DNA from: Pelecanus crispus
Taxonomy: Eukaryota > Chordata > Aves > Pelecaniformes > Pelecanidae
Direction of reading: 5' to 3'
Assembly: GCF_030463565.1 (NCBI RefSeq)
Contig: NC_134646.1
Coordinates: forward strand, 43,643,240-43,707,239
DNA: 64,000 nucleotides
Shown here: piece after piece, positions 1-64,000 of the stretch
Layout: every line of letters begins with the position of its first letter
How positions within the stretch are numbered: the first letter of the stretch is position 1
Program-made: the position numbers and the translations under genes
Notes under the pieces: model-generated
Database searches by the model: none
What the model was told of the DNA's origin: nothing
What the model saw: the letters and a program-made list of their open reading frames with translations, nothing else

Positions 1-346
1 CAGTATTTCTCAATAGTTTCTTAAAGTAAAATTAAATTAATGAACTCCACTTTTCTTCACTCCACATGATAATACTGTCCATGAGTCAAAACCTATCAGT
101 CTTTAGAGAGTCTATATTTATTCATTTTTTTATTTACTTGTGCCTGTTAAAATATAATCACTCATCAGGATTCCTAACTAGGAACAAAAATACTTTTGCC
201 AACTAACTAATTAAATTTGAAGTACAAAGGCAATTTAAATGTTTTCAACTGAGAACTACTAGTGCATTCAGAATATAAACCTTAAAATAAGGTAATAGAA
301 AAATAATAGAAAAAAGATTTGGAAAGACCAACTTGAATATACTCAC

Positions 347-510
347 ATGGGGTTTTTGTGTCTTTTTGACAGCAGCATTAGCATTCCTTGACACATCCTC
401 TTGCTGTACAATAAGTTTTGAAGTGCTGTCTTCCAAAGTGCTTCCATAAAAATGACGAAAAGTCTGCAACTTTTGTATTTGTCTTCTTTCTTCTGGATCT
501 TTGGATTTTG
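347..510 (-). CDS. DDX60: DDX60 coding exon 12 (last one in window)
   Basis: 164 bp, leaves in phase 0 at CAT/GTGAGT. It reads [20 protein letters not shown] and then [17 protein letters not shown], matching human SRDPRVLRSVQKYHVFQRFYG. The next exon should start near HETKAE in human terms and lies left of the window. Confidence 0.92.
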
Positions 511-3500
511 CTGCAAACAAATATAATTGATTAAAAACACTCTGCTAGAATTCCAGCTTAATCTGTTTTCAAGAAAAGATACCTGGGGAATGGATACATT
601 TCCTAAAAATTCCTCATTGACCTAAAGGCCAAAATCACATTTTGAAAGAGGCTGGCTACTCAGACTCACTGAAATCCAACAGTACTTTGAATTATCTGAG
701 AGACAGGCAATAGACTCGAATTCAAACTGCTCTAGGCACACATTAAAAATATTGGAAAACCTAACAAGCAGGATGCTTGGAAAGAAATTATAACTGTTTG
801 AGCAAAATGCCTAGACTTCTCACATAGTCTATGAAAATAGGAAGGTGTCTTCCAAAGGCATTTCAGATGATCAGAAAGAGACCTCTTCCCCATGAAAACA
901 AGACTCTCTCATCAGAACATAAATAAATAAAGCTGCTGGAAGAACACTTATGCTAGCCAATGGAAGATACTAAACTGAGCACATGGGTACTTCCACACTC
1001 AAGCCTAGGTATTTGTCTCTGCCCTAAAATCAAAATGTTGAGTCAGTTTCTGAGTCCGAAGACCCATCTCAGAAGATCTTTCCATTTTTCACAAGAAAGA
1101 CTGAGATGACACATGCCAGTATTCATGCAAGGCACGGGAGAGAGGAGGCCCTCTCTTCAGCTGGAGTGGACATAAACCTTCAACTCCAACATCATGGAAG
1201 GTGCTCTAGCTACTATTCTGCAGGTTATGCTCTCCAAACTTCCTATTGAAATCACAGTGCACAGAATAATGCAAAAAAATATCTAGTCAGAAAGATGAGA
1301 AGATGGAAACCTGGTTTCATAGGTCAAGTGGTGCAAATACCCACTCAGGAAACAACATTTCTAAGTCACTGAATGAAAACTATAAGCAACACTGGGAGTA
1401 CCAACAGTAATCCATGACTTCTCAACTCCTGGTAGGTTTTTCACGGTTTAATTCACTGTATGATGCAATAGATGATGGGAACATCTTTGAGAGAAACTGT
1501 TGTGTACTTGCTGGTACATACAGTACTGTATACTTCACTTCATGGAAATATGCAAATCTAAGACCAAAACTAAGTCCATGGTTTGTTTTCCTTAATATCT
1601 CAAACTGGAAAAAACTTACAGGAAACTATAATGGATAACATCAAGAATTACAATACAAACAACTTTTGTTTACTTCTGTGCTGGTTTTAGTGGGATAGAG
1701 TTAAATTTCTTCATAGTAGCTTGCATGGGGCTATGTTTTGGAATTGTGCTACAAAGTGTTGATAATACAGGGATGTTTTTGTTACTGCTGAGCAGTGCTT
1801 ACACAGAGCATTTTTCTGCTTCTCACCCCACCCCACCAGCGAGTAGGCTGGGGGTGCACAAGAAGTTGGGAGGGGACACAGCTGGGACAGCTGACCCCAA
1901 CTGACCAAAGGGATATTCCATACGATATGACTTCATGCTCAGCATATAAAGCTGGGGGAAGAAGAAGGAAAGGGGGGACATTTGGAGTGATGATGTTTGT
2001 CTTCCCAAGTAACCATTATATGTGATGGAGCCCTGCTTTCCTGGAGATGGCTGAACACCTGCCTGCCAATGGGAAGTAGTGAATTAATTCCTCATTTTGC
2101 TTTGCTTGCACATACAGCTTTTGCTTCACTTATTAAACTGTCTTTATCTCAACGCACGAGTTTTCTCACTTTTACTCTTCTGACTCTCTCCCCCATCCCA
2201 CCAGGGTGGGGGGTTGTGAGCGAGCAGCTGTGTGGTGCTTAGTTGCTGGCAGGCATTAAACCACAACAATTTCTTTTACTTCTTATTTTAATTCTGTTCT
2301 CAAAAGATAAGATTGGCTATGTGTGCACTGTGCAAACATCTGAGCAAATTTTGCACATGTATGGATGAGCTTACCAAGCATTATCCAAACTATATATTTA
2401 AACATTAAACTGCACATGTACATACAGTTTGCTTACATAAATCTGTGAGGCATTTCGCAAGCAAAAGGGAACGTATCATGAACATATGACCACAAGTGCT
2501 CATTTTGTTATACTCGTTAGACCTACTTAAGATAATACACAATGCATAGACATAATGCACAGGCACATCAGTTTAAGTCTAAGTTAGCTATTGCAGTAGC
2601 TCTAGTTTTGCAAGTATTTATACAGCTGCAAATACTTTCTGAAAAGAGAAGTCCTTCTCCAAAACCATGATAACTGTTAAAATACTGTTCTAACCAACAC
2701 AGACACATGGGCTTTGTGTTAGTTCTTCTTACCATCAGCATTGCACCGTACTCGCTCATATTCTTCAGTCAAAGGCCTGCCAGAATGCCAGTGACGAAGC
2801 TCATCAAATTCCTTGTACTTAACAAGTGAAGTAACTGCAGGATCATTGCTGAAATACACAAACATCAAGCAGAGTAGAAATTAAAAGCGGTTACCAGCAT
2901 CTCTAATGAAACATTCAAAACATTCAAAAAACTGGGTAAAAATCAAAACACATTTTTACTGTGGCAGAAAAGCAACATAGGGTTTAATTCTACTCAAAAT
3001 ATAGTGTGTCAAGATAGCCTCATTTTTCCAGAATGAATTACTAACAAAGTAAAACCCCATTTTTTCACTTATTTTCATACAGATTAATCACAGAATGCAA
3101 TGTAACTACATAACTCACACACTGGCTAAAAAATACTCATTGCGGAGCACAGAACCCACTTCCACACATAGCAGACAAACGTAAAGGATAATCTCTTCTT
3201 TTTTTTTTTTTTTCAGTTTTTTTTGTTTAATGTTTTTCTTCTCCTGAAATCAACCTGAGCTTTGCAATTTAGGATAAGGCCTTTCAAATACAAATTGTAC
3301 ATTTAGAAAAACAGTTCCAGAATGTAGAATAAGAATCAAAGACTATAATGCAAACAAATAACAGTATGAGAAAATATGGATATACTGACTCTTATCCACT
3401 CTTGTTCTGAACTTTCTGTTAATATTGATACCATGTAAATGTGAAATTTTACCCAGTCATAGCAAAAGCACTTCTACATTTGTACAAATTGAGCGTAATA

Positions 3501-6500
3501 TGGATGTAAAGTGCAGGGGAGTAGAAAATAAGCCCATATAATGTTATTTCATTGGAATAAAACTCATGCATGTACCTTTCTAAAACAGGCAGGTTCTTCA
3601 AAACATCTCCAGCATAATCTTCAACAAGATCAGATTTCACTGAGATAAGTCCAATATTAGGAATTTCTTCTTTATAGCCTTTACAGTGTAAAAAATAATT
3701 GTTTAATAAAGAATATATATGATTGCATATCATACTTGAAAAATCTGTCAAGTCACATTATAAATTAAATCCTATAGAGTAAAATTTGCTAAAAGTAAGC
3801 AGCAGTTCACTAGTTCCCCTTTTCCTGTTTCTTCTCAAGCATGGGAAGAAGAATGAAGCAGACGCAACAAGGTTCAACAAGGTTCAACAAGATCAAGTGC
3901 AAGGTCCTGCACATGGGTCGGGGCAACCCCCAGTATCAATACAGGCTGGGGGATGAAGGGATTGAGAGCAGCCCTGTGGAGGAAGGACTTGGGGGTGCTG
4001 GTGGATGGAAAGCTGGACATGAGCCAACAATGTGCGCTTGCAGCCCAGAAAACCAACCGTATCCTGGGCTGCATCACAAGAAGCGTGGCCAGCAGGTCGA
4101 GGGAGGTGATTCTGCCCTTCTACTCTGCTCTGGTGAGACCCCACCTGGAGCGCTGCATCCAGCTCTGGAGCCCTCAGCACAAGAAGGACATGGAGCTGTT
4201 GGAGCAGGTCCAGAGGAGGGCCACAAAAATGATGTGAGGGCTGGAGCACCTCTCCTGCAAGGACAGGCTGAGGGAGTTGGGGTTGTTCAGCCTGGAGAAG
4301 AGAAGGCTCCAGGGAGACCTTATTGCAGCCTTTCAGTACTTAAAGGGGGCCTATAGGAAAGGTGGGGAGAATCTTTTTAGCAAGGCCTGTTGTGACAGGA
4401 CAAGGAGTCATTACTCCTTAGTTTTACACTAAAGGAAGGTAGATTTAGACTGGCTATAAGGAAGAAATTTTTTACAGTGAGGGTGGTGAAGCACTGGAAT
4501 AGGTTGCCCAGAGAGGTAGTGGAGGCCCCATCCCTAGAAACATTCAAGGTCACGTTGGCAGGGGCTCTGAGCAACCTGATCTAGATAAAGATACCCCTGC
4601 TCACTGCAGGGGGGTTGGGCTAGATGACCTCTAAAGGTCCCTTCCAACCCAAAGTATTCTATGATTCTGTGATTCTATGACACCATTATTGACTTCAAGT
4701 AGATATTCTCATAATCCATTTTAGACACCTATGCTAACTTTTTGAATGCTACCACCCATCCCATCTCATAGGCATCTACTTTCCTGCACTGATTCCGTAA
4801 AGAGCACAGTCTCCTAAATATGCACTTTCAACTGCACTTACATTAGATGACTAAAGATGACATGTAACGTGCATTCCTTCCCATGTTTGCAGTCTAGCCA
4901 CAACTTCAGTCTTCAAGGTCTCCAAAGGAGATACAGAAATAGGCAACACAAATGCTGTGCCAGAAGATGCCTTAATATCCCACAGATAACAAACTGTCTT
5001 TTTCTGCCCACTAGAGCCCACTTTGCTCACTTGACATCTTTGAAACCAGCTGAAGAACACTCACAAACTTAAGTAGAATTATATTCCAGCCTTCACTGAA
5101 TTTCTTACCGTCTCTTCTAAAGATTTATACAATTTAATAGATTTAAAACAAACATTTGAAGGTTGTAACAAAACTGGTTCTCAAGAAATGTCAGATATCA
5201 GCCAAAAATCTCTACCTACTCTTTTCAGATATTCAGAGCAGGTCTTGCAACTGAGGGAAGAAAACAATCTCTGAGCCAGCTAAGCACTTCCCCAGTTATG
5301 GGCTACTAAACAGGATGATGGTGTAACTTCAGACACTTACAGGCAAGTCACATTTCTACAACCTTCAAGGATTGCAGTGAGCTACAGTGATGGAGGGACT
5401 CTCTACCATGAGGGCAACAATTCTATATTTCAATTAATTTTCTGCTCCCATGCCCAATACCTGCATAACCCTATGTCAACATGGACAAAGATGTTCTTCA
5501 GAGACAGTCTTCCTGCAGCATAATCATTACTTTAATTATGAGTAATTATTATGCTTTTTACTATTATTTGTATTACACTAATCATAATGTTTTTTACAAT
5601 ACATACAATAGATTTGGGCTAGCAATCATGCAACTAAATCCAATTCCTGCTGAAGTCAATACACAATACTTGTGCTGTCTACAGTGGCGCCAGAATTTCA
5701 CCCATAAGGCCTGGTCAGACTTATTTTAACAACAGGTCTAAGTTTTGCTAGTGGGTTGAAAGGAAGGAGGAGAGGATCCATAAACCATGGATTAGATTTG
5801 TGATCAGGATAAAATTAGATCACTACTCCTAAAACTTTAGTGATAGTAATGAAGATCATGCTTCTAACTCTCTAATTTGTGGAGTTCTCAGTACCTCTAA
5901 ATAATGTCTGTTGTTGTTCAAGAAAGAGCTGGGAGGTCTTTCGTATTGGGAAAGCATCTCCAAAACTGTATTTCACAGCCAATTTTGTTAGTGTGTCCCA
6001 TAAATGTTGGTATTCATTCTCCACTTCTTTTCCCAATTCCTTTTTGGACTCTAATCCTGCGCAGGAGGGAAGAAAGGAAGGGGGGGAAAAAAAAAGCTTT
6101 AAAATCAAAAGTTTCCTCAAACAGAACCTACCTATTCACCTATGCAGCATCAGGCACGAAGACTTCAGTCATATCCAAGGTCTTTGGTCATTAGAACAAA
6201 TTAGGATAGAATGTTGTTGTCCTGGTTTCAGCTGGGATAGAGTTAATTTTCTTCCTAGTAGCTGGCATAGTGCTGTGGTTTGGATTTAGTAGGAGAAGAA
6301 TGTTGATAACACACTGATGTTTTTAGTTGTTACTAAGTAGTGCTTATGCTAGTCAAGGACTTTTCAGCTTCCCATGCTCTGCCAGGTGCACAAGAAACTG
6401 GGAGGGGGCACAGCCAGGATAGTTGATCCAAACTGACCAAAGGGCTATTCCATACCATATGACGTCATGCTCAGTATAGAAACTGGGGGGGGTTGGCCAG

Positions 6501-9500
6501 GGAGCAGCGATTGCTGCTCGGGAACTGTCTGGGTATCAGTCGGCGAGTGGTGAGCAATTGCATTGTGCATCACTTGCTTTGTATATTATTATAATTATCA
6601 TTATCATTATTCTATTGTTACTATTAGCATTACTATTTTACTTTATTTCAATTATTAAACTGTTCTTATCTCAACCCAGGAGTGTTTCTCACTCTTACTC
6701 CTCCAATTCTCTCCCCTATCCCATTGGGGTAGAGGGAGTGAGCAAGCAGCTGCGTGGTGCTTAGTTGCTGGCTGGGGGCTAAACCACGAAAGTTGTACAT
6801 TCACAGTTTTTAATAGCCCAGGGTATAAATAACTAAATGTACTGTGAAGATGTACTTTTTGAAAGAAAACCAGATTTAGACTGTCTGTGGAATTCTGCAA
6901 GCTCCACAGCTAAAGAAGTTTCTCTCACCTTCACCTCCTGCAGGGTAGGATCTTGAATTGAGAATTTTCTTTTTAGTGCCCAAAATAGGTATCATTATAA
7001 AAATAAATTTTTCATATTCCTAATTTGTATTTCCTTTAAAAATTCCTCTACACTTGCTTTACTGAGGTACATACAGGACGTCTTGTGACTAGATTTATAA
7101 AGAAAGTGTTCTGGTTTACTATCAGACAGACACTCATGACAGAGGATTTCAGGTAAACAGAATTACTCTGAAAGGACATTTCCTACAAACCTTTTTCCAT
7201 ACTTTCTTGCTCTGTCAGATTTTGTAACTTTTTTGTGAATCATAACACATCTGATGGTGTTCTTAAAGCTCCAGCTCCCAAATTCATGTATTTATAAGAC
7301 AACATATGATTTTGTCTGAATCAATCTCATCTGAAATTAAAAATATTACCCAATGTCACAGTGACATTAGGGATCAAATCTAGTTTCCATTCTGACTGTG
7401 TTGCACTAAGACAAAACGAAATGGATAGAAAACTGGCTAAAAACCAAACGGCTGAGAATACCCAGTAACAGCGACACAGAGCTCTTACTACCTATGCTAT
7501 ATCACTCTTCCTTTGCATCAGTACAGGTGGCACATCGAAGATATGACATGGTAAAGTATTCTGAATGAGTACTGGTGAAAGACACTTTCACATGTGATTT
7601 TCTAGACTTGGCTATAGAAAAAGGTTTCCCTATTATTCCTTAAAATGTATCCATTATTTTATGGGTAATTAGAAAATTGTGCTCATTTCTGCTTGTACAA
7701 GCAGTTTCATTCTCATTCTGCAGCTTAATAAAGTTAGAAATGTAAGAAAACAAACTGTTCAACAAAGATAAATACCTTCAGTGTACTCAGCCTCATAGTA
7801 ATATGCAAGATTTCTGAGCAGTGAATCATCATTTAAGTCAGGCAGGTAAGTTAAATCCAATTTCCAATCATTTGTATCATTTAGCTGTGTCAGAGCAAAA
7901 TGCGTACACAACTGTTGCTGTTAAAATAAAGCAAACAATTAATTCTTATGGAGCACCTTTTCATATGGAGGGATCAAAGCATCTCCAAATCGAGGTTAAC
8001 TACCACAGATTTTATTGACATGAAAAACAACACACTGTTACTTGACTTCTCTGTGATCAGGAAACTGCTTTCACTGTTCTCCTTCACTGTAATAACCAAC
8101 TTTAACAATAAAAAGGCCTGCCCTCAAACTTCCCATACTGTATGAGACCAAAAGGTCCATCTAGCCCAGTACCCTAACACTAACGCTGGCTAACTGGAGA
8201 TGTCTAAGAAGAGGTCAAGTATAGAGCTATTGCCCCAGACATTCTGCTAGCTCCACTGATTTGTGGCTCACAAGATTTCTGAACGAGGTAAGGTTTGTTT
8301 CCAGCAGGTACATTACATTCTTTGATCTTATCAGATGACTAAAGTAGCACATAAAGGAAAGTGAAAACTGAAATGATAATTGCACCTGATGACAGGGGAA
8401 GTAAGACAGTGCAACACATACCATTTTTATTAAGGGTAAAACTTGCTTAGTCCAGCAGGATTTCATGATCCTAATCTGAGCTCTCTGTGAAAGAGGCATA
8501 TGAAGAAGGAAAGCCACTGTAAGACATTGCATTCTACAGAGGTCAGCTGCTTCTTCCAGAGATAGGGGTTTACTTCTTTGCTGTTGAGAGATGACAGATA
8601 AAAAGTTGACCACATCCTTCAGTAAAATAATTGTATTCACCTCTACTTAATTCAGTGGTTTGCACTGTGTTAAAGCAGCTAATAATTTTGATCTATTTAA
8701 ACAATTTGTGCATTGTAACTACTTGTGGATACAATTCAAAATGAACGTTCTTGTAGTGCTGGTAGATGCGGATCAGTTATAATGTAAAAAACCCCATCTG
8801 TTCCGAAAAGAATATTACTATGAAAATCAAACTAAACCTGAAAACTATTGCCAGTGTGTCTGGCTAGAAATGTTATTATTTTAAGAGGAAAAGTTATTAT
8901 CTAGATACAGGCCTATGCTCTTTTATTAACTGCATAGCAAAAAATCCATACAGAAATCCAGCTGTGCTAACCACTTGTAGCTATCCTGTAGTCCACTGAA
9001 TATGTGTCTCATAAAATATTACTGATATATTGTGACTGTGTTAACTTGATGCAAATATAAGACTTGTAGTATGGTCACAAAAATGATGTCATGACCACAT
9101 CTGGAAAGAAACCTTTTTTCTGAAATGTCTTGCTAACTTAAGGAAAAGTGTATTCTTCTGTGAAAGCTAGGATGCCACTGAACGTTAGGAAAAGAAAAAT
9201 AATGAGCGCAACTACCTTCTAATGTAAAACTTCCTATGGAAGTAACTGGTCCTAAGGCAAAACTTTCCCCAGGAATAGCCACTGTGGCAAGGGGCACAGT
9301 GCGACCCACAGAGAGACCATGCTCCTTTGGAAAACTGTGGCCACAATAATTATCTGAGCCAGACCACTTACAAAATGCAGGCACAAAGGAAGCAGCTGGG
9401 CCTCTCTTCAGCTTGGGATCTAGAAGAACAGCCATCTCTCCTGTTAGCAAAACGTTTATGGTCACTATGCTGAAAAGATATTCAAACAATTCTTACGGTT

Positions 9501-12500
9501 GCTGTCTTTGCTCTCACGGAAGTATCTGCATTTTCCAACAGGTTGCTGTATATTTTTAATCCCACGGCCCAAGCAAGAACACAGACCACACGCCGAATGT
9601 CAGATCCTTCAGGCCACAGTTGTTTCAGGAGACAGACAGTCTGGCGAACCTGTAGTCATAACACGCTGAATAGCACTAATGACCACTATAATAAAAATTA
9701 CAAAAATAGGACAAGATTTATCCTTTACAGAGTTCCATCAGAGAAGGGGAAAAAAAGGATATGAAAACTACAGACGTGGGCACTATCATTAGTAAAAAGA
9801 GCTCTTTTTTGGCACATCCCTGAGGGCACCGACAGCTCTGACTGTCCCTGCCCAATGCCTGGGGCTTGCCCCCACCTGCCCAGGGCCCCATTTCAGCCCC
9901 TTGGGGCCATCAGTCCCTGCCCCAGCAATGCTGCAGCAGTGCCAGTCTCCAGCTCCCCACAGCCCAGCAGGCTGACAACCCACTCTGGCCTCAGCCCAGC
10001 CCCAGGGACGTGCCCAATGCCCGGGGTTGCAGCTGCCCCCCCAGCTGCCCTGCTCCTGGCTGGGGCAGTGGGACAGGCCCTGGCTGCCAGGCCCCCTGCC
10101 CTGCCGCCTCCAGGGGAGCTCCCATGGCCCAGGCCCCGAGGGAGCAGCCGCCTGCCCTCACTGCACCCTGATGTTTTTCTGCTCCTGGGGTATCTAATTA
10201 TTGAACTTGCCTCGGGAAAGATAATCATAATAAAACAAAATATTAGCAGTAGCCAGGTAGCTGTGTTTCTACTGACTTTAAAATGCTTTCTAAGTAACAC
10301 CATTTTTTTCTGGACTGAAAAAAATCAGCTTGCTGGACCAGTATCTTTCCCACTGAAGTCCAAGAAAGCCTTGCTGCTGTTCTCTGCAGGAGCAGAAGTA
10401 CAGTCACAACCCTGCAGTGTAACTTAACACTCAGGAAAATGGCAGGGATATATTAGGCACTAAAGGTATAATGTATACATAAACCCACCACATTTTTAAG
10501 GTTAATATATTGTAAAATGAGATTAATGAATCCATCACTTTAATCATGCAAGCACAGACCTTGCAAGCTCTTAAAAAAAAAAAAAAATCCCAGATTGTGA
10601 ATACATTTGTAGTTAACAGAGCGAGCAAGCCTTGGCAGCTGCAACAGAGAGGTTTAGATTAGGAGATGTCTCTACAGATGAGGTTGCTGCTGGCAGCAGC
10701 CCCGACTCCTGCCCACCGCTGCTGAACATGCCCTCCCACATCCTAGCCTCAGGAGCCAGCTGTTGCCATGGGGTCAAGGCAAGGGGCACAGCACGCCCGA
10801 AGAGCGATAGCAGCAGCCCCCCAGGCGGCTAAGGGTGGATTTATGCCACAGATGGTGTTTTCTGCTGAATGGGCGGGTTCCCACCTTCTACAAGATAAAG
10901 GCAGTCACCAAGACGGAAACATCCCTTAAGTGGCATCCCACTGATCATCTTCCAGCTGAACCATCCTACTTTAATGAACTTTAAAGAAAGAAACAGCTTT
11001 AAGCTGCTGTGAAGAAGAGTGGGCACAGAGGAGAGCTTCTCAGACTCAGGGTGTCACTTCAGGGTAAGGAAGAGAGCCCCCAGTTCTGGCTAGGAAAAAA
11101 TTTCAGGTAAAGGAATGGAGGAAGACAGTCAACCTAAGGAGAAAAAAGGATCAAAAAGGTCCAATTACCTCTTTCTGTATGCTTTTCAGGCTCAGCTTGA
11201 GATGTTCATATAGACACATGAATGGTTCTTTGTACTTAGCTAGGTTTTCACAGGCATATCGCAGATCTGGTTTATACTACAAAGTGCAGCAGTCAAAGTT
11301 ATATGCAGAAGTCAACAGATAGAATACATCAGGGACTACTAGCCACAGACAGAAACCATTCAGATACATAACAATCCTCAGCCTCCAAGAAACATCTATG
11401 CTAAATAAAACCCGTTTAAAAATCACATCCCTGGCCTAAATGCTAGTCTTGTCTGGTGTATTACAAGTCAACTAAGACACATGATACTGAAGTTATTGGA
11501 AAGACTGTATTTGAGACTACCATATCTTAAGTGAACAAGGTGATTCTATGTGAAATGAGACTATAGAGAACAGGGCAGGAATTTGCCACCAATCACAACG
11601 TTTGCCTGTTAAAGATTTCAAGACCAGTAGATTAAATATACATAAAATGAGCCATGTATCAGTGCTTCATAATTTTAATATGTAAAATACTCATATTGAG
11701 ATCTTTTAATTGAATCTGCTAAATAGAACTAACATCATTATTGCAAACCAACAATGAAGTTGTATAACTTACCTTTTTAAAAAATGATCTATGTTTATAC
11801 ACACTCTGAACATGATATCCGTAAACTCTAAGAATATCATACTCCTGTCCTGAAGCAAGCACAACGTTGATTTTCTTTGACAGTGAATGAGTAATTAAAA
11901 TAGATAAATAGTCTGTTTGGAGAGAGGTCAGTCCTATGTCAGATACAATGATGAAGTAAGGATAGCTTTTCTTCAGGAAAATATCCCATTTGAATGATAA
12001 ACAATTGGAAAATTCTGTATGAACGGTGGTGCCTGTGTTATGCCTCAGGTGTTCTATTAAAGCAGTACGTAAGAAAAGAAAATGAGGATACGGAAAGTAC
12101 ATCTGTTCTGCATCCTGTGGGAAATAAAAACAATGAAATTATTCAGTTACATTTGTTGACACAATGAACAGTTTCCTAATCCTGATTAGAATCAAGCAGT
12201 GGGTTATGAAGGAGTGCAGCAAACAAATGTTACTTGTTCAATACCTTGAAAAAAACAATGACGTATTTTGCACCTTTTTCAGTGAAATCCTGTAGGAAGC
12301 ATTCAACTTGGTAGAAGAAGTTTAGATATTGTGTTTTCTCATCTAAAAACATAAGTAGTAAGGAATCCCCATCTATCACAAAGAATTCAGACTCAACAAA
12401 GTCTTTTAGCAGACTGACATACCTGAAAGAAAAAGAAATAGCATGTACATAACATTACTCCAAGAAAAGTGGGAGACATGGGACAGAAGAAATTTGCCTA

Positions 12501-14573
12501 CTAATAGATTTTAAAATAAATGTTTTTGTTAATTAAATCAACTAAACATTAAACATATAAATTAAATCAATAGCAAACCATCTTTCTTGGATCTAAGGTT
12601 AGTCCTAAATAGCTTGCAATCCTTTCAGTTACTGAATATATTAGCAATTGTGTCGTTTACACTTCCAGATCTGAGGCTTCTGTGACTTATGTGACACCTC
12701 TTGTCCATGTCTGCTTATGCAGAAAGTGTTATCTGTTCTATAAGAAATACCCCACAGGAGATAACGACAAAACATATTTTGAGAGCCTTCCTGCCTGAGT
12801 TTCCACCTAAAAATAAATGACTATCATGACAATAACAACTACCTCCCTCATCCAAGGAATGTTTATGGCAAGAAAAATACATTAACAGCAAAAGGAATCC
12901 AATCACAATCCATTCCTTCAAGAAACCAAAGAATTAAAAGACAACTTCATCCCTTCCCATTTCAGAAAACTATGAAAGTTGATAAAATTTGCATCCATCA
13001 GTCTTAGGTCAAACTTGAAACAAATCCTCTTCACTGAAGATGGCAAATATAAACAGGCAGCACCTCAGTAGTTTTTAATACATCCTAGGAATGGACTGCA
13101 TTCTCCAGCTCTTCAAGAATCCATGAAAGTCCAGGGACAGACCAAGGAGCCAGAAGAACCTTTGCAGGTCCAGATGAAGAAGAGGCAAGCCCTTCTAGTA
13201 AAGTTCTCTGCTTTCATATTTGTTTATTACATACTACACTGTCTATTACATATTACAATACTAACGCATTTTATGAGAACATCCATACGCTAATGGTAAG
13301 AACTTTCCTCAAGGCTGTCAAAAATGCCTGATACACATCACCTTAGATCCACACCTGGGAAGACCCAGCTTTCCTTTCTGCCTGGGATCAACAGCCTCTG
13401 GTTTACAGGCCCAGTTTGTTATCTGATGCAATGAGTAGCCTTCCGTGAACAAAAACTATGTAAACTTCTGTCTTACACATTTGAATTGTCTGCCTTTAAT
13501 TAATACTAATCTCTTTAGCATGTCAGCTCCAGAATGCAAAGAAGACACTTCACTGTCAATGTGAACGGCACTATTGCTAATGCTTTTTCATATCAAACAG
13601 GGGGAGGAATCAGAATCTGGAGATGCAGAAGATCATGCATGTTTTAAATGCTGTAAAATCAGTAGCCTTAAAACATGTGAGGAAACATGCTCAAAAAAAG
13701 CATGACAGAGAATTTGAAAAATAATAAATAGCAATAGTTAAAACTGTAGATCAGTTCCTAAAATGTGCAGACAATCCTTATTCTTTGGGCAGACTTTCTA
13801 TTATATTAGGAATCTTCCTTCATGTGTCTGGAGGAAGTATGAAATCCTAAGCATGCCTTAGGTCTCCTGGTTTTCCACAAACCTAGGTGATGAGCACGTA
13901 GCTTCTTTCTCTAAGGGGTACTACACTGTGATGTCTACTCAGTTCAAAGAAACTACTTTTATTACCATTTATTACATTTCTTTCCATGAACCCCACTGTA
14001 CTTACTGAGCTCTTGATAAGGATTCCCAAATGTGTAGCCTCAACTTCTTCAGAAATTCAAGATGTTTTCTTATTTCTAAAATAACCACATACATGGTTAT
14101 CAATAGAACCATACAACCATAACTCATCAATTAATTACAAAAGAGTCAAAATGTAAGACACTGCAATAAAAGCCACAGACACAAACATAAGCTAAGAACA
14201 GCTCCTCACCAGGGCTTTGGGAATCACGTTCATGCTGGAGAACTCTGAAATCCTTGACTTCAGTTTGTGATGCCTGCTGTGTCACTTCTTCAATGGCTGA
14301 GACACTATAAGCGTTACTGTAATCTGGGTCTTTGGCTTCTTTTTCTCTGTCTTCCTCTTTTTTAAGCATCTGCATAACAGCTGCTTCAGCTTTGTCACTG
14401 GTCTCATCCTCGTCATCACTGTCATTTGCACTCCCACTCTCTTTATGTTTCTTTGTTGGAATGAAGCCTATTTTCTCACTGTCACTACAATGACTTTCCA
14501 TATCATCATCGCTAGCATTCTCATTTGCATCATTATGAATGACTTTCTTGAAACGATCTTCTGCAGAATCCAT
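347..14573 (-). CDS. DDX60: DDX60, 5' half (12 coding exons, 687 codons in window; 3' end outside)
   Basis: Interferon-induced cytoplasmic SKI2-like DExD/H-box helicase linked to antiviral RNA sensing, viral RNA decay and translation control (family knowledge). Minus-strand exons, 5' to 3': 14573-14210, 14075-14006, 12422-12245, 12114-11773, 11276-11169, 9649-9497, 8580-8422, 7917-7776, 6056-5895, 3678-3576, 2848-2733, 510-347. Each internal boundary has AG/GT sites, the phases chain without conflict and there is no stop. Peptides such as [37 protein letters not shown] and [11 protein letters not shown] match recalled human DDX60 in the same order. The start is the first ATG after a 3' splice site at 14588; an acidic segment of about 121 codons precedes the part shared with human. 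The helicase motifs fall left of base 347. Confidence is high for identity and good for the boundaries. Confidence 0.93.
1677..2268 (+). mobile_element. Solo LTR of an avian endogenous retrovirus (copy A)
   Basis: A 592 bp element that starts TGTGCTGGTTTTAG and ends CCACAACA, flanked by ACTTC / ATTTC, a five-base target duplication with one change. It aligns by eye with copy B along its whole length, including a TATA box (GCATATAAAG) near 1944 and an ATTAAA signal near 2132. No retroviral gene is attached. It lies in a DDX60 intron, antisense to the gene. The family is one I recall as common in neoavian genomes (TGTCCTGGTTTCAG...); I cannot name the subfamily. Confidence 0.85.
2733..2848 (-). 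CDS. DDX60: DDX60 coding exon 11
   Basis: 116 bp, phase 2 to 1. It reads [20 protein letters not shown] and then [18 protein letters not shown]; human has SLVKQKEFDELVHWHSHKPL. TTTCAG acceptor, GATG/GTAAGA donor. Confidence 0.93.
3576..3678 (-). CDS. DDX60: DDX60 coding exon 10
   Basis: 103 bp, phase 1 to 2. It reads [20 protein letters not shown] and then [13 protein letters not shown], matching human VPNLGFIPMSSFVVDKFAGDI. The acceptor is TGTAAAG and the donor GAAAG/GTACAT. Confidence 0.9.
3868..4680 (+). mobile_element. CR1 LINE, 3' end (plus orientation)
   Basis: A 5'-truncated CR1 holding the last part of ORF2 ([20 protein letters not shown], then RILGC and [20 protein letters not shown]), the 3' UTR and the terminal ATTCTATGATTCTGTGATTC repeat. 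It lies in the DDX60 intron between 3678 and 5895. It is nearly identical to the inverted copy that starts at 18015. Confidence 0.93.
5895..6056 (-). CDS. DDX60: DDX60 coding exon 9
   Basis: 162 bp, phase 1 to 1, GCGCAG acceptor and AGAG/GTACTG donor. It reads [20 protein letters not shown] and then [20 protein letters not shown], colinear with human YEYLWNTVSKLV...GQPFPLR. Confidence 0.9.
6218..6791 (+). mobile_element. Solo LTR of the same family (copy B)
   Basis: A 574 bp element starting TGTCCTGGTTTCAGCTGGGA and ending AACCACGAAA, with a perfect five-base duplication GTTGT at 6213-6217 and 6792-6796. It contains an AT/ATC microsatellite (about 6584-6640) and ATTAAA before the 3' end. It is closer to the presumed family consensus than copy A. 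It lies in the DDX60 intron between the exons at 5895-6056 and 7776-7917, antisense to the gene. Confidence 0.9.
7776..7917 (-). CDS. DDX60: DDX60 coding exon 8
   Basis: 142 bp, ends in phase 1. It reads [20 protein letters not shown] and then [18 protein letters not shown], matching the human HLSDLNDELLLKNIAFYYE block. Splice sites are TTAACAG and GAAG/GTATTT; an acceptor 6 bases further in (CAACAG) is possible. Confidence 0.9.
8125..8220. repeat. Old sauropsid interspersed repeat fragment (uncertain family)
   Basis: Contains GAGACCAAAAGGTCCATCTA and GCCCAGTACCCTAACAC, a phrase I recall in repeats shared by birds, turtles and crocodilians. Too short and diverged to name. It lies in the DDX60 intron between 7917 and 8422. 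Confidence 0.5.
8422..8580 (-). CDS. DDX60: DDX60 coding exon 7
   Basis: 159 bp, 53 codons, starting after a CAACAG acceptor with [20 protein letters not shown] and continuing [17 protein letters not shown]. It matches human DDX60 at MEDLCKLHCLTVVFLLHLPL. The donor is ATG/GTATGT. Confidence 0.92.
9497..9649 (-). CDS. DDX60: DDX60 coding exon 6
   Basis: 153 bp, 51 codons, with CTACAG acceptor and ACC/GTAAGA donor. It reads [20 protein letters not shown] and then [18 protein letters not shown]. The [11 protein letters not shown] block is nearly identical to human DDX60. Confidence 0.92.
9800..10190. other. GC-rich block in DDX60 intron, unassigned
   Basis: About 390 bases of C- and G-rich DNA with repeated GCCCCAGC/CCAGGCCC-like words between AT-rich flanks. 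It has open frames in several registers but only because stops are rare in such sequence. No known repeat recognised. Confidence 0.4.
10625..10832. other. GC-rich block in DDX60 intron, unassigned
   Basis: A smaller GC-rich patch (GCAGCAGCCCC-type words) after an A-run at 10570. No family recognised. Confidence 0.3.
11169..11276 (-). CDS. DDX60: DDX60 coding exon 5
   Basis: 108 bp, 36 codons, phase 0. It begins [17 protein letters not shown] and ends KSIQKE at a GAG/GTAATT donor. Similarity to human is weak here; the call rests on the open frame, splice sites and position. Confidence 0.8.
11773..12114 (-). CDS. DDX60: DDX60 coding exon 4
   Basis: A 342 bp exon, phase 0 to 0, with CCACAG acceptor and AAAAAG/GTAAGT donor. 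It reads [20 protein letters not shown], then [13 protein letters not shown] and [19 protein letters not shown], colinear with human DDX60 residues of the N-terminal, non-helicase domain. Confidence 0.93.
12245..12422 (-). CDS. DDX60: DDX60 coding exon 3
   Basis: Reads [19 protein letters not shown] and ends YVIVFFK with an AAG/GTATTG donor. This is the best conserved N-terminal block compared with human DDX60 ([16 protein letters not shown] as recalled). The exon is 178 bp, entered in phase 2 and left in phase 0. Confidence 0.92.
14006..14075 (-). CDS. DDX60: DDX60 coding exon 2 (70 bp)
   Basis: A short exon found by phase: TTTTAG acceptor, CTCA/GTAAGT donor. It takes one base from the acidic exon and gives two bases to the exon at 12422, reading [20 protein letters not shown]. 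It bridges the acidic N-terminus to the conserved DFVESEFF segment and corresponds in position to the very N-terminus of human DDX60. Confidence 0.8.
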
Positions 14574-14587
14574 CACAGATCTTGATT
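14210..14587 (-). CDS. DDX60: DDX60 first coding exon (acidic N-terminal segment), start codon at 14573-14571
   Basis: A CAG acceptor precedes 14587 and a CCTG/GTGAGG donor ends the exon at 14210 in phase 1. Coding starts at [10 protein letters not shown]. The segment is rich in D, E, S and K (for example [12 protein letters not shown]) and looks disordered. It is tied to DDX60 because its phase fits the next exon exactly, not because I recognise the segment; I do not recall it in human DDX60. An upstream in-frame ATG at 14594 would lie in the intron if this acceptor is used. Confidence 0.75.
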
Positions 14588-16227
14588 CTGGCATCCAAAA
14601 AAAGAAAACTTTAAGTAATCAAGAGATAATTTTCAGGAAATATGGTATGCTCTGAGGCTTCAACCATTAAATTATGTACTTCATAATCACACTGGAATAA
14701 AACTTTAAGAAAAATCAGAAAGCATTTTGTGAACATCCCTGTAAGACACATTTTCATTTTAAAATCAATAAATATTTTTATGAACTATAAGGAAAACATC
14801 AGCTTTTGTCTTTCTTAAAGTTAACTAAAGAGGAGCATTATATATCTGTTTTGCGCTTTACATGAAGGGACCCTTGGCGGGGTTAGTTGTAATTTGCTAT
14901 ATTAGCTATATCTACATGGCACACTCCAAGGAATGATCCATGTTTCCTCGTTCAAGCGACTTGTACCCACACAGTTCATGCTAGTCCAGTCACAAGTAGG
15001 CACACCACAACATCTTCCTTGCATGATGAGGGCAATCATGGTTCGGTATCAATCCCACTTTTAATTCAGTTTTAGCTTTTTTCTTCTTTTTTTTCAAGGG
15101 TAGAATTCTCAAATCTTGAGTGAGCATACAACTGTAATGGTTGGGGTAACTCCCTGCCTTAGGAGATCACGATGTTCAGTTCCTTTGAGCGACAGAACAA
15201 ATAAGCAGCTTGGGATAACCCTGCACGCTCCCTGCCACATCAGCTCAGCTCTTCTGAACTTAGTTTTCCCTAATTTCTATCCAGGTAACAGCCTCCTGTA
15301 GTACTTACCATTGCAGTACCTTCCATTGCAATATTTATATGCCTTAGATATGGTTATCCTTCATTTTCCTGAGACCATAAAAGGACTATTTCATCTTTAG
15401 ATGTCATTTTTAGTCTTATAACCTTTCTTAAAAAAATAACAAAAGAAACTAAAGTGCAACCTCTGATTTTCAGATTTCACAAACTCAACTCAAAACTAAG
15501 CTGAAATTTGATTTTTTATTTTCACCTTGCATTAGTTTAAACCCCTAGCAAATGAAGTTGCAGAAAAAAGAAATAAAAATACATTTTTATTATCTACTTG
15601 TAAAATACCGTACACATAGTGTGCTATATTACAGTGGTGTGCTTATTATAACTTTACAGTTGAACTTTAATACCTATTTTCAGGAAATGTAAGCTATTTA
15701 TATACATAGAGCTACACAAAGTCACCTTTTGTGTACGTGCATACGTACTTTTTGCCAAGGCAGCAATAAACCTAAGACTTTTCTCCATTTTCTTATCTAA
15801 ATTGAAAAGCTGTATCAAAGGCTTGAGAATACCATTCTGGGATGAATCATGTATTTTTGCATGCTGAAATTGCCGCTCACCTAGAAAACGTCCATCACAA
15901 CTTCAGCAACCTCCTAAGCAAGCTGGAGATCTGGAACTGTAAAGACAGCTGTTCTCAAAGAAAGCAAAACCGTACCCGTACATACCCATGTATGGATTGC
16001 TGTATTTCCTTTTAAAACAAAGGCTTAAATAGTTTGCTACATCGGTGCTTTTCTGCAGTCCACACACTGACATCTGAGGCACCTGGGGCTACGGTGTGGG
16101 CAGAGGCAACCAGGTGGCTTGGACACCCTGCCAGCGGCCTCCCTGCCCCTCCACCCTGGAGGGTGCTCCCTTGCTGCCCGCAAAGTCCCAGATGTTCCCC
16201 TGCGTGCTGTCCAGCCACCTCGTCCCG

Positions 16228-16345
16228 CCCTAAACCAACCGCAACTCTAACGCAAGCCCCAACCCCAGCTCCCGCACCATGCCTAAACCCAACCGCAGCG
16301 CAGTCCTAACCCCAATCCGCACCCTAAAGGCAACCCTAACGACAA
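16228..16345 (+). repeat. Degenerate CCCTAA-like (telomere-like) tract
   Basis: The plus strand has many scattered CCTAA, CCCTAA, TAACC and CAACC units (for example CGCCCTAAACC, TCCTAACCCC, CACCCTAAAGG, CAACCCTAACG) but no exact tandem run. It could be an old interstitial telomeric repeat or chance C-rich sequence beside the CpG island. Confidence 0.35.
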
Positions 16346-16467
16346 CTTCCAACAAGCCCCAGCACGGACAGTACCTGCCCCTGCCCCTGCCGCTGCCGCC
16401 GCCCGCTCCGCCGCGCTCCGCCGCCTGCGGCCGCCTTTAAGGCGCCTCCGCCGCCCGTCCCCGCAGC

Positions 16468-16477
16468 TTTCGGTTTC
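16468..16477 (-). promoter_or_regulatory. Interferon-stimulated response element (ISRE)
   Basis: The minus strand reads GAACTGAAACCGAAAGC, which contains a perfect GAAANNGAAA core and an overlapping AANNGAAA IRF site. ISGF3 and IRF proteins bind this pattern. It lies about 30 bases upstream of the TTAAA box, a usual place for an ISRE. Confidence 0.75.
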
Positions 16478-16504
16478 AGTTCCCGGGGCGGCCCGGCCGC
16501 CGGG

Positions 16505-16519
16505 TTCCGGTTTCGTTTC
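16505..16519 (-). promoter_or_regulatory. Second IRF-type element, imperfect ISRE
   Basis: The minus strand reads GAAACGAAACCGGAA. It contains AANNGAAA, and GAAANNGGAA one base off the ISRE core. It lies 28 bases upstream of the perfect ISRE, so the two could act together. Confidence 0.55.
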
Positions 16520-17579
16520 AGAGGTGCCGGTTGAAGTGCGTCCCCGAACAGGGCACGGCAAAGTGTCACCGGTATGTCCTCGCTGCCCTGAGGTGATGCT
16601 CTTCAGTCCTAGCGGCTGCAGCTGATGGTCCAAGAAGCACGAAGCCCGCGTTGCTTACGGACATTGTCCGTGCAGGCTGCCTATACAGCCCAGAAAAGAC
16701 TAATTCCTCTTTCTGTCCCTTTATTCACCACAACCTATTCTTCTACCAGCCTGCTTTCTTAAAGTAGGAAATCGCATATATAAAAATAAACTAAGAGATA
16801 TACCTCACACAACTTTTTAGCATTTCCAGCAAATCCTTTAGCAGGAACAGTGCCGGGCCCCTGTCACTGAGTTTAAAATAGCGAAGCCTCGATTCGCAAG
16901 GGAACCTGGGTACCCAAGTACTGTTGAAACACCAGTTAGGAAAGCAGGGTTTATGTATCAAATTGTCCCGGTGAGAGGGGAAAAGCCCAGCTCCTCGTTA
17001 GATCAGACACTTGTGCAGAATACAGCAGAGAGAACCGCTGGGGTTACACAGGTGAGTAGTCCCCTCACGGATCCAGGTGGGGTTTCGACAGCCCCCCGGT
17101 GGGCAGCTGACACATAACGCTTGCCATGTAAGCAGACGAGAGGTCTTTTCCACATCCTGCACTGCCTTTGAGACCTGTACAAAGATTCCAGCAACTCAGG
17201 AGAACGGTATCTTTTGCAGTGTAAGTAACACACCCACAGTGCTCCAGCATATCAGAATCGTTTTGTTTAGCTAGCCAAGATAAGCCCCCGCTCCCTGTTC
17301 TCAGCACACTTTCTTTTTCTTTGGTAGGTAACAATCTGGGAAATAATTGGAACTCTATTTCCTTTTCTCAAATTAAATGGGAGATGATCTTTAGCCCACT
17401 GCTTCAACAGATTTTAATAAAACTTTTAATTAAGTCCTGAAGACAGACCTGTAGATTCAATTTTTCATCTATCTGGGTGATGCATTTTGGCTCAGAAAAG
17501 TGTATTCTAGGTCTTCTATTCATCTGACCAAAAGGCAGATCAGACACTTTACTTTCCTGAGGAAGCTGGTGCCCCCTCC

Positions 17580-18010
17580 ATGAAAACATATTTAAGAAAG
17601 AGCAAACCCACCACTCGGGCAGAGGGGGGCAGGAATAAGAGTGAGAAACACTACTGCAAAAACCAAGGTCCATGGAGGACCCGATGCTGGAGCAGGTGGA
17701 TATGCCCTGAAAGGACCACAGCCTGTGGAAATCCCATGTTGGAGCAGGTTTATCCAAAGGACTGCAGCCCATGGAGAGGACTCACACTGGAGAAAGGGTA
17801 AAGTGTCAAGAAAAACTGTTATGTCCTGACTAACCCCCCAAACCCTCATCCCCCCTGTACTGCTCAGGAGATGGGGAACAATAGAGCAGTCAAGAATGAA
17901 GGGGTGAAGTTGACCTGAGAAAGGTGGGAGTGGGGGGAAGGTGGTGTTAAAAATTTTATTTTTTGTTTCTCACTACCAAATCTATTTTAACTGACAATAA
18001 ATTAAATTAC
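17580..18010 (+). repeat. Unnamed avian interspersed repeat, probably ERV-derived
   Basis: It contains a repeating phrase (GGAGCAGGTGGATATGCCCT, then GTTGGAGCAGGTTTATCC and CTGCAGCCCATGGAGAGG), a C-rich patch (CCCCCCAAACCCTCATCCCC) and an AATAAA-bearing AT-rich end that abuts the CR1 at 18015. I recall similar sequence as a dispersed repeat in birds but cannot assign a family. Confidence 0.5.
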
Positions 18011-18014
18011 TTTT

Positions 18015-20935
18015 CATAGAATCATAGAATGATTTGAGTTGGAAGGGACCTTTAGAGGTCACCTAGCCCAACCCCCCTGCAGTGAGCAGGGACAGCTTTA
18101 TCTAGATCAGGTTGCTCAGAGCCCCTGCCAACGTGACCTTGAATGTTTCTAGGGATGGGGCCTCCACTACCTCTCTGGGCAACCTGTTCCAGTGCTTCAC
18201 CACCCTCACTGTAAAAAATTTCTTCCTTATAGCCAGTCTAAATCTACCCTCCTTTAGTTTAAAACTAAGGAGTAATGACTCCTTGTCCTGTCACAACAGG
18301 CCTTGCTAAAAAGATTCTCCCCACCTTTCCTATAGGCCCCCTTTAAGTACTGAAAGGCTGCAATAAGGTCTCCCTGGAGCCTTCTCTTCTCCAGGCTGAA
18401 CAACCCCAACTCCCTCAGCCTGTCCTTGCAGGAGAGGTGCTCCAGCCCTCACATCATTTTTGTGGCCCTCCTCTGGACCTGCTCCAACAGCTCCATGTCC
18501 TTCTTGTGCTGAGGGCTCCAGAGCTGGACACAGCGCTCCAGGTGGGGTCTCACCAGAGCAGAGTAGAAGGGCAGAATCACCTCCCTCGACCTGCTGGCCA
18601 CGCTTCTTGTGATGCAGCCCAGGATACGGTTGTTTTTCTGGGCTGCAAGCGCACATTGTTGGCTCATGTCCAGCTTTCCATCCACCAGCACCCCCAAGTC
18701 CTTCCTCCGCAGGGCTGCTCTCAATCCCTTCATCCCCCAGCCTGTATTGATACTGGGGGTTGCCCTGTCCCAGGTGCAGGACCTTGCACTTGGCCTTGCT
18801 GAACCTCATAAGGTTTACACAGGCCCACCTCTCCAGCTTGTCCAAGTGCCTTTAGATGACACCTCGTCCTCCTGGTGTGTCAACCACACCACTCAGCTTG
18901 GTGTCATCTGCAAACTTGCTGAGGGTGCACTCCATCCCACTGTCTGTGTCATTGATGAAGATGTTAAACAGCACTGGTCCCAGTATGGACCCCTGAGGGA
19001 CACCACTTGTCACCGGTCTCCATGTGGACATCGAGCCATTGACCACGACCCTCTGGATGCAACCATCCAGCCAATTCCTTATCCATCGAACAGTCCACCC
19101 ATCAAATCCATATCTCCCCAATTTAGTGAGAAGGATGTTGTGGGGTACTGTGTCAAAGGCTTTACAGAAGTCCAAATAGATAACATCCATTGCTTTTCCC
19201 TTGTCCACTGATGCAGTCACTCCTCCACAGAAAGCCACTAGGTTGGCCAGGCAGGACTTGCCCTTGGTGAAGCCATGCTGGCTGTCTCGAATCACCTCCC
19301 TGTCTTCCATGTGCTTGAGCATAGCTTCTAGAAGGATCTGTTCCATGATCTTCCCAGGCACAGAGGTTAGGCTGACAGGTCGATAGTTCCCAGAGTCCTC
19401 CTTTCTTCCCTTTTTAAAAATGGGCACAACATTCCCCTTTTTCCAGTCTCCAGGGACTTCACCTGACTGCCATGACTTTTCACATATTATGGAGAGTGGC
19501 TTGGCAACTACGTCAGCCAGTTCCCTCAGGACTCTGGGATGCATCTCATCAGGTCCCATAGACTTGTGTACATTGATGCTCTTCAGGTGGTCTTGAACCT
19601 GATCTTCCCTTACAGTGGGAGGGGCTTTAACCCCCTGGTCCCCATCTTGTGGTCCCTTGACTCAGGAGGGGTGAGGAGAGAAGTTGCCGGTGAAGACCAA
19701 GGCAAAGAAGTTGTTGAGTACCTCAGCCTTCTCCTCATCTGTTGATACTAGGTCACCATTCTTGTTCATCAGGGGGGATACACTTTCTTTAACCTTCCTT
19801 TTCTGGTTGATATACCTGTAGAAGCTCTTCTTGTTATTCTTTACTTCCCCTGCCAAATTCAGCTCCAGCCGTGCGTTGGCCTTCCTGACCCCATCCCTAC
19901 ACAACTGGACAGCTTCCCTGTACTCTTCCCAGGATACCTGTCCCTGCTTCCACTGCCTGTGCAGTTCCCTCCTGCTCTTTAGTTTGACCAGCATGTTTTG
20001 ACTCAGCCATGCTGGTCTCTTCCCTTCCTTGCCTGATTTCTTACACTTGGGGACTGAGAGCTCTTACACTCTGTGGAAGGTGTCCTTAAAGATCTGCCAG
20101 CTCTGTTCCATTCTCCTGTCCCTGGGGACCATTTCCCAGAGGGTCCTTCTGACTAACTCCTTGAAGAGCTGGAATTTTGCTCTCCTAAAATTTAGGGTCC
20201 TGGCTATACTCCTCACTTTTCCCATATCCCTCAGGAGTGTGAACTCCACCAATGTGTGATCACTGCAGCCCAGGCTGCCTCCAGTCTTGACGTCATTGAT
20301 GAGCTCACTTGCATTGGTGACCATCAGGTCCAGTATTGCATCCCCTCAGGTTAGGGTGTCTATTACCTGGCTTAGGAAGTTATCCTAAATGCATTCTAGG
20401 AATCTCCTGGATTGCCTACAGCTCACCATGTTACTTTTCCAGCAAATGTCGGGGTGGTTGAAGTCCCCCAGTAGGACAAGAGTTTGCAAGCGCAAAGCCT
20501 CCTAGAGCGGGAGGAAGAAGGCTTCATCAGCAGGCTCCCCTTGATCAGGTGGCCTGTAGTAGACACCAAGCACAAAGTTCCCTTTGTTTCCTCTGTCTCT
20601 GATTCTTACCATAAGCTTTCAACCTGCTCGTGGCTATTCTTCAGGGACAGCTCTTCACACTGTATCGATTTCTTTATGCAGAGGGCAATGCCTCCACCCC
20701 TCCTTCCTTGCCTGTCCCTTCTGAACAACCTGTAGCCATCAATAGCTACATTCCAGTCATGGGATTTGTCCCACCAAGTTTCAGTTATGGCAATCAGGTC
20801 ATAACTTCTCCCCAAGTGGAGTCTGTTTTGCCTGTGATGGTAACTGGTAAGCAGTCTCCCTGTCTTTGTGTTGACCCACAAGCTTTTCCATCCTATTTTC
20901 TGCCCCCCACCATTGAGGGAGGACAGTGAGAGAAG
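18015..20935 (-). mobile_element. CR1 LINE, long copy (about 2.9 kb) with endonuclease and reverse transcriptase remnants
   Basis: A minus-strand CR1 retrotransposon. The 3' terminus with the octamer repeat lies at 18015. ORF2 is read leftward in several frames. Near 20.9-20.6 kb is an APE-type endonuclease piece (YDLIAITETWWDKSHDW, then RDRQGRRGGGIALCIKK). Linker segments at 20324-20064 and 19994-19662 follow. The reverse transcriptase is at 19559-18852, with [31 protein letters not shown] and FADD. The frame breaks between these pieces show that it is dead. The 5' end is truncated and its exact limit is uncertain. Confidence 0.93.
18852..19559 (-). pseudogene. CR1 reverse transcriptase core (235-codon fragment)
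   Basis: This open stretch covers the fingers and palm of the CR1 polymerase: [25 protein letters not shown], the first catalytic aspartate in [21 protein letters not shown] and the FADD catalytic box. The frame is then lost before the thumb, which continues at 18733-18449 in another frame. It is a retroelement fossil, not a host gene. Confidence 0.9.
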
Positions 20936-21186
20936 AGCTGGATGAACATGTGGCAGCTGGCCAAGGTCAACCCACCACATTCTTTCAGATCTCTCTACAT
21001 AATGCATGAGGTAAAGAGGGAAGGGGTAGAGATAGATGCTTGAGATGAGGATCCAAGAGAGCCATTCTTTCAAGCATGAATCAGAGTACCTAAAATCATC
21101 AAGCAGTTGGCAGAGTAACCATCTAGTATAGAAAAACAGCTGCAGAAATTTTAACTTGAGACATCTTACAAAGGGGAAATTCAAAT

Positions 21187-21547
21187 TGTAACTGCTCAGC
21201 AATGGTAACTGGAGACTGAGGAATAACCTGGTCCTGGCAATGGAAAAACCTCACTCCAGAACCAGGTTAAACACGAGAAACAGGAGTGCCAGAGGTGGAA
21301 TGACTTTATGTAAGGGAGAACAACTTTCCATGTTGATAAAATAAGAAATGCTACAGTATTGACTTGTAATATGACTGGTGCTGGCGCGTGTATAAGGAAT
21401 TGGCTGATGCCCCATGTTTGCAGACTCCCTGTAGAACCACTTACGGCAGTAGAACTGCGCAATGCATTGTCCATTAAATCACTTTATACTTAAGCACAAA
21501 TGGTATTTAATTCACCACAAGGTGTACAATAAAAATTCCCCAACACT
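21187..21547 (+). repeat. Possible solo LTR (weak)
   Basis: It has TG...CA ends (TGTAACTGCTCAG ... TTCCCCAACA), a TATAAGG box near 21391 and AATAAA near 21528, the layout of a short LTR. I found no target-site duplication and do not recognise the sequence. Confidence 0.3.
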
Positions 21548-22439
21548 TACCTGAAGCTGTCAGGAGCCACCTATCTTAAGCTAAGGTAAACTCTGTCCTT
21601 TAAAATAAATGTATGAATTCAAATTTTGCATAAGCTGTGCCTCAACTGGTTTTGGAATCTAGCCCTAAATTCAATACAGATGGTGGAAAGACTAGGACAT
21701 GTCTGAATGGGAGAAACTTTTGACCCAAAGATTAAACTAAATACATAAATATTTTAATTTCTTTCATTAACCTTACTGTACCAACACGAAGTACAGAGAG
21801 TAGTGATAAGAAATCTAGCAGTACTTTGATGACTTTTCAAACAGTAGTAAGTGTAAAGGCCATACCACAAGGAACCCTCTGCTTGTCTGCTCTAACACCA
21901 CCTGTAGAACTTTCACCACTTTTCTCAGAGGTCACTTAAAGAAACACTGGAAAATGAAAGGAAAAGATTAAATGTTCACATGCTTTTATGTAGAAAAAAA
22001 TTCTTTGCTTAGTGTTAAGATAGAGTTATTATGAACAAGCTAAAGTTTTAAATGAGGAACTATTCAGTTACCCAATCATTTTTATTAGTATTTTTACTGT
22101 GTATTTTCTCATTGAACTTTATAAATGGTTAAACTCCAGTCATGTTCATCTTATCAGTTTCTCCTGAAACTAATCATCATAGAGGGCTCTCCAATATCCA
22201 AATATTTCAGCTCCATTTCTTAAGATCAGCTGGATTTTGATACATTTCTATACAGTTTATAAGAATAAGGAACAAGTCTCTCCCAGACTCTAGGGATCTG
22301 CATCTGCTCATAATGACTTACACATTCATGTGAGATTTCTGAAGTAGGTTTGCAGCACATTCCACATGGACAAATTACTCTGCTTTCTAGCACAATGGTA
22401 AGCAGGGCACTAGAATAGGATCCCAACAGTGGTTTTTCT

Positions 22440-23220
22440 CTGGAGGAGGGAGATATCAAGGTGGTTTGGGGGGGTGAACAAGCATGGGAAAAGAGAAAGA
22501 TAAGGAGGCAAGAGGCTGACTGAACGTAAACAGGTTGCTGGGCAGAATGCTTGTCTAACTGTGCACCTGCACCAGGCTGTCCTGTCTGCTCATTAAACTC
22601 CATTTCTAGCTACCTTCCTGGGTCAGGGACTACCTGTTCTGTGTGCATGTGTATATATGGAGGTCTGAGTGCCAGCAACCAGTGTCAGACTGTGGGTCTC
22701 AGGGGTCCATGTGTCTGTGGAACCAGAAACAGGAGTAAGTGAGGGTATGTAAGTCAGTGTGCAATCCCTAGTGACTATCAAACCAGACCTGCCAGCAAGC
22801 AGGTGAAGTAGCCTGGGAGCCAGCTATGCATGTCTCTAAGGGTGAGACCCCTGGAAGAGCTGTCTACCAGGTGGTCCAGGCCAAATACTGGCAAGACCAT
22901 AAGGTCTCAGGCTCAACTGAGAGACCTGTTCCCATGTGCATATGAGTGCCTGTGCGGGAGGCAATTAGGGAGAGCCAGGATCCATGGCCATCCACTGGAT
23001 AACCCAAGTGCACAGGCCCAGCTGCTAGTGGGATCTGCATTGTATGTATTTCCCGCTAAAGGGCCTTCTTCCTGATCAGCCAGTGAGCACTGACTGCTTC
23101 TCCAACTCTGTTGATCTGCATGGCCAACTGTGTTTATGTGTATGGGTTGTATACAAGTGTTTGTTTGTATACCTGATGGGGACACACATTCAGCCCTGCT
23201 ACCGGTTAGCCCAAATATTT
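22440..23220 (+). repeat. Repeat-like block, probably LTR-derived
   Basis: GC-richer than its surroundings, with internal phrases typical of an avian LTR or ERV remnant (CATTAAACTCCATTTCTAGC, then GGTCTGAGTGCCAGCAACCA). It has no long open frame of known kind. Its edges are not defined. The assignment rests on texture and vague recall only. Confidence 0.35.
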
Positions 23221-24169
23221 TCCTAGAAAAGTAAATCTCAATATACTATCAAATTTAAGGGCATGAAACAAACCTTTTCAGGTATAAAATCTGTTGATCA
23301 TCACTAAATTGCATGTGGCTGTAAGAGGAGAGACAAAGAATTTTACATTAAATAGAAGAGCGTTCTTCATAAAATGAGAATGCTTTTCTCATGTGGCTGT
23401 TTTGAAATAAGATTCCCTACATGTCTGTCAAGCACATTAATATCCTCAAAACCAGTAGTAAAACACAATCTATAGAATTTCATGTGCATTTTCTGAGATA
23501 TATCCATCCTGGGTACAAAATGTGTCCTTATAAGCCTTTTAATTACATACTTACAGCATTGACACTTCCTGCATGAGCTTATAATTGCTGCATAAGCAAT
23601 TACCATCATTTCCAGACAAGCATGCAAAAGGTGAAATAGCTCTTCTTCCATTATTACAACCCATTAAGATGCCAGTTCTGAGTCAGTGCATTCATTACCT
23701 GAGAATACTAAACAGAAATTACATAAAATGTAAGTGTAGCCATATTTACACACATGATTCTTCTCCAACCCATACAAAAAGCTTCTTCATAGTAGTATTA
23801 TGTAAGCACTACCTCTATAAATTTGAAGTTACAGAAGAACATCTAAAATGTTGAAGACTTACTTTTTATTAAAGAAAAATTCAATCATGTTCTTCATCAA
23901 ATTTTTTAATGATTGAGATCTTTCTACACCCTGGTAAATCTTTCCTCACTTTGTATATACAGAGTCTCTATTCTCACCCACTTGTAGTTTTGGCTAAAAT
24001 GAAGCTCATCTGAGATTTCACAAGCATGCTCTTTGCCTCAGGTGTTTCTTAAAGATTCAAACCTTTTAGCGATTACTGAGAATAATTTTAGGGGAAAACA
24101 GGACCATTTTTTGCTAGTATTATTTTTCTGTTTCCTTAGAATCCTCTATTTTAAAAGGCGGTACCTACA

Positions 24170-24770
24170 ACTGTTATGAAAATTTCCTTCCCTAACTGCA
24201 ATGTAATAAGGTAGTGGAATTTTACTGGAGACTTTGGTATTGTTCGCGTAAAGCAAACTGAAAGACACCACCTTATTGCACGCACCAGAAGGGCAGCCCA
24301 GCCCTGGAAATAAGGACTTTGCTTTTTAGAGCTGTTCATGAAGAATAAAAGATACCCTTGGACAACCGAGGTAATGCTAGCATCCTGGCCCCTCCAACAT
24401 ATCTTTGAAACCCTCCCAGCGTCTTTTGCGACAGATAAGTCCTACAGCAAGACGCCAGGAACACCTGCATCAATAGATAAGCAAGAAGAACACTGATGGA
24501 TGATGACATTGCAGAAATATAGTTGCTTTGCAAAGTTTTACTATGATTAGTAGTAGGTAGTGTATGTGTTAATTAGTGATTAATCAAATTGTGTTCTACC
24601 TGAACACTTGAAGGGTGTAAGAAGCCTCTATAAAACCACATTCAGTCTGCCCCACAGTTTGTACACCTCATGCACATGAATAAACATTTGCCTTTGTACT
24701 TCTTTACTTTGCTTCCTAGCCTCTTTCCTCAGCCAGCACAGGCCAGCTGTAAAATTTATGTAACACAATA
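24170..24770 (+). repeat. Possible solo LTR (weak)
   Basis: Near the end of this block are TATAAAA (about 24630) and AATAAACATTTGCC (about 24680), followed by a T-rich tail and TAACA, as in LTR R-U5 regions. No clear target duplication was found and the family is not recognised. Confidence 0.3.
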
Positions 24771-25027
24771 TATAGCACAAAAAATTTAAAAATTTAAATT
24801 AGTTTTGGTGTTAGACATGTGCATGTGGGGACATACTAAGCAAACAGGTTTTGATTAGAGAAAGAACAACCATGGTAAGAAAATGGGGGCACTGCAAGCC
24901 TGATATTATATGAGATTATGTTTTCCCACACACAAACATGCAGATGATCCTCCAAATCTTCCTGCAACACATACAGCAGTTTGTTGAAGTTACACTATAT
25001 ATCTGTTTATAGAAATAGAATATTTAC

Positions 25028-25176
25028 CTACCAATTTCTAAAAGGGGAAGTCAGCATTCTTGTTTCATATCAGCCATTCTAGAAGCAAACAGGAACTGGC
25101 CAAAGTTCTCCTCTGTTTTGCTGTTGTACTCATTTAAAGCAGTAGCAAAAAATTCTGGGAGATCATTATGAATTAC
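25028..25176 (-). pseudogene. DDX60-like exon remnant 10, with TGA stop
   Basis: Reads VIHNDLPEFFATALNEYNSK, TEENFGQFLFASRMADMKQE, C, then TGA at 25053-25051, LPLLEI. Human has LDDLPEDFSDALDEYN ... SKLADMNQEYQLPLSKI. The exact 3' donor is one of two adjacent GT sites. Confidence 0.88.
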
Positions 25177-25279
25177 CTAAAGAAAAAACAAAATTTACAT
25201 TTATGTTTCTGAGTAGCTAGAAGAAAACATGAAATGCTATAATCAAATCAAATACTATAATTTAAGTTCATTATGATAC

Positions 25280-25630
25280 AGCCACAACAATTGACCAGTG
25301 ACAGCTGCTGGGGAGCAGGAAGAGCAGGGCCACCCCCAAGCTGGCAGTGCAGGGCAGGTGACCACACTGAAGGGCACAGTCCCACCACACCAGAGGCAGG
25401 TGGGCAAGCAAGCCAGGGCAGTGACAGCGAAGGGCCCTGCCAACAGCCCAGTCATCATCAGGCAAAGTAATAAGCCAAGGTCAACCCAGGAACCCCACAC
25501 AGCAACTCAGGAACATGGCCAAGACAAGCCAACTGCAACCACATGGAGCTTAAATGGAGCCCCAAGGTTGGGGGAGCATAGGGGAAGGCTCCAGGTGAGG
25601 CTGGTCAGGGCAATTAATGCCAATTAGTAC
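25280..25630. other. GC-rich block upstream of pseudogene exon 10, unassigned
   Basis: About 350 bases of AGGCAGGTG/GGGCA-rich sequence in an AT-rich intron. Open in several frames, without a recognisable protein or repeat. Confidence 0.3.
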
Positions 25631-26970
25631 ACTCAGGTCCCTGATGGTATCCAAGCTTAGGCCAAATTACTTTTCGAGCAACTTTCAGTATCTGTGCATT
25701 GACTTCCAAGAATCAAAGCTGACATAAAGCTAAGAGCCATGTATTTTGCAGCTTTGAAGCACAGAATTTCAAAGTAAATCTGCTCATTAGCTTCAGGATT
25801 TTGCAGACAATTTATCTTTTATTTTGTATTGTTTCGGGAGCTTACTCTTGAAGATGTGATTTGGTACTTTCCTGAGCTTGCAAATATAGCAAAAGAGTGT
25901 TTTAGAAAATGTGAATATGTCTTCTATACTGTGTGTTTCTTATTGATTATATGGGAAAGACCTTACTCGTCATTTCAGGAACTTATCATATGCTCAATGA
26001 AAACAGTATTAGAACAGAAGTGATCAAGTCCTGGGAGCTGTCTTGTTTTTTAGATGTTGTGTTCAAGAAAGCAGAAAGACAACACAATGAATAAATTCCT
26101 AATATTACTTTCCTGTGTAAATAACTGTTATCTTTCCAGATAAATATTTTTTAAAGGAAAAATCTTTCAGTACATGAGAAAAATTCTTAGGTTGTGGTCC
26201 ATATTTTGTGGAAGTTTGGCAAGGGCTTCTAGTTGTTGTAGAAATACATACTCTTTCGGAGAGGTGATATGCTTGCAAAGGACTCAAATACCTTTAAGGG
26301 ATCATCAACTTATATGGTTTACATCTGAGAATATATTCTGAATCAACAGTTAGGAATATGGCTGCTGTCATACTGACACTCTCAGTGGTAAAATAAAAAA
26401 TAAAGTGGGATATTTCTTGACAGGTTTCCAACTACCATGTACTATCACGTAGTCCACCTCTATTTGCTTTCTTTTATCATAATTTTAACACAATGGTGGT
26501 GTTACGATGGTGGTGTTAGAACCTACTGTCTAGCTGATAATGTGGAATTCCTGATCTGCAAAGGAAATACAGCATGAAACTTAAGCTTATTTGATAAAGA
26601 TGTCAAATAGAGCACATGGGCGGGGCAGGAGGGGAAAGAAAGTGTTCATTAGTAAATATTTCATCTCTGTTCACCATTCAGCATTTTTTATGCAAATGAA
26701 GTACATGGCAAGTGATTTGAAGTACATGGAAAATTTTGGGCCTGAACAGCACAACTGGAAAGCTTTTGGACAGTAAAAGCAGTAACAACCAGTATAGATA
26801 GATACGCAGTGATAAAAACTAAATGGCTTGACATATTTGAAAAGGAATTCACCCTGCAAGGAACGCTGCATGGATAGATATTTGTGCCCAGATAATATGC
26901 TGAGGCCACAAGAGTGTAAATGTAGAAATGATCCATTTTGTTATAAAAAAGAAATGTGATGAAGACTTAC

Positions 26971-27092
26971 CTCTTTCTTTAAAAAATGTACAGAAAACAA
27001 AAAGTACAGTCTTAACATCTCTAAGGCTTTTGGTTGTTTGAAGGACATAAATGAATGCCTCCATAGTGACAAAACTTTTGAGAGACAAATAC
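26971..27092 (-). pseudogene. DDX60-like exon remnant 9
   Basis: Contains SFKQPKALEMLRLYFLFSVH and FLKKE, matching human SFKQPRVMDMLKLYFLFSLQ. The 5' part is scrambled relative to human and needs frame changes; the remnant is 122 bp against about 105 in human. The donor GAG/GTAAGT is intact. Confidence 0.85.
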
Positions 27093-27689
27093 CTTAAATA
27101 ATCTCTTTAAAAAATCTAAACAGATCATCTACTAATAGTTAGCTGTTAGTTGTACAGTGATGATTTTGAGGTGTCTGGGAAAAAGAAAAAGTGAAAGATT
27201 GGGAAGGAGTATCTTTTTTCCTTCTTCTCTTTCTATTTGGAGTGGGGAACATTATTCTGCCAACAAAAATGAGATGTGAACCATGGATGAAGGTGTAAGC
27301 TATAAAGACGGTTATATACTTTTTTTCTTATACAGTAGATACCACCCTGTTTTCTTCCTTAGCCTTGCAGCCTTCTCCTCTCCATCCCAAGTAACAGAAG
27401 GTATTTCTCCTGAGTAGAGCTCTCTGTGAGCACTTTAAGTAAATAATAGAAAGAAAACAGGCATATTACACAGAATACAGAATAGAGAAAGAAAAAGATA
27501 ACAATTTTTTATCATTTCATGTAGTAGAAATGCTATTTTTTATCTGTTTACTGAAAACAGAATGCACATTTTTCGGTTTGCCAAAAACAAAATATAGATT
27601 TAACACATTTATTGAAGATTTAAAAATTATGTTTAGCTAAAAGATACAGAACCCATTCTCAAAATGAAGACTAAAACTATATCATATAC

Positions 27690-27889
27690 CTTTGCTTTTG
27701 CATCTGCCAGTCATCAGCTTTGGCAAAACCCAGCATGAGCCTCAATATCAATGTGATATTTAGCAGAAACTGTCCTTTCAGCTGAAGTACACTGGATTTT
27801 ACAAGTTTTCTCATTTTGGGCAGTGGAATATTATAGAAAATCGTATTTCCCAGCACATCCAGTCCACGCTGTCCAGCCCATCCAGACAT
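27690..27889 (-). pseudogene. DDX60-like exon remnant 8: helicase motif VI, mutated and frameshifted
   Basis: Reads MSGWAGQRGLDVLGNTIFYN, IPLPKMRKLVKSSVLQLKGQ, FLLNITLILRLMLGFAKADD. Human motif VI is MSGRAGRRGQD; both arginines that contact ATP are replaced (W and Q). After DDW one base is missing before DAKAK, so the exon is 200 bp instead of 201. Confidence 0.93.
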
Positions 27890-30029
27890 CTGAAAAGAAG
27901 GGTTCAAAAATACAATTTTATTTCATTTTCTATCCTAGCAAAATGTCACTTCAGTAATATTCAGGACTATGCTTTAAAGTGAATTGTGTTGTCAGTAGGG
28001 TTTTGGTTCCATAAAGGTACATTGAATCAATGATACCACAGTGTAACTTGTGGATGTTAGAACTTCCAGGAGAGTAGATAGGACCTGAGAGACCAATGAG
28101 TGGAGAAAATTTTGGCACAGTTTGACAGCACTCCAGGATTATAGTCTAGACAGGAAGAGAAAAGAGACTGAGGTGGAAGAAGAAAACAAGGAAGTGTTTA
28201 AGTGAATCAAACTATTCCTTCATCAAACTTGCTGTATTAGATGTATTGATATTGTGCTATCTCAGATGAAGACATTTTTAAATCAGTGCATTCCACATCT
28301 TTTTTGACCCTCAGACAGCTACCTCAGCTCTGGTCATTTGGGATGCAAGTAGGCAGGAAGAAAGATTTCAGAGATGTGAGAACCTTGTGTTATGCAACTT
28401 TCCTCCATGTGATTATTTTACTGTGAGATGCCTCGTACTATAATTAAATTAAACCTTTTAAAACAGTCAGTCAAGAGAAAAGCAGAGGCAAACCAGTCAG
28501 TGGCCCTATTCAGACCGTATTTTATGCTATACAGAGTAGGCATACAGGACCTTTAACAGCTGTTAAAGGAAAGAAGTGTAAAAAAATGTATACTGAGTTT
28601 TTTCATTTCAGAGTGTTTCAAATAATGAAGTTTTGCCACTTTCACTAGCTAAAAATTTATAAAGAATCAGGACTGGAGCTGTGAAGTGTAAATGGAGTTT
28701 ACATGCTGTTACTGGAGTAAGAGGAGTTTACATATTAGTATTGTAAAGTATAATTTTTTTTTTTTAAAGGGACATTTATTCCTCCACTGTTTAGAGGAGG
28801 ACACAGTCCTTTGTTCCTCCTGCTCTCTGTTCATGCATGTTTTATCAGGTGACCACATCCAATGCAAAGGCTTAAAACGATCTTGGTTTTTATGATTTAC
28901 AGATCCATTTATCCATGCCTGATTTTTTTCTATCCATCCAATTCTACATTTCATCCTGCCTCTGTGACATAGAGGAAAAATGTTAGTTTCAGCACTATAT
29001 GGCAAAACTAATGAACACAACTGCCAATTTCTTTCCCAATTTGTCACACAATTAAAAACCATCCCTCTCCAAATCACTGTAATCTGAGGTTGTCCCTGAT
29101 TCTGTTTGTCCTATGTATTTAAGCCAAGTCTAAATTATGCTGCATTATGATACATTAGTGACGAAATTATAGGTAAATTTCAGAAACTGCTACAAATGAC
29201 AATGAACACACTCAAGCACTCTACATGCACTGCACAATGTTACCAAAAATATGAGATTTTTCAGTAAGTTTTAGCCTTGCATTGTAAGTATTCTTTTTTT
29301 CCCTTCTTATTTATGGGCTTTAGTAACTATCTTCATTCAACTATACAAGTCTTAAGAATGGGGGGAAAAATCCTCCATCGATTATAACACAGAAAAATAT
29401 TTTTTCCCACTCACCTGTCTCCACCAGGATGCTTCCCTGCTTCTTGTACTTAATGCTGGCTAAACCACCACTGAAAGACTACATAGGCAGCAGTAGCTGG
29501 AAAAGGTCAGAGCAGGCTGAAGGACATGTAGGGGGAGAAAGGAGACAGAGAGCGTAGGCTGTGGATTAGCCTTCCTGAGGTTTAAGGAGCACAGTCCTCT
29601 TAAGAGATGTGTTACCTTGACTTGCCTAAAACATGGGCCTCAAGCATGCCTTGTTTCCAGACAGCTCTCATTTGGCTATTGGAATGCCTATTTATGATGT
29701 AGAGAGTGGTGGGAAGTCCTAGACAGTCAACACCATAAAACTCTGGCAATTACCATCCTGAGAGGGTGAGGAGGAAGAATTTCAGTTTGAGCTCTGTTTA
29801 CAACACAGGCTGCAGACATGAGTGTTTTTAGCCAAGGCAGCCAGGGAACAACCACAAATCTCCCTTTATACTTTCTGAACATGTGTTCATGCTGGACTGG
29901 GATTTCTTGCAGGTAATCAGGCAATTATAAATAAGAAAATATGTTGATTTATAATTGTGTCTAGTATGTACATAAACATATACACTTTACATGTTCAGTA
30001 TGTGTCATGCTGCTTACGTATTTCCATAC

Positions 30030-30062
30030 CTGTCTGTAGTTCAGAGCATCCAAGTAAGAGTT
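30030..30062 (-). pseudogene. DDX60-like exon remnant 7 (33 bp)
   Basis: Eleven codons, NSYLDALNYRQ, between a TTTTTACAG acceptor and CAG/GTATGG donor. Human has NSVYLDALNYRQ just before motif VI. It is in phase with the next remnant at 27889. Confidence 0.9.
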
Positions 30063-30999
30063 CTGTAAAAAGACAACAGATTTGCATGCATGTTAATTCC
30101 TAAAGCCCACGACCAACTAGCTGTAACAACCTGAAAGAAAAACCAAAAAAATGGTGCAAATTTATGTTTTTAGTCATAAGTTTCTATTCTGAAAACCAAA
30201 ATTTTTGAAGCGCAAAATTTACAAAATCAAATGTCTCTTTTCCTTAATTCCTTCAGGCACAGGTAAGACACACAAGTGTTTCACCCCTAAAATGACAGCA
30301 GACTTATAGTAGAGCCCAGACCTTCCACAACCAAGGTGGTTGTTCTGTTTAAATGAGGCACTTTTTAGAGTGATCATTAAAAATCTACATGTCTCAATTA
30401 CAGTTTGGTGTGACTTTTGCATTGTATGTTTTGTGTTTCAGATATGGAGTATTTGAGCAAAGGATTCTTCAGATACTTTTGGGGATTTAGCCTGTTCCAT
30501 GTGTGGTCTTCCCTGTCCCATGAGGAAAGTAAAGCTGAAAATGCTATCAATGAAAAGTCAAAACTTAAAGAACATAGCAGTTAGTACTGCAAATATACCA
30601 AGAATAGTAACAAAAAGTTTTTGCTACTCTTCCTCAAATAACAGTTCTTCTTCATTGAGAACAGTAATACAGAAAAAAAGTCACAGGATGAAATGAAAAT
30701 TAATTTTACATGCAAATCCCTGTCAGATGAGAAAAGGATTATGAAATGGAGTAGGAATGAAAATATGTAAGAATATTTAGCATTCTGAAATGGTGTCAAT
30801 TTATCAAACTATGCAGTCATACCATTTCAGTAAGGATTTATATTGGCATAGTTCTGTATTATTCATATACACATTTAATGTATTTATTGTTATTTTTGTA
30901 AGGGACTGTGCACAACCCTGGGTTTATCTAAGGGTAATAGGCATTTTACAGCATAGTCAGGTGAGCTGTAATATCAATGCGTATTCAGGGGCAAGCGAG

Positions 31000-33900
31000 T
31001 TCTGAGATAACAGGAGAAAGAGCAAGTTAGGTGACTGAAATACTGTTGTAACCCTGGAAAAAACAGACTGTTAAGCAATGTATAAATGACTATTTTAATC
31101 TTCATCTGTTCTTTGTACCGCCCTTTCCAATAGTGCAATCAGCTTTATCAGCTACCTTGGCAGAATAAACATTTCTACATGTTTGGTTTGAAGGCAACAA
31201 AGCAATCAGTCTCCAGCTTTGAGCGACAGAGTTGGCAGTGTCCCTTTTCAACATTAGTTAAAGATTTTTTAAAAACCGGGGTGTATTTGTTCCACATTAG
31301 TAAATGCTACTGGAATATCTCCCCCATCAATAGTAACCTCTTTATTGCAGCTAATAAACCCTTTCCAATTAGCCTTCAGGAAAAAGGGGATGTAAGATAG
31401 CTTATCACTGTTGTCTTCATATGCATAAAATCTTTGAAAAGGCAAGACACAAGACCTGTATAAATCCTTTTCTGAACAGCATCTACAGCGACTGTCTCTC
31501 TTTGTGGTCTATAGCAGCATGATAATAACCAATTCCCTTTCACAGAAGCGTCTTTAAGTGATTTGATTTGTTTCATTGACTGTGTTCAATCAGTCAACTT
31601 CTGCAGAGTCTAAGATAATAATAATTAAAATAAATGGTCTTCTTCCATATGACATTTGCAAGTTCACTGCCAAAATATCAAAATTATTTTTTAATAGCCT
31701 TTAGGACCATGGCTTACAACCTTGTAAGATACAGTGGTACTTTACAATGTATCAGTAAGGATGGAGAACAGACAAGTTTCCCAGGGATTCAAAGAAAGTA
31801 CGGAGTTAAGGAATGTCATAAACTCCTCACTTTTACTTAAAATCCATTAGTTTTCCTTCTATCTTACTGTAGAGAGGAGAAGCACAGAGCAAAGTATAGG
31901 CATTGTCCGAAAAAGAAAAAACTACAGAACTGGAATACTACTCTGGACACTTCTTTTATTCTTTTTTCTTGTAAAGAAGAGGAGAGAAAAAATGTAACTG
32001 CATGTAATGGATATTAGTTCTACACCTAATAGCAGTACCAGAACCTGCCAACATATTGTGATAGTAAGAACAATAGAAAACACATGTAAAATAAATTTTT
32101 TTGTGAAGTCTTCATGTAATACAAAAAGAAAGTATCGGCATTTTTTTTTTTCTCACCTCTGTACTGGCAGCTTGGCAGTTCCCGTATGTGCTGTCAGGAA
32201 GAATTCTAGTAATTGTCAAGTGTTTGCTGCATATGTTGCTGTTCAGCTTCACTAATTACAATTTTTTCAGCTTTGCTAACTGTCCTTTTCATGACACTGT
32301 ACAAAGTCAATATGGTTATTAGCCTGAACCTTTACCCAAGAAAGGTACTGATTAAAATGTTAAGTTCATTAGAATTTATATTATTATCTAATTTTTTTTT
32401 TAAATTTAATATACTTCTACCCAGACAATTCTCCTGACTTTTTTTCTGAGACACAGAAAACACAGAAAAACACTTCGCACTCCTGGAGAATTGAGGGGGA
32501 ACTGTGGATTATTTGTAGTTTAGAAAAGTCATTTGTATCTTTCATCATCTAAGACCTGGATTTGTTAATACTGATGCATTTCAGACGAGTCAAGTGCAAA
32601 TAATACTTCTATGGTCTTCTGTTTCTGTACTGTCTTTTCCATTTTTTCCCATTTTGTTTGTTAATGCTTTTATATCCTTTTCAGGTTTTGACATTTGTTT
32701 ACCCTTCTGTTTTTCCTTCAGGTAGTTGTTTACATTTTCAGCCCCTTGTTTCACCTTTTAAGGTTGAATCTGAAATCAGATTTTGGAGAATGAGAGAAAG
32801 CCAGGTTCTTCACATGTATTGTCTGTATAGTCATCTATGCAATCAGAAGAGCAAGTCTCTGGATGCCTAAGTATTTCCAGTTCCAAGGTTTATGGCAAAA
32901 GCGTCATAGCTGCTCTCCAAAGCAATGTAATTAGGGGGTGTTAGTGGAAGAGTTGAAAGTAGAATCTTCCACTGAATCCTGTGGGATCTCACCCGCATAA
33001 TAGTAGTTGGCAAGAAAGTATCTATGAGTGAGGAACTTCGTGAGGGACTTACTGAAACAAGAGGCTGCCAAGGAGTGATGACCACAACCATAACCTAGCA
33101 TCAGTACTGTGCAAAAAGATGAGGAAGCATTCTTAAAACTAGACCAATTCAGTGGAAAAATATATATATATTTCAGTAGCCCTGCATTTATTCCTAGCTG
33201 CAGTATAAACTTTCCCGTTAGTTTACGATTCAGAGCTTTGCCTGGTACGTTAAATGAGATGCATCATACATTCCAGTACCACCTGCAAGTTTATATAACA
33301 ATAGCAACTATTTCATGTATGCTATATTCAGTGTCTTGCCACTCACAGATGTTCTGAAATTGTGAGGAAATGGAAATTTTCCTTTTAATTTCAAATATTT
33401 CAGAGTCATAATGAGACCTACCCTAAGAATTGCATTCACTGTAAGATTTCTTAGATTCCAAGATACTTACTTTGATTATATGGAATACATCTATATTCTA
33501 AAAGCCAGACATTTTCTTTTTATTAATGTTGTAACTTACATAAAAAATAATACAAGCAGTTTATTAATTTCTCCCAGCTTTTCAACAAAGCGTAGAAAAT
33601 TGACTTTCATTTCATTTTCTGAATATGCACTGACACAAAGGTTGTAGCAAATCTAGCACATTCTTAACCTAGAAACAAAAGAAATAGTTGAAGAAGAGCA
33701 TGGAGAATCTACTTGATGTGTTTTTCAATGACTCCACATGCTCCTTCATTTAAAACAATACCCCTTCTCATATGCTCTTATCCTTAAGTCTGGAAAGTAA
33801 AATGAGTTCTTTGCATCTTTACAATGAAGAGATGTTGGAAGTCCTTTAAAACATTTTTAAAAGAGAAGGAGAATGTAAGATAAAAGGAGATGAACAATAA

Positions 33901-35000
33901 ATACAAGTACTTTAGGAATCAGAAATGCAAAGAAGTTATTGTAACAACTGTTAATCCTAAAGAACTCGTCATAAAGTAAAAACATATTTCTTAAAACCGA
34001 AGAAATTACAGCTAGCTTCTTTATCTATATAACAAGATTACAGTGCCATATTATAATATATTCCCTGATTTCTCTTTTTATTATGATATTTGTATCAATT
34101 TAAAAATTCAAGATTGTGTACCATCTAAAAAAATATTGGCAACTGTATCATCATTCACAGACTAAGCAAGAACATTCTGTGCACTTAAGAAAGATTGTCA
34201 TTGAGGTACAAAAACCTTAAAATTAGCAGGAATTGTATATATTTATTACCAAAAGAATGACAAATGATTTTGAGAACAAAAAACGTTGTGAATGAACTTT
34301 CTTGCTAGCAGAAGTAGACTTAATGATTTTGCATTAAATCCAATGTTTTAGTTTTACCCAAAGGCGGCTCTCACAGGAATTAACAACTGCAATTACCTCT
34401 TTATTATGGGAAATGTTATTATGGGAAATCCAATTTTTCAGTTCCTCTTTCAATTAATTTTCATATTTCCTTGCATCTGTCTTTTTGATTATTGGGTTAT
34501 TGTTAAAGCAGGTAGATTCCTCAGGATTCAGTTCCTTAAAAATATGTGGAAAATGTCAACACGAAAGTTCACTGACAAACATCTGCTCCAGCTAACTGTA
34601 GAAATAATAGCAATGTGTACTTATATGGGCCCTTAGCCAGTTTTTCCTGACTTTTACCATTGTGTCATATAATAAAAGACTTTCTCACAGTGATAAAGCA
34701 AGGTCTGAAGGGAACCCATATTTTCAGTGTACTATTCCAAAGGGGAAAAAACCCCCAACAACAACAAAACCAACAGAAATATATATTACTCTTGTAATTT
34801 TTTTCACTTTTATGCCTTAAGAAATTTTTTCTGCTCTGATATTTATACCTTTGGCTTTGATGCCTGCAATTCAGCATGAATTTTAAAATAGGAAAGAAAA
34901 TTTCTATTTAATACTTATGTCCATCAAAATACTCTGAACTCTGCTCCAAATGATACGGGAATCTCCATCACTGAGAATCTTAATTATTTTTTTATATAAC
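31000..35000. other. Pseudogene intron, no gene recognised
   Basis: AT-rich sequence where the DDX60 exons between the HPCAA block and the GVNMPC block would be expected on the minus strand. I could not recognise any of them. Only low-complexity runs (T-runs near 32140 and 32390) stand out. Confidence 0.5.
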
Positions 35001-35111
35001 ATTCCTGCACTTGATAATCTAAGCAGAAGACCTATTCTGGTCATGAAACAACTTAAAAATACATTTTCTAATCTTTTTACATTTTAATTCCATTTACTTT
35101 TGCTATTTAAC

Positions 35112-35252
35112 CTACATGCTTCACTGTTAAAGGCAGCACATGGATGGTAGTGATGGATGACAAAATCACCATTCTCCAAGGAACACAAATGCTCTACTAA
35201 ATCATTGTATCTCTCCTCATAGTGCAGTGTAAACATATTTAGGGTTTTACAT
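35112..35252 (-). pseudogene. DDX60-like exon remnant 6
   Basis: Reads CKTLNMFTLHYEERYNDLVE and HLCSLENGDFVIHHYHPCAA. Human has KVRLVLYGERYNDLEKHVCS and DHFHPCAAL. The acceptor ATTCAG is intact; the 3' limit is uncertain because the GTTAAA donor is weak. Confidence 0.9.
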
Positions 35253-37404
35253 CTGAATATTAAAAGCCAGCATTTGAAAGCTGGCATGCTTAAAGCTGTA
35301 GATATCACCTTCTCAGTGATGCCTAGAATGCACTTCTTGGGCTTTGCTCTGACCTGGATCACTGGGCAACACAAAGTTAAACATCAGCAGCCAAAAGAAT
35401 AGGATTATTTTCAGCCTGGATCATGTCAGTGATCCATCCCCACAGTCCTGTACTGATACAAGTATCAGCACAAGTATAGTTACACTTGCAGCTGCTGAGG
35501 CCAAACTGAGCAGCAGAGAGAGGGAGAGCCTCAATCTAACTCCCCCATTGTACACAATGTATTTTGTAGTGAAGTACAAGTTAGTGTGACATGTGAGCTG
35601 ATGACAGTTCATTGCAGCTGCTTGAGTATCTCCTTTTTATAACACCTCTCCTTCTCCTTCAGCTCTTCTCTTTCACTCCTTTCCCCCCACTGCTCACTCT
35701 CAAGCACACAGCCTCTTCCCTTTTCTAGTTTTGTTTCTGCCACTCATTTGCTTATTCAGGTCACTAAGATGGCAGAAAGCTATTCACTTCTTTCTTAGGT
35801 TAGTTCTCTCCTGCATTGTCTTCATAAATTCACTCACTGTGGAGCCAGACAAGTACCAGAGCCAGTGTGAGATGTGGTGGCTCACACAGCTGGGGCAGGA
35901 GAGAGAAAAGAGAGTGGAGAAGGGGAGAAGCAAAACTAGGGTGGCCTTTCTTGCCCCAGCAAACAATTAGATTGGCTTGGCTCAGGGCCTCTGACAGTAC
36001 TCTTCAGAAATCTCCATATTTGCAAAGATGTTTACTTTCCCATTTATATCAATGCTAACTGTAGGTACTAAGGATGCAGACAAACATGCGATTCAATTCT
36101 AAATACAGAATTAAGTGCCTAAACTTAGATGCCTATATTTAAAAAATTTAACTGTATTTTGAAAGAGACTAGTATTTGAATTAAAGGTATTTTAGTTTCC
36201 CCCACTTATCCAATTTAACACTGTATGTGTAATTTACTGTCTCGGCAGTTTTCTGTTTTCTCCTTCCTTTTTTTTGGAATCCGTCAACAAACTGGGGATT
36301 TCTTCTTTCCTCTCAGCATGCTGCCAGCATCTCTTTACTTTCTGTAATGATCACAAATAAAATAAAATAAAATACAATGCACTGTATTACTTTTCTAGCA
36401 GATGTAATATAGCTATACAAACTTGGCAAACACTTCAAAACAGCAACAACAAGAACTAGTGCAGAATCCACTGGTAAAAGGATATGATTCTATGTCACTA
36501 AGGAACACACTTTTTATTTCCATTTGTCTAACAGCCTTTGGGTGGCAGACGATGAACAGTATGTAAATGGCCTGCTGTGGGCCTAAGAAGTTTCCTCATT
36601 TATGCAGTATGGGCCTGACCAGCCAGAGATTAGGTAGATCCATTGGCTTCTTTTAAGATGCACAGTTAGCAGCATGGCAGTGTCCGAGAAGCTGCTGAAC
36701 TGTTTTTTAGATAGAGCCCATGGATTCAATCCCTCATCTTTTTTAATACAATCCAAATACAGATTTGTACTGTGTTATACATTTTCTACCCAGGATTCAT
36801 CATAATAGGCAAATGCTGACAAAAAGTTCCATCTGGAAAAAGTAAGTGGAAACTACAAATAAGACAATTAGAAAGTTAGCAAACTGAACATGATATTGTA
36901 GCCCATTGTATGTGTTTATTCATTTTTGTAATACACAGAATGATTTTACTTTGTACTTTTCTGTGTGCCTGCATGTCTATGCATATATGTGTAGCTATTT
37001 CTCCACATGTGTATCTTTGGGTGCATAAGTGTATGGATGTTAGTGCAAGAGGAAGAAAATTGCTTGGAGAAAAGCTCCAGATCCCAAACTCCATATGACA
37101 CAATGCCCAATAACTTATGTCTCTGATTTCTGGGATGGAATTCTACACCTTCCACCTGACACTTCAATAAAATAGTTACAGTAACTGCTAAACCAGTGAA
37201 CATATGCATTCCTCGGTGAGACAACTGTGATGCTAATGACAGTGTATTTCTTCTACAGTGTCATCCCTTGTCCAACAGTGTTAGTTTTTGTATGTTCTTA
37301 TTTCTTTGGAAGTTCACGATTTAGAAGTAGAAATTTTTAATATTGATATAGCCCCAAGTTTGAATAATCATATTTTTAAAAATAATTGAAATAATAGAGC
37401 ACAC

Positions 37405-37524
37405 CTGACAGTTGAGAGCATCATGGCGAAAATCCCATCTGAAAACACCACTCACTGCTAAACCATCTGGCAGTGTTTTATTAAATCGATTATAAATAGT
37501 TGCCCATACTTGGCTAACAAGAGC
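37405..37524 (-). pseudogene. DDX60-like exon remnant 5: helicase motif Ia region (open)
   Basis: Forty uninterrupted codons, ALVSQVWATIYNRFNKTLPD, GLAVSGVFRWDFRHDALNCQ, against human ALVNQVAATVQNRFTKNL ... REYRHDALNCQ. It follows remnant 4 (PTK/AL) in phase. The donor is CAG/GTGTGC. Confidence 0.92.
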
Positions 37525-37604
37525 CTGGTTTTCGGGAAAAATGCAGTACTTAAGTAATAAGTAAACAAAAGTAAGAGATTAAAAAGTGTAAACAAAGATC
37601 ATGG

Positions 37605-37818
37605 TTCATTATCTTCCAGATGACACAAAACTAGGAGTGGCTGATATGTCAGAGGGTCATGCTGTGGGGGTGACTGAGCACTGACGCAGGTTGCCCAGGG
37701 AGGTTGTGGAGTCTCCCTCCTTGGAGACACTCTAGGTGGCCCTGCTTGAGCAGGGGTTGGACCAGATGACCTCCAGAGGTCCCTTCCAACCTCAACCATT
37801 CTGTGAGTCTGTGATCAC
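37605..37818 (+). mobile_element. CR1 3' fragment, internally deleted
   Basis: It starts with a piece resembling the CR1 polymerase FADDTKL region (CCAGATGACACAAAACTAGG) and jumps to the 3' UTR (GTTGCCCAGGGAGGTTGTGG, then CAGATGACCTCCAGAGGTCC). It ends CATTCTGTGAGTCTGTGA, a diverged octamer repeat. It belongs to a different subfamily from the two long copies and lies in the intron of the DDX60-like pseudogene. Confidence 0.85.
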
Positions 37819-38260
37819 TGGGCTACCCATATTATACTACAGTAACTACAGCAGTAACTACTGTATACTAAAGTCAATTCAAAATACAATTTATAGAGAT
37901 TAATGATGTGGTATGATAGAAAGCAACTCAGCCTGCTAAGTATATCAGAAAATAATGATGACAGGAGGATTATACTGAATGCAAGAAAGATTGCAAAAGA
38001 TCAGTTTAGCCACATTGTAGAGGCCATATTAAACACCTGTCAACTTTTCTGCTGATTTCCATGTGAGTTTGGTCTTGTCTTTACTTATTACATGTTGAAA
38101 ATTAATGATTTAACTCCAGCTAGCTAGATCATTAGCCTGCACATCAGCTTAGCTTCAAAAAGTCCAATGTAACGGCATGAATTCACACACATTGATGATA
38201 CTGTAACACTGTAGTGAATTACTATTTTGTATTAAGCTACACAAAGTACTGAAGTCACAC

Positions 38261-38410
38261 CTTTGTGGGAGCAACATACACAACTACGCCTTCATTACTT
38301 TCCATGAGGAATTTTTCCATGCAGTAGCATCATGCACAAGTTTTCCCTGATGAAGTACAGGCAACAATCCCTGCAGACTTACTGTTATCTACAATATCAA
38401 GAATTTCTTG
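38261..38410 (-). pseudogene. DDX60-like exon remnant 4: helicase motif I (Walker A), TGA stop
   Basis: Reads QEILDIVDNSKSAGIVACTS, SGKTCA, then TGA at 38332-38330, CYCMEKFLMESNEGVVVYVA and PTK. The ATP-binding TSSGKT is kept (38356-38339) but translation would end three codons later. The length (150) and splice sites are as in the functional gene. Confidence 0.93.
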
Positions 38411-39150
38411 CTGAAAAGGGAGCAAATGGATGTCAAGTTAAGAAAACTTTTTGTGATAAATCCAGAATCGCACACACACAGTTGTAACATTTCACTGATA
38501 TAGGGTAAATATTTTCTTTTTTTTTCTTCTTTTCTTCACCAAATTTTCTTTAAGAATTTCCTTGTTAACAGAAATTCATCTTTCCTTAACTGATGTCATC
38601 CTTCTATTTAGTATTAATAAAGCATGATACTGTGAATAAAGCTTCTAGTTCCTTCTATCAATCCTCATCAGTTTATCGTGTCTCACAGTATCTAAGCTAT
38701 AGACTATTTTTGCTTTCTTGTTCCAGAAAAAATGAAGTTTTTTGAGATTGGAAATCCCCATTTTGTATTTATATTCTCACTTTTGGTGGAAAATGCTTGA
38801 AAACATAATCTAGATATATCCCAAAGTTCTGAATAGAAAAAAAATTAAAAAATAATTTAAAAAATTGTTTTGATCTGATTATTTTAAATCCAGTCCCATG
38901 ATACTTGAGACTTCACTCACTTTGTTTGAAATCAACAATACTGAAATGAGAAAGTACATGTCACCTTCACTCTTTTCTTTGTTGAGCCTATTCAAATAAC
39001 TATTGGGTCAAAGGTATATGTCAGAGTAATTTTGTATCCATGTCTCAAGATTATCTTTCAATTTAATTTATTTCTTATAATACTAGTGTCTTCCTGTGCA
39101 CACCCATAAACATAAGCATATGAAATAAAATTTACAGTGTATGGTATTAC

Positions 39151-39334
39151 TTGCCATGTATCTCGATAAAAACTTTGAGCTCTGGAATCTCTGTCTCCCT
39201 CTCTTCTCATAACAGGTAATGGCCCGTGTGCTGTAGTTGAAACAGAGCTACTCCCAGACTAACAGAAAATGTGGAGACCTCTGCTTGACTGTGCTCTGGA
39301 TTCTGTAGATGCTTAGTACATTCTTCAGTTGCAT
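39151..39334 (-). pseudogene. DDX60-like exon remnant 3, with TGA stop and frameshift
   Basis: Reads FSVSLGVALFQLQHTGHYLL, then TGA at 39209-39207 where human has arginine, and EERETEIPELKVFI. The frame changes before DTWQ, which joins exon remnant 4. A length of 184 is one base short of what the phases need. Confidence 0.9.
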
Positions 39335-40809
39335 CTAAGGACCCAGAAAATATTCTGGGCAGACATTAATTCTTAAATAAATGAAATCTTGATGAAGTGG
39401 GTAAAAACAAACGCCAAATGCAAAATACATCCCAGCTTGACAAAACTACCTACTTATTTGGAGAAATGACACACAAATGATGCAAGCATCAGTGTAGGAA
39501 GAGTTAAGCAAAGTTTAAAAAAACAACTGCGCAAACTGAATGGATAAAGAGCAAGATGTGGCAACAACATAAAGCACATACTAATATATCAGAAATTATC
39601 TGACATTCTGTTAAGGATTTCAGTTCACAAGCTTGGCACTTTTCCCAAATATGGATACAATGGCCTGTATTTTTTAGGGAGGTAGGCCTACAAAATGCAA
39701 ACGAATTCAAAAGGAGTACAATTTTTGGAACTTCAGACTGGCCTTCAAAGCAACTCAAAAAAGCCATTAGGACATCTGAAAGATATTTACATTCAAATTT
39801 GCATCCTTACAGGGGAAAAGAGACAAGACCAACTTCCATCCTGGATGGGAACCCTTAATGATAAGATTAGATGATCAATCATCTCAAACCTGTGATGACC
39901 CCAAATGGCTGATTACCATGGTATCTAGTTTCAATTAGGATGCAGTACTGGGTGGCATATAATAATCCCATGTCTGTATCTTTATTAATAATGTTTGTCA
40001 ATTACAAGTTTTAAAAGATACAAAGGCACAGAGGATGAGGTTGCCTTAAATAATACCTGCTTATCACTTCAACTAGCAGCAAAAGAATTTTACCCCTCAT
40101 TGATTGGAGCAGTTTTAGTTAGGCAAAAGAGTAAAGAAAATCATAGATGGTCTGCTAGGGTGGTATGTGCTCTTTGGAAAAGAAAAAGAAGCATAATTTA
40201 GAGAGAGTATTATTGAACTCCTAAGTTGGAAGTAAATGGGATTGCTGGAGAGTCATTTAAATCTGAACAAACTGCTGGAGGACACTGAGAAAGAAACTGA
40301 TTATAAAAGCTTACATACTTCACAGGGAAAGTGCTTCTTAAGGTACCAAGCACCAATACCTGATATGCAGTCAGCCATGCTGTGCTAGGCATTTAAGAAC
40401 AGTTGTAAATGGCAGCAATGTTAGAGGTCTAGGGGTTAAAGCCTTGGTGATACATGTTATGGAGTCAGTCCCTTGTAATAAAATTTGTTCTTGCCTTTTC
40501 CTTGTAAAGAATATAGAATTAAAATACTATTAGAGACCTTCTATGGAGGTTTTGCACTTTTTGAAATTCAGGAAAGATAATCTTAGCTTTCACTCCATTA
40601 TTTGCTTATAACAAGTAGTACAGGCAACTATAAATAGTGCATCTCTGAACTTTACAGTTCTTGATTTTATGATGTAAGTTTTTATTGGGGGTTTCATTTT
40701 CACTGCTTTAACTTAATATTTTGAGAAAAACAGTACCAACTATGCAACAGCAAATATATATAGGAAAAATAGAAAAATGATCAAATTTTAATTATTTTAT
40801 AGACATAAC

Positions 40810-40914
40810 CTGTGGACAATCCAAATTGTTTGCCAAATTCTCAAATCCAGAATATCTAAGGCATTTGGAAATCCTCTGATAATCTGTTGTCTCCAGTAAA
40901 TCATGCTATTTATC
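40810..40914 (-). pseudogene. DDX60-like exon remnant 2, with TAG stop
   Basis: Reads DK, stop (TAG at 40908-40906), HDLLETTDYQRISKCLRYSG, FENLANNLDCPQ. Human has EKYSELLQEDDRQLIARCLKYLGF, so the stop replaces a tyrosine codon. Acceptor and donor dinucleotides are intact. Confidence 0.9.
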
Positions 40915-41463
40915 CTGTAGAGAATGGATTCTTCTCATTGCTTCAACAGCTATTCTTCTGCCTTGGGGAAAAAAAAGCCAGCCGTAATGATTGTCACATT
41001 CAATACTTTTGCTTTTAAGAATCTATCCCCTAGTGGAAGAAACTTTCAAAAATCAGGAGCCAGTGACTCTCACAGATGTCTCAACGCATACAGAAATCAG
41101 CATATGCAATAGATGTACTTGGAAACAAAAATGCATGCATATTTTGTCTGCAAATGTGCAGCATGCATTTTCCCCTGGTCTCCCCTATCATTCCAGACCT
41201 CCAGTCCTATCAGCCTTAGAGGCACCTGCTGGTCTGAGTCAAATAGTTACTGTTGTCAGCCCACCCCTAACTCTTGTCACCACTTCATTGCTAGGCGTTA
41301 CTTGCCCCATTATTCTACATTAACTGACGATATGCTAACCTTTATCTGTTAGGTGATCCAGCTTGAAAACAAAACAAAAAGCTGCAGTAAGAAGCTGGTA
41401 TGTACAAGAATGGAAATGATTAGCCTGAAAAGGGTCAAACCAAAGGTTGCTGCAAGCTGTTTA

Positions 41464-41672
41464 TAATTTCCTTTCATTCCTGGAGAGTGTGTCAGGGGGG
41501 TCATCAAAATAGCTCAAATTGAGCAGCGTCAACTGTCCCAAACTGAATGGGTTGCGGGTCTGGGCAACCACAAAATAGAAATGCATCACCTGATGCAGGA
41601 CCAGATTGACACTGTGGAGGGAGAGTATTAGGTAGAAGAGAGGCCATTACACCCGGTGGATGCATACCTCAC
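41464..41672. other. Orphan open segment, both strands, unidentified
   Basis: The minus strand is open (VNLVLHQVMHFYFVVAQTRN, PFSLGQLTLLNLSYFDDPPD, TLSRNERKL, stop) after a good CCTCCACAG acceptor. The plus strand is also open (KIAQIEQRQLSQTEWVAGLG, NHKIEMHHLMQDQIDTVEGE, Y, stop). The GC content is higher than around it. It is not part of DDX60 as I know it; it may be a retroelement scrap or an exon relic. Confidence 0.3.
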
Positions 41673-42160
41673 TCATGGACCTTTTTACACCTTATTGTTC
41701 ATTACGTGAGGAACATATGTTCATCATCACTGCTATGAATTTAGTGAAAACAGAAATGAACTAAGATATGCAAGCTTGACATAATAAAAAGACCCTTAAA
41801 AAGCACAATATGGGTCTACTGTGGGCCTTAGCATGTTTAAGGCATTCTTCCCTCTTCTGTTACTCAGCTGGCCCAACAGATCTGCAATATACCTATTTTG
41901 AAAAACTGCTTCTTACAAAACTCAGATGATGCCAAACTGATAAATTATTGGAAAGCCCAGAAAACTCCTCAAATACAGAATATGCCTCTCCCACAAAGTG
42001 ATTTCCTTGAGGTAATCTGAGCCGCACACAACTCTGCTGTTAGTATGAAAACACTGTGCCATTACAATAGGCAAAGTTTATTACGATGTTCTTCTCCAGT
42101 CTTCACACAGTTAATTCCTGCCATCCCCTGCAAAGAAACCACAAAAATATGTACACTTAC

Positions 42161-42409
42161 CTTTATCTAGGGATTGTTCTTTCCACAGTTGAAAACAGAC
42201 ATTCAAACCAGACATTTCTGCAGTACATTTAACAGAATTACTTTGACATGTTTCCAAGAAATCTTTTAACTTATTTATTCCAGACCTAAAATTCTGTTTA
42301 ATTTGGTTGTCAATGCAAAGGGTTTTCCATTGTTTCCGCTCTTTTTTTTTCCCTCTTCATCTCTCATCCTTTTCTGGTTTTCTTCAATTATTTTTTCTGC
42401 TTTTGAATG
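42161..42409 (-). pseudogene. DDX60-like exon remnant 1
   Basis: Starts HSKAEKIIEENQKRMRDEE, loses the frame at an A9 run near 42346-42338, and resumes ERKQWKTLCIDNQIKQNF and GINKLKDFLETCQSN. Human has TKAEIIARENKKRL ... WNALSFSIEEQLKENLHSGI. The length (249) is one base off the expected phase. The donor AAAG/GTAAGT is intact. Confidence 0.88.
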
Positions 42410-42419
42410 CTACTGATAA

Positions 42420-45400
42420 ACCAAATTATGTATAAGGTATTTGTGAAATTTTAGTTGACAAATGTCAAATGTCTTCCATAAATTCCATGTTCATTGCTTT
42501 ATAAATTTGATTTACAGTTTGCATTTTCTCTCATATAAAATATTTTCAAAACAAAATCATAGTCAGTGCATATACTACCAGTAGTAACCCAGTGGTAATT
42601 AAACATACCCACATACAGTGAAAACTTGTCCAAGGACAAAGCGATACTAAGGCTTTGAGAATGCTTTAATCTTTGTTGTGAGTAAAGGACACATATCTAC
42701 TCTACCATACATACGAGTTGGTTAATAAACAAATGCACAAAACAGCAGTGATATTCAACTGACTACCTCACATATTCAGACTAAATGTAACCTTTTTTTT
42801 ATTGTATTATTCAAACTTTTTGAAACAAATTTATTTATTTTCACTCTTTCTCACCTAGTATCCAAAATTACAATGATATTTAGAATAAAAAAAAATTGTA
42901 AAAGAATAATATTCACCACTCATTTGCTAATCAAACTGTCTAATAATAATAATACCTAGAACACTGATTCCCTCATGTGCCTTTGCCATTCCTCTGCCCT
43001 GTCCCATTTTCTGTGTATTAGCCAAGAACCAAAATAATTGTTGTACACACATAAGCAGTGTGAATGGCCCAGCTTTTAGGAATCTCTTCCCCATAAGAAA
43101 TGCTCAGAAAAGATGTGAGGGCCACAAGCTCAATAAAGGACTAGTACTGATCCTTTATTATCACTATGCACCACTAAACAAATGGCAGATTGAAGAGATT
43201 TATCATGAAGTCTTGCTGACATTCTGAACTGTATTTTTGAGGAAATGTGTGTCTGAATGTATTGAATAACAATCACTCAAATGCCAGTGTACTAGGTAGA
43301 ACCTAAGAACCAAAGTAAACTTATACACATACATCATATGATGAAACATTAGTCCATTCAACATATATCTGTGCAATTCTAAAAGAATTTTCTCCAAGAA
43401 AACGTATTTGAAAATTCTCTGCAGTCACTTTTATTTTTGCCTTGATGCGCAAAAGGTAGCAATTTTTCTTCACAGCTTTTAGTTGTGAGATTGTCATTAT
43501 CATTTCCATTTTGAAAACAAACTGCAGATGCCATGACTGTCACCTTTCAGTTTACATATGCTTATTAGACAGAGGTGTTTTATCTCCACATATTACATCT
43601 GCATATCTCTAAGGAAAAAAATATTCTTATAAGTTTTATTAGTTAAATAACTGTACAAATGAGACAATGGAACTTTGAAACATGAAAACTAACTATTGTT
43701 ATAAGTTGCGGTAAATCATATTTACTGATTTACTTCATCAGGGTTGGAAGTCAATGGACACCAACAACCCTAAGCATAGCTACTGCCATCCCTTCTGTGC
43801 AACTCACAAAACTGCAAACTCACTCTCACTCACACCAGTGCAAGTGCCCAGGAAAATGAAGAGCATCAAAACTGGCTATACAGGAAACCCTCTAGGCTTC
43901 ACTGCCTGCTGGAATATTACACCATCCATTCAACTTGCAGAAGAAAGGTAAGAAGAGAGCTCTTTGTCAAACATACCTAGATGTCTGCAAAGGAGAAATG
44001 GTAACTTTTATGGGCTTTTGAGGTAGTTGACTCTGTGACTGAACACTCACAGACAGCATGTCCCAAGAGGAAGCTTTACATTTCAATTCCTGAGACTCAC
44101 TCATAAGATTGCTTTCAGTTTAGGACTTAAAACACATACTCCAGAATAATCCTATTAAAAATAGAGGTAAGAATGCTGTAATGGCTTGTTTACATAGAAA
44201 TTATATATCCATTGATCACAAAACTGTGCAATATATTCTCATACAGTAAGTACAATTACCTCAAAATAATGAAAGTTTTGTGTTAACTAATTCCTCAACA
44301 TTGTGTATTTACATGTTGTAGTTGCACATGTGTAGGTATTTTTTTTAAATATATTACACATAATTATTACCCCAATTCCATATAAAAGGTATCTAATTCC
44401 TCCTCTAAAACTGTTTTTATCAACATAAAATTTCTAACTCTCCAGCCTGTTTGGATTATTTTAGGATTTGAGGGTGGCAACAAAGTGAATTAAGCAGTTT
44501 GTTGTTTGGTCTGTTTTGTTTAGATTGCCACCCTCCCTCCCTCTTGTTATGTAAAGTAAAATCTAGATTGACTGGTTCTGTTGCATCCTAATTTTGCACA
44601 CCAGACCTGCCTCTATTTCTGCCTGTACCACCTGTGCAACAGTACAGTTAATGCTATTGCAAAAAGTTTTGTGGTTTTACCTACCCACCCTGCCTAAGCC
44701 AGGTTTTAGCCTTGCCCAGATTTCAAAGCAAATAATATATGTATTAGATTGCTTATATGGCACCTTAGAATTTCAGAGCCTTTTGTGAAAGCATCACAAA
44801 AACCTCCTGTCTTTCATCTACAGGTTCCTTGGATCCAGTCAATTTTTGATGGCAAAGCCAGAAATTGTATTCCAAACAGTCTGAAGGTGTTGTTTCTAGT
44901 AATCCACTTGGGTGACTCATTGTTTCAGTGGCTCCCTCAGCTGTCTCACTGACAGTTTTTAACTCTCATACGCATACTTGCATCATCATTAAAGGGTGGT
45001 TGTCTTGGCTCTTCAGCCTGGCTTCCTCCCAGATCCACATACATCCTCTGACTGGTTGAATATTTTGCATGATTATCTGTAACATTTCACCTTTTAAAGA
45101 GAGTTCATTAGTTCCCTGATCAATCAGTCTGACTCCCTTTTCTAGACTAATGCCACCAGCTTCATATAAGGACCAGAAAATCGCTGTATAAGGTATCGCT
45201 GAAACTCAATGGACATCTCATTTAACAACCATGAAATACATGAATTTAGAATTAACTGTTCCTTCTTTGGTAGGGAGTATCCAATATAAGGTGCACATCT
45301 GATGCTGTAGAATTTAAAGCATATAAAAACATACCTACAGGTAACTGCATACTTTGCCTCTTTATCCTGATTCTAACCAAGGTATCAAACAGGACAGGAA

Positions 45401-48400
45401 GGGAGGTGTGTATATCTTATAACTCATTTTTCATGTTTGATGGTGAGTAGAACCTACCATGTTATGCCTGGAGTATATTTTTACACAGCTTTTCATCACT
45501 GCCTTCTAAATGCACTCGATTTCTCTCTGCCAATTTTATTTTTTTTCCACCAGAAATGATCACTGTTTAGGAAAAGGAAAAAACTTGATCCTGCCTAAAT
45601 AGAGAACATGTTTAACAGCTTGTTTTACTTAAAAATCTTGGACCTCCATTTTTCCAGTCCATCAATGCCAAAGTATCAGGACTGTACCCTCACAATGTTT
45701 AGTCATTGGCTCTGAAGCTGTAATGCCTAGAGAGAGATGTACTGATAAGTACAAAATCAATACTCTGTCAAAATTGTAACTCCTGCTTTTGACAGAACCA
45801 GTGGATTCAATCTAGGGGTCCCAGCTCTATAAATTGACACCAAAATGAAGAAATGCAACGATTCTCATTGCTGCCACACAAGTTTTCATTGCCACTGAAA
45901 GGGTCCTGCTTTCTCCCAAGTTCAGAGGCTTACTTTATGTCATTCCTAAAAGCACCTATTTTAAAAATCAATTTGTTTGCTACATGAGTTATCTTTAAAA
46001 GTAAATGATTCATTTACAATGGAATAATACTTCTCTATTTGAAGATCATAGGCACTTTAAAAATAAAACATGTATTTGCAAATCAGAAGTACCTAGAACA
46101 CTTCGCCCTGGAAGAAAAAGTATATGGTTTTAGTTTTAAGCCATTAAACATGTGCTATGGTAGAATACACCACTCCCAAACTGTAAACACAGGTGGTTGT
46201 ATTTTCAACCGACATTATTTGGTGCTTTGTCTGACCTCTTTTTGTTTCACATCAGAAAAGAGAAGAAAAATTCTGTTATATTTTTACATGATACAGCCTA
46301 TCATAAAAGAAAAAGTAAGTTGCCGTTGCTTGTCCATATGATATACACCACGTCTGGAATATTTCTGCCACCACCTTTTTCAGCACCTGTCTGTGGGCCA
46401 ATCAGAAAAAAGCAAAAGGCCTGAAGTCTCTCCAACTCCATGGAAACACTTTCCAAAAATACTCCCAAGCTAAGTGTCTCCCTAATAGAAGCTAGTGACT
46501 GACAAATCTCTCAGCAGTTCATTCTATGTAGCCAGCTGTGTTTTAAATTTTATTTTAAATTTAGTCCTACTGAGGTTAACAGCGGAAGTAATCAGCTGTT
46601 CAGTGTTCCTCCTTCAGCATTCATTCCTCTTTCCAGAAGTATGGATGTCACATTCTTGTGCATTTGTCTTTGTTTAGCACTATGACTTCTGGCAGCAATA
46701 CACAGCTGTCCACCCTTATCTTGCACCAGACATGTTTTTAGGTGGCAGGCTCAGCCTTCCTACAGACTGCAGGAATACATTTGGCATAATCAAAACACAG
46801 CTTGCAATAGCTGTTAAAAAGGTAATGTAATGTAAAGCTGTATTATGATAAAAGGAAAAACAGAAGTAAATATTTACTTTCCTAGAGATCAGCGTTTCAC
46901 GGTTTGTTGGAAGAGGCATGTTCCTTTTTCAAAGTCAATCCCCTTGTAAAGAAAGAGGCTTTAATCTGGTATTGAACTTCAGCACTGCCTGTGCCTGCTC
47001 AGATCAAACACATTTCGCATGCTAAGAAGGAATCTGAGTACATGACTGCCTGTGAATATAAACATGTAAAATATGCACTATAGACTTACAGCTAAAATTA
47101 ATCTAATGGAGATCATTTTCCTTATGAAGGGGAAAGTCTAACTGAGCTGCATTGACAAAGACTTAGTATATACAACATAAAAAGTTGCCATGTGATGCTA
47201 TAAAGCATTTTTCTCACTGCCCAGCTATAAGAATTTTGTTATGCATAAGTGCAAACAGTTTTTATTAAAAAAAAATCAGATTTGTTTGAAATACATTTTT
47301 CACAGAGGTATACAGGTAACAGCTAATGTGAGCAGGACTGAAGCACATACTTAAAGCAGGAGTTCCATACTACACAGGGCATAGAAAGATGGGTAACTTT
47401 TCAGCTATGGTGCAGGGAGTGATAGCAAGTGTATTTAACTTACAAAATAAAAGACATGGTAAAGCCACATGAATATGACTAACATTTACTGAATACAGGA
47501 GAAAATCAACTTAGAGTAACAGTTGAAGCAGTTAAATGAAACTAGACAAAATCACAGCTAATGTCTCAAATGTGGACTCCTTAAAAGAAAACTCTTAAGA
47601 ACCAAATGAGTGTTAGTTCTACTTCGCACAGTCAGGACGCTTAAATTAACTACCTAACACTTACGGTTTGCTTTTCTTCTTTCAAACAGTGTATGAGGTA
47701 TCAGTCTGTTTAAGTTAGAATATTACTTTTGTGACGCAGAATTTCCATGAGTGTTTTAGTTATAATTTATTTCACTTCTTTCCTTATAAAAATATGTAGG
47801 ACTACGCTGTGCTAATACATTAAAAAGGGTGCTTAGATTTCTTAATTGCATCATATAATCTGAAATCTTTACACACTAGACTATCTAATCTCAATATATT
47901 GCCATGTGCTACACTGCCAAATTTTACCCTTGTTTTTCTACCCTTGTGAGATTCCATCAGTCCCATCTCCTGTAACTTTCACTCCTTTCCCATGTTTCTA
48001 ATTCAACAGGAAAAGGATTTCTTGGTTTTCTGCGCTTTAACAACATCAGCTGTATTTTAGATTTGCTTAAATTCTTATTTGTATACATTCCCAAATGCTA
48101 AAACCTGGAATGGCCTTTCTACTTAAACCACAGAAGACTGTCAATTCCACAGTTTGTTGACACCTCATTTCTTGTCCTTTAATACTATTATGTAATATGC
48201 CCTAAATATTTTAATGGAATCGGGCAGTGAAAAGGCCTTCTCTAGGCCTGCTGCACAGACGTGAGCCTAGCCTACATGGATTTTTAAGAACTTTTATTAC
48301 AAAAATATCCATACCTGTCAATCAGGTTGTCTATGCATGTTTTCTGTTCTGTGGAGGAATTTCACAGAGAAATGTGTCAACAGTGCAGGGCCTAACATAC

Positions 48401-48420
48401 GTGCTGGCCCCCAGCCGAAA
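42420..48420. other. Intergenic, nothing recognised
   Basis: AT-rich sequence upstream of the pseudogene. I looked on the minus strand for the exons found in the intact DDX60 ([20 protein letters not shown] and YAGD blocks) and saw none. No long open frame, CR1 or LTR recognised. Confidence 0.6.
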
Positions 48421-48429
48421 CATTTGATG

Positions 48430-48970
48430 GCACACTCCACAGCAACTCGTCCCGACAGCCGAGCTTTGCACTGTGGGCCTCAGCCATGCCACAACACCCT
48501 CCCGGTCACCACAGCCGGACGGGGCGGCGGGTCCAGCCGGCCCTTCCCGCCCTCTTCCCCTCACCCAGAGGGGGTGGCTGGGCTCCCTTCCCCACCCGAG
48601 GCAGCTGCTCTCACCCGGGACCTCTGCACCTCCGGCAGTGCCGCACCTCAGCTGGCGGCAACCACCTGCCTCGCTTCTCCCTCAGCGCCAACCCCCTCCC
48701 GCCCTTCTCCTACCACCCACCCCCTCCCGCCATTTTCTTCCTCAAGGCCTCGTGTTGGGCCACGGAGCGTGTACGTGGGCCTGTGAGTGGAAGGGCTTAA
48801 GAAGGCAAAAGGCAGGCTAGAAAACAGAGTGCATAGCAGCGTCACGAACCTCGAGGGAGTTTGATGAGCACTGGGCCCTGCCAACGAGGAAAGGGGCTGC
48901 CAGTCTGGCTCGCTCAGGCAGCTGGCTGGCTGCACTGCCCGGCCCAGGCCGCTGCCTGCTCTCAGGTAAC
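48430..48970 (+). promoter_or_regulatory. PALLD: CpG island, probable PALLD promoter and non-coding exon 1
   Basis: A GC- and CpG-rich island (GACGGGGCGGCGGG near 48518, GC-box-like) in AT-rich DNA, 7.3 kb upstream of the first coding exon of PALLD. A plausible plus-strand donor CTCAG/GTAACTT follows 48965. No ISRE was seen, unlike the DDX60 island. It could instead be the old promoter of the DDX60-like copy on the other strand; distance and lack of N-terminal exons make this less likely. Confidence 0.55.
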
Positions 48971-51900
48971 TTGGGCAGGGGCATCTTTACTCCAGGCACG
49001 GTGTTTATTGGCAAGGATCGAATAGCTTTGCTCTACGTTTCTTCACCTTTGTGCTAAATCCTGTGAGGGCACCGATGCAAAAGTGTATTAATCGCACTGC
49101 ACAGGGGCGCAAATTCCTAAGCAAATTCCTTTGAGATTTTAAGGGATGTTGAAGACACTCATCAGTAAAGTGGTAATTTGTCTATGAGTTTAGTTTTTAC
49201 CTTTCTGGCTAGTGATAGATTAAAAAATGTGGCATCTTGAGAGAGAATAGTATTACAAGTGTTCTAGTAGCCTTGAGATAAAGAAAGCTGAATTACAGGT
49301 TTCTCAGTCTGAGGTAGGTTGCCTCAGCAAGACCTTAGATATGATAGATCTTGGACTGAGAAGCCTTCATCTCTTCCCCAGTTTAAGAAACAGTAGTAGT
49401 AGTTCTTTGTGACTTGCTTATTAGCCTTCCTGTCCATTTTATGGTTTCCTTTCCTACTCGCAGCTGTGGTACTTTTGGAAAGTTGTGATATTTTTAAGTT
49501 TATTAACTGTTGTTATTTGCAGCCCCTCAGTCACTGTTGAGGAAATATTCTGTAAAAGAAGGGTGTGAGTTGTTATTATTACTGTTCATTTAACAGTTTA
49601 ATTTTAACAACTGTTGTATTTCTTCTAGACCAAGTAGCGGTACCACTGCTAGCAAAACTGAAGGTGTATGAGCTTTTCCGTTGCACTTCTACAGTTTCCT
49701 CCTAGGAAAATCCTCAGAGAAACTCTTCCAGAAACTTGCAAAAATGGTGTTTGAGTACCATTGACACTGCTTGACTATGTCTGACACTTTCATATATATA
49801 CACAACATGTAGGTACTTCCAATGCACTCTATAAAAAACACAGATTAGCTCTAGCTATGTAACAAATTTATTTATAAATATATTTACAAGCAAAATTAAA
49901 CATGTTTGTATAATGAGGGAAAACAGGAAAACAAAGCTATGTATGGCATCAAACTACAGCAATGCAGTGACCCAGTATGTTTAAGCACAGGCAACCAGAT
50001 TTTTTTTTTTAAAAACTTTCCGAGGTGGAAAAAAATGTCTGTTAGTGACTCAAAATAACTGGAGGATTCTGTGCCAACTAGTAAAGGGGGTTGTATCTAT
50101 CTCTGCTGCTTAAAGTAGAAGCAGCTCTTAAAGATTCTTATTTGAAGTTTACAGACTGGTGTTTGACTTCAGGTCTTGGAAAGGAGATTGCCTATCTACT
50201 TGTATTTTATCCTGTTGCTACTTAAAGTAAGATAAAAAATAACAGGGACTGTAACAGGGGCTTTCTGCTTCCTCAGGTAAGTACATGAATTACTAGGATA
50301 AAGAGCCATGCTTGTTATTATATTTTGGTTTTAGCCCAAGCAACAATGAAAATCTTTTGCACCATGTAACATATTCATCAGCTGGAATGGAAAGCTTGTA
50401 CAGCCAGAATAGCTTTATAGTTTGTGCCATGAAGTTTTGAATGACTTGGGATGACTAGTATTAGAAACTATTATTAGGGTTTCAGGAGACCAGTCTAGCC
50501 ATGCTCCATCAGATCTATTGGTAGTGAAAAGTGTTATCTCCATGGAGTTCTGTTCATCCGTTAAATTTGCCACAATACTGTAATAGGAATGGAGTGAGCA
50601 TATCAGGCATAATACCCTTTATCTTGTTTGTATGTTATTATTAATTTTTACATTTTACATGTAAATGCTAAATTAATGAATCATTGCATATTATTACACA
50701 AGTTTATCTTTCAAAATGTGCAATTGTTCCAAATTTTTAGTCCCTCTGTCATTTGCTTATAGTGATTTACTGCTGTCTACCACCTTTGTAAAGGAGAATA
50801 CACATTGTTTTTGCAATAAAAATTGAAGGTCTTGATCAAAAATTAAGTAAATTTCCAAAAGATTCAGCGTAGGTCAAAGGATATAAGCATTCCCAAAATC
50901 TTAGTAGAGTGATATTGGGAAAATTTGTTCATGTCTTAATACAGCTGTATAAAATATTATCCTAGTAAGTTTGCAAGTTATGATGAGTATTTCATTAACA
51001 CTTGAAGCCACTAGGAATAAATTGAACACAGATCTTTCACTTTCTGGGGGAATGTTTCTATCATGCTGGACAAAAAGTAATAGGCATACCTGATTTACAC
51101 AAATCACCAGTGCAACTGTATTCATAAAAGCTCAGTTCCTTTAAAAATGATCTCTGCAGGTGTCTCCAGGCAGATATATTTTCTTCCCAGAAGTGACAAT
51201 TTAAACATATGATTCCAAGAACCAGGATTTCATCCACCCCCTCCCTGTAGAAAATGCTGAAGATAGCCCGAGGCAGTTTGTTGCTGTTTATATGCCGGCT
51301 ATTTTTGGCTCCCATTCCAAGGTGGCTAACTCTTATGCATTTAGCGGAGAGGCTGGTGCCTGACACAGGGCCTGGATTCCACTCTGTGGGGTGACTGCTT
51401 AAAAATTAGGCATACAGTGGTTAACTCTTAAATGACCAGATGCTTTTTTCTGTACAGTTTTTAGCCTGGAATTTTTAGAATGATGATTCTGTTCTTATTT
51501 GACACACTGAAATTACTGTCAAATGACATGAAATAAAATCCTTTTTATTAATTTCATTATGACATGGTAAGGTTCCCAAGTCCTAAGAATGGGGTTTGTA
51601 TACATTGTGAAGTAAGTAGGTATTCCTAATCCAACAGTCAATCTGTTGAAGCTCTGATTAGGGGACAGTAATTGCCTGTATGAAGATGCAAAGATACTAT
51701 ACCAACCACTGAAATACAATGTGTGATACCAGCACTTGGTAACACATAAAGATGGTCTGGGACCAATAGGGAGCTATGAGTCTCTTGTGCACTTCAGTCA
51801 CAACAGTGGGTCCACTGCACTTCCATTGTTGCCAGGGAATAAACTTTATAAAAAATGCAAGGCAATATCTAAAAGACCTTGTGCTAAGAACAAGTGCCAG

Positions 51901-54900
51901 CCCACTAAATTAATTCAGATCGGAGAGCAGATATAATGGACGCTGGCAAAAGGGATGGACGTCTATAACACTTATGTGGAGCTACAATTTCTCCTATCTA
52001 CTCAAGAGAATTTGACTCCCAATAGGCTGTGATCTGGCAAAACAATCCTACCCATACATTGCTTTTATTTCTGGAAATTATGTGATAAAGTTTGTAGATG
52101 AAACCAGCAGTCTTGATGTTTACTTCTTCCTTTCACTGAGCATCAAAGGAAAGGGTGTGCCTGAAAAGGCACAAGTATGCTCTTGGACAGAGAAATTTTC
52201 TTCCCTGAGACAAAACTCTCACAGGAGTTCTTAATGAGGTGAAAGTACTTCCTTGGCAAAGCCAATAAGGGTGAGTTGACTGTGTTACTCTTTACACTCT
52301 ACAAGGCTACTGAAACCAGAAATGCATTTTGATTGTTTTGGTGATAATACGTGTCAGAGTTGTGGGATCTTTTTAAAGCATACATGTTTCCAGGGATTTT
52401 GTGTGTCATTTCTGAGGGAGAAACTTATTTTCTGAAGATAGGATTACTTCATTTGAGATATGACAATTCAGTAGGTATATTTATTTATACAGTGTAGTAT
52501 ATGATTACAGATTTTACTAATTATCTATTATTACAAAAAGATGTACCATTTCTGCTGATAACTCTAAAAATGTTAAGGGTCTTTTCCAACCTAAATGATT
52601 CTATGATTCTATGTTTTTTTCTTTTCCTGGAAGATTTTAAGGTATACAAAGAAGCTATTAGTTTTAAACTACTTTTAGTAGAAAATGCCAATTATTTTAT
52701 TTATTGTCATAAAAATAGTTAATTTTGTTAAAAAAAATTTAAAATCTGTTAAGACAAAATGCTGTAGAAAGAAATTATTTTTCAAAAATTAACTTTTACA
52801 CACTGTTTTCTATGCCTGTGGAGGTAGGCCCTTTAATAATGCACAAAAATCACATCCTAAAATTCCAGAATAATAGTTTAAAACAGCCTAAAATACAACA
52901 AAAATTGCTCATTTAAATGATTAAGTTCTCCGAATTTCTGAGTAGTAAGTGCACAGAACTTCGTGCCACTTCCAGGCTTAACGTTGCTTCTGCTGGAATT
53001 CTAGATAGCGGCAGTCTGCTGAAACATGAGTTCAGTTACCAAATATAGATGAGTGGGGTAAGAATTACATAGTCACAGAGGACAGATGTAACGCACAGGC
53101 CACAGTCTTCTCGATGCTTACTGAGGACCAAGCAATCTTTAGTGAATAGCTGCAGCAACGTGTAGATAAAGGAGGAAAAAAGCAACTTTACCTGCTGTTA
53201 ATTATACTCGACTCTTCATATTGGCCTGTTCATTGTAAGGTCTGTTTTATATTTTCTGCTAAATTTAATTATTGTACTTTGGGGAGTAATTTTGCAGGAT
53301 TTCAGAATTCAGAGGAAAAATATGTGCCGCCTTTGTTTTAAGAAAAATCTTACTAGATACATTTCTTCCTTCATATTATTCCTTTGAACAGATTGGCTTT
53401 GGGTCATATTTTTTTTAAGTAATAATTTTTCATTGGACAGATTCCACAAATTCAGGATGCTTACAATTTTCTTAAAATGAGTCCTTTGATTTTCTATGGT
53501 TTTCCATACTTCATTATTTTTGAATACCTTAATTTGATTAATTATTCAAATGTTTGCTGTAATTATTGTAATCCAGTATATTTTGAGTTTATTATTTACC
53601 ATATTATTTCTTAGAGCATCCATATTTTCTGAATAAATATTTAAACAGCGTGATATTAAAACGTGTGTTTACTTGTGAGTAATTTTTAAATATATCGCAA
53701 ATAGGACCCCATAAATAGTTCATACACAATAATGCTGGAAGTATAGCTAAACACTGATGTGCATGCAATGTTGTATTCTATGTTTATGTCTTTAAATGAT
53801 ATAGTATATGGCTTTGCAGACTACCTAATGAGTAATGATGATGAAAACTGTTATAAATACATTGTAGTCTAACTTGGAGAAGATAGAAATAGCATTTGAA
53901 ATTTCTAATTATGATCTTATATGCTACTTGATAGGGTTAGTGATACTTCACCTCCAGTTTGCTGTGGTTACAAATTGCTCTAAAAGAATAGTGGGTTTAT
54001 GTTTTACAGTATGGCTGAAAAAAAGTCTTTATACTGGAAGCTTCCATTCAGCTGTCTAAAGCTAGACGTATAAATCCATTTTTAGGCACTAGACATTTCT
54101 CACCAAGAATGCTTATCAGCATTAGAAATTGCCAATAACCAGCACATGTTTAAATTCATCGACTTTATCTAAATACCCAGCTGCAGATTGATTTAACTAC
54201 ATTTAGACATTGGGCCTTGAAAATTATGACATATGTAGCCATTATATTTTTCTAACGAGTGACAAAACGGCATAAAATTGAGTATTAGGAGGAGATGTGC
54301 AGATTCATAACACATTCATTTTAATCATTGTGTCGGGTGGCTAGCAATAGGTGAAATTGTCCTCCAACCCATAACCCATTGAAATACCAGAGCAGCTTGG
54401 TGTTGCAAGTCAGAGAAGTTTATCTGAGTATGTAATGTATCACTTTGAGATGTGAGCAAGCTAGGAACCAGTATGAATCAGATTTAAATAAAGATATCAT
54501 TTGAAGCACAGATATTTACAAGTTATCTAAATAGTAAACTAGCACCTTTGTTCATTTGAATACAAAGTTTTAAAAAATAACCAAGATTAAGGATGCGGAA
54601 ACTCTCCAAGTTTAACTCTTGGTTCCCTGGCATTCATCCAGTTTATGCCTTAACAGCTGAGCCTCTAGACCAACTGTTTGCTTGGCTTCTCAGATTCATT
54701 CTTTAAAGCTGCTATGTGGTAGTCAGTTATACTGTATATGCTTTTTTAGATTTTGTTGAAAAGAGATTGGCATGGTTGCTCAATTTGTTGCCCTGTAAAC
54801 ACAGATAAAAGAAAAGAAAGAGGTAATCCCAGCAAAGAGTAAGCCTGTCACTGTATTCTATAAAAACATATATCACAACCCAAAATGCTTTGGTTCTCTT

Positions 54901-56244
54901 ATACTTCTCTTTTATGTGTTGAGTTGTAATTTGTTGGCAAGACAAGCAGGCATATCAAGAGATGCATATGCCAGGCCAAGAATTCCAATAATCTATCACA
55001 GTTAATGACTACATGCCGGGTAAGCCCTGGTGAAGTGACTAAAGGTAATTGGAGCTTGCACAAGCTGATGTAAAATACATCCGAGTGCATCTCATGACTG
55101 TCAAGCCACCTATATATCAGTGGAGAAATACTTTGGACCATTAAGAGAAAATACAGTATTTTTTAAAATCTTGTACAGAATTAATCTTATAAAAATTATC
55201 ATAATAAAAAAAGAATTTTCAAGGGTAATTAAAACCACTGATATTCAACTTAATTAAATGCTTCACAGAAGCAGCAATTAATTTTAAGATCAGGTCACCT
55301 GCAATCCAGTGACCAGCAGGAAAAATAAATTTCAATAAGGAGAGTTTCAGGCAGATCCTTCCCTTGGGAAAAGAGCAGTTTCCCTCGTGTCTTGTTTCTT
55401 GCTGGCTTTACAGAGGCAGAGAACGCCTGTTCATCCTCATTCTAAAATTATGTGGGAAAACTGGAGAGGTATAAGTGCTTCTGTACTTTGTGAAACTGGT
55501 ACAGAATATACATTATACACTTATGTGGTGCAGGATGATAGATAGGTTTTGAAATCTATTTCTTTAGTGTTTTACTTTTACCATGTGGTAGTTTGATATT
55601 CCACTTATCAGTGTTGAGAAAAGTGCTGCTAAATTGTACTGAAAGGTAACAAGTTAAAAACTTTAACACAAGAAATAAAATAATATTAAACACATTATCA
55701 ACATTAAACAGAAAGGATAACTGGAAATTTCTGATCCAAACATCCTTGTGTAGGTTCTCATAATGGTTTCAACTAGAAAAGTGTTTTCCTCTTGGAATTT
55801 GATGGTTTAGTGTCTGGAAGGCAGTGGGAAAGAGAAAAGTAATTATATTCCCCAAATCATCATAAGCCTAAAACCAGAAAAAGTGAAACGTAATAGCATT
55901 GATGTGAAATAACAGATCACATGTGAAATAGCAAATCACTCAGATTGGTCCAGTGGAATTGAACTTGTGCTAGGAAATGTACAGACAAAGGATGTCTTTC
56001 TAGTTCTCAAGGAAGACGCATGAGAAAAATGACTCCTAAGTGCTCTCATTTCTACCTAGACAATTTGCAGCCCTGGCCCATTCTAATAGAAACCAAGGTT
56101 TACAGTAAGTATTTCATGCACCATTGGGTTCTACTCTTCTCCCAGTTTTGTGTCTAGCTTATGGAAATCAGGATGTAACTGGGTTTTTTTTTTTTTTAAT
56201 TGATAAGGGTTTTCTTGTTAAGGAATTGTGTTTATGTCTTCCAG
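48971..56244 (+). other. Proposed first intron of PALLD, nothing else recognised
   Basis: AT-rich sequence with one CR1 stub (52576-52614) and homopolymer runs. No conserved exon recognised on either strand. Confidence 0.5.
52576..52614 (+). mobile_element. CR1 3'-terminal stub
   Basis: Only the last 40 bases of a CR1: GGTCTTTTCCAACCTAAATG, then ATTCTATGATTCTATG. An extreme 5' truncation, in the proposed first intron of PALLD. Confidence 0.8.
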
Positions 56245-56344
56245 GATGCAAGACAGAAGCTGTGGCCAGGCATTGCCTCTTTCTTTAATGCTGAAGGAGG
56301 CTTACTGTGCAGAGAGGGGCACCAATAAGGGATATCCTGAAAAT
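56245..56344 (+). other. PALLD: PALLD 5' UTR part of first coding exon
   Basis: A TTTATGTCTTCCAG acceptor ends at 56244. The reading frame is open upstream of the start (from an ATG at 56228), so an N-terminal extension is possible; I prefer the ATG at 56345 because it matches the human start MSGTSS. Confidence 0.7.
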
Positions 56345-57291
56345 ATGTCAGAAGCTTCATCCTACCGTGACTTTTTCTATGATTCCCTATCAGACATACA
56401 GAATGGGGAATTTTCAAATGAACTTTCTGCCTTCCTGACCCAGGAGGAGATATGTAAGAGCCTTGACATAGCTCGGGAAGCCATTGCCAGTTCCATGAAG
56501 GAGGATCAGAATGCAGCATCAGACTTTACTCATTATTTCAACACCTCTCTTTCTAGCACTTCGGAAAATCCTCCTTTCAGGGATACCAAACTTCATGAGC
56601 AAGATGCTTTACAGAGGCTTCAAGCAAGCAGTCTGACTTCATCTACTGCAAGTCACATTCTCCCAAGGAATCAGAAAGAGCAATCCACCACACCTCAAAC
56701 AGCAAGTAGTTTTGTCACAGTTTCCAGGAGGCAAGCAAACACCTCACCTGTGCTAACTGCTAGTCCCAGCTTCATCAGAAGCCTGAAACATTTGGAGAAA
56801 GGTGGTCCAGGTGTGCCTAAGACAAGCCCAAAATCTGAATCAGCATCCCAGCGAGAAGTTCCTTTCAGGAACAAGCTGTGTGACAAAGCTGCCACATTCA
56901 TAGAGGAACTGTCATCTATATTTAGACAGGCAGCAAAGACAAGAGGCCGAAGTCCTGATGGGGACTCTTCTTCTCCAGACAGTGGTTACCTGTCTCCTAA
57001 AAAGAAACAACCAGCTGTAAGTACCTCAGTGAACCAGGATTTTGACAAGCCATGTCAAGAGACTGAGCCTGAGGCAAAATTACCCGGGGTTCATCCGAAC
57101 GGAGAACACTTTGCTGAAAGGGAGGGCATCACTCAGAGTGAAATGGCCCTTTGCCACCCCTTCGTCAACATGGAAGAGAATAAATGTTCACCACCTCAAT
57201 TCACTCAGAAGCTTCGGAGCCAGGAAGTTGCTGAAGGAAACAAAGTACTGCTGGAATGCAGAGTTGCTGGCAACCCAGTCCCTGATGTCAG
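56345..57291 (+). CDS. PALLD: Palladin, first coding exon (315 codons plus 2 bases)
   Basis: Palladin is an actin-associated Ig-domain scaffold of stress fibres, focal adhesions and Z-discs. The exon starts MSEASSYRDFFYDSLSDIQN, close to human MSGTSSHESFYDSLSDM. It then has LSAFLTQEEICKSLDIAREA, FIRSLKHLEKG, LCDKAATFIEELSSIFRQAA and the near-invariant SSSPDSGYLSPKK. The last 35 residues begin the first Ig C2 domain (PPQFTQKLRSQEVAEGNKVL, then LECRVAGNPVPDVR). It ends in phase 2 at a strong donor, CAG/GTAAGT. This is the N-terminus of the long isoforms; the tryptophan-bearing Ig exon must lie beyond 64000. No stop or frameshift is present. Confidence 0.96.
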
Positions 57292-60200
57292 GTAAGTGCC
57301 TGCCCTTTAACTAAGTCACTGGATATCATAATCTTCTGATTGTGGAAGATATATAAGGATAGGTATCATAGTGTACCTGCTCAGAGGTAGTCACATAAGA
57401 AAAGAATGGTGGTTAGTAAGCACATGGAATAATAGATTCTGACCTCTTTAGTTCTCTTAGAGTGTTTCATTTTTTTCTGCTTGGGAAATAAAGTTCTATT
57501 TGATTCAAGAGCCACGTGGCAAAATTAGAAACAAGATTGGCTCTAACAACATTCTGTGTGACCGTTACCTCATTAATCTAGGTGAAAGAATTCACAATTT
57601 GCCCCTGAAGAGCACATATCAGGCAGTTGATATAGTTTTTACTGTCAATTAATTAGAATGTCTCCAAGCCCCATACCAATGGGATATGGGGTCTATACTA
57701 CGAGATAACCTAAATCTAGCCAAATATCCTCATGTAAGACATTTCCAGAAGACACTAAGACGGTCCCCATTTCAAAACTTCTTTTGATGCTTTGTAGTGA
57801 AATTTATGTGCATTTCCTTTTGTTTGATGACAAAACATAAAAGTAATTGCTGTGTAAGTTTGTTTTAGGTTCTTTATTAACATGTGTTTATAACAGTAAT
57901 AAAAGCTACATTCACAGTATCAGTGAGGGCTGAATAACTCATAATACTTTACACTTTCTTCCTTTCCTTCTAAAGCTAATAGAAATTAAGGTCAACCAGC
58001 ACTGCACGGTGTTTGCCACTTCACAGGTCTGAGCCTTAATGCTCATATGATTGCTTAACACACACACACAGGTAGATTATACCTCTAGTTTAATAGTTCC
58101 TCACAATCTATTTTGGTTTCAAGTCAACTGAACATATGTGATACTCTCAAAGGAAAATTTTTGTCCAAGAAGTCCTGTTTGGACAGGATAGAATTTGTAG
58201 TTCCCCATTCAGAACTTCCTGCAGGGTCCTTTAGTTACATCTGAAGACTACATAATTCTTTTAAAGTTCTCAACATTTCCTTAAAGGAACTTAGCAATCA
58301 CTTTCCTGTAATACTTGTTGTGCTTTAAATTTCTTCATATCTTTTGCTGTGAAGTCTTTCAACACTTTGAAATTACTAATATTTTGCATTGTTACCCCTG
58401 ATTGCTTGCAGATAGTCACATGTTTAGGCCTTGCAGCTATGCAAGCTTAGGAATTTATGTCCGTCACTAAACACTGTCTTCATACATAGCATAATTGAAC
58501 TTCTCCTTTGAAATCAGTCTTCAACATATTTTTAAAATCTGTACCTTTTGGTACAGGTTTGCAAAGGGAATAGACAGAGTTGTCAGTTTGAAGATTTTAG
58601 ATCTTTGTCAACAAGATTAAAAAAAGTACAGCTTTGAAAAGTCATGTTATGGCTGTATGTGCTTGTATATGCCTTCATTCCAGGGTGAAAAGTTACTTTG
58701 TAGAAAATATCTCCAGAAAGTCTTGTTTGTGACTATTGAAGGCAACACATTGCCTTTATCCTTCTCTGAGTCTTCAGCAAAAATGTATCCCAGACAAGCT
58801 GAATATTGAGACACTGAAATTTTTAAAGGGTCAAACGATCATTTATAGAGACATCAGATGTGTTTAGTTGTTCTTGTATACAAAGTGGAAAAAGTGGTAC
58901 CTCAACACATTGAGTACATTGGTTACATACTCAAGCTTAGATTGTCCTACAGACTGAAGCCAACTGATCTTCTAAACCAATACAAACTGTGGATCTAAGT
59001 ATGCTAAACAAAGTAATTACATCATGAGCCTTACCAACAGGTCAGGAAGCTTACCCAAAAATATAATTGTAATGCCTAAATTGTAATGCTCATCAAGCAA
59101 TAGGGCAGCCATGTCATGTCATTAATAGTTGTTTGGCATTTTTTTTTTTTTTTTATATATCTGCTGGGGAAAAAAGGACAATCACAGTTATGGGTGCAAA
59201 AGCCTTCTAGTTGTTCATTCACATTCAGACTTCCATGAAGCAGGAAAGGGGAATTGTAGAAGTCGCACAATTATAACAGCCAGAGAATCCTCCTCTTGTG
59301 TTTCTTCTCTTAGATTCTTCCTTCCCCCTCACTGATATTGCAGCCTGACAGTGGTACTGATGCAGACACCAGGGCAACACAAGCTGTTAACTTCCAGTAA
59401 TTCATTTGTTGTTGTTGGGTTAGGTAGTATGACAGCTAACATACTGTTGTTACTGATACTTTTGAGTTGTAAAATAGAGTAGTAGCAACAGACAAAGGGA
59501 CCACGCTTAAGGAAAAAAAAAAAAAATTACTATTAATTAATACTAAAGACCTTTTCACCTAATTCTACCCATCTGTAGGTTAGATATTTAACCTAACCAG
59601 GTCACCCTAGACTCCATCTACAGTCACTAGAGAAGCACACCTACCAAGAGTCACCTTTTTGGTACATTAACAAGAACTTAAGGCAAATACTTCAGTTGAA
59701 ACACTTCATTATTAGCTGGTTACAATAGGTGAGGTGAATCCCACCCATTCCCCCATCTCTATGCCAATGGATGGCACAGGAAGAAAGAGTTGCTCTGCCA
59801 ACTCGTATCCACAGATAATGCAACTAAAAGAAAAACACCTAAACTCTCTTTCTTACAGGTGAGAATTCACCATGATGCATACTGCCTCAAAGGAACTTAG
59901 TTCTCCTAGTGTTCCAATTTTGAAAACATCCATACTTCCGTAGCTTGAACAGCAAATTTTCTTAGCAAGTCTTTTGCTAAGAAAGCAAGAGATGGAAAGG
60001 TTTTTTATAGGGTACTGCTTATCAAGACATTAATAAGACTATTAAGATGCTGAGAGTCAGCCTGTAGACAACACTGTTTTAGTAGAATGAAACACTGTTT
60101 CTGTTGGCTTGAATGGTTTTACCACCATCAGTCTATTACACTTTAGCACATCTTTCAGTCCTACTGAGTTACAAAATCTATTTTGTGAGATGAAAATGAT

Positions 60201-63200
60201 CTTAGAATAGGCAGCGCATAGGCATTGAGGATACCTAAAAACAGAATTATTAATGATCCACTACATAGAGCCTAGGGTCAACATGCATTTACTTTCATAA
60301 CACAGAAAAAAAAACCTCATTGGTGCCATCAAACTCACATACTCTGTATTTCCTGCCATTGGTACAAGTACAGTTCTCTTGAGAACCAAGTAGAAGCTGT
60401 TGATTTCTTTTATGAAATACAGCATAGACAGTTTAGGTGAGTTTGACAGCAGTAATGAGGTTGCAGTGTTTTTATAGCAAAGATGCACTGTTGTAATCCT
60501 TCAGTGTCTTGTTGCTCTTATTTTATCTGACAGAACATCAGTCTGTCTTCAGTGATATGGCTCCAGAACTGCACATAAATATCAACTGAACTAGGAAGTT
60601 GTGTACAAGCTATGGAGCTTTTTTTGCTTAGGTCTTTTACATCGTCGTTGTATTCATTTCAGAGGCTGCTAATATCAAAATGTTTACAAGAAATCTGGAA
60701 AAAAGCTTTATGTTCTTTAAATTTTAGTGTAAACTCTGCTTTTCTGAATCTTAACTCTTGCAGAATCGTTAAATGAGAAGGCAAATCTTAATCAGAGCAG
60801 AATGAGTCATGAGAAACACTGCTGACATAATAGTAGATGATAATAAAACCAAGTCTATTTTAAAGTAATCTCTTCAGTATCAATTAATTTGTAATTTTTG
60901 TTTTATATCCCTTTTTGGAACCTGTAATTGTGTTATGTTAATAGCCTGCAGATACAACCATTGCTGAATCACAGCAAATATGCTTCATGCCAACTTCTCA
61001 GTCTCTTGCAAAGCTCCTTGGCGGCAAATTTAATACACTTTCATGGTCCACCCTCGAATTTTTTTTATTTAATAATTATTAATAATTCTCCATCTGGCAA
61101 CGGCACACAAATCTGTGAATATACGTAAAGAAAATATATTATTTACTAACACAAAATTATTTTTCCAGAGTTCCCACTAAAAATAAATTTCCCCCTTAGT
61201 CTCCATGTCACTGTAGATCTTCAAGAGAGGAAAAATATGGCAGCTGTACCACAAAAACGATTCATTTTGGAAGTCAATACAATTTTGCACCGTGACCTTT
61301 CTGTAATGACGCTGACTTGGCTGAAGAGGTCACTCGCACACAGCACGGGCAGGGCTGTCTCAGGCTGGATTTCTTCTGAGGGTCGAGCGGCACAAGGGGG
61401 ACGTATAGAGTCCTTTAGCTACTCATCGCTGTTGGGGACCCCGTAGAACAAAAGCCAAAACTCATTCGGTGGTTAAGAGACTGTGCTAACCGTGTGAGGA
61501 CACAGCAAAATACTTGCGTGCTGTTTGGGTGAGACTCCAAAGTCCTGTCTCTGAATCTTGGGGGAAGGAGGGGGTTCTTTCCTTTAGAAGATAAGAAAGC
61601 ATGCAGAAAACTTTTGTAGTGGATTCTAGACTATAATAACATTACTAGGAACTTCTAAACAGTTAAATAACATCACCTATGCACATCACTTCCCCTCTTC
61701 TTGGAACTGAAAGTGAGTATGGTATATCCTGAATATCCAGTAAATAGCTAATATGCTGCAGTGGAAAAAGACAAGCCTATTTAAAACCACTGATGTATTG
61801 CAGAGCAAGTGAAGGATGCTTGCTGTTGGTGCCACTTTCAGGAACATCTCATAAATTTGCGTTTTATATTAAATTGCGTTTTATATTATTGTGTTTTATA
61901 TTATTGCGTTAAAAAAAAAAGGCAAACCACCAGTAATACAATACTAGTTGACCATTCTCTTTTACTTTGGTAATCTAGTTTTCCAAAGCACTGTACTTAG
62001 ACAACTGTTTCATTAGACTGAATTTCTGATTTGTAATATCTTTGGAGCATACTCATATGCATTGGAAAGGTTTAAATACCTACTGTTTTCCGAAGAAACT
62101 GGCCAGAGGAAAAAAGGTGTAGAAGATATTAAATGTTTTGTGAAAACTGCTGAATAGGTAGAAGACAGAATTGGATATTAATGTTATTGCCAAAAGAAGG
62201 GCTATAGAACAAATTGAACAGATACCTGGTCTGTGAGGTGTAAGAACCAGCCACTTAGCACATACAAAACTTGCTGAACAGGAGATGCAGATAGGGGCAT
62301 GAGCCGGGATTACCACGGTCTATACATTTGCACATAGAAATAAAATCTGCAGAAACAGGGCTTCAGTTGTTCTGGTTTTTCCCAGAAAAGCCAGTTTAAA
62401 TAACATAGCCACTGCAAATAATGTTTTTGGAACTCTGTGTGCTAAGTGTGATAAAAGTAGAGAGCAATTGGGATTCTCATTTTTTGTCTCAGCTGGAAAG
62501 AAAATAACCAGAAGCCATAGTTCCTAAAGTCATGATGAAATAACAATAGTTTAATGGCGACAAGAAAAGCACTGAATAAACTGTTATTTTTCCCAGCACC
62601 CAAAAAGTTGTCCAGCCTAGTAATAGGCACAGCTGATATTTCAGCAGAATCAAGTACTGGTGGCCATGAGTTTATCCAAGTGATCAACAGCAGAGCAGGC
62701 GACCTCCAAAATAAACTACTTGGGTATTTCTGACTGTTTAGCATGTTACTGTTTTGTTATGCATCTCATTTTATTCTAGATCCAAATAATCTTTATAACT
62801 GGCTTTCTTCTCTTTTATTAGCTTTTTTGGAGTTAAACTTTCCAAAGTCCTCAACTTACCCAAATTGGAGCTAGAATCCTGCCTTAACCTGCTACCTTTC
62901 TTATAAAGCTAAGGATAATAAGGTTGCAGAATCTTATTATAAGCAATGAAACCATCAAATATAGTGTAAGGACAAGGTGTATATTTGAAGGTTATGTGAC
63001 TAAGAAGGCCTGTTAAAATTTAAGTTCCTTGGATGTTCATAGCTGTATCATACAGAAAGTAAAAACTGTAAGTGTTATGGTTTGAGTGACAAAACTTTAC
63101 CAAAGTAGCTTTGTTCTACAAGAGTAAAATAGGTAAACTTTGACAGAAGGACTTATATCTAGAATCTTAGGGTTGAATCCCAAAAGAAAACAATCAGTTA

Positions 63201-64000
63201 AATTTCAAGAACCACTACATTTCCTCAAAATTCAATGCCTAACTTACTAGTTCTACTAGCAGAAAATTAGGTATCCAACAACAAAAATTTTGTCACTGGT
63301 CAGAACAACCTGAATTTTGACCTAAGACCTAGCAAAGTGCTGGGTAGTTCAAGAAGTTCCAGGATGTGTCTTCTAAAGAAGGTCTAAAGCATATGAAGTA
63401 GAAATTTTCTATATAACTCTCAAAAGCACTGTATCAGTCAGTAGCTCTCCTTCAAAGTGCATCAGCAGTGTAGTACTTAAAATACCCAAGTTAGCATTGA
63501 GCTAGTGAAAGCAAATCCGTGCTGGGAGTGACTTAGAACTCTTCAGTATTTGCCTCACTACCTGAATATTTAGTTACTTACGATGTCTGCCCTGAGCTGT
63601 AAGCTTTGATTAAAGTATTTACAGATATACACCCATATTCTGTAGCACAACAGGTATTGAAATGTTTTGTGCAAAGTATATTCTCTTCCTTCTTCAGCAG
63701 CAAAAAAAAAAAAAAAAAAGCACCACATACTACATGGCAAGAACAGGGCTTCTTTGCTTCAAGGAATCTATTTGCTCTCATTATAACCTTTTTCTTCTCA
63801 TAAGTGTTGTTTATCTAAATTTCACTGTGACAAGTACCCAAAATCCCCACCTAGAAACATTACTTGCACGTAATCCAGAACTGTTCGTAGAAAATATAGA
63901 AACAATTGCAAAGTATGATACTTAAATTTATAATAAAACCCAAACTACCTTGATTTCTACAACTTCACAAAACTTAGCCAGATTTACAGCCTTTAAAAGC
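57292..64000 (+). other. PALLD intron, to the end of the window
   Basis: AT-rich, no exon recognised: I looked for the rest of Ig domain 1 (WF...GRYTC pattern) and did not see it. T16 at 59139, A-runs near 61909 and 63701, a short CA run near 58060 and a small minisatellite at 61857 are the only structures noticed. Confidence 0.6.
61857..61910 (+). repeat. Short tandem repeat, about 16-bp unit
   Basis: Three and a half copies of a TGCGTTTTATATTAT-like unit (one copy has TGTG, one has two extra bases), followed by an A10 run. Confidence 0.75.

Follow-up and report, generated by a model that had tools for sequence, protein, structure and literature searches.

The DDX60 locus and the broken second gene

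The window analysed here, a 64,000-nt stretch of Pelecanus crispus DNA (GCF_030463565.1, NC_134646.1, positions 43,643,240-43,707,239 of the forward strand), holds the 5′ exons of a living DDX60 gene, a second and broken DDX60-family gene on the same strand, and, on the strand opposite to the broken gene, an open frame which we take to be exon 2 of PALLD. Coordinates are positions in this window, and the DNA-level evidence comes from this one bird. The two flanking features are:

326..14618, minus strand: living neighbour, the gene annotated as DDX60 in birds (clade II, below), 5′ exons; tblastn, most exons 86-94% to Aquila P0001
about 14567-14184, minus strand: its bird-type acidic N-terminal exon (tblastn)
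about 12421-12245, 12123-11773, 11276-11166, 9652-9506 and 8589-8422, minus strand: further exons of the living gene (tblastn)
about 7917-7774, 6057-5899, 3676-3578, 2850-2728 and 511-326, minus strand: further exons of the living gene (tblastn)
56222..57292, plus strand: probable PALLD exon 2, a 357-aa open frame ending in a Pfam I-set match (9.6e-6, residues 325-356)

The living gene runs past the left edge of the window, its helicase part lying beyond. Its exons are 96% identical to little egret P0002 over 173 aa, and 86-96% identical over 173 residues to the 25 best-matching bird proteins.

The broken gene (the relic) is a multi-exon DDX60-family pseudogene on the minus strand, covering the gene from the first coding exon almost to the C-terminus (43534-23593). 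The first-pass annotation had proposed a broken second DDX60-family gene here, with its pieces in the right order and strand, and this is confirmed: with turtle and bird DDX60 proteins as tblastn queries the pieces are collinear on the minus strand. The three pieces it had named (38261-38410, 37405-37524 and 27690-27889) all match DDX60 proteins by tblastn. Its span of 25028-42409 was too short, as profile slices and exon alignment revealed: slices of a sauropsid clade I profile recovered both the first coding exon (43534-43388, independent E 4e-8) and a C-terminal piece (23667-23605, E 6e-11). The recognised pieces now number 19 across 20 kb, with introns between them and some splice signals preserved. 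From 5′ to 3′ on the minus strand, they are:

43388..43534, minus strand: first coding exon, start codon kept, no stop, begins MASAVCFQNG (HMM slice 1-60, iE 4.1e-8)
42156..42409, minus strand: exon, frameshift near 42351 (tblastn 61.5% to turtle P0047; profile; alignment)
40807..40950, minus strand: exon, TAG stop at 40908 (tblastn, profile, alignment)
39151..39287, minus strand: exon, TGA stop at 39209, frameshift near 39196 (profile, alignment)
38261..38416, minus strand: exon with helicase motif I (TSSGKT kept), TGA stop at 38332 (tblastn, 71% to turtle P0047)
37402..37524, minus strand: exon after motif I (tblastn 79% to turtle P0047, 62% to bird P0001; profile)
36187..36347, minus strand: exon, frameshift near 36277 (profile iE 1.2e-4; alignment)
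35113..35221, minus strand: exon, frameshift near 35131 (tblastn 73% to turtle P0047 over 30 aa)
34628..34723, minus strand: exon, TGA stop at 34687 (tblastn, stop count)
34415..34537, minus strand: exon, TAA stop at 34456 (tblastn, alignment)
33539..33622, minus strand: exon piece (profile iE 7e-9)
32610..32757, minus strand: exon piece, frameshift near 32649 (profile iE 3e-4; alignment)
32124..32292, minus strand: exon piece, frameshift near 32223 (profile, alignment)
31450..31569, minus strand: exon, TGA stop at 31542 and TAG stop at 31485 (tblastn, alignment)
30027..30139, minus strand: exon (ALGINM/CKSVVF), frameshift near 30087 (tblastn, profile, alignment)
27689..27892, minus strand: exon, motif VI altered to MSGWAGQRG, frameshift near 27708, acceptor AG kept (tblastn, alignment)
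26971..27081, minus strand: exon, donor GTAAGT kept (tblastn, profile)
25033..25176, minus strand: exon, TGA stop at 25053, acceptor AG kept (tblastn, profile, alignment)
23593..23705, minus strand: C-terminal exon piece, frameshift near 23668 (tblastn 80% over 20 aa; iE 6e-11; alignment)

Intron-separated exons together with disabling changes make this an unprocessed pseudogene. A processed copy was also considered as its identity, and rejected. Profile slices found no relic exons for residues ~61-520 (the PIN-like domain is residues 79-299 of turtle P0057, with whose residues 1-51 the first exon aligns), and the gap between 42156..42409 and 43388..43534 is only about 1 kb. Nor did profile slices find motif II exons between 37402..37524, where the bases on the 3′ side are not a GT donor, and 36347. 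Self-comparison of the window brought up repeats and no DDX60-vs-DDX60 match, because the exons of the two genes present there overlap only at the first exon.

Searched with phmmer against the PDB, the joined helicase pieces match trypanosome kDDX60 best (E 3.5e-21), with MTR4 (E 2.9e-8), DOB1, BRR2 and SKI2 all below it; protein matches to the relic searches, among those listed, belong to the DDX60 family, and four single exons searched against Pfam gave nothing better than E 0.1. By sequence similarity, then, the relic is nearer DDX60 than other Ski2-like helicases and falls within the DDX60 family. The set of PIN-like, DEAD and Helicase_C domains is incomplete in it, the PIN-like and motif II exons not having been found with profile slices. 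It belongs to the family by ancestry but does not encode a working protein, and the absent domains are read as decay.

Eight in-frame stops stand against 871 sense codons, so that the four first counted were an undercount; they fall in 7 of the 19 pieces. Frameshifts had been noted as well and are confirmed, about nine in all, at positions that are approximate (custom frameshift-aware aligner). The reported loss of both canonical motif VI arginines also holds: the motif reads Q-M-S-G-W-A-G-Q-R-G, with GWAGQ in place of GRAGR (codons TGG and CAG), and a third, adjacent arginine is retained. At 125 columns invariant among the other 80 rows the relic is changed 19 times, against 0-6 changes for each of 10 intact rows left out in turn. 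Missing or unrecognisable exons, stops, frameshifts and the motif VI change together mean that no helicase can be made from it. As a control, the living left-hand gene was compared with Pezoporus DDX60 over 11 stretches and 699 aligned residues, and no disabling change was accepted; the one event, a TAG at 11279, was read as intron because the residues matched by its stretch, 301-315, were already accounted for by the preceding exon.

Two ancient DDX60 clades

When the relic alone is the query, 13 turtle records of one of two DDX60 copies (here copy I) lead the matches listed (510-542 bits), followed by gecko (478), with bird DDX60 at no more than 440. Identity is 62-65% to 12 turtle copy-I rows, vs 52-56% to 19 bird DDX60 rows, and piece by piece turtle copy I is above birds in 17 of 19; the other two (36347-36210 and 30139-30086) are nearer birds. 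The first exon matches copy I only, its local score being 100-108 against four turtle copy-I proteins and 22-33 against 11 clade II proteins, with a shuffled maximum of 52 (300 shuffles).

Trees took in up to 174 of 176 retrieved proteins, from the best 120 of 301 matches, the best 120 of 312, and 16 of 16. They were rooted on two caecilians with moderate support (88/63), with no fish or frog row; human and chicken are not among the rows, the primates being macaque, squirrel monkey and a few others. Two clades were recovered (I, 100/97; II, 100/99) in the careful tree of 55 rows and 693 columns. Clade I holds placental DDX60 and DDX60L, marsupial DDX60, squamates, one turtle copy and the relic; clade II holds bird and crocodilian DDX60, the other turtle copy, tuatara, platypus, and genes of marsupials, elephant, horse, bats and shrew. 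Among the matches listed, all 44 named bird records (36 species, including emu and tinamou) and all five crocodilian records are in clade II, and no copy-I protein appears among the crocodilian records. Squamate records are all clade I; both copies are on record for turtles, Tasmanian devil, elephant, horse and shrew. Pairs of clade I and clade II records lie on equally long listed contigs in green turtle (P0050/P0068), elephant (P0071/P0145) and shrew (P0149/P0116). The same clades appear in a quick tree built on full-length sequences of 44 intact proteins, the relic left out (1673 columns, SH-aLRT 99 and 100) and in a FastTree of 175 rows (98 in clade I, 75 in clade II, support 1.0 each, with two caecilians outside). 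Only two columns are strictly diagnostic for the clades; the relic has the clade I residue at both, which is too few to carry weight.

In the 55-row tree the relic is placed inside the sauropsid part of clade I (100/98), on a long branch (0.65), with turtle copy I as its exact sister only weakly supported (82/31). Constraints were compared by AU tests, most of the groups having been named only after inspection of the tree. Forcing all mammals into one clade lowers lnL by 57.3 (p 9e-6), and moving archosaur DDX60 to clade I lowers it by 79.5 (p 1.5e-4). On these trees and tests, DDX60 is judged to have duplicated before the bird-mammal split, giving clades I and II, as one of two origins first suggested for the pair would have it; the other, an independent duplication in birds, is rejected under the model applied (relic with birds, lnL 98.9 lower, p 3.8e-9). 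A tree had been proposed as the deciding check, with grouping with DDX60L pointing to ancient origin and grouping with avian DDX60 to local duplication: the relic does not group with avian DDX60, in agreement with an ancient origin, but neither does it group with DDX60L specifically.

Origin and fate of the two copies

The relic is very probably the dead orthologue of placental DDX60 and DDX60L jointly, the living bird DDX60 being the other ancient copy, an option absent from the first-pass annotation. Two DDX60 genes, I and II, would already have been present in the common ancestor of birds and mammals. The first would have become placental DDX60, with a later duplication in the placental line yielding DDX60L, while copy II would be the gene named DDX60 in birds, crocodilians and tuatara; turtles and several mammals have both. 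In Pelecanus crispus, copy I would have had copy II on one side and, probably, PALLD on the other; the exons for its PIN domain and motif II would since have gone or become unrecognisable as stops, frameshifts and the motif VI arginine loss accumulated. Copy I may once have been an interferon-induced antiviral factor like human DDX60, and its loss may have been tolerated because copy II remained.

Constraint on copy I may have been lost some ~35-50 My ago, with a wide error, both clocks using an assumed mutation rate and only the still-recognisable exons. Loss is possibly older than birds, because crocodilians also yield no copy-I protein; the clocks, against that, point to loss younger than the origin of birds. 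A reciprocal fate, in which the primate line kept and doubled DDX60-I and lost II while birds kept II and lost I well within the age of modern birds, perhaps repeatedly, is put forward tentatively, with slightly more doubt than confidence.

Other readings of the locus can be weighed against these data. That birds or archosaurs duplicated DDX60 in tandem and one copy then decayed would suit two genes lying close together on one strand, and the lack of any clade I protein in the bird or crocodilian records among the matches listed; it is extremely improbable given the higher identity of the relic to turtle copy I than to bird DDX60, a first exon of copy I type only, and the tests, in which grouping with birds and crocodilians together still costs 96.4 lnL units. 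The earlier suggestion that the relic is strictly an avian DDX60L, DDX60 and DDX60L being two ancient copies both kept in human, takes its appeal from position, since human DDX60L also lies between DDX60 and PALLD (order DDX60, DDX60L, PALLD). This was not borne out and is highly improbable: forcing the relic to join DDX60L (horse and squirrel monkey) lowers lnL by 122.2, and these two DDX60L join placental DDX60 before marsupial DDX60 does (100/100 in the 55-row tree, 100 in the full-length tree), from which grouping DDX60L is taken as a later duplicate of the placental line. Could gene conversion or long-branch attraction have produced the two clades themselves? The long relic branch, the capacity of same-chromosome paralogues to convert, and the two of 19 pieces leaning to birds in piece-by-piece identities of the relic give this idea a slender chance; the clades nevertheless hold without the relic on 1673 columns, and each of the two includes rows from turtles, marsupials and placentals.

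A single DDX60, rearranged or misassembled so that its N-terminal exons lie at 14.6-0.3 kb and its remainder at 43-23 kb, would explain why the two exon sets, the first coding exon excepted, cover different parts of the protein within the window, but that follows from the left gene leaving the window and the relic lacking residues ~61-520. With the relic having its own clade I first exon, with the relic disabled and the left exons not, and with the left exons close to bird DDX60 (86-96%) while the relic, in clade I, is only ~55% (52-56%) identical to it, this possibility, raised in the first-pass annotation as what might undo its reading, is unsupported and verges on the impossible. It is also very unlikely that the relic still yields a product, be it a shortened protein or a non-coding RNA induced by interferon: its first exon is open with a start codon and some splice signals are kept, but the stops, the altered motif VI, the motif II that was not found and the changed invariant residues stand against it, and there is no Rfam match at the gathering threshold within the window.

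Comparison with known DDX60 genes

DDX60 is an interferon-induced antiviral helicase, and human DDX60 and DDX60L are both interferon-induced Ski2-like helicases. The relic shares with them its family and its neighbourhood beside PALLD, and judged by primate and other placental rows it would be their sauropsid orthologue. They differ in that the relic is dead, and that DDX60L arose later and would be the counterpart of neither bird gene. The nearest intact relative is turtle copy I (P0047, P0050, P0057 and others), which has the same first exon; unlike the relic it is not annotated as broken, and turtles have records of both copies. Avian DDX60 (e.g., duck, goose, pheasant, eagle, egret), the relic's same-strand neighbour, belongs to ancient clade II and not to the placental DDX60 lineage; PIN-like, DEAD and Helicase_C domains are all present in eagle DDX60 (P0003), as in turtle copy I. 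From its sequence, avian DDX60 looks like a hidden paralogue of primate-type DDX60, so that the same-named bird and human genes would not be true counterparts.

In print, avian DDX60 is called a functional orthologue of human DDX60 (PMC7157566), and duck influenza results are interpreted via the function of mammalian DDX60 (PMC8602823). Should bird DDX60 be the other ancient paralogue, such transfers of function join genes that split before birds and mammals diverged, and if the reciprocal fate is true, studies equating bird DDX60 with a human orthologue compare paralogues. In the literature searched, which included few subscription papers, no report was found of two ancient DDX60 clades or of a dead bird copy. 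Species with both copies, set against squamates (I) and birds and crocodilians (II), would form an experiment of nature in which a division of labour could be tested.

A parallel exists in RIG-I, described as lost in chicken (PMC8494776): there, too, an antiviral RNA helicase gene has been lost in birds. Unlike chicken RIG-I, the DDX60 relic can still be seen at its locus, and the name of the lost gene is borne by a different paralogue.

The two DDX60-family genes of the window

There are two DDX60-family genes on the minus strand of the window, the left one living and the right one broken (the relic). The first-pass annotation put the broken gene at 25028..42409, between DDX60 and PALLD; it is indeed found there, but both of its ends lie outside that interval:

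14618-326, minus strand: 5′ exons of the living DDX60, most 86-94% identical to eagle DDX60 (tblastn)
43534-43388, minus strand: first coding exon of the relic, start codon intact
23705-23593, minus strand: C-terminal piece of the relic, the last of 19

The living gene leaves the window at its left edge, its helicase part lying outside the DNA compared. Little egret DDX60 is its top match among 160 retrieved proteins compared (96% over 173 residues), and the bird is thus probably a member of Neoaves close to the herons. Frameshift-aware alignment to parrot DDX60 (11 stretches, 699 residues) gives a single event, a TAG at 11279, which is read as intron sequence just ahead of an exon, not as a lesion. 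The acidic, bird-type N-terminal exon (14133-14618, minus strand) is 58% identical to the parrot protein (P0009) and has no match in Pfam. On the plus strand, an open frame at 56222-57292 with an Ig I-set domain at its end (Pfam) is probably PALLD exon 2.

The 19 pieces of the relic (tblastn and profile slices) keep the protein order. Residues ~61-520, including the PIN-like domain, were not found in the window by either method, and only ~1 kb of DNA is present at the expected place of their exons; nor were the motif II exons found in 37402-36347. Alongside 871 aligned sense codons there are eight in-frame stops, and the aligner placed about nine frameshifts. Motif I (TSSGKT) is kept, while motif VI reads GWAGQRG. 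With several splice signals kept and others lost, the relic is an unprocessed pseudogene.

A LINE at 18033-21250 (minus strand), presumably CR1-like, sits between the two genes. It has an endonuclease-like frame (20606-21250; Exo_endo_phos, E 0.0066, weak and under the cut-off), and further long frames downstream of this one have no Pfam match. In a self-comparison of the window, 3813-4674 and 18033-18852 are inverted copies of one element (protein identity 91-100% in most frames, 76% at one end); the former is probably a young insertion within an intron of the living gene, given the 91-100% identity. Another repeat has two diverged direct copies in DDX60 introns (1632-2288 and 5876-6829; 47-77% in short protein alignments), and a short piece at 37652-37822, just upstream of a pseudogene exon, resembles the CR1-like repeat (52-63%).

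Two clades of DDX60 proteins

In a careful tree including the relic (55 rows, 693 columns), clade I (100/97) holds placental DDX60, horse and squirrel monkey DDX60L, marsupial DDX60, squamates, turtle copy I, and the relic. Clade II (100/99) holds bird and crocodilian DDX60, turtle copy II, tuatara, platypus, second-kind genes of marsupials and elephant, and an elephant-shrew gene named DDX60-like. Both clades were recovered again in a quick tree without the relic (44 intact proteins, 1673 columns), and a FastTree of 175 rows divides into clade I (98) and clade II (75), support 1.0 each, with two caecilians alone outside. The caecilians form the root, with moderate support (88/63). The trees draw on three protein searches, with the top-ranked 120 of 301 matches from one, the top-ranked 120 of 312 from another and all 16 from the third; chicken is absent from the bird records, and human from the tree rows.

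In the FastTree, clade II gains horse, bat and shrew genes. Its placental records include P0089, P0117, P0142, and P0153 (horse), P0065, P0094, and P0160 (bats), P0116 (shrew), P0145 (elephant), and P0144 (elephant shrew). Clade I records exist as well for horse, elephant and shrew, and with DDX60L in addition, three DDX60-type genes are on record for horse. Every primate sampled (macaque, capuchin, squirrel monkey, lemurs) falls in clade I, and no primate, rodent or carnivore record among the matches listed is in clade II. Turtle records divide into 14 in clade I and seven in clade II; squamate records (11 of 11) are in clade I. All 44 named bird records among the matches listed (36 species, including emu, tinamou, ducks, geese, quails, and pheasant) are in clade II. 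So are all five crocodilian records (P0039, P0040, P0064, P0090, and P0125; three species), and copy I may therefore have been lost in crocodilians too.

Turtles, marsupials and placentals are each represented in both clades, so any root between clades I and II places the duplication before the bird-mammal split, as the first-pass annotation had offered for one of its two scenarios. In each of three species, the contig given for the clade I record is as long as the one given for the clade II record (green turtle, 142,324,156; Asian elephant, 83,887,677; common shrew, 452,700,413), so both copies probably share one chromosome-scale contig.

Placement of the relic

A relic-only protein query (best 120 of 312 matches) put 13 records of one turtle copy on top (510-542 bits), followed by gecko (478), with bird DDX60 at 440 bits or less among the matches listed. 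Over the columns of the relic, turtle copy I is 62-65% identical to it, versus 52-56% for 19 bird rows. Turtle copy I beats birds in 17 of the 19 pieces, with borders that may be a few residues off and 8 of 716 relic residues outside the alignment; the other two (36347-36210 and 30139-30086) lean to birds. The first exon scores 100-108 with four turtle copy-I proteins versus 22-33 with eleven clade II proteins (maximum of 300 shuffles, 52).

The two origins proposed in the first-pass annotation, a local avian duplicate and an avian DDX60L, both fail as constrained trees, in groups set beforehand: relic with birds, lnL lower by 98.9 (p-AU 3.8e-9), and relic with DDX60L, lnL lower by 122.2. The remaining groups were named after the tree had been seen, so their p-values are optimistic: relic with birds and crocodilians (lnL lower by 96.4), all mammals in one clade (by 57.3, p 9.4e-6), archosaur DDX60 shifted into clade I (by 79.5, p 1.5e-4), and archosaur DDX60 beside mammalian clade I alone (by 115.2). 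For full-length annotated proteins, which ought to outrank others in the relic-only query, the case against clade I genes in birds is fairly strong; it is weak for anything unannotated, and the DNA-level view is of one bird.

Age of the loss, and the naming of bird DDX60

With an assumed avian mutation rate of 1.9e-9 per site per year, a clock based on the eight stops gives 36 My (15-70); 1.3e-9 gives 52 My (23-103), and 2.5e-9 gives 27 My (12-53). A second clock uses columns that are invariant across the remaining 80 rows, with 55 or more of those rows filled: 19 changes in 125 such columns give ~41 My at 1.9e-9, and looser cut-offs 48-50 My. As a control, the leave-one-out count for ten intact rows was 0-6 changes in 115-131 columns of this kind. 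The relic branch (0.65) is far longer than the neutral phase accounts for, so either the gene evolved fast while constrained or the clocks give too young an age. Should these dates be right, lesions are expected to differ between bird orders, since no clade I protein is among the bird records listed.

Human DDX60 and DDX60L are described as antiviral genes that are induced by interferon and differ in their roles (PMC7077277). Influenza is reported to raise DDX60 in duck tissues (PMC8602823), and a viral mimic to do so in crocodile cells (PMC5702629); the duck and crocodile genes are clade II in the trees here. Presumably both ancient copies were interferon-induced helicases, and the loss of copy I was tolerated while copy II persisted. 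On these trees the pseudogene exposes a hidden paralogy within the DDX60 family, although the split may already be present in the automatic trees of gene databases. Avian DDX60 is termed a functional orthologue of human DDX60 in a review (PMC7157566); by the trees here, with primate rows that do not include human, it is a paralogue.
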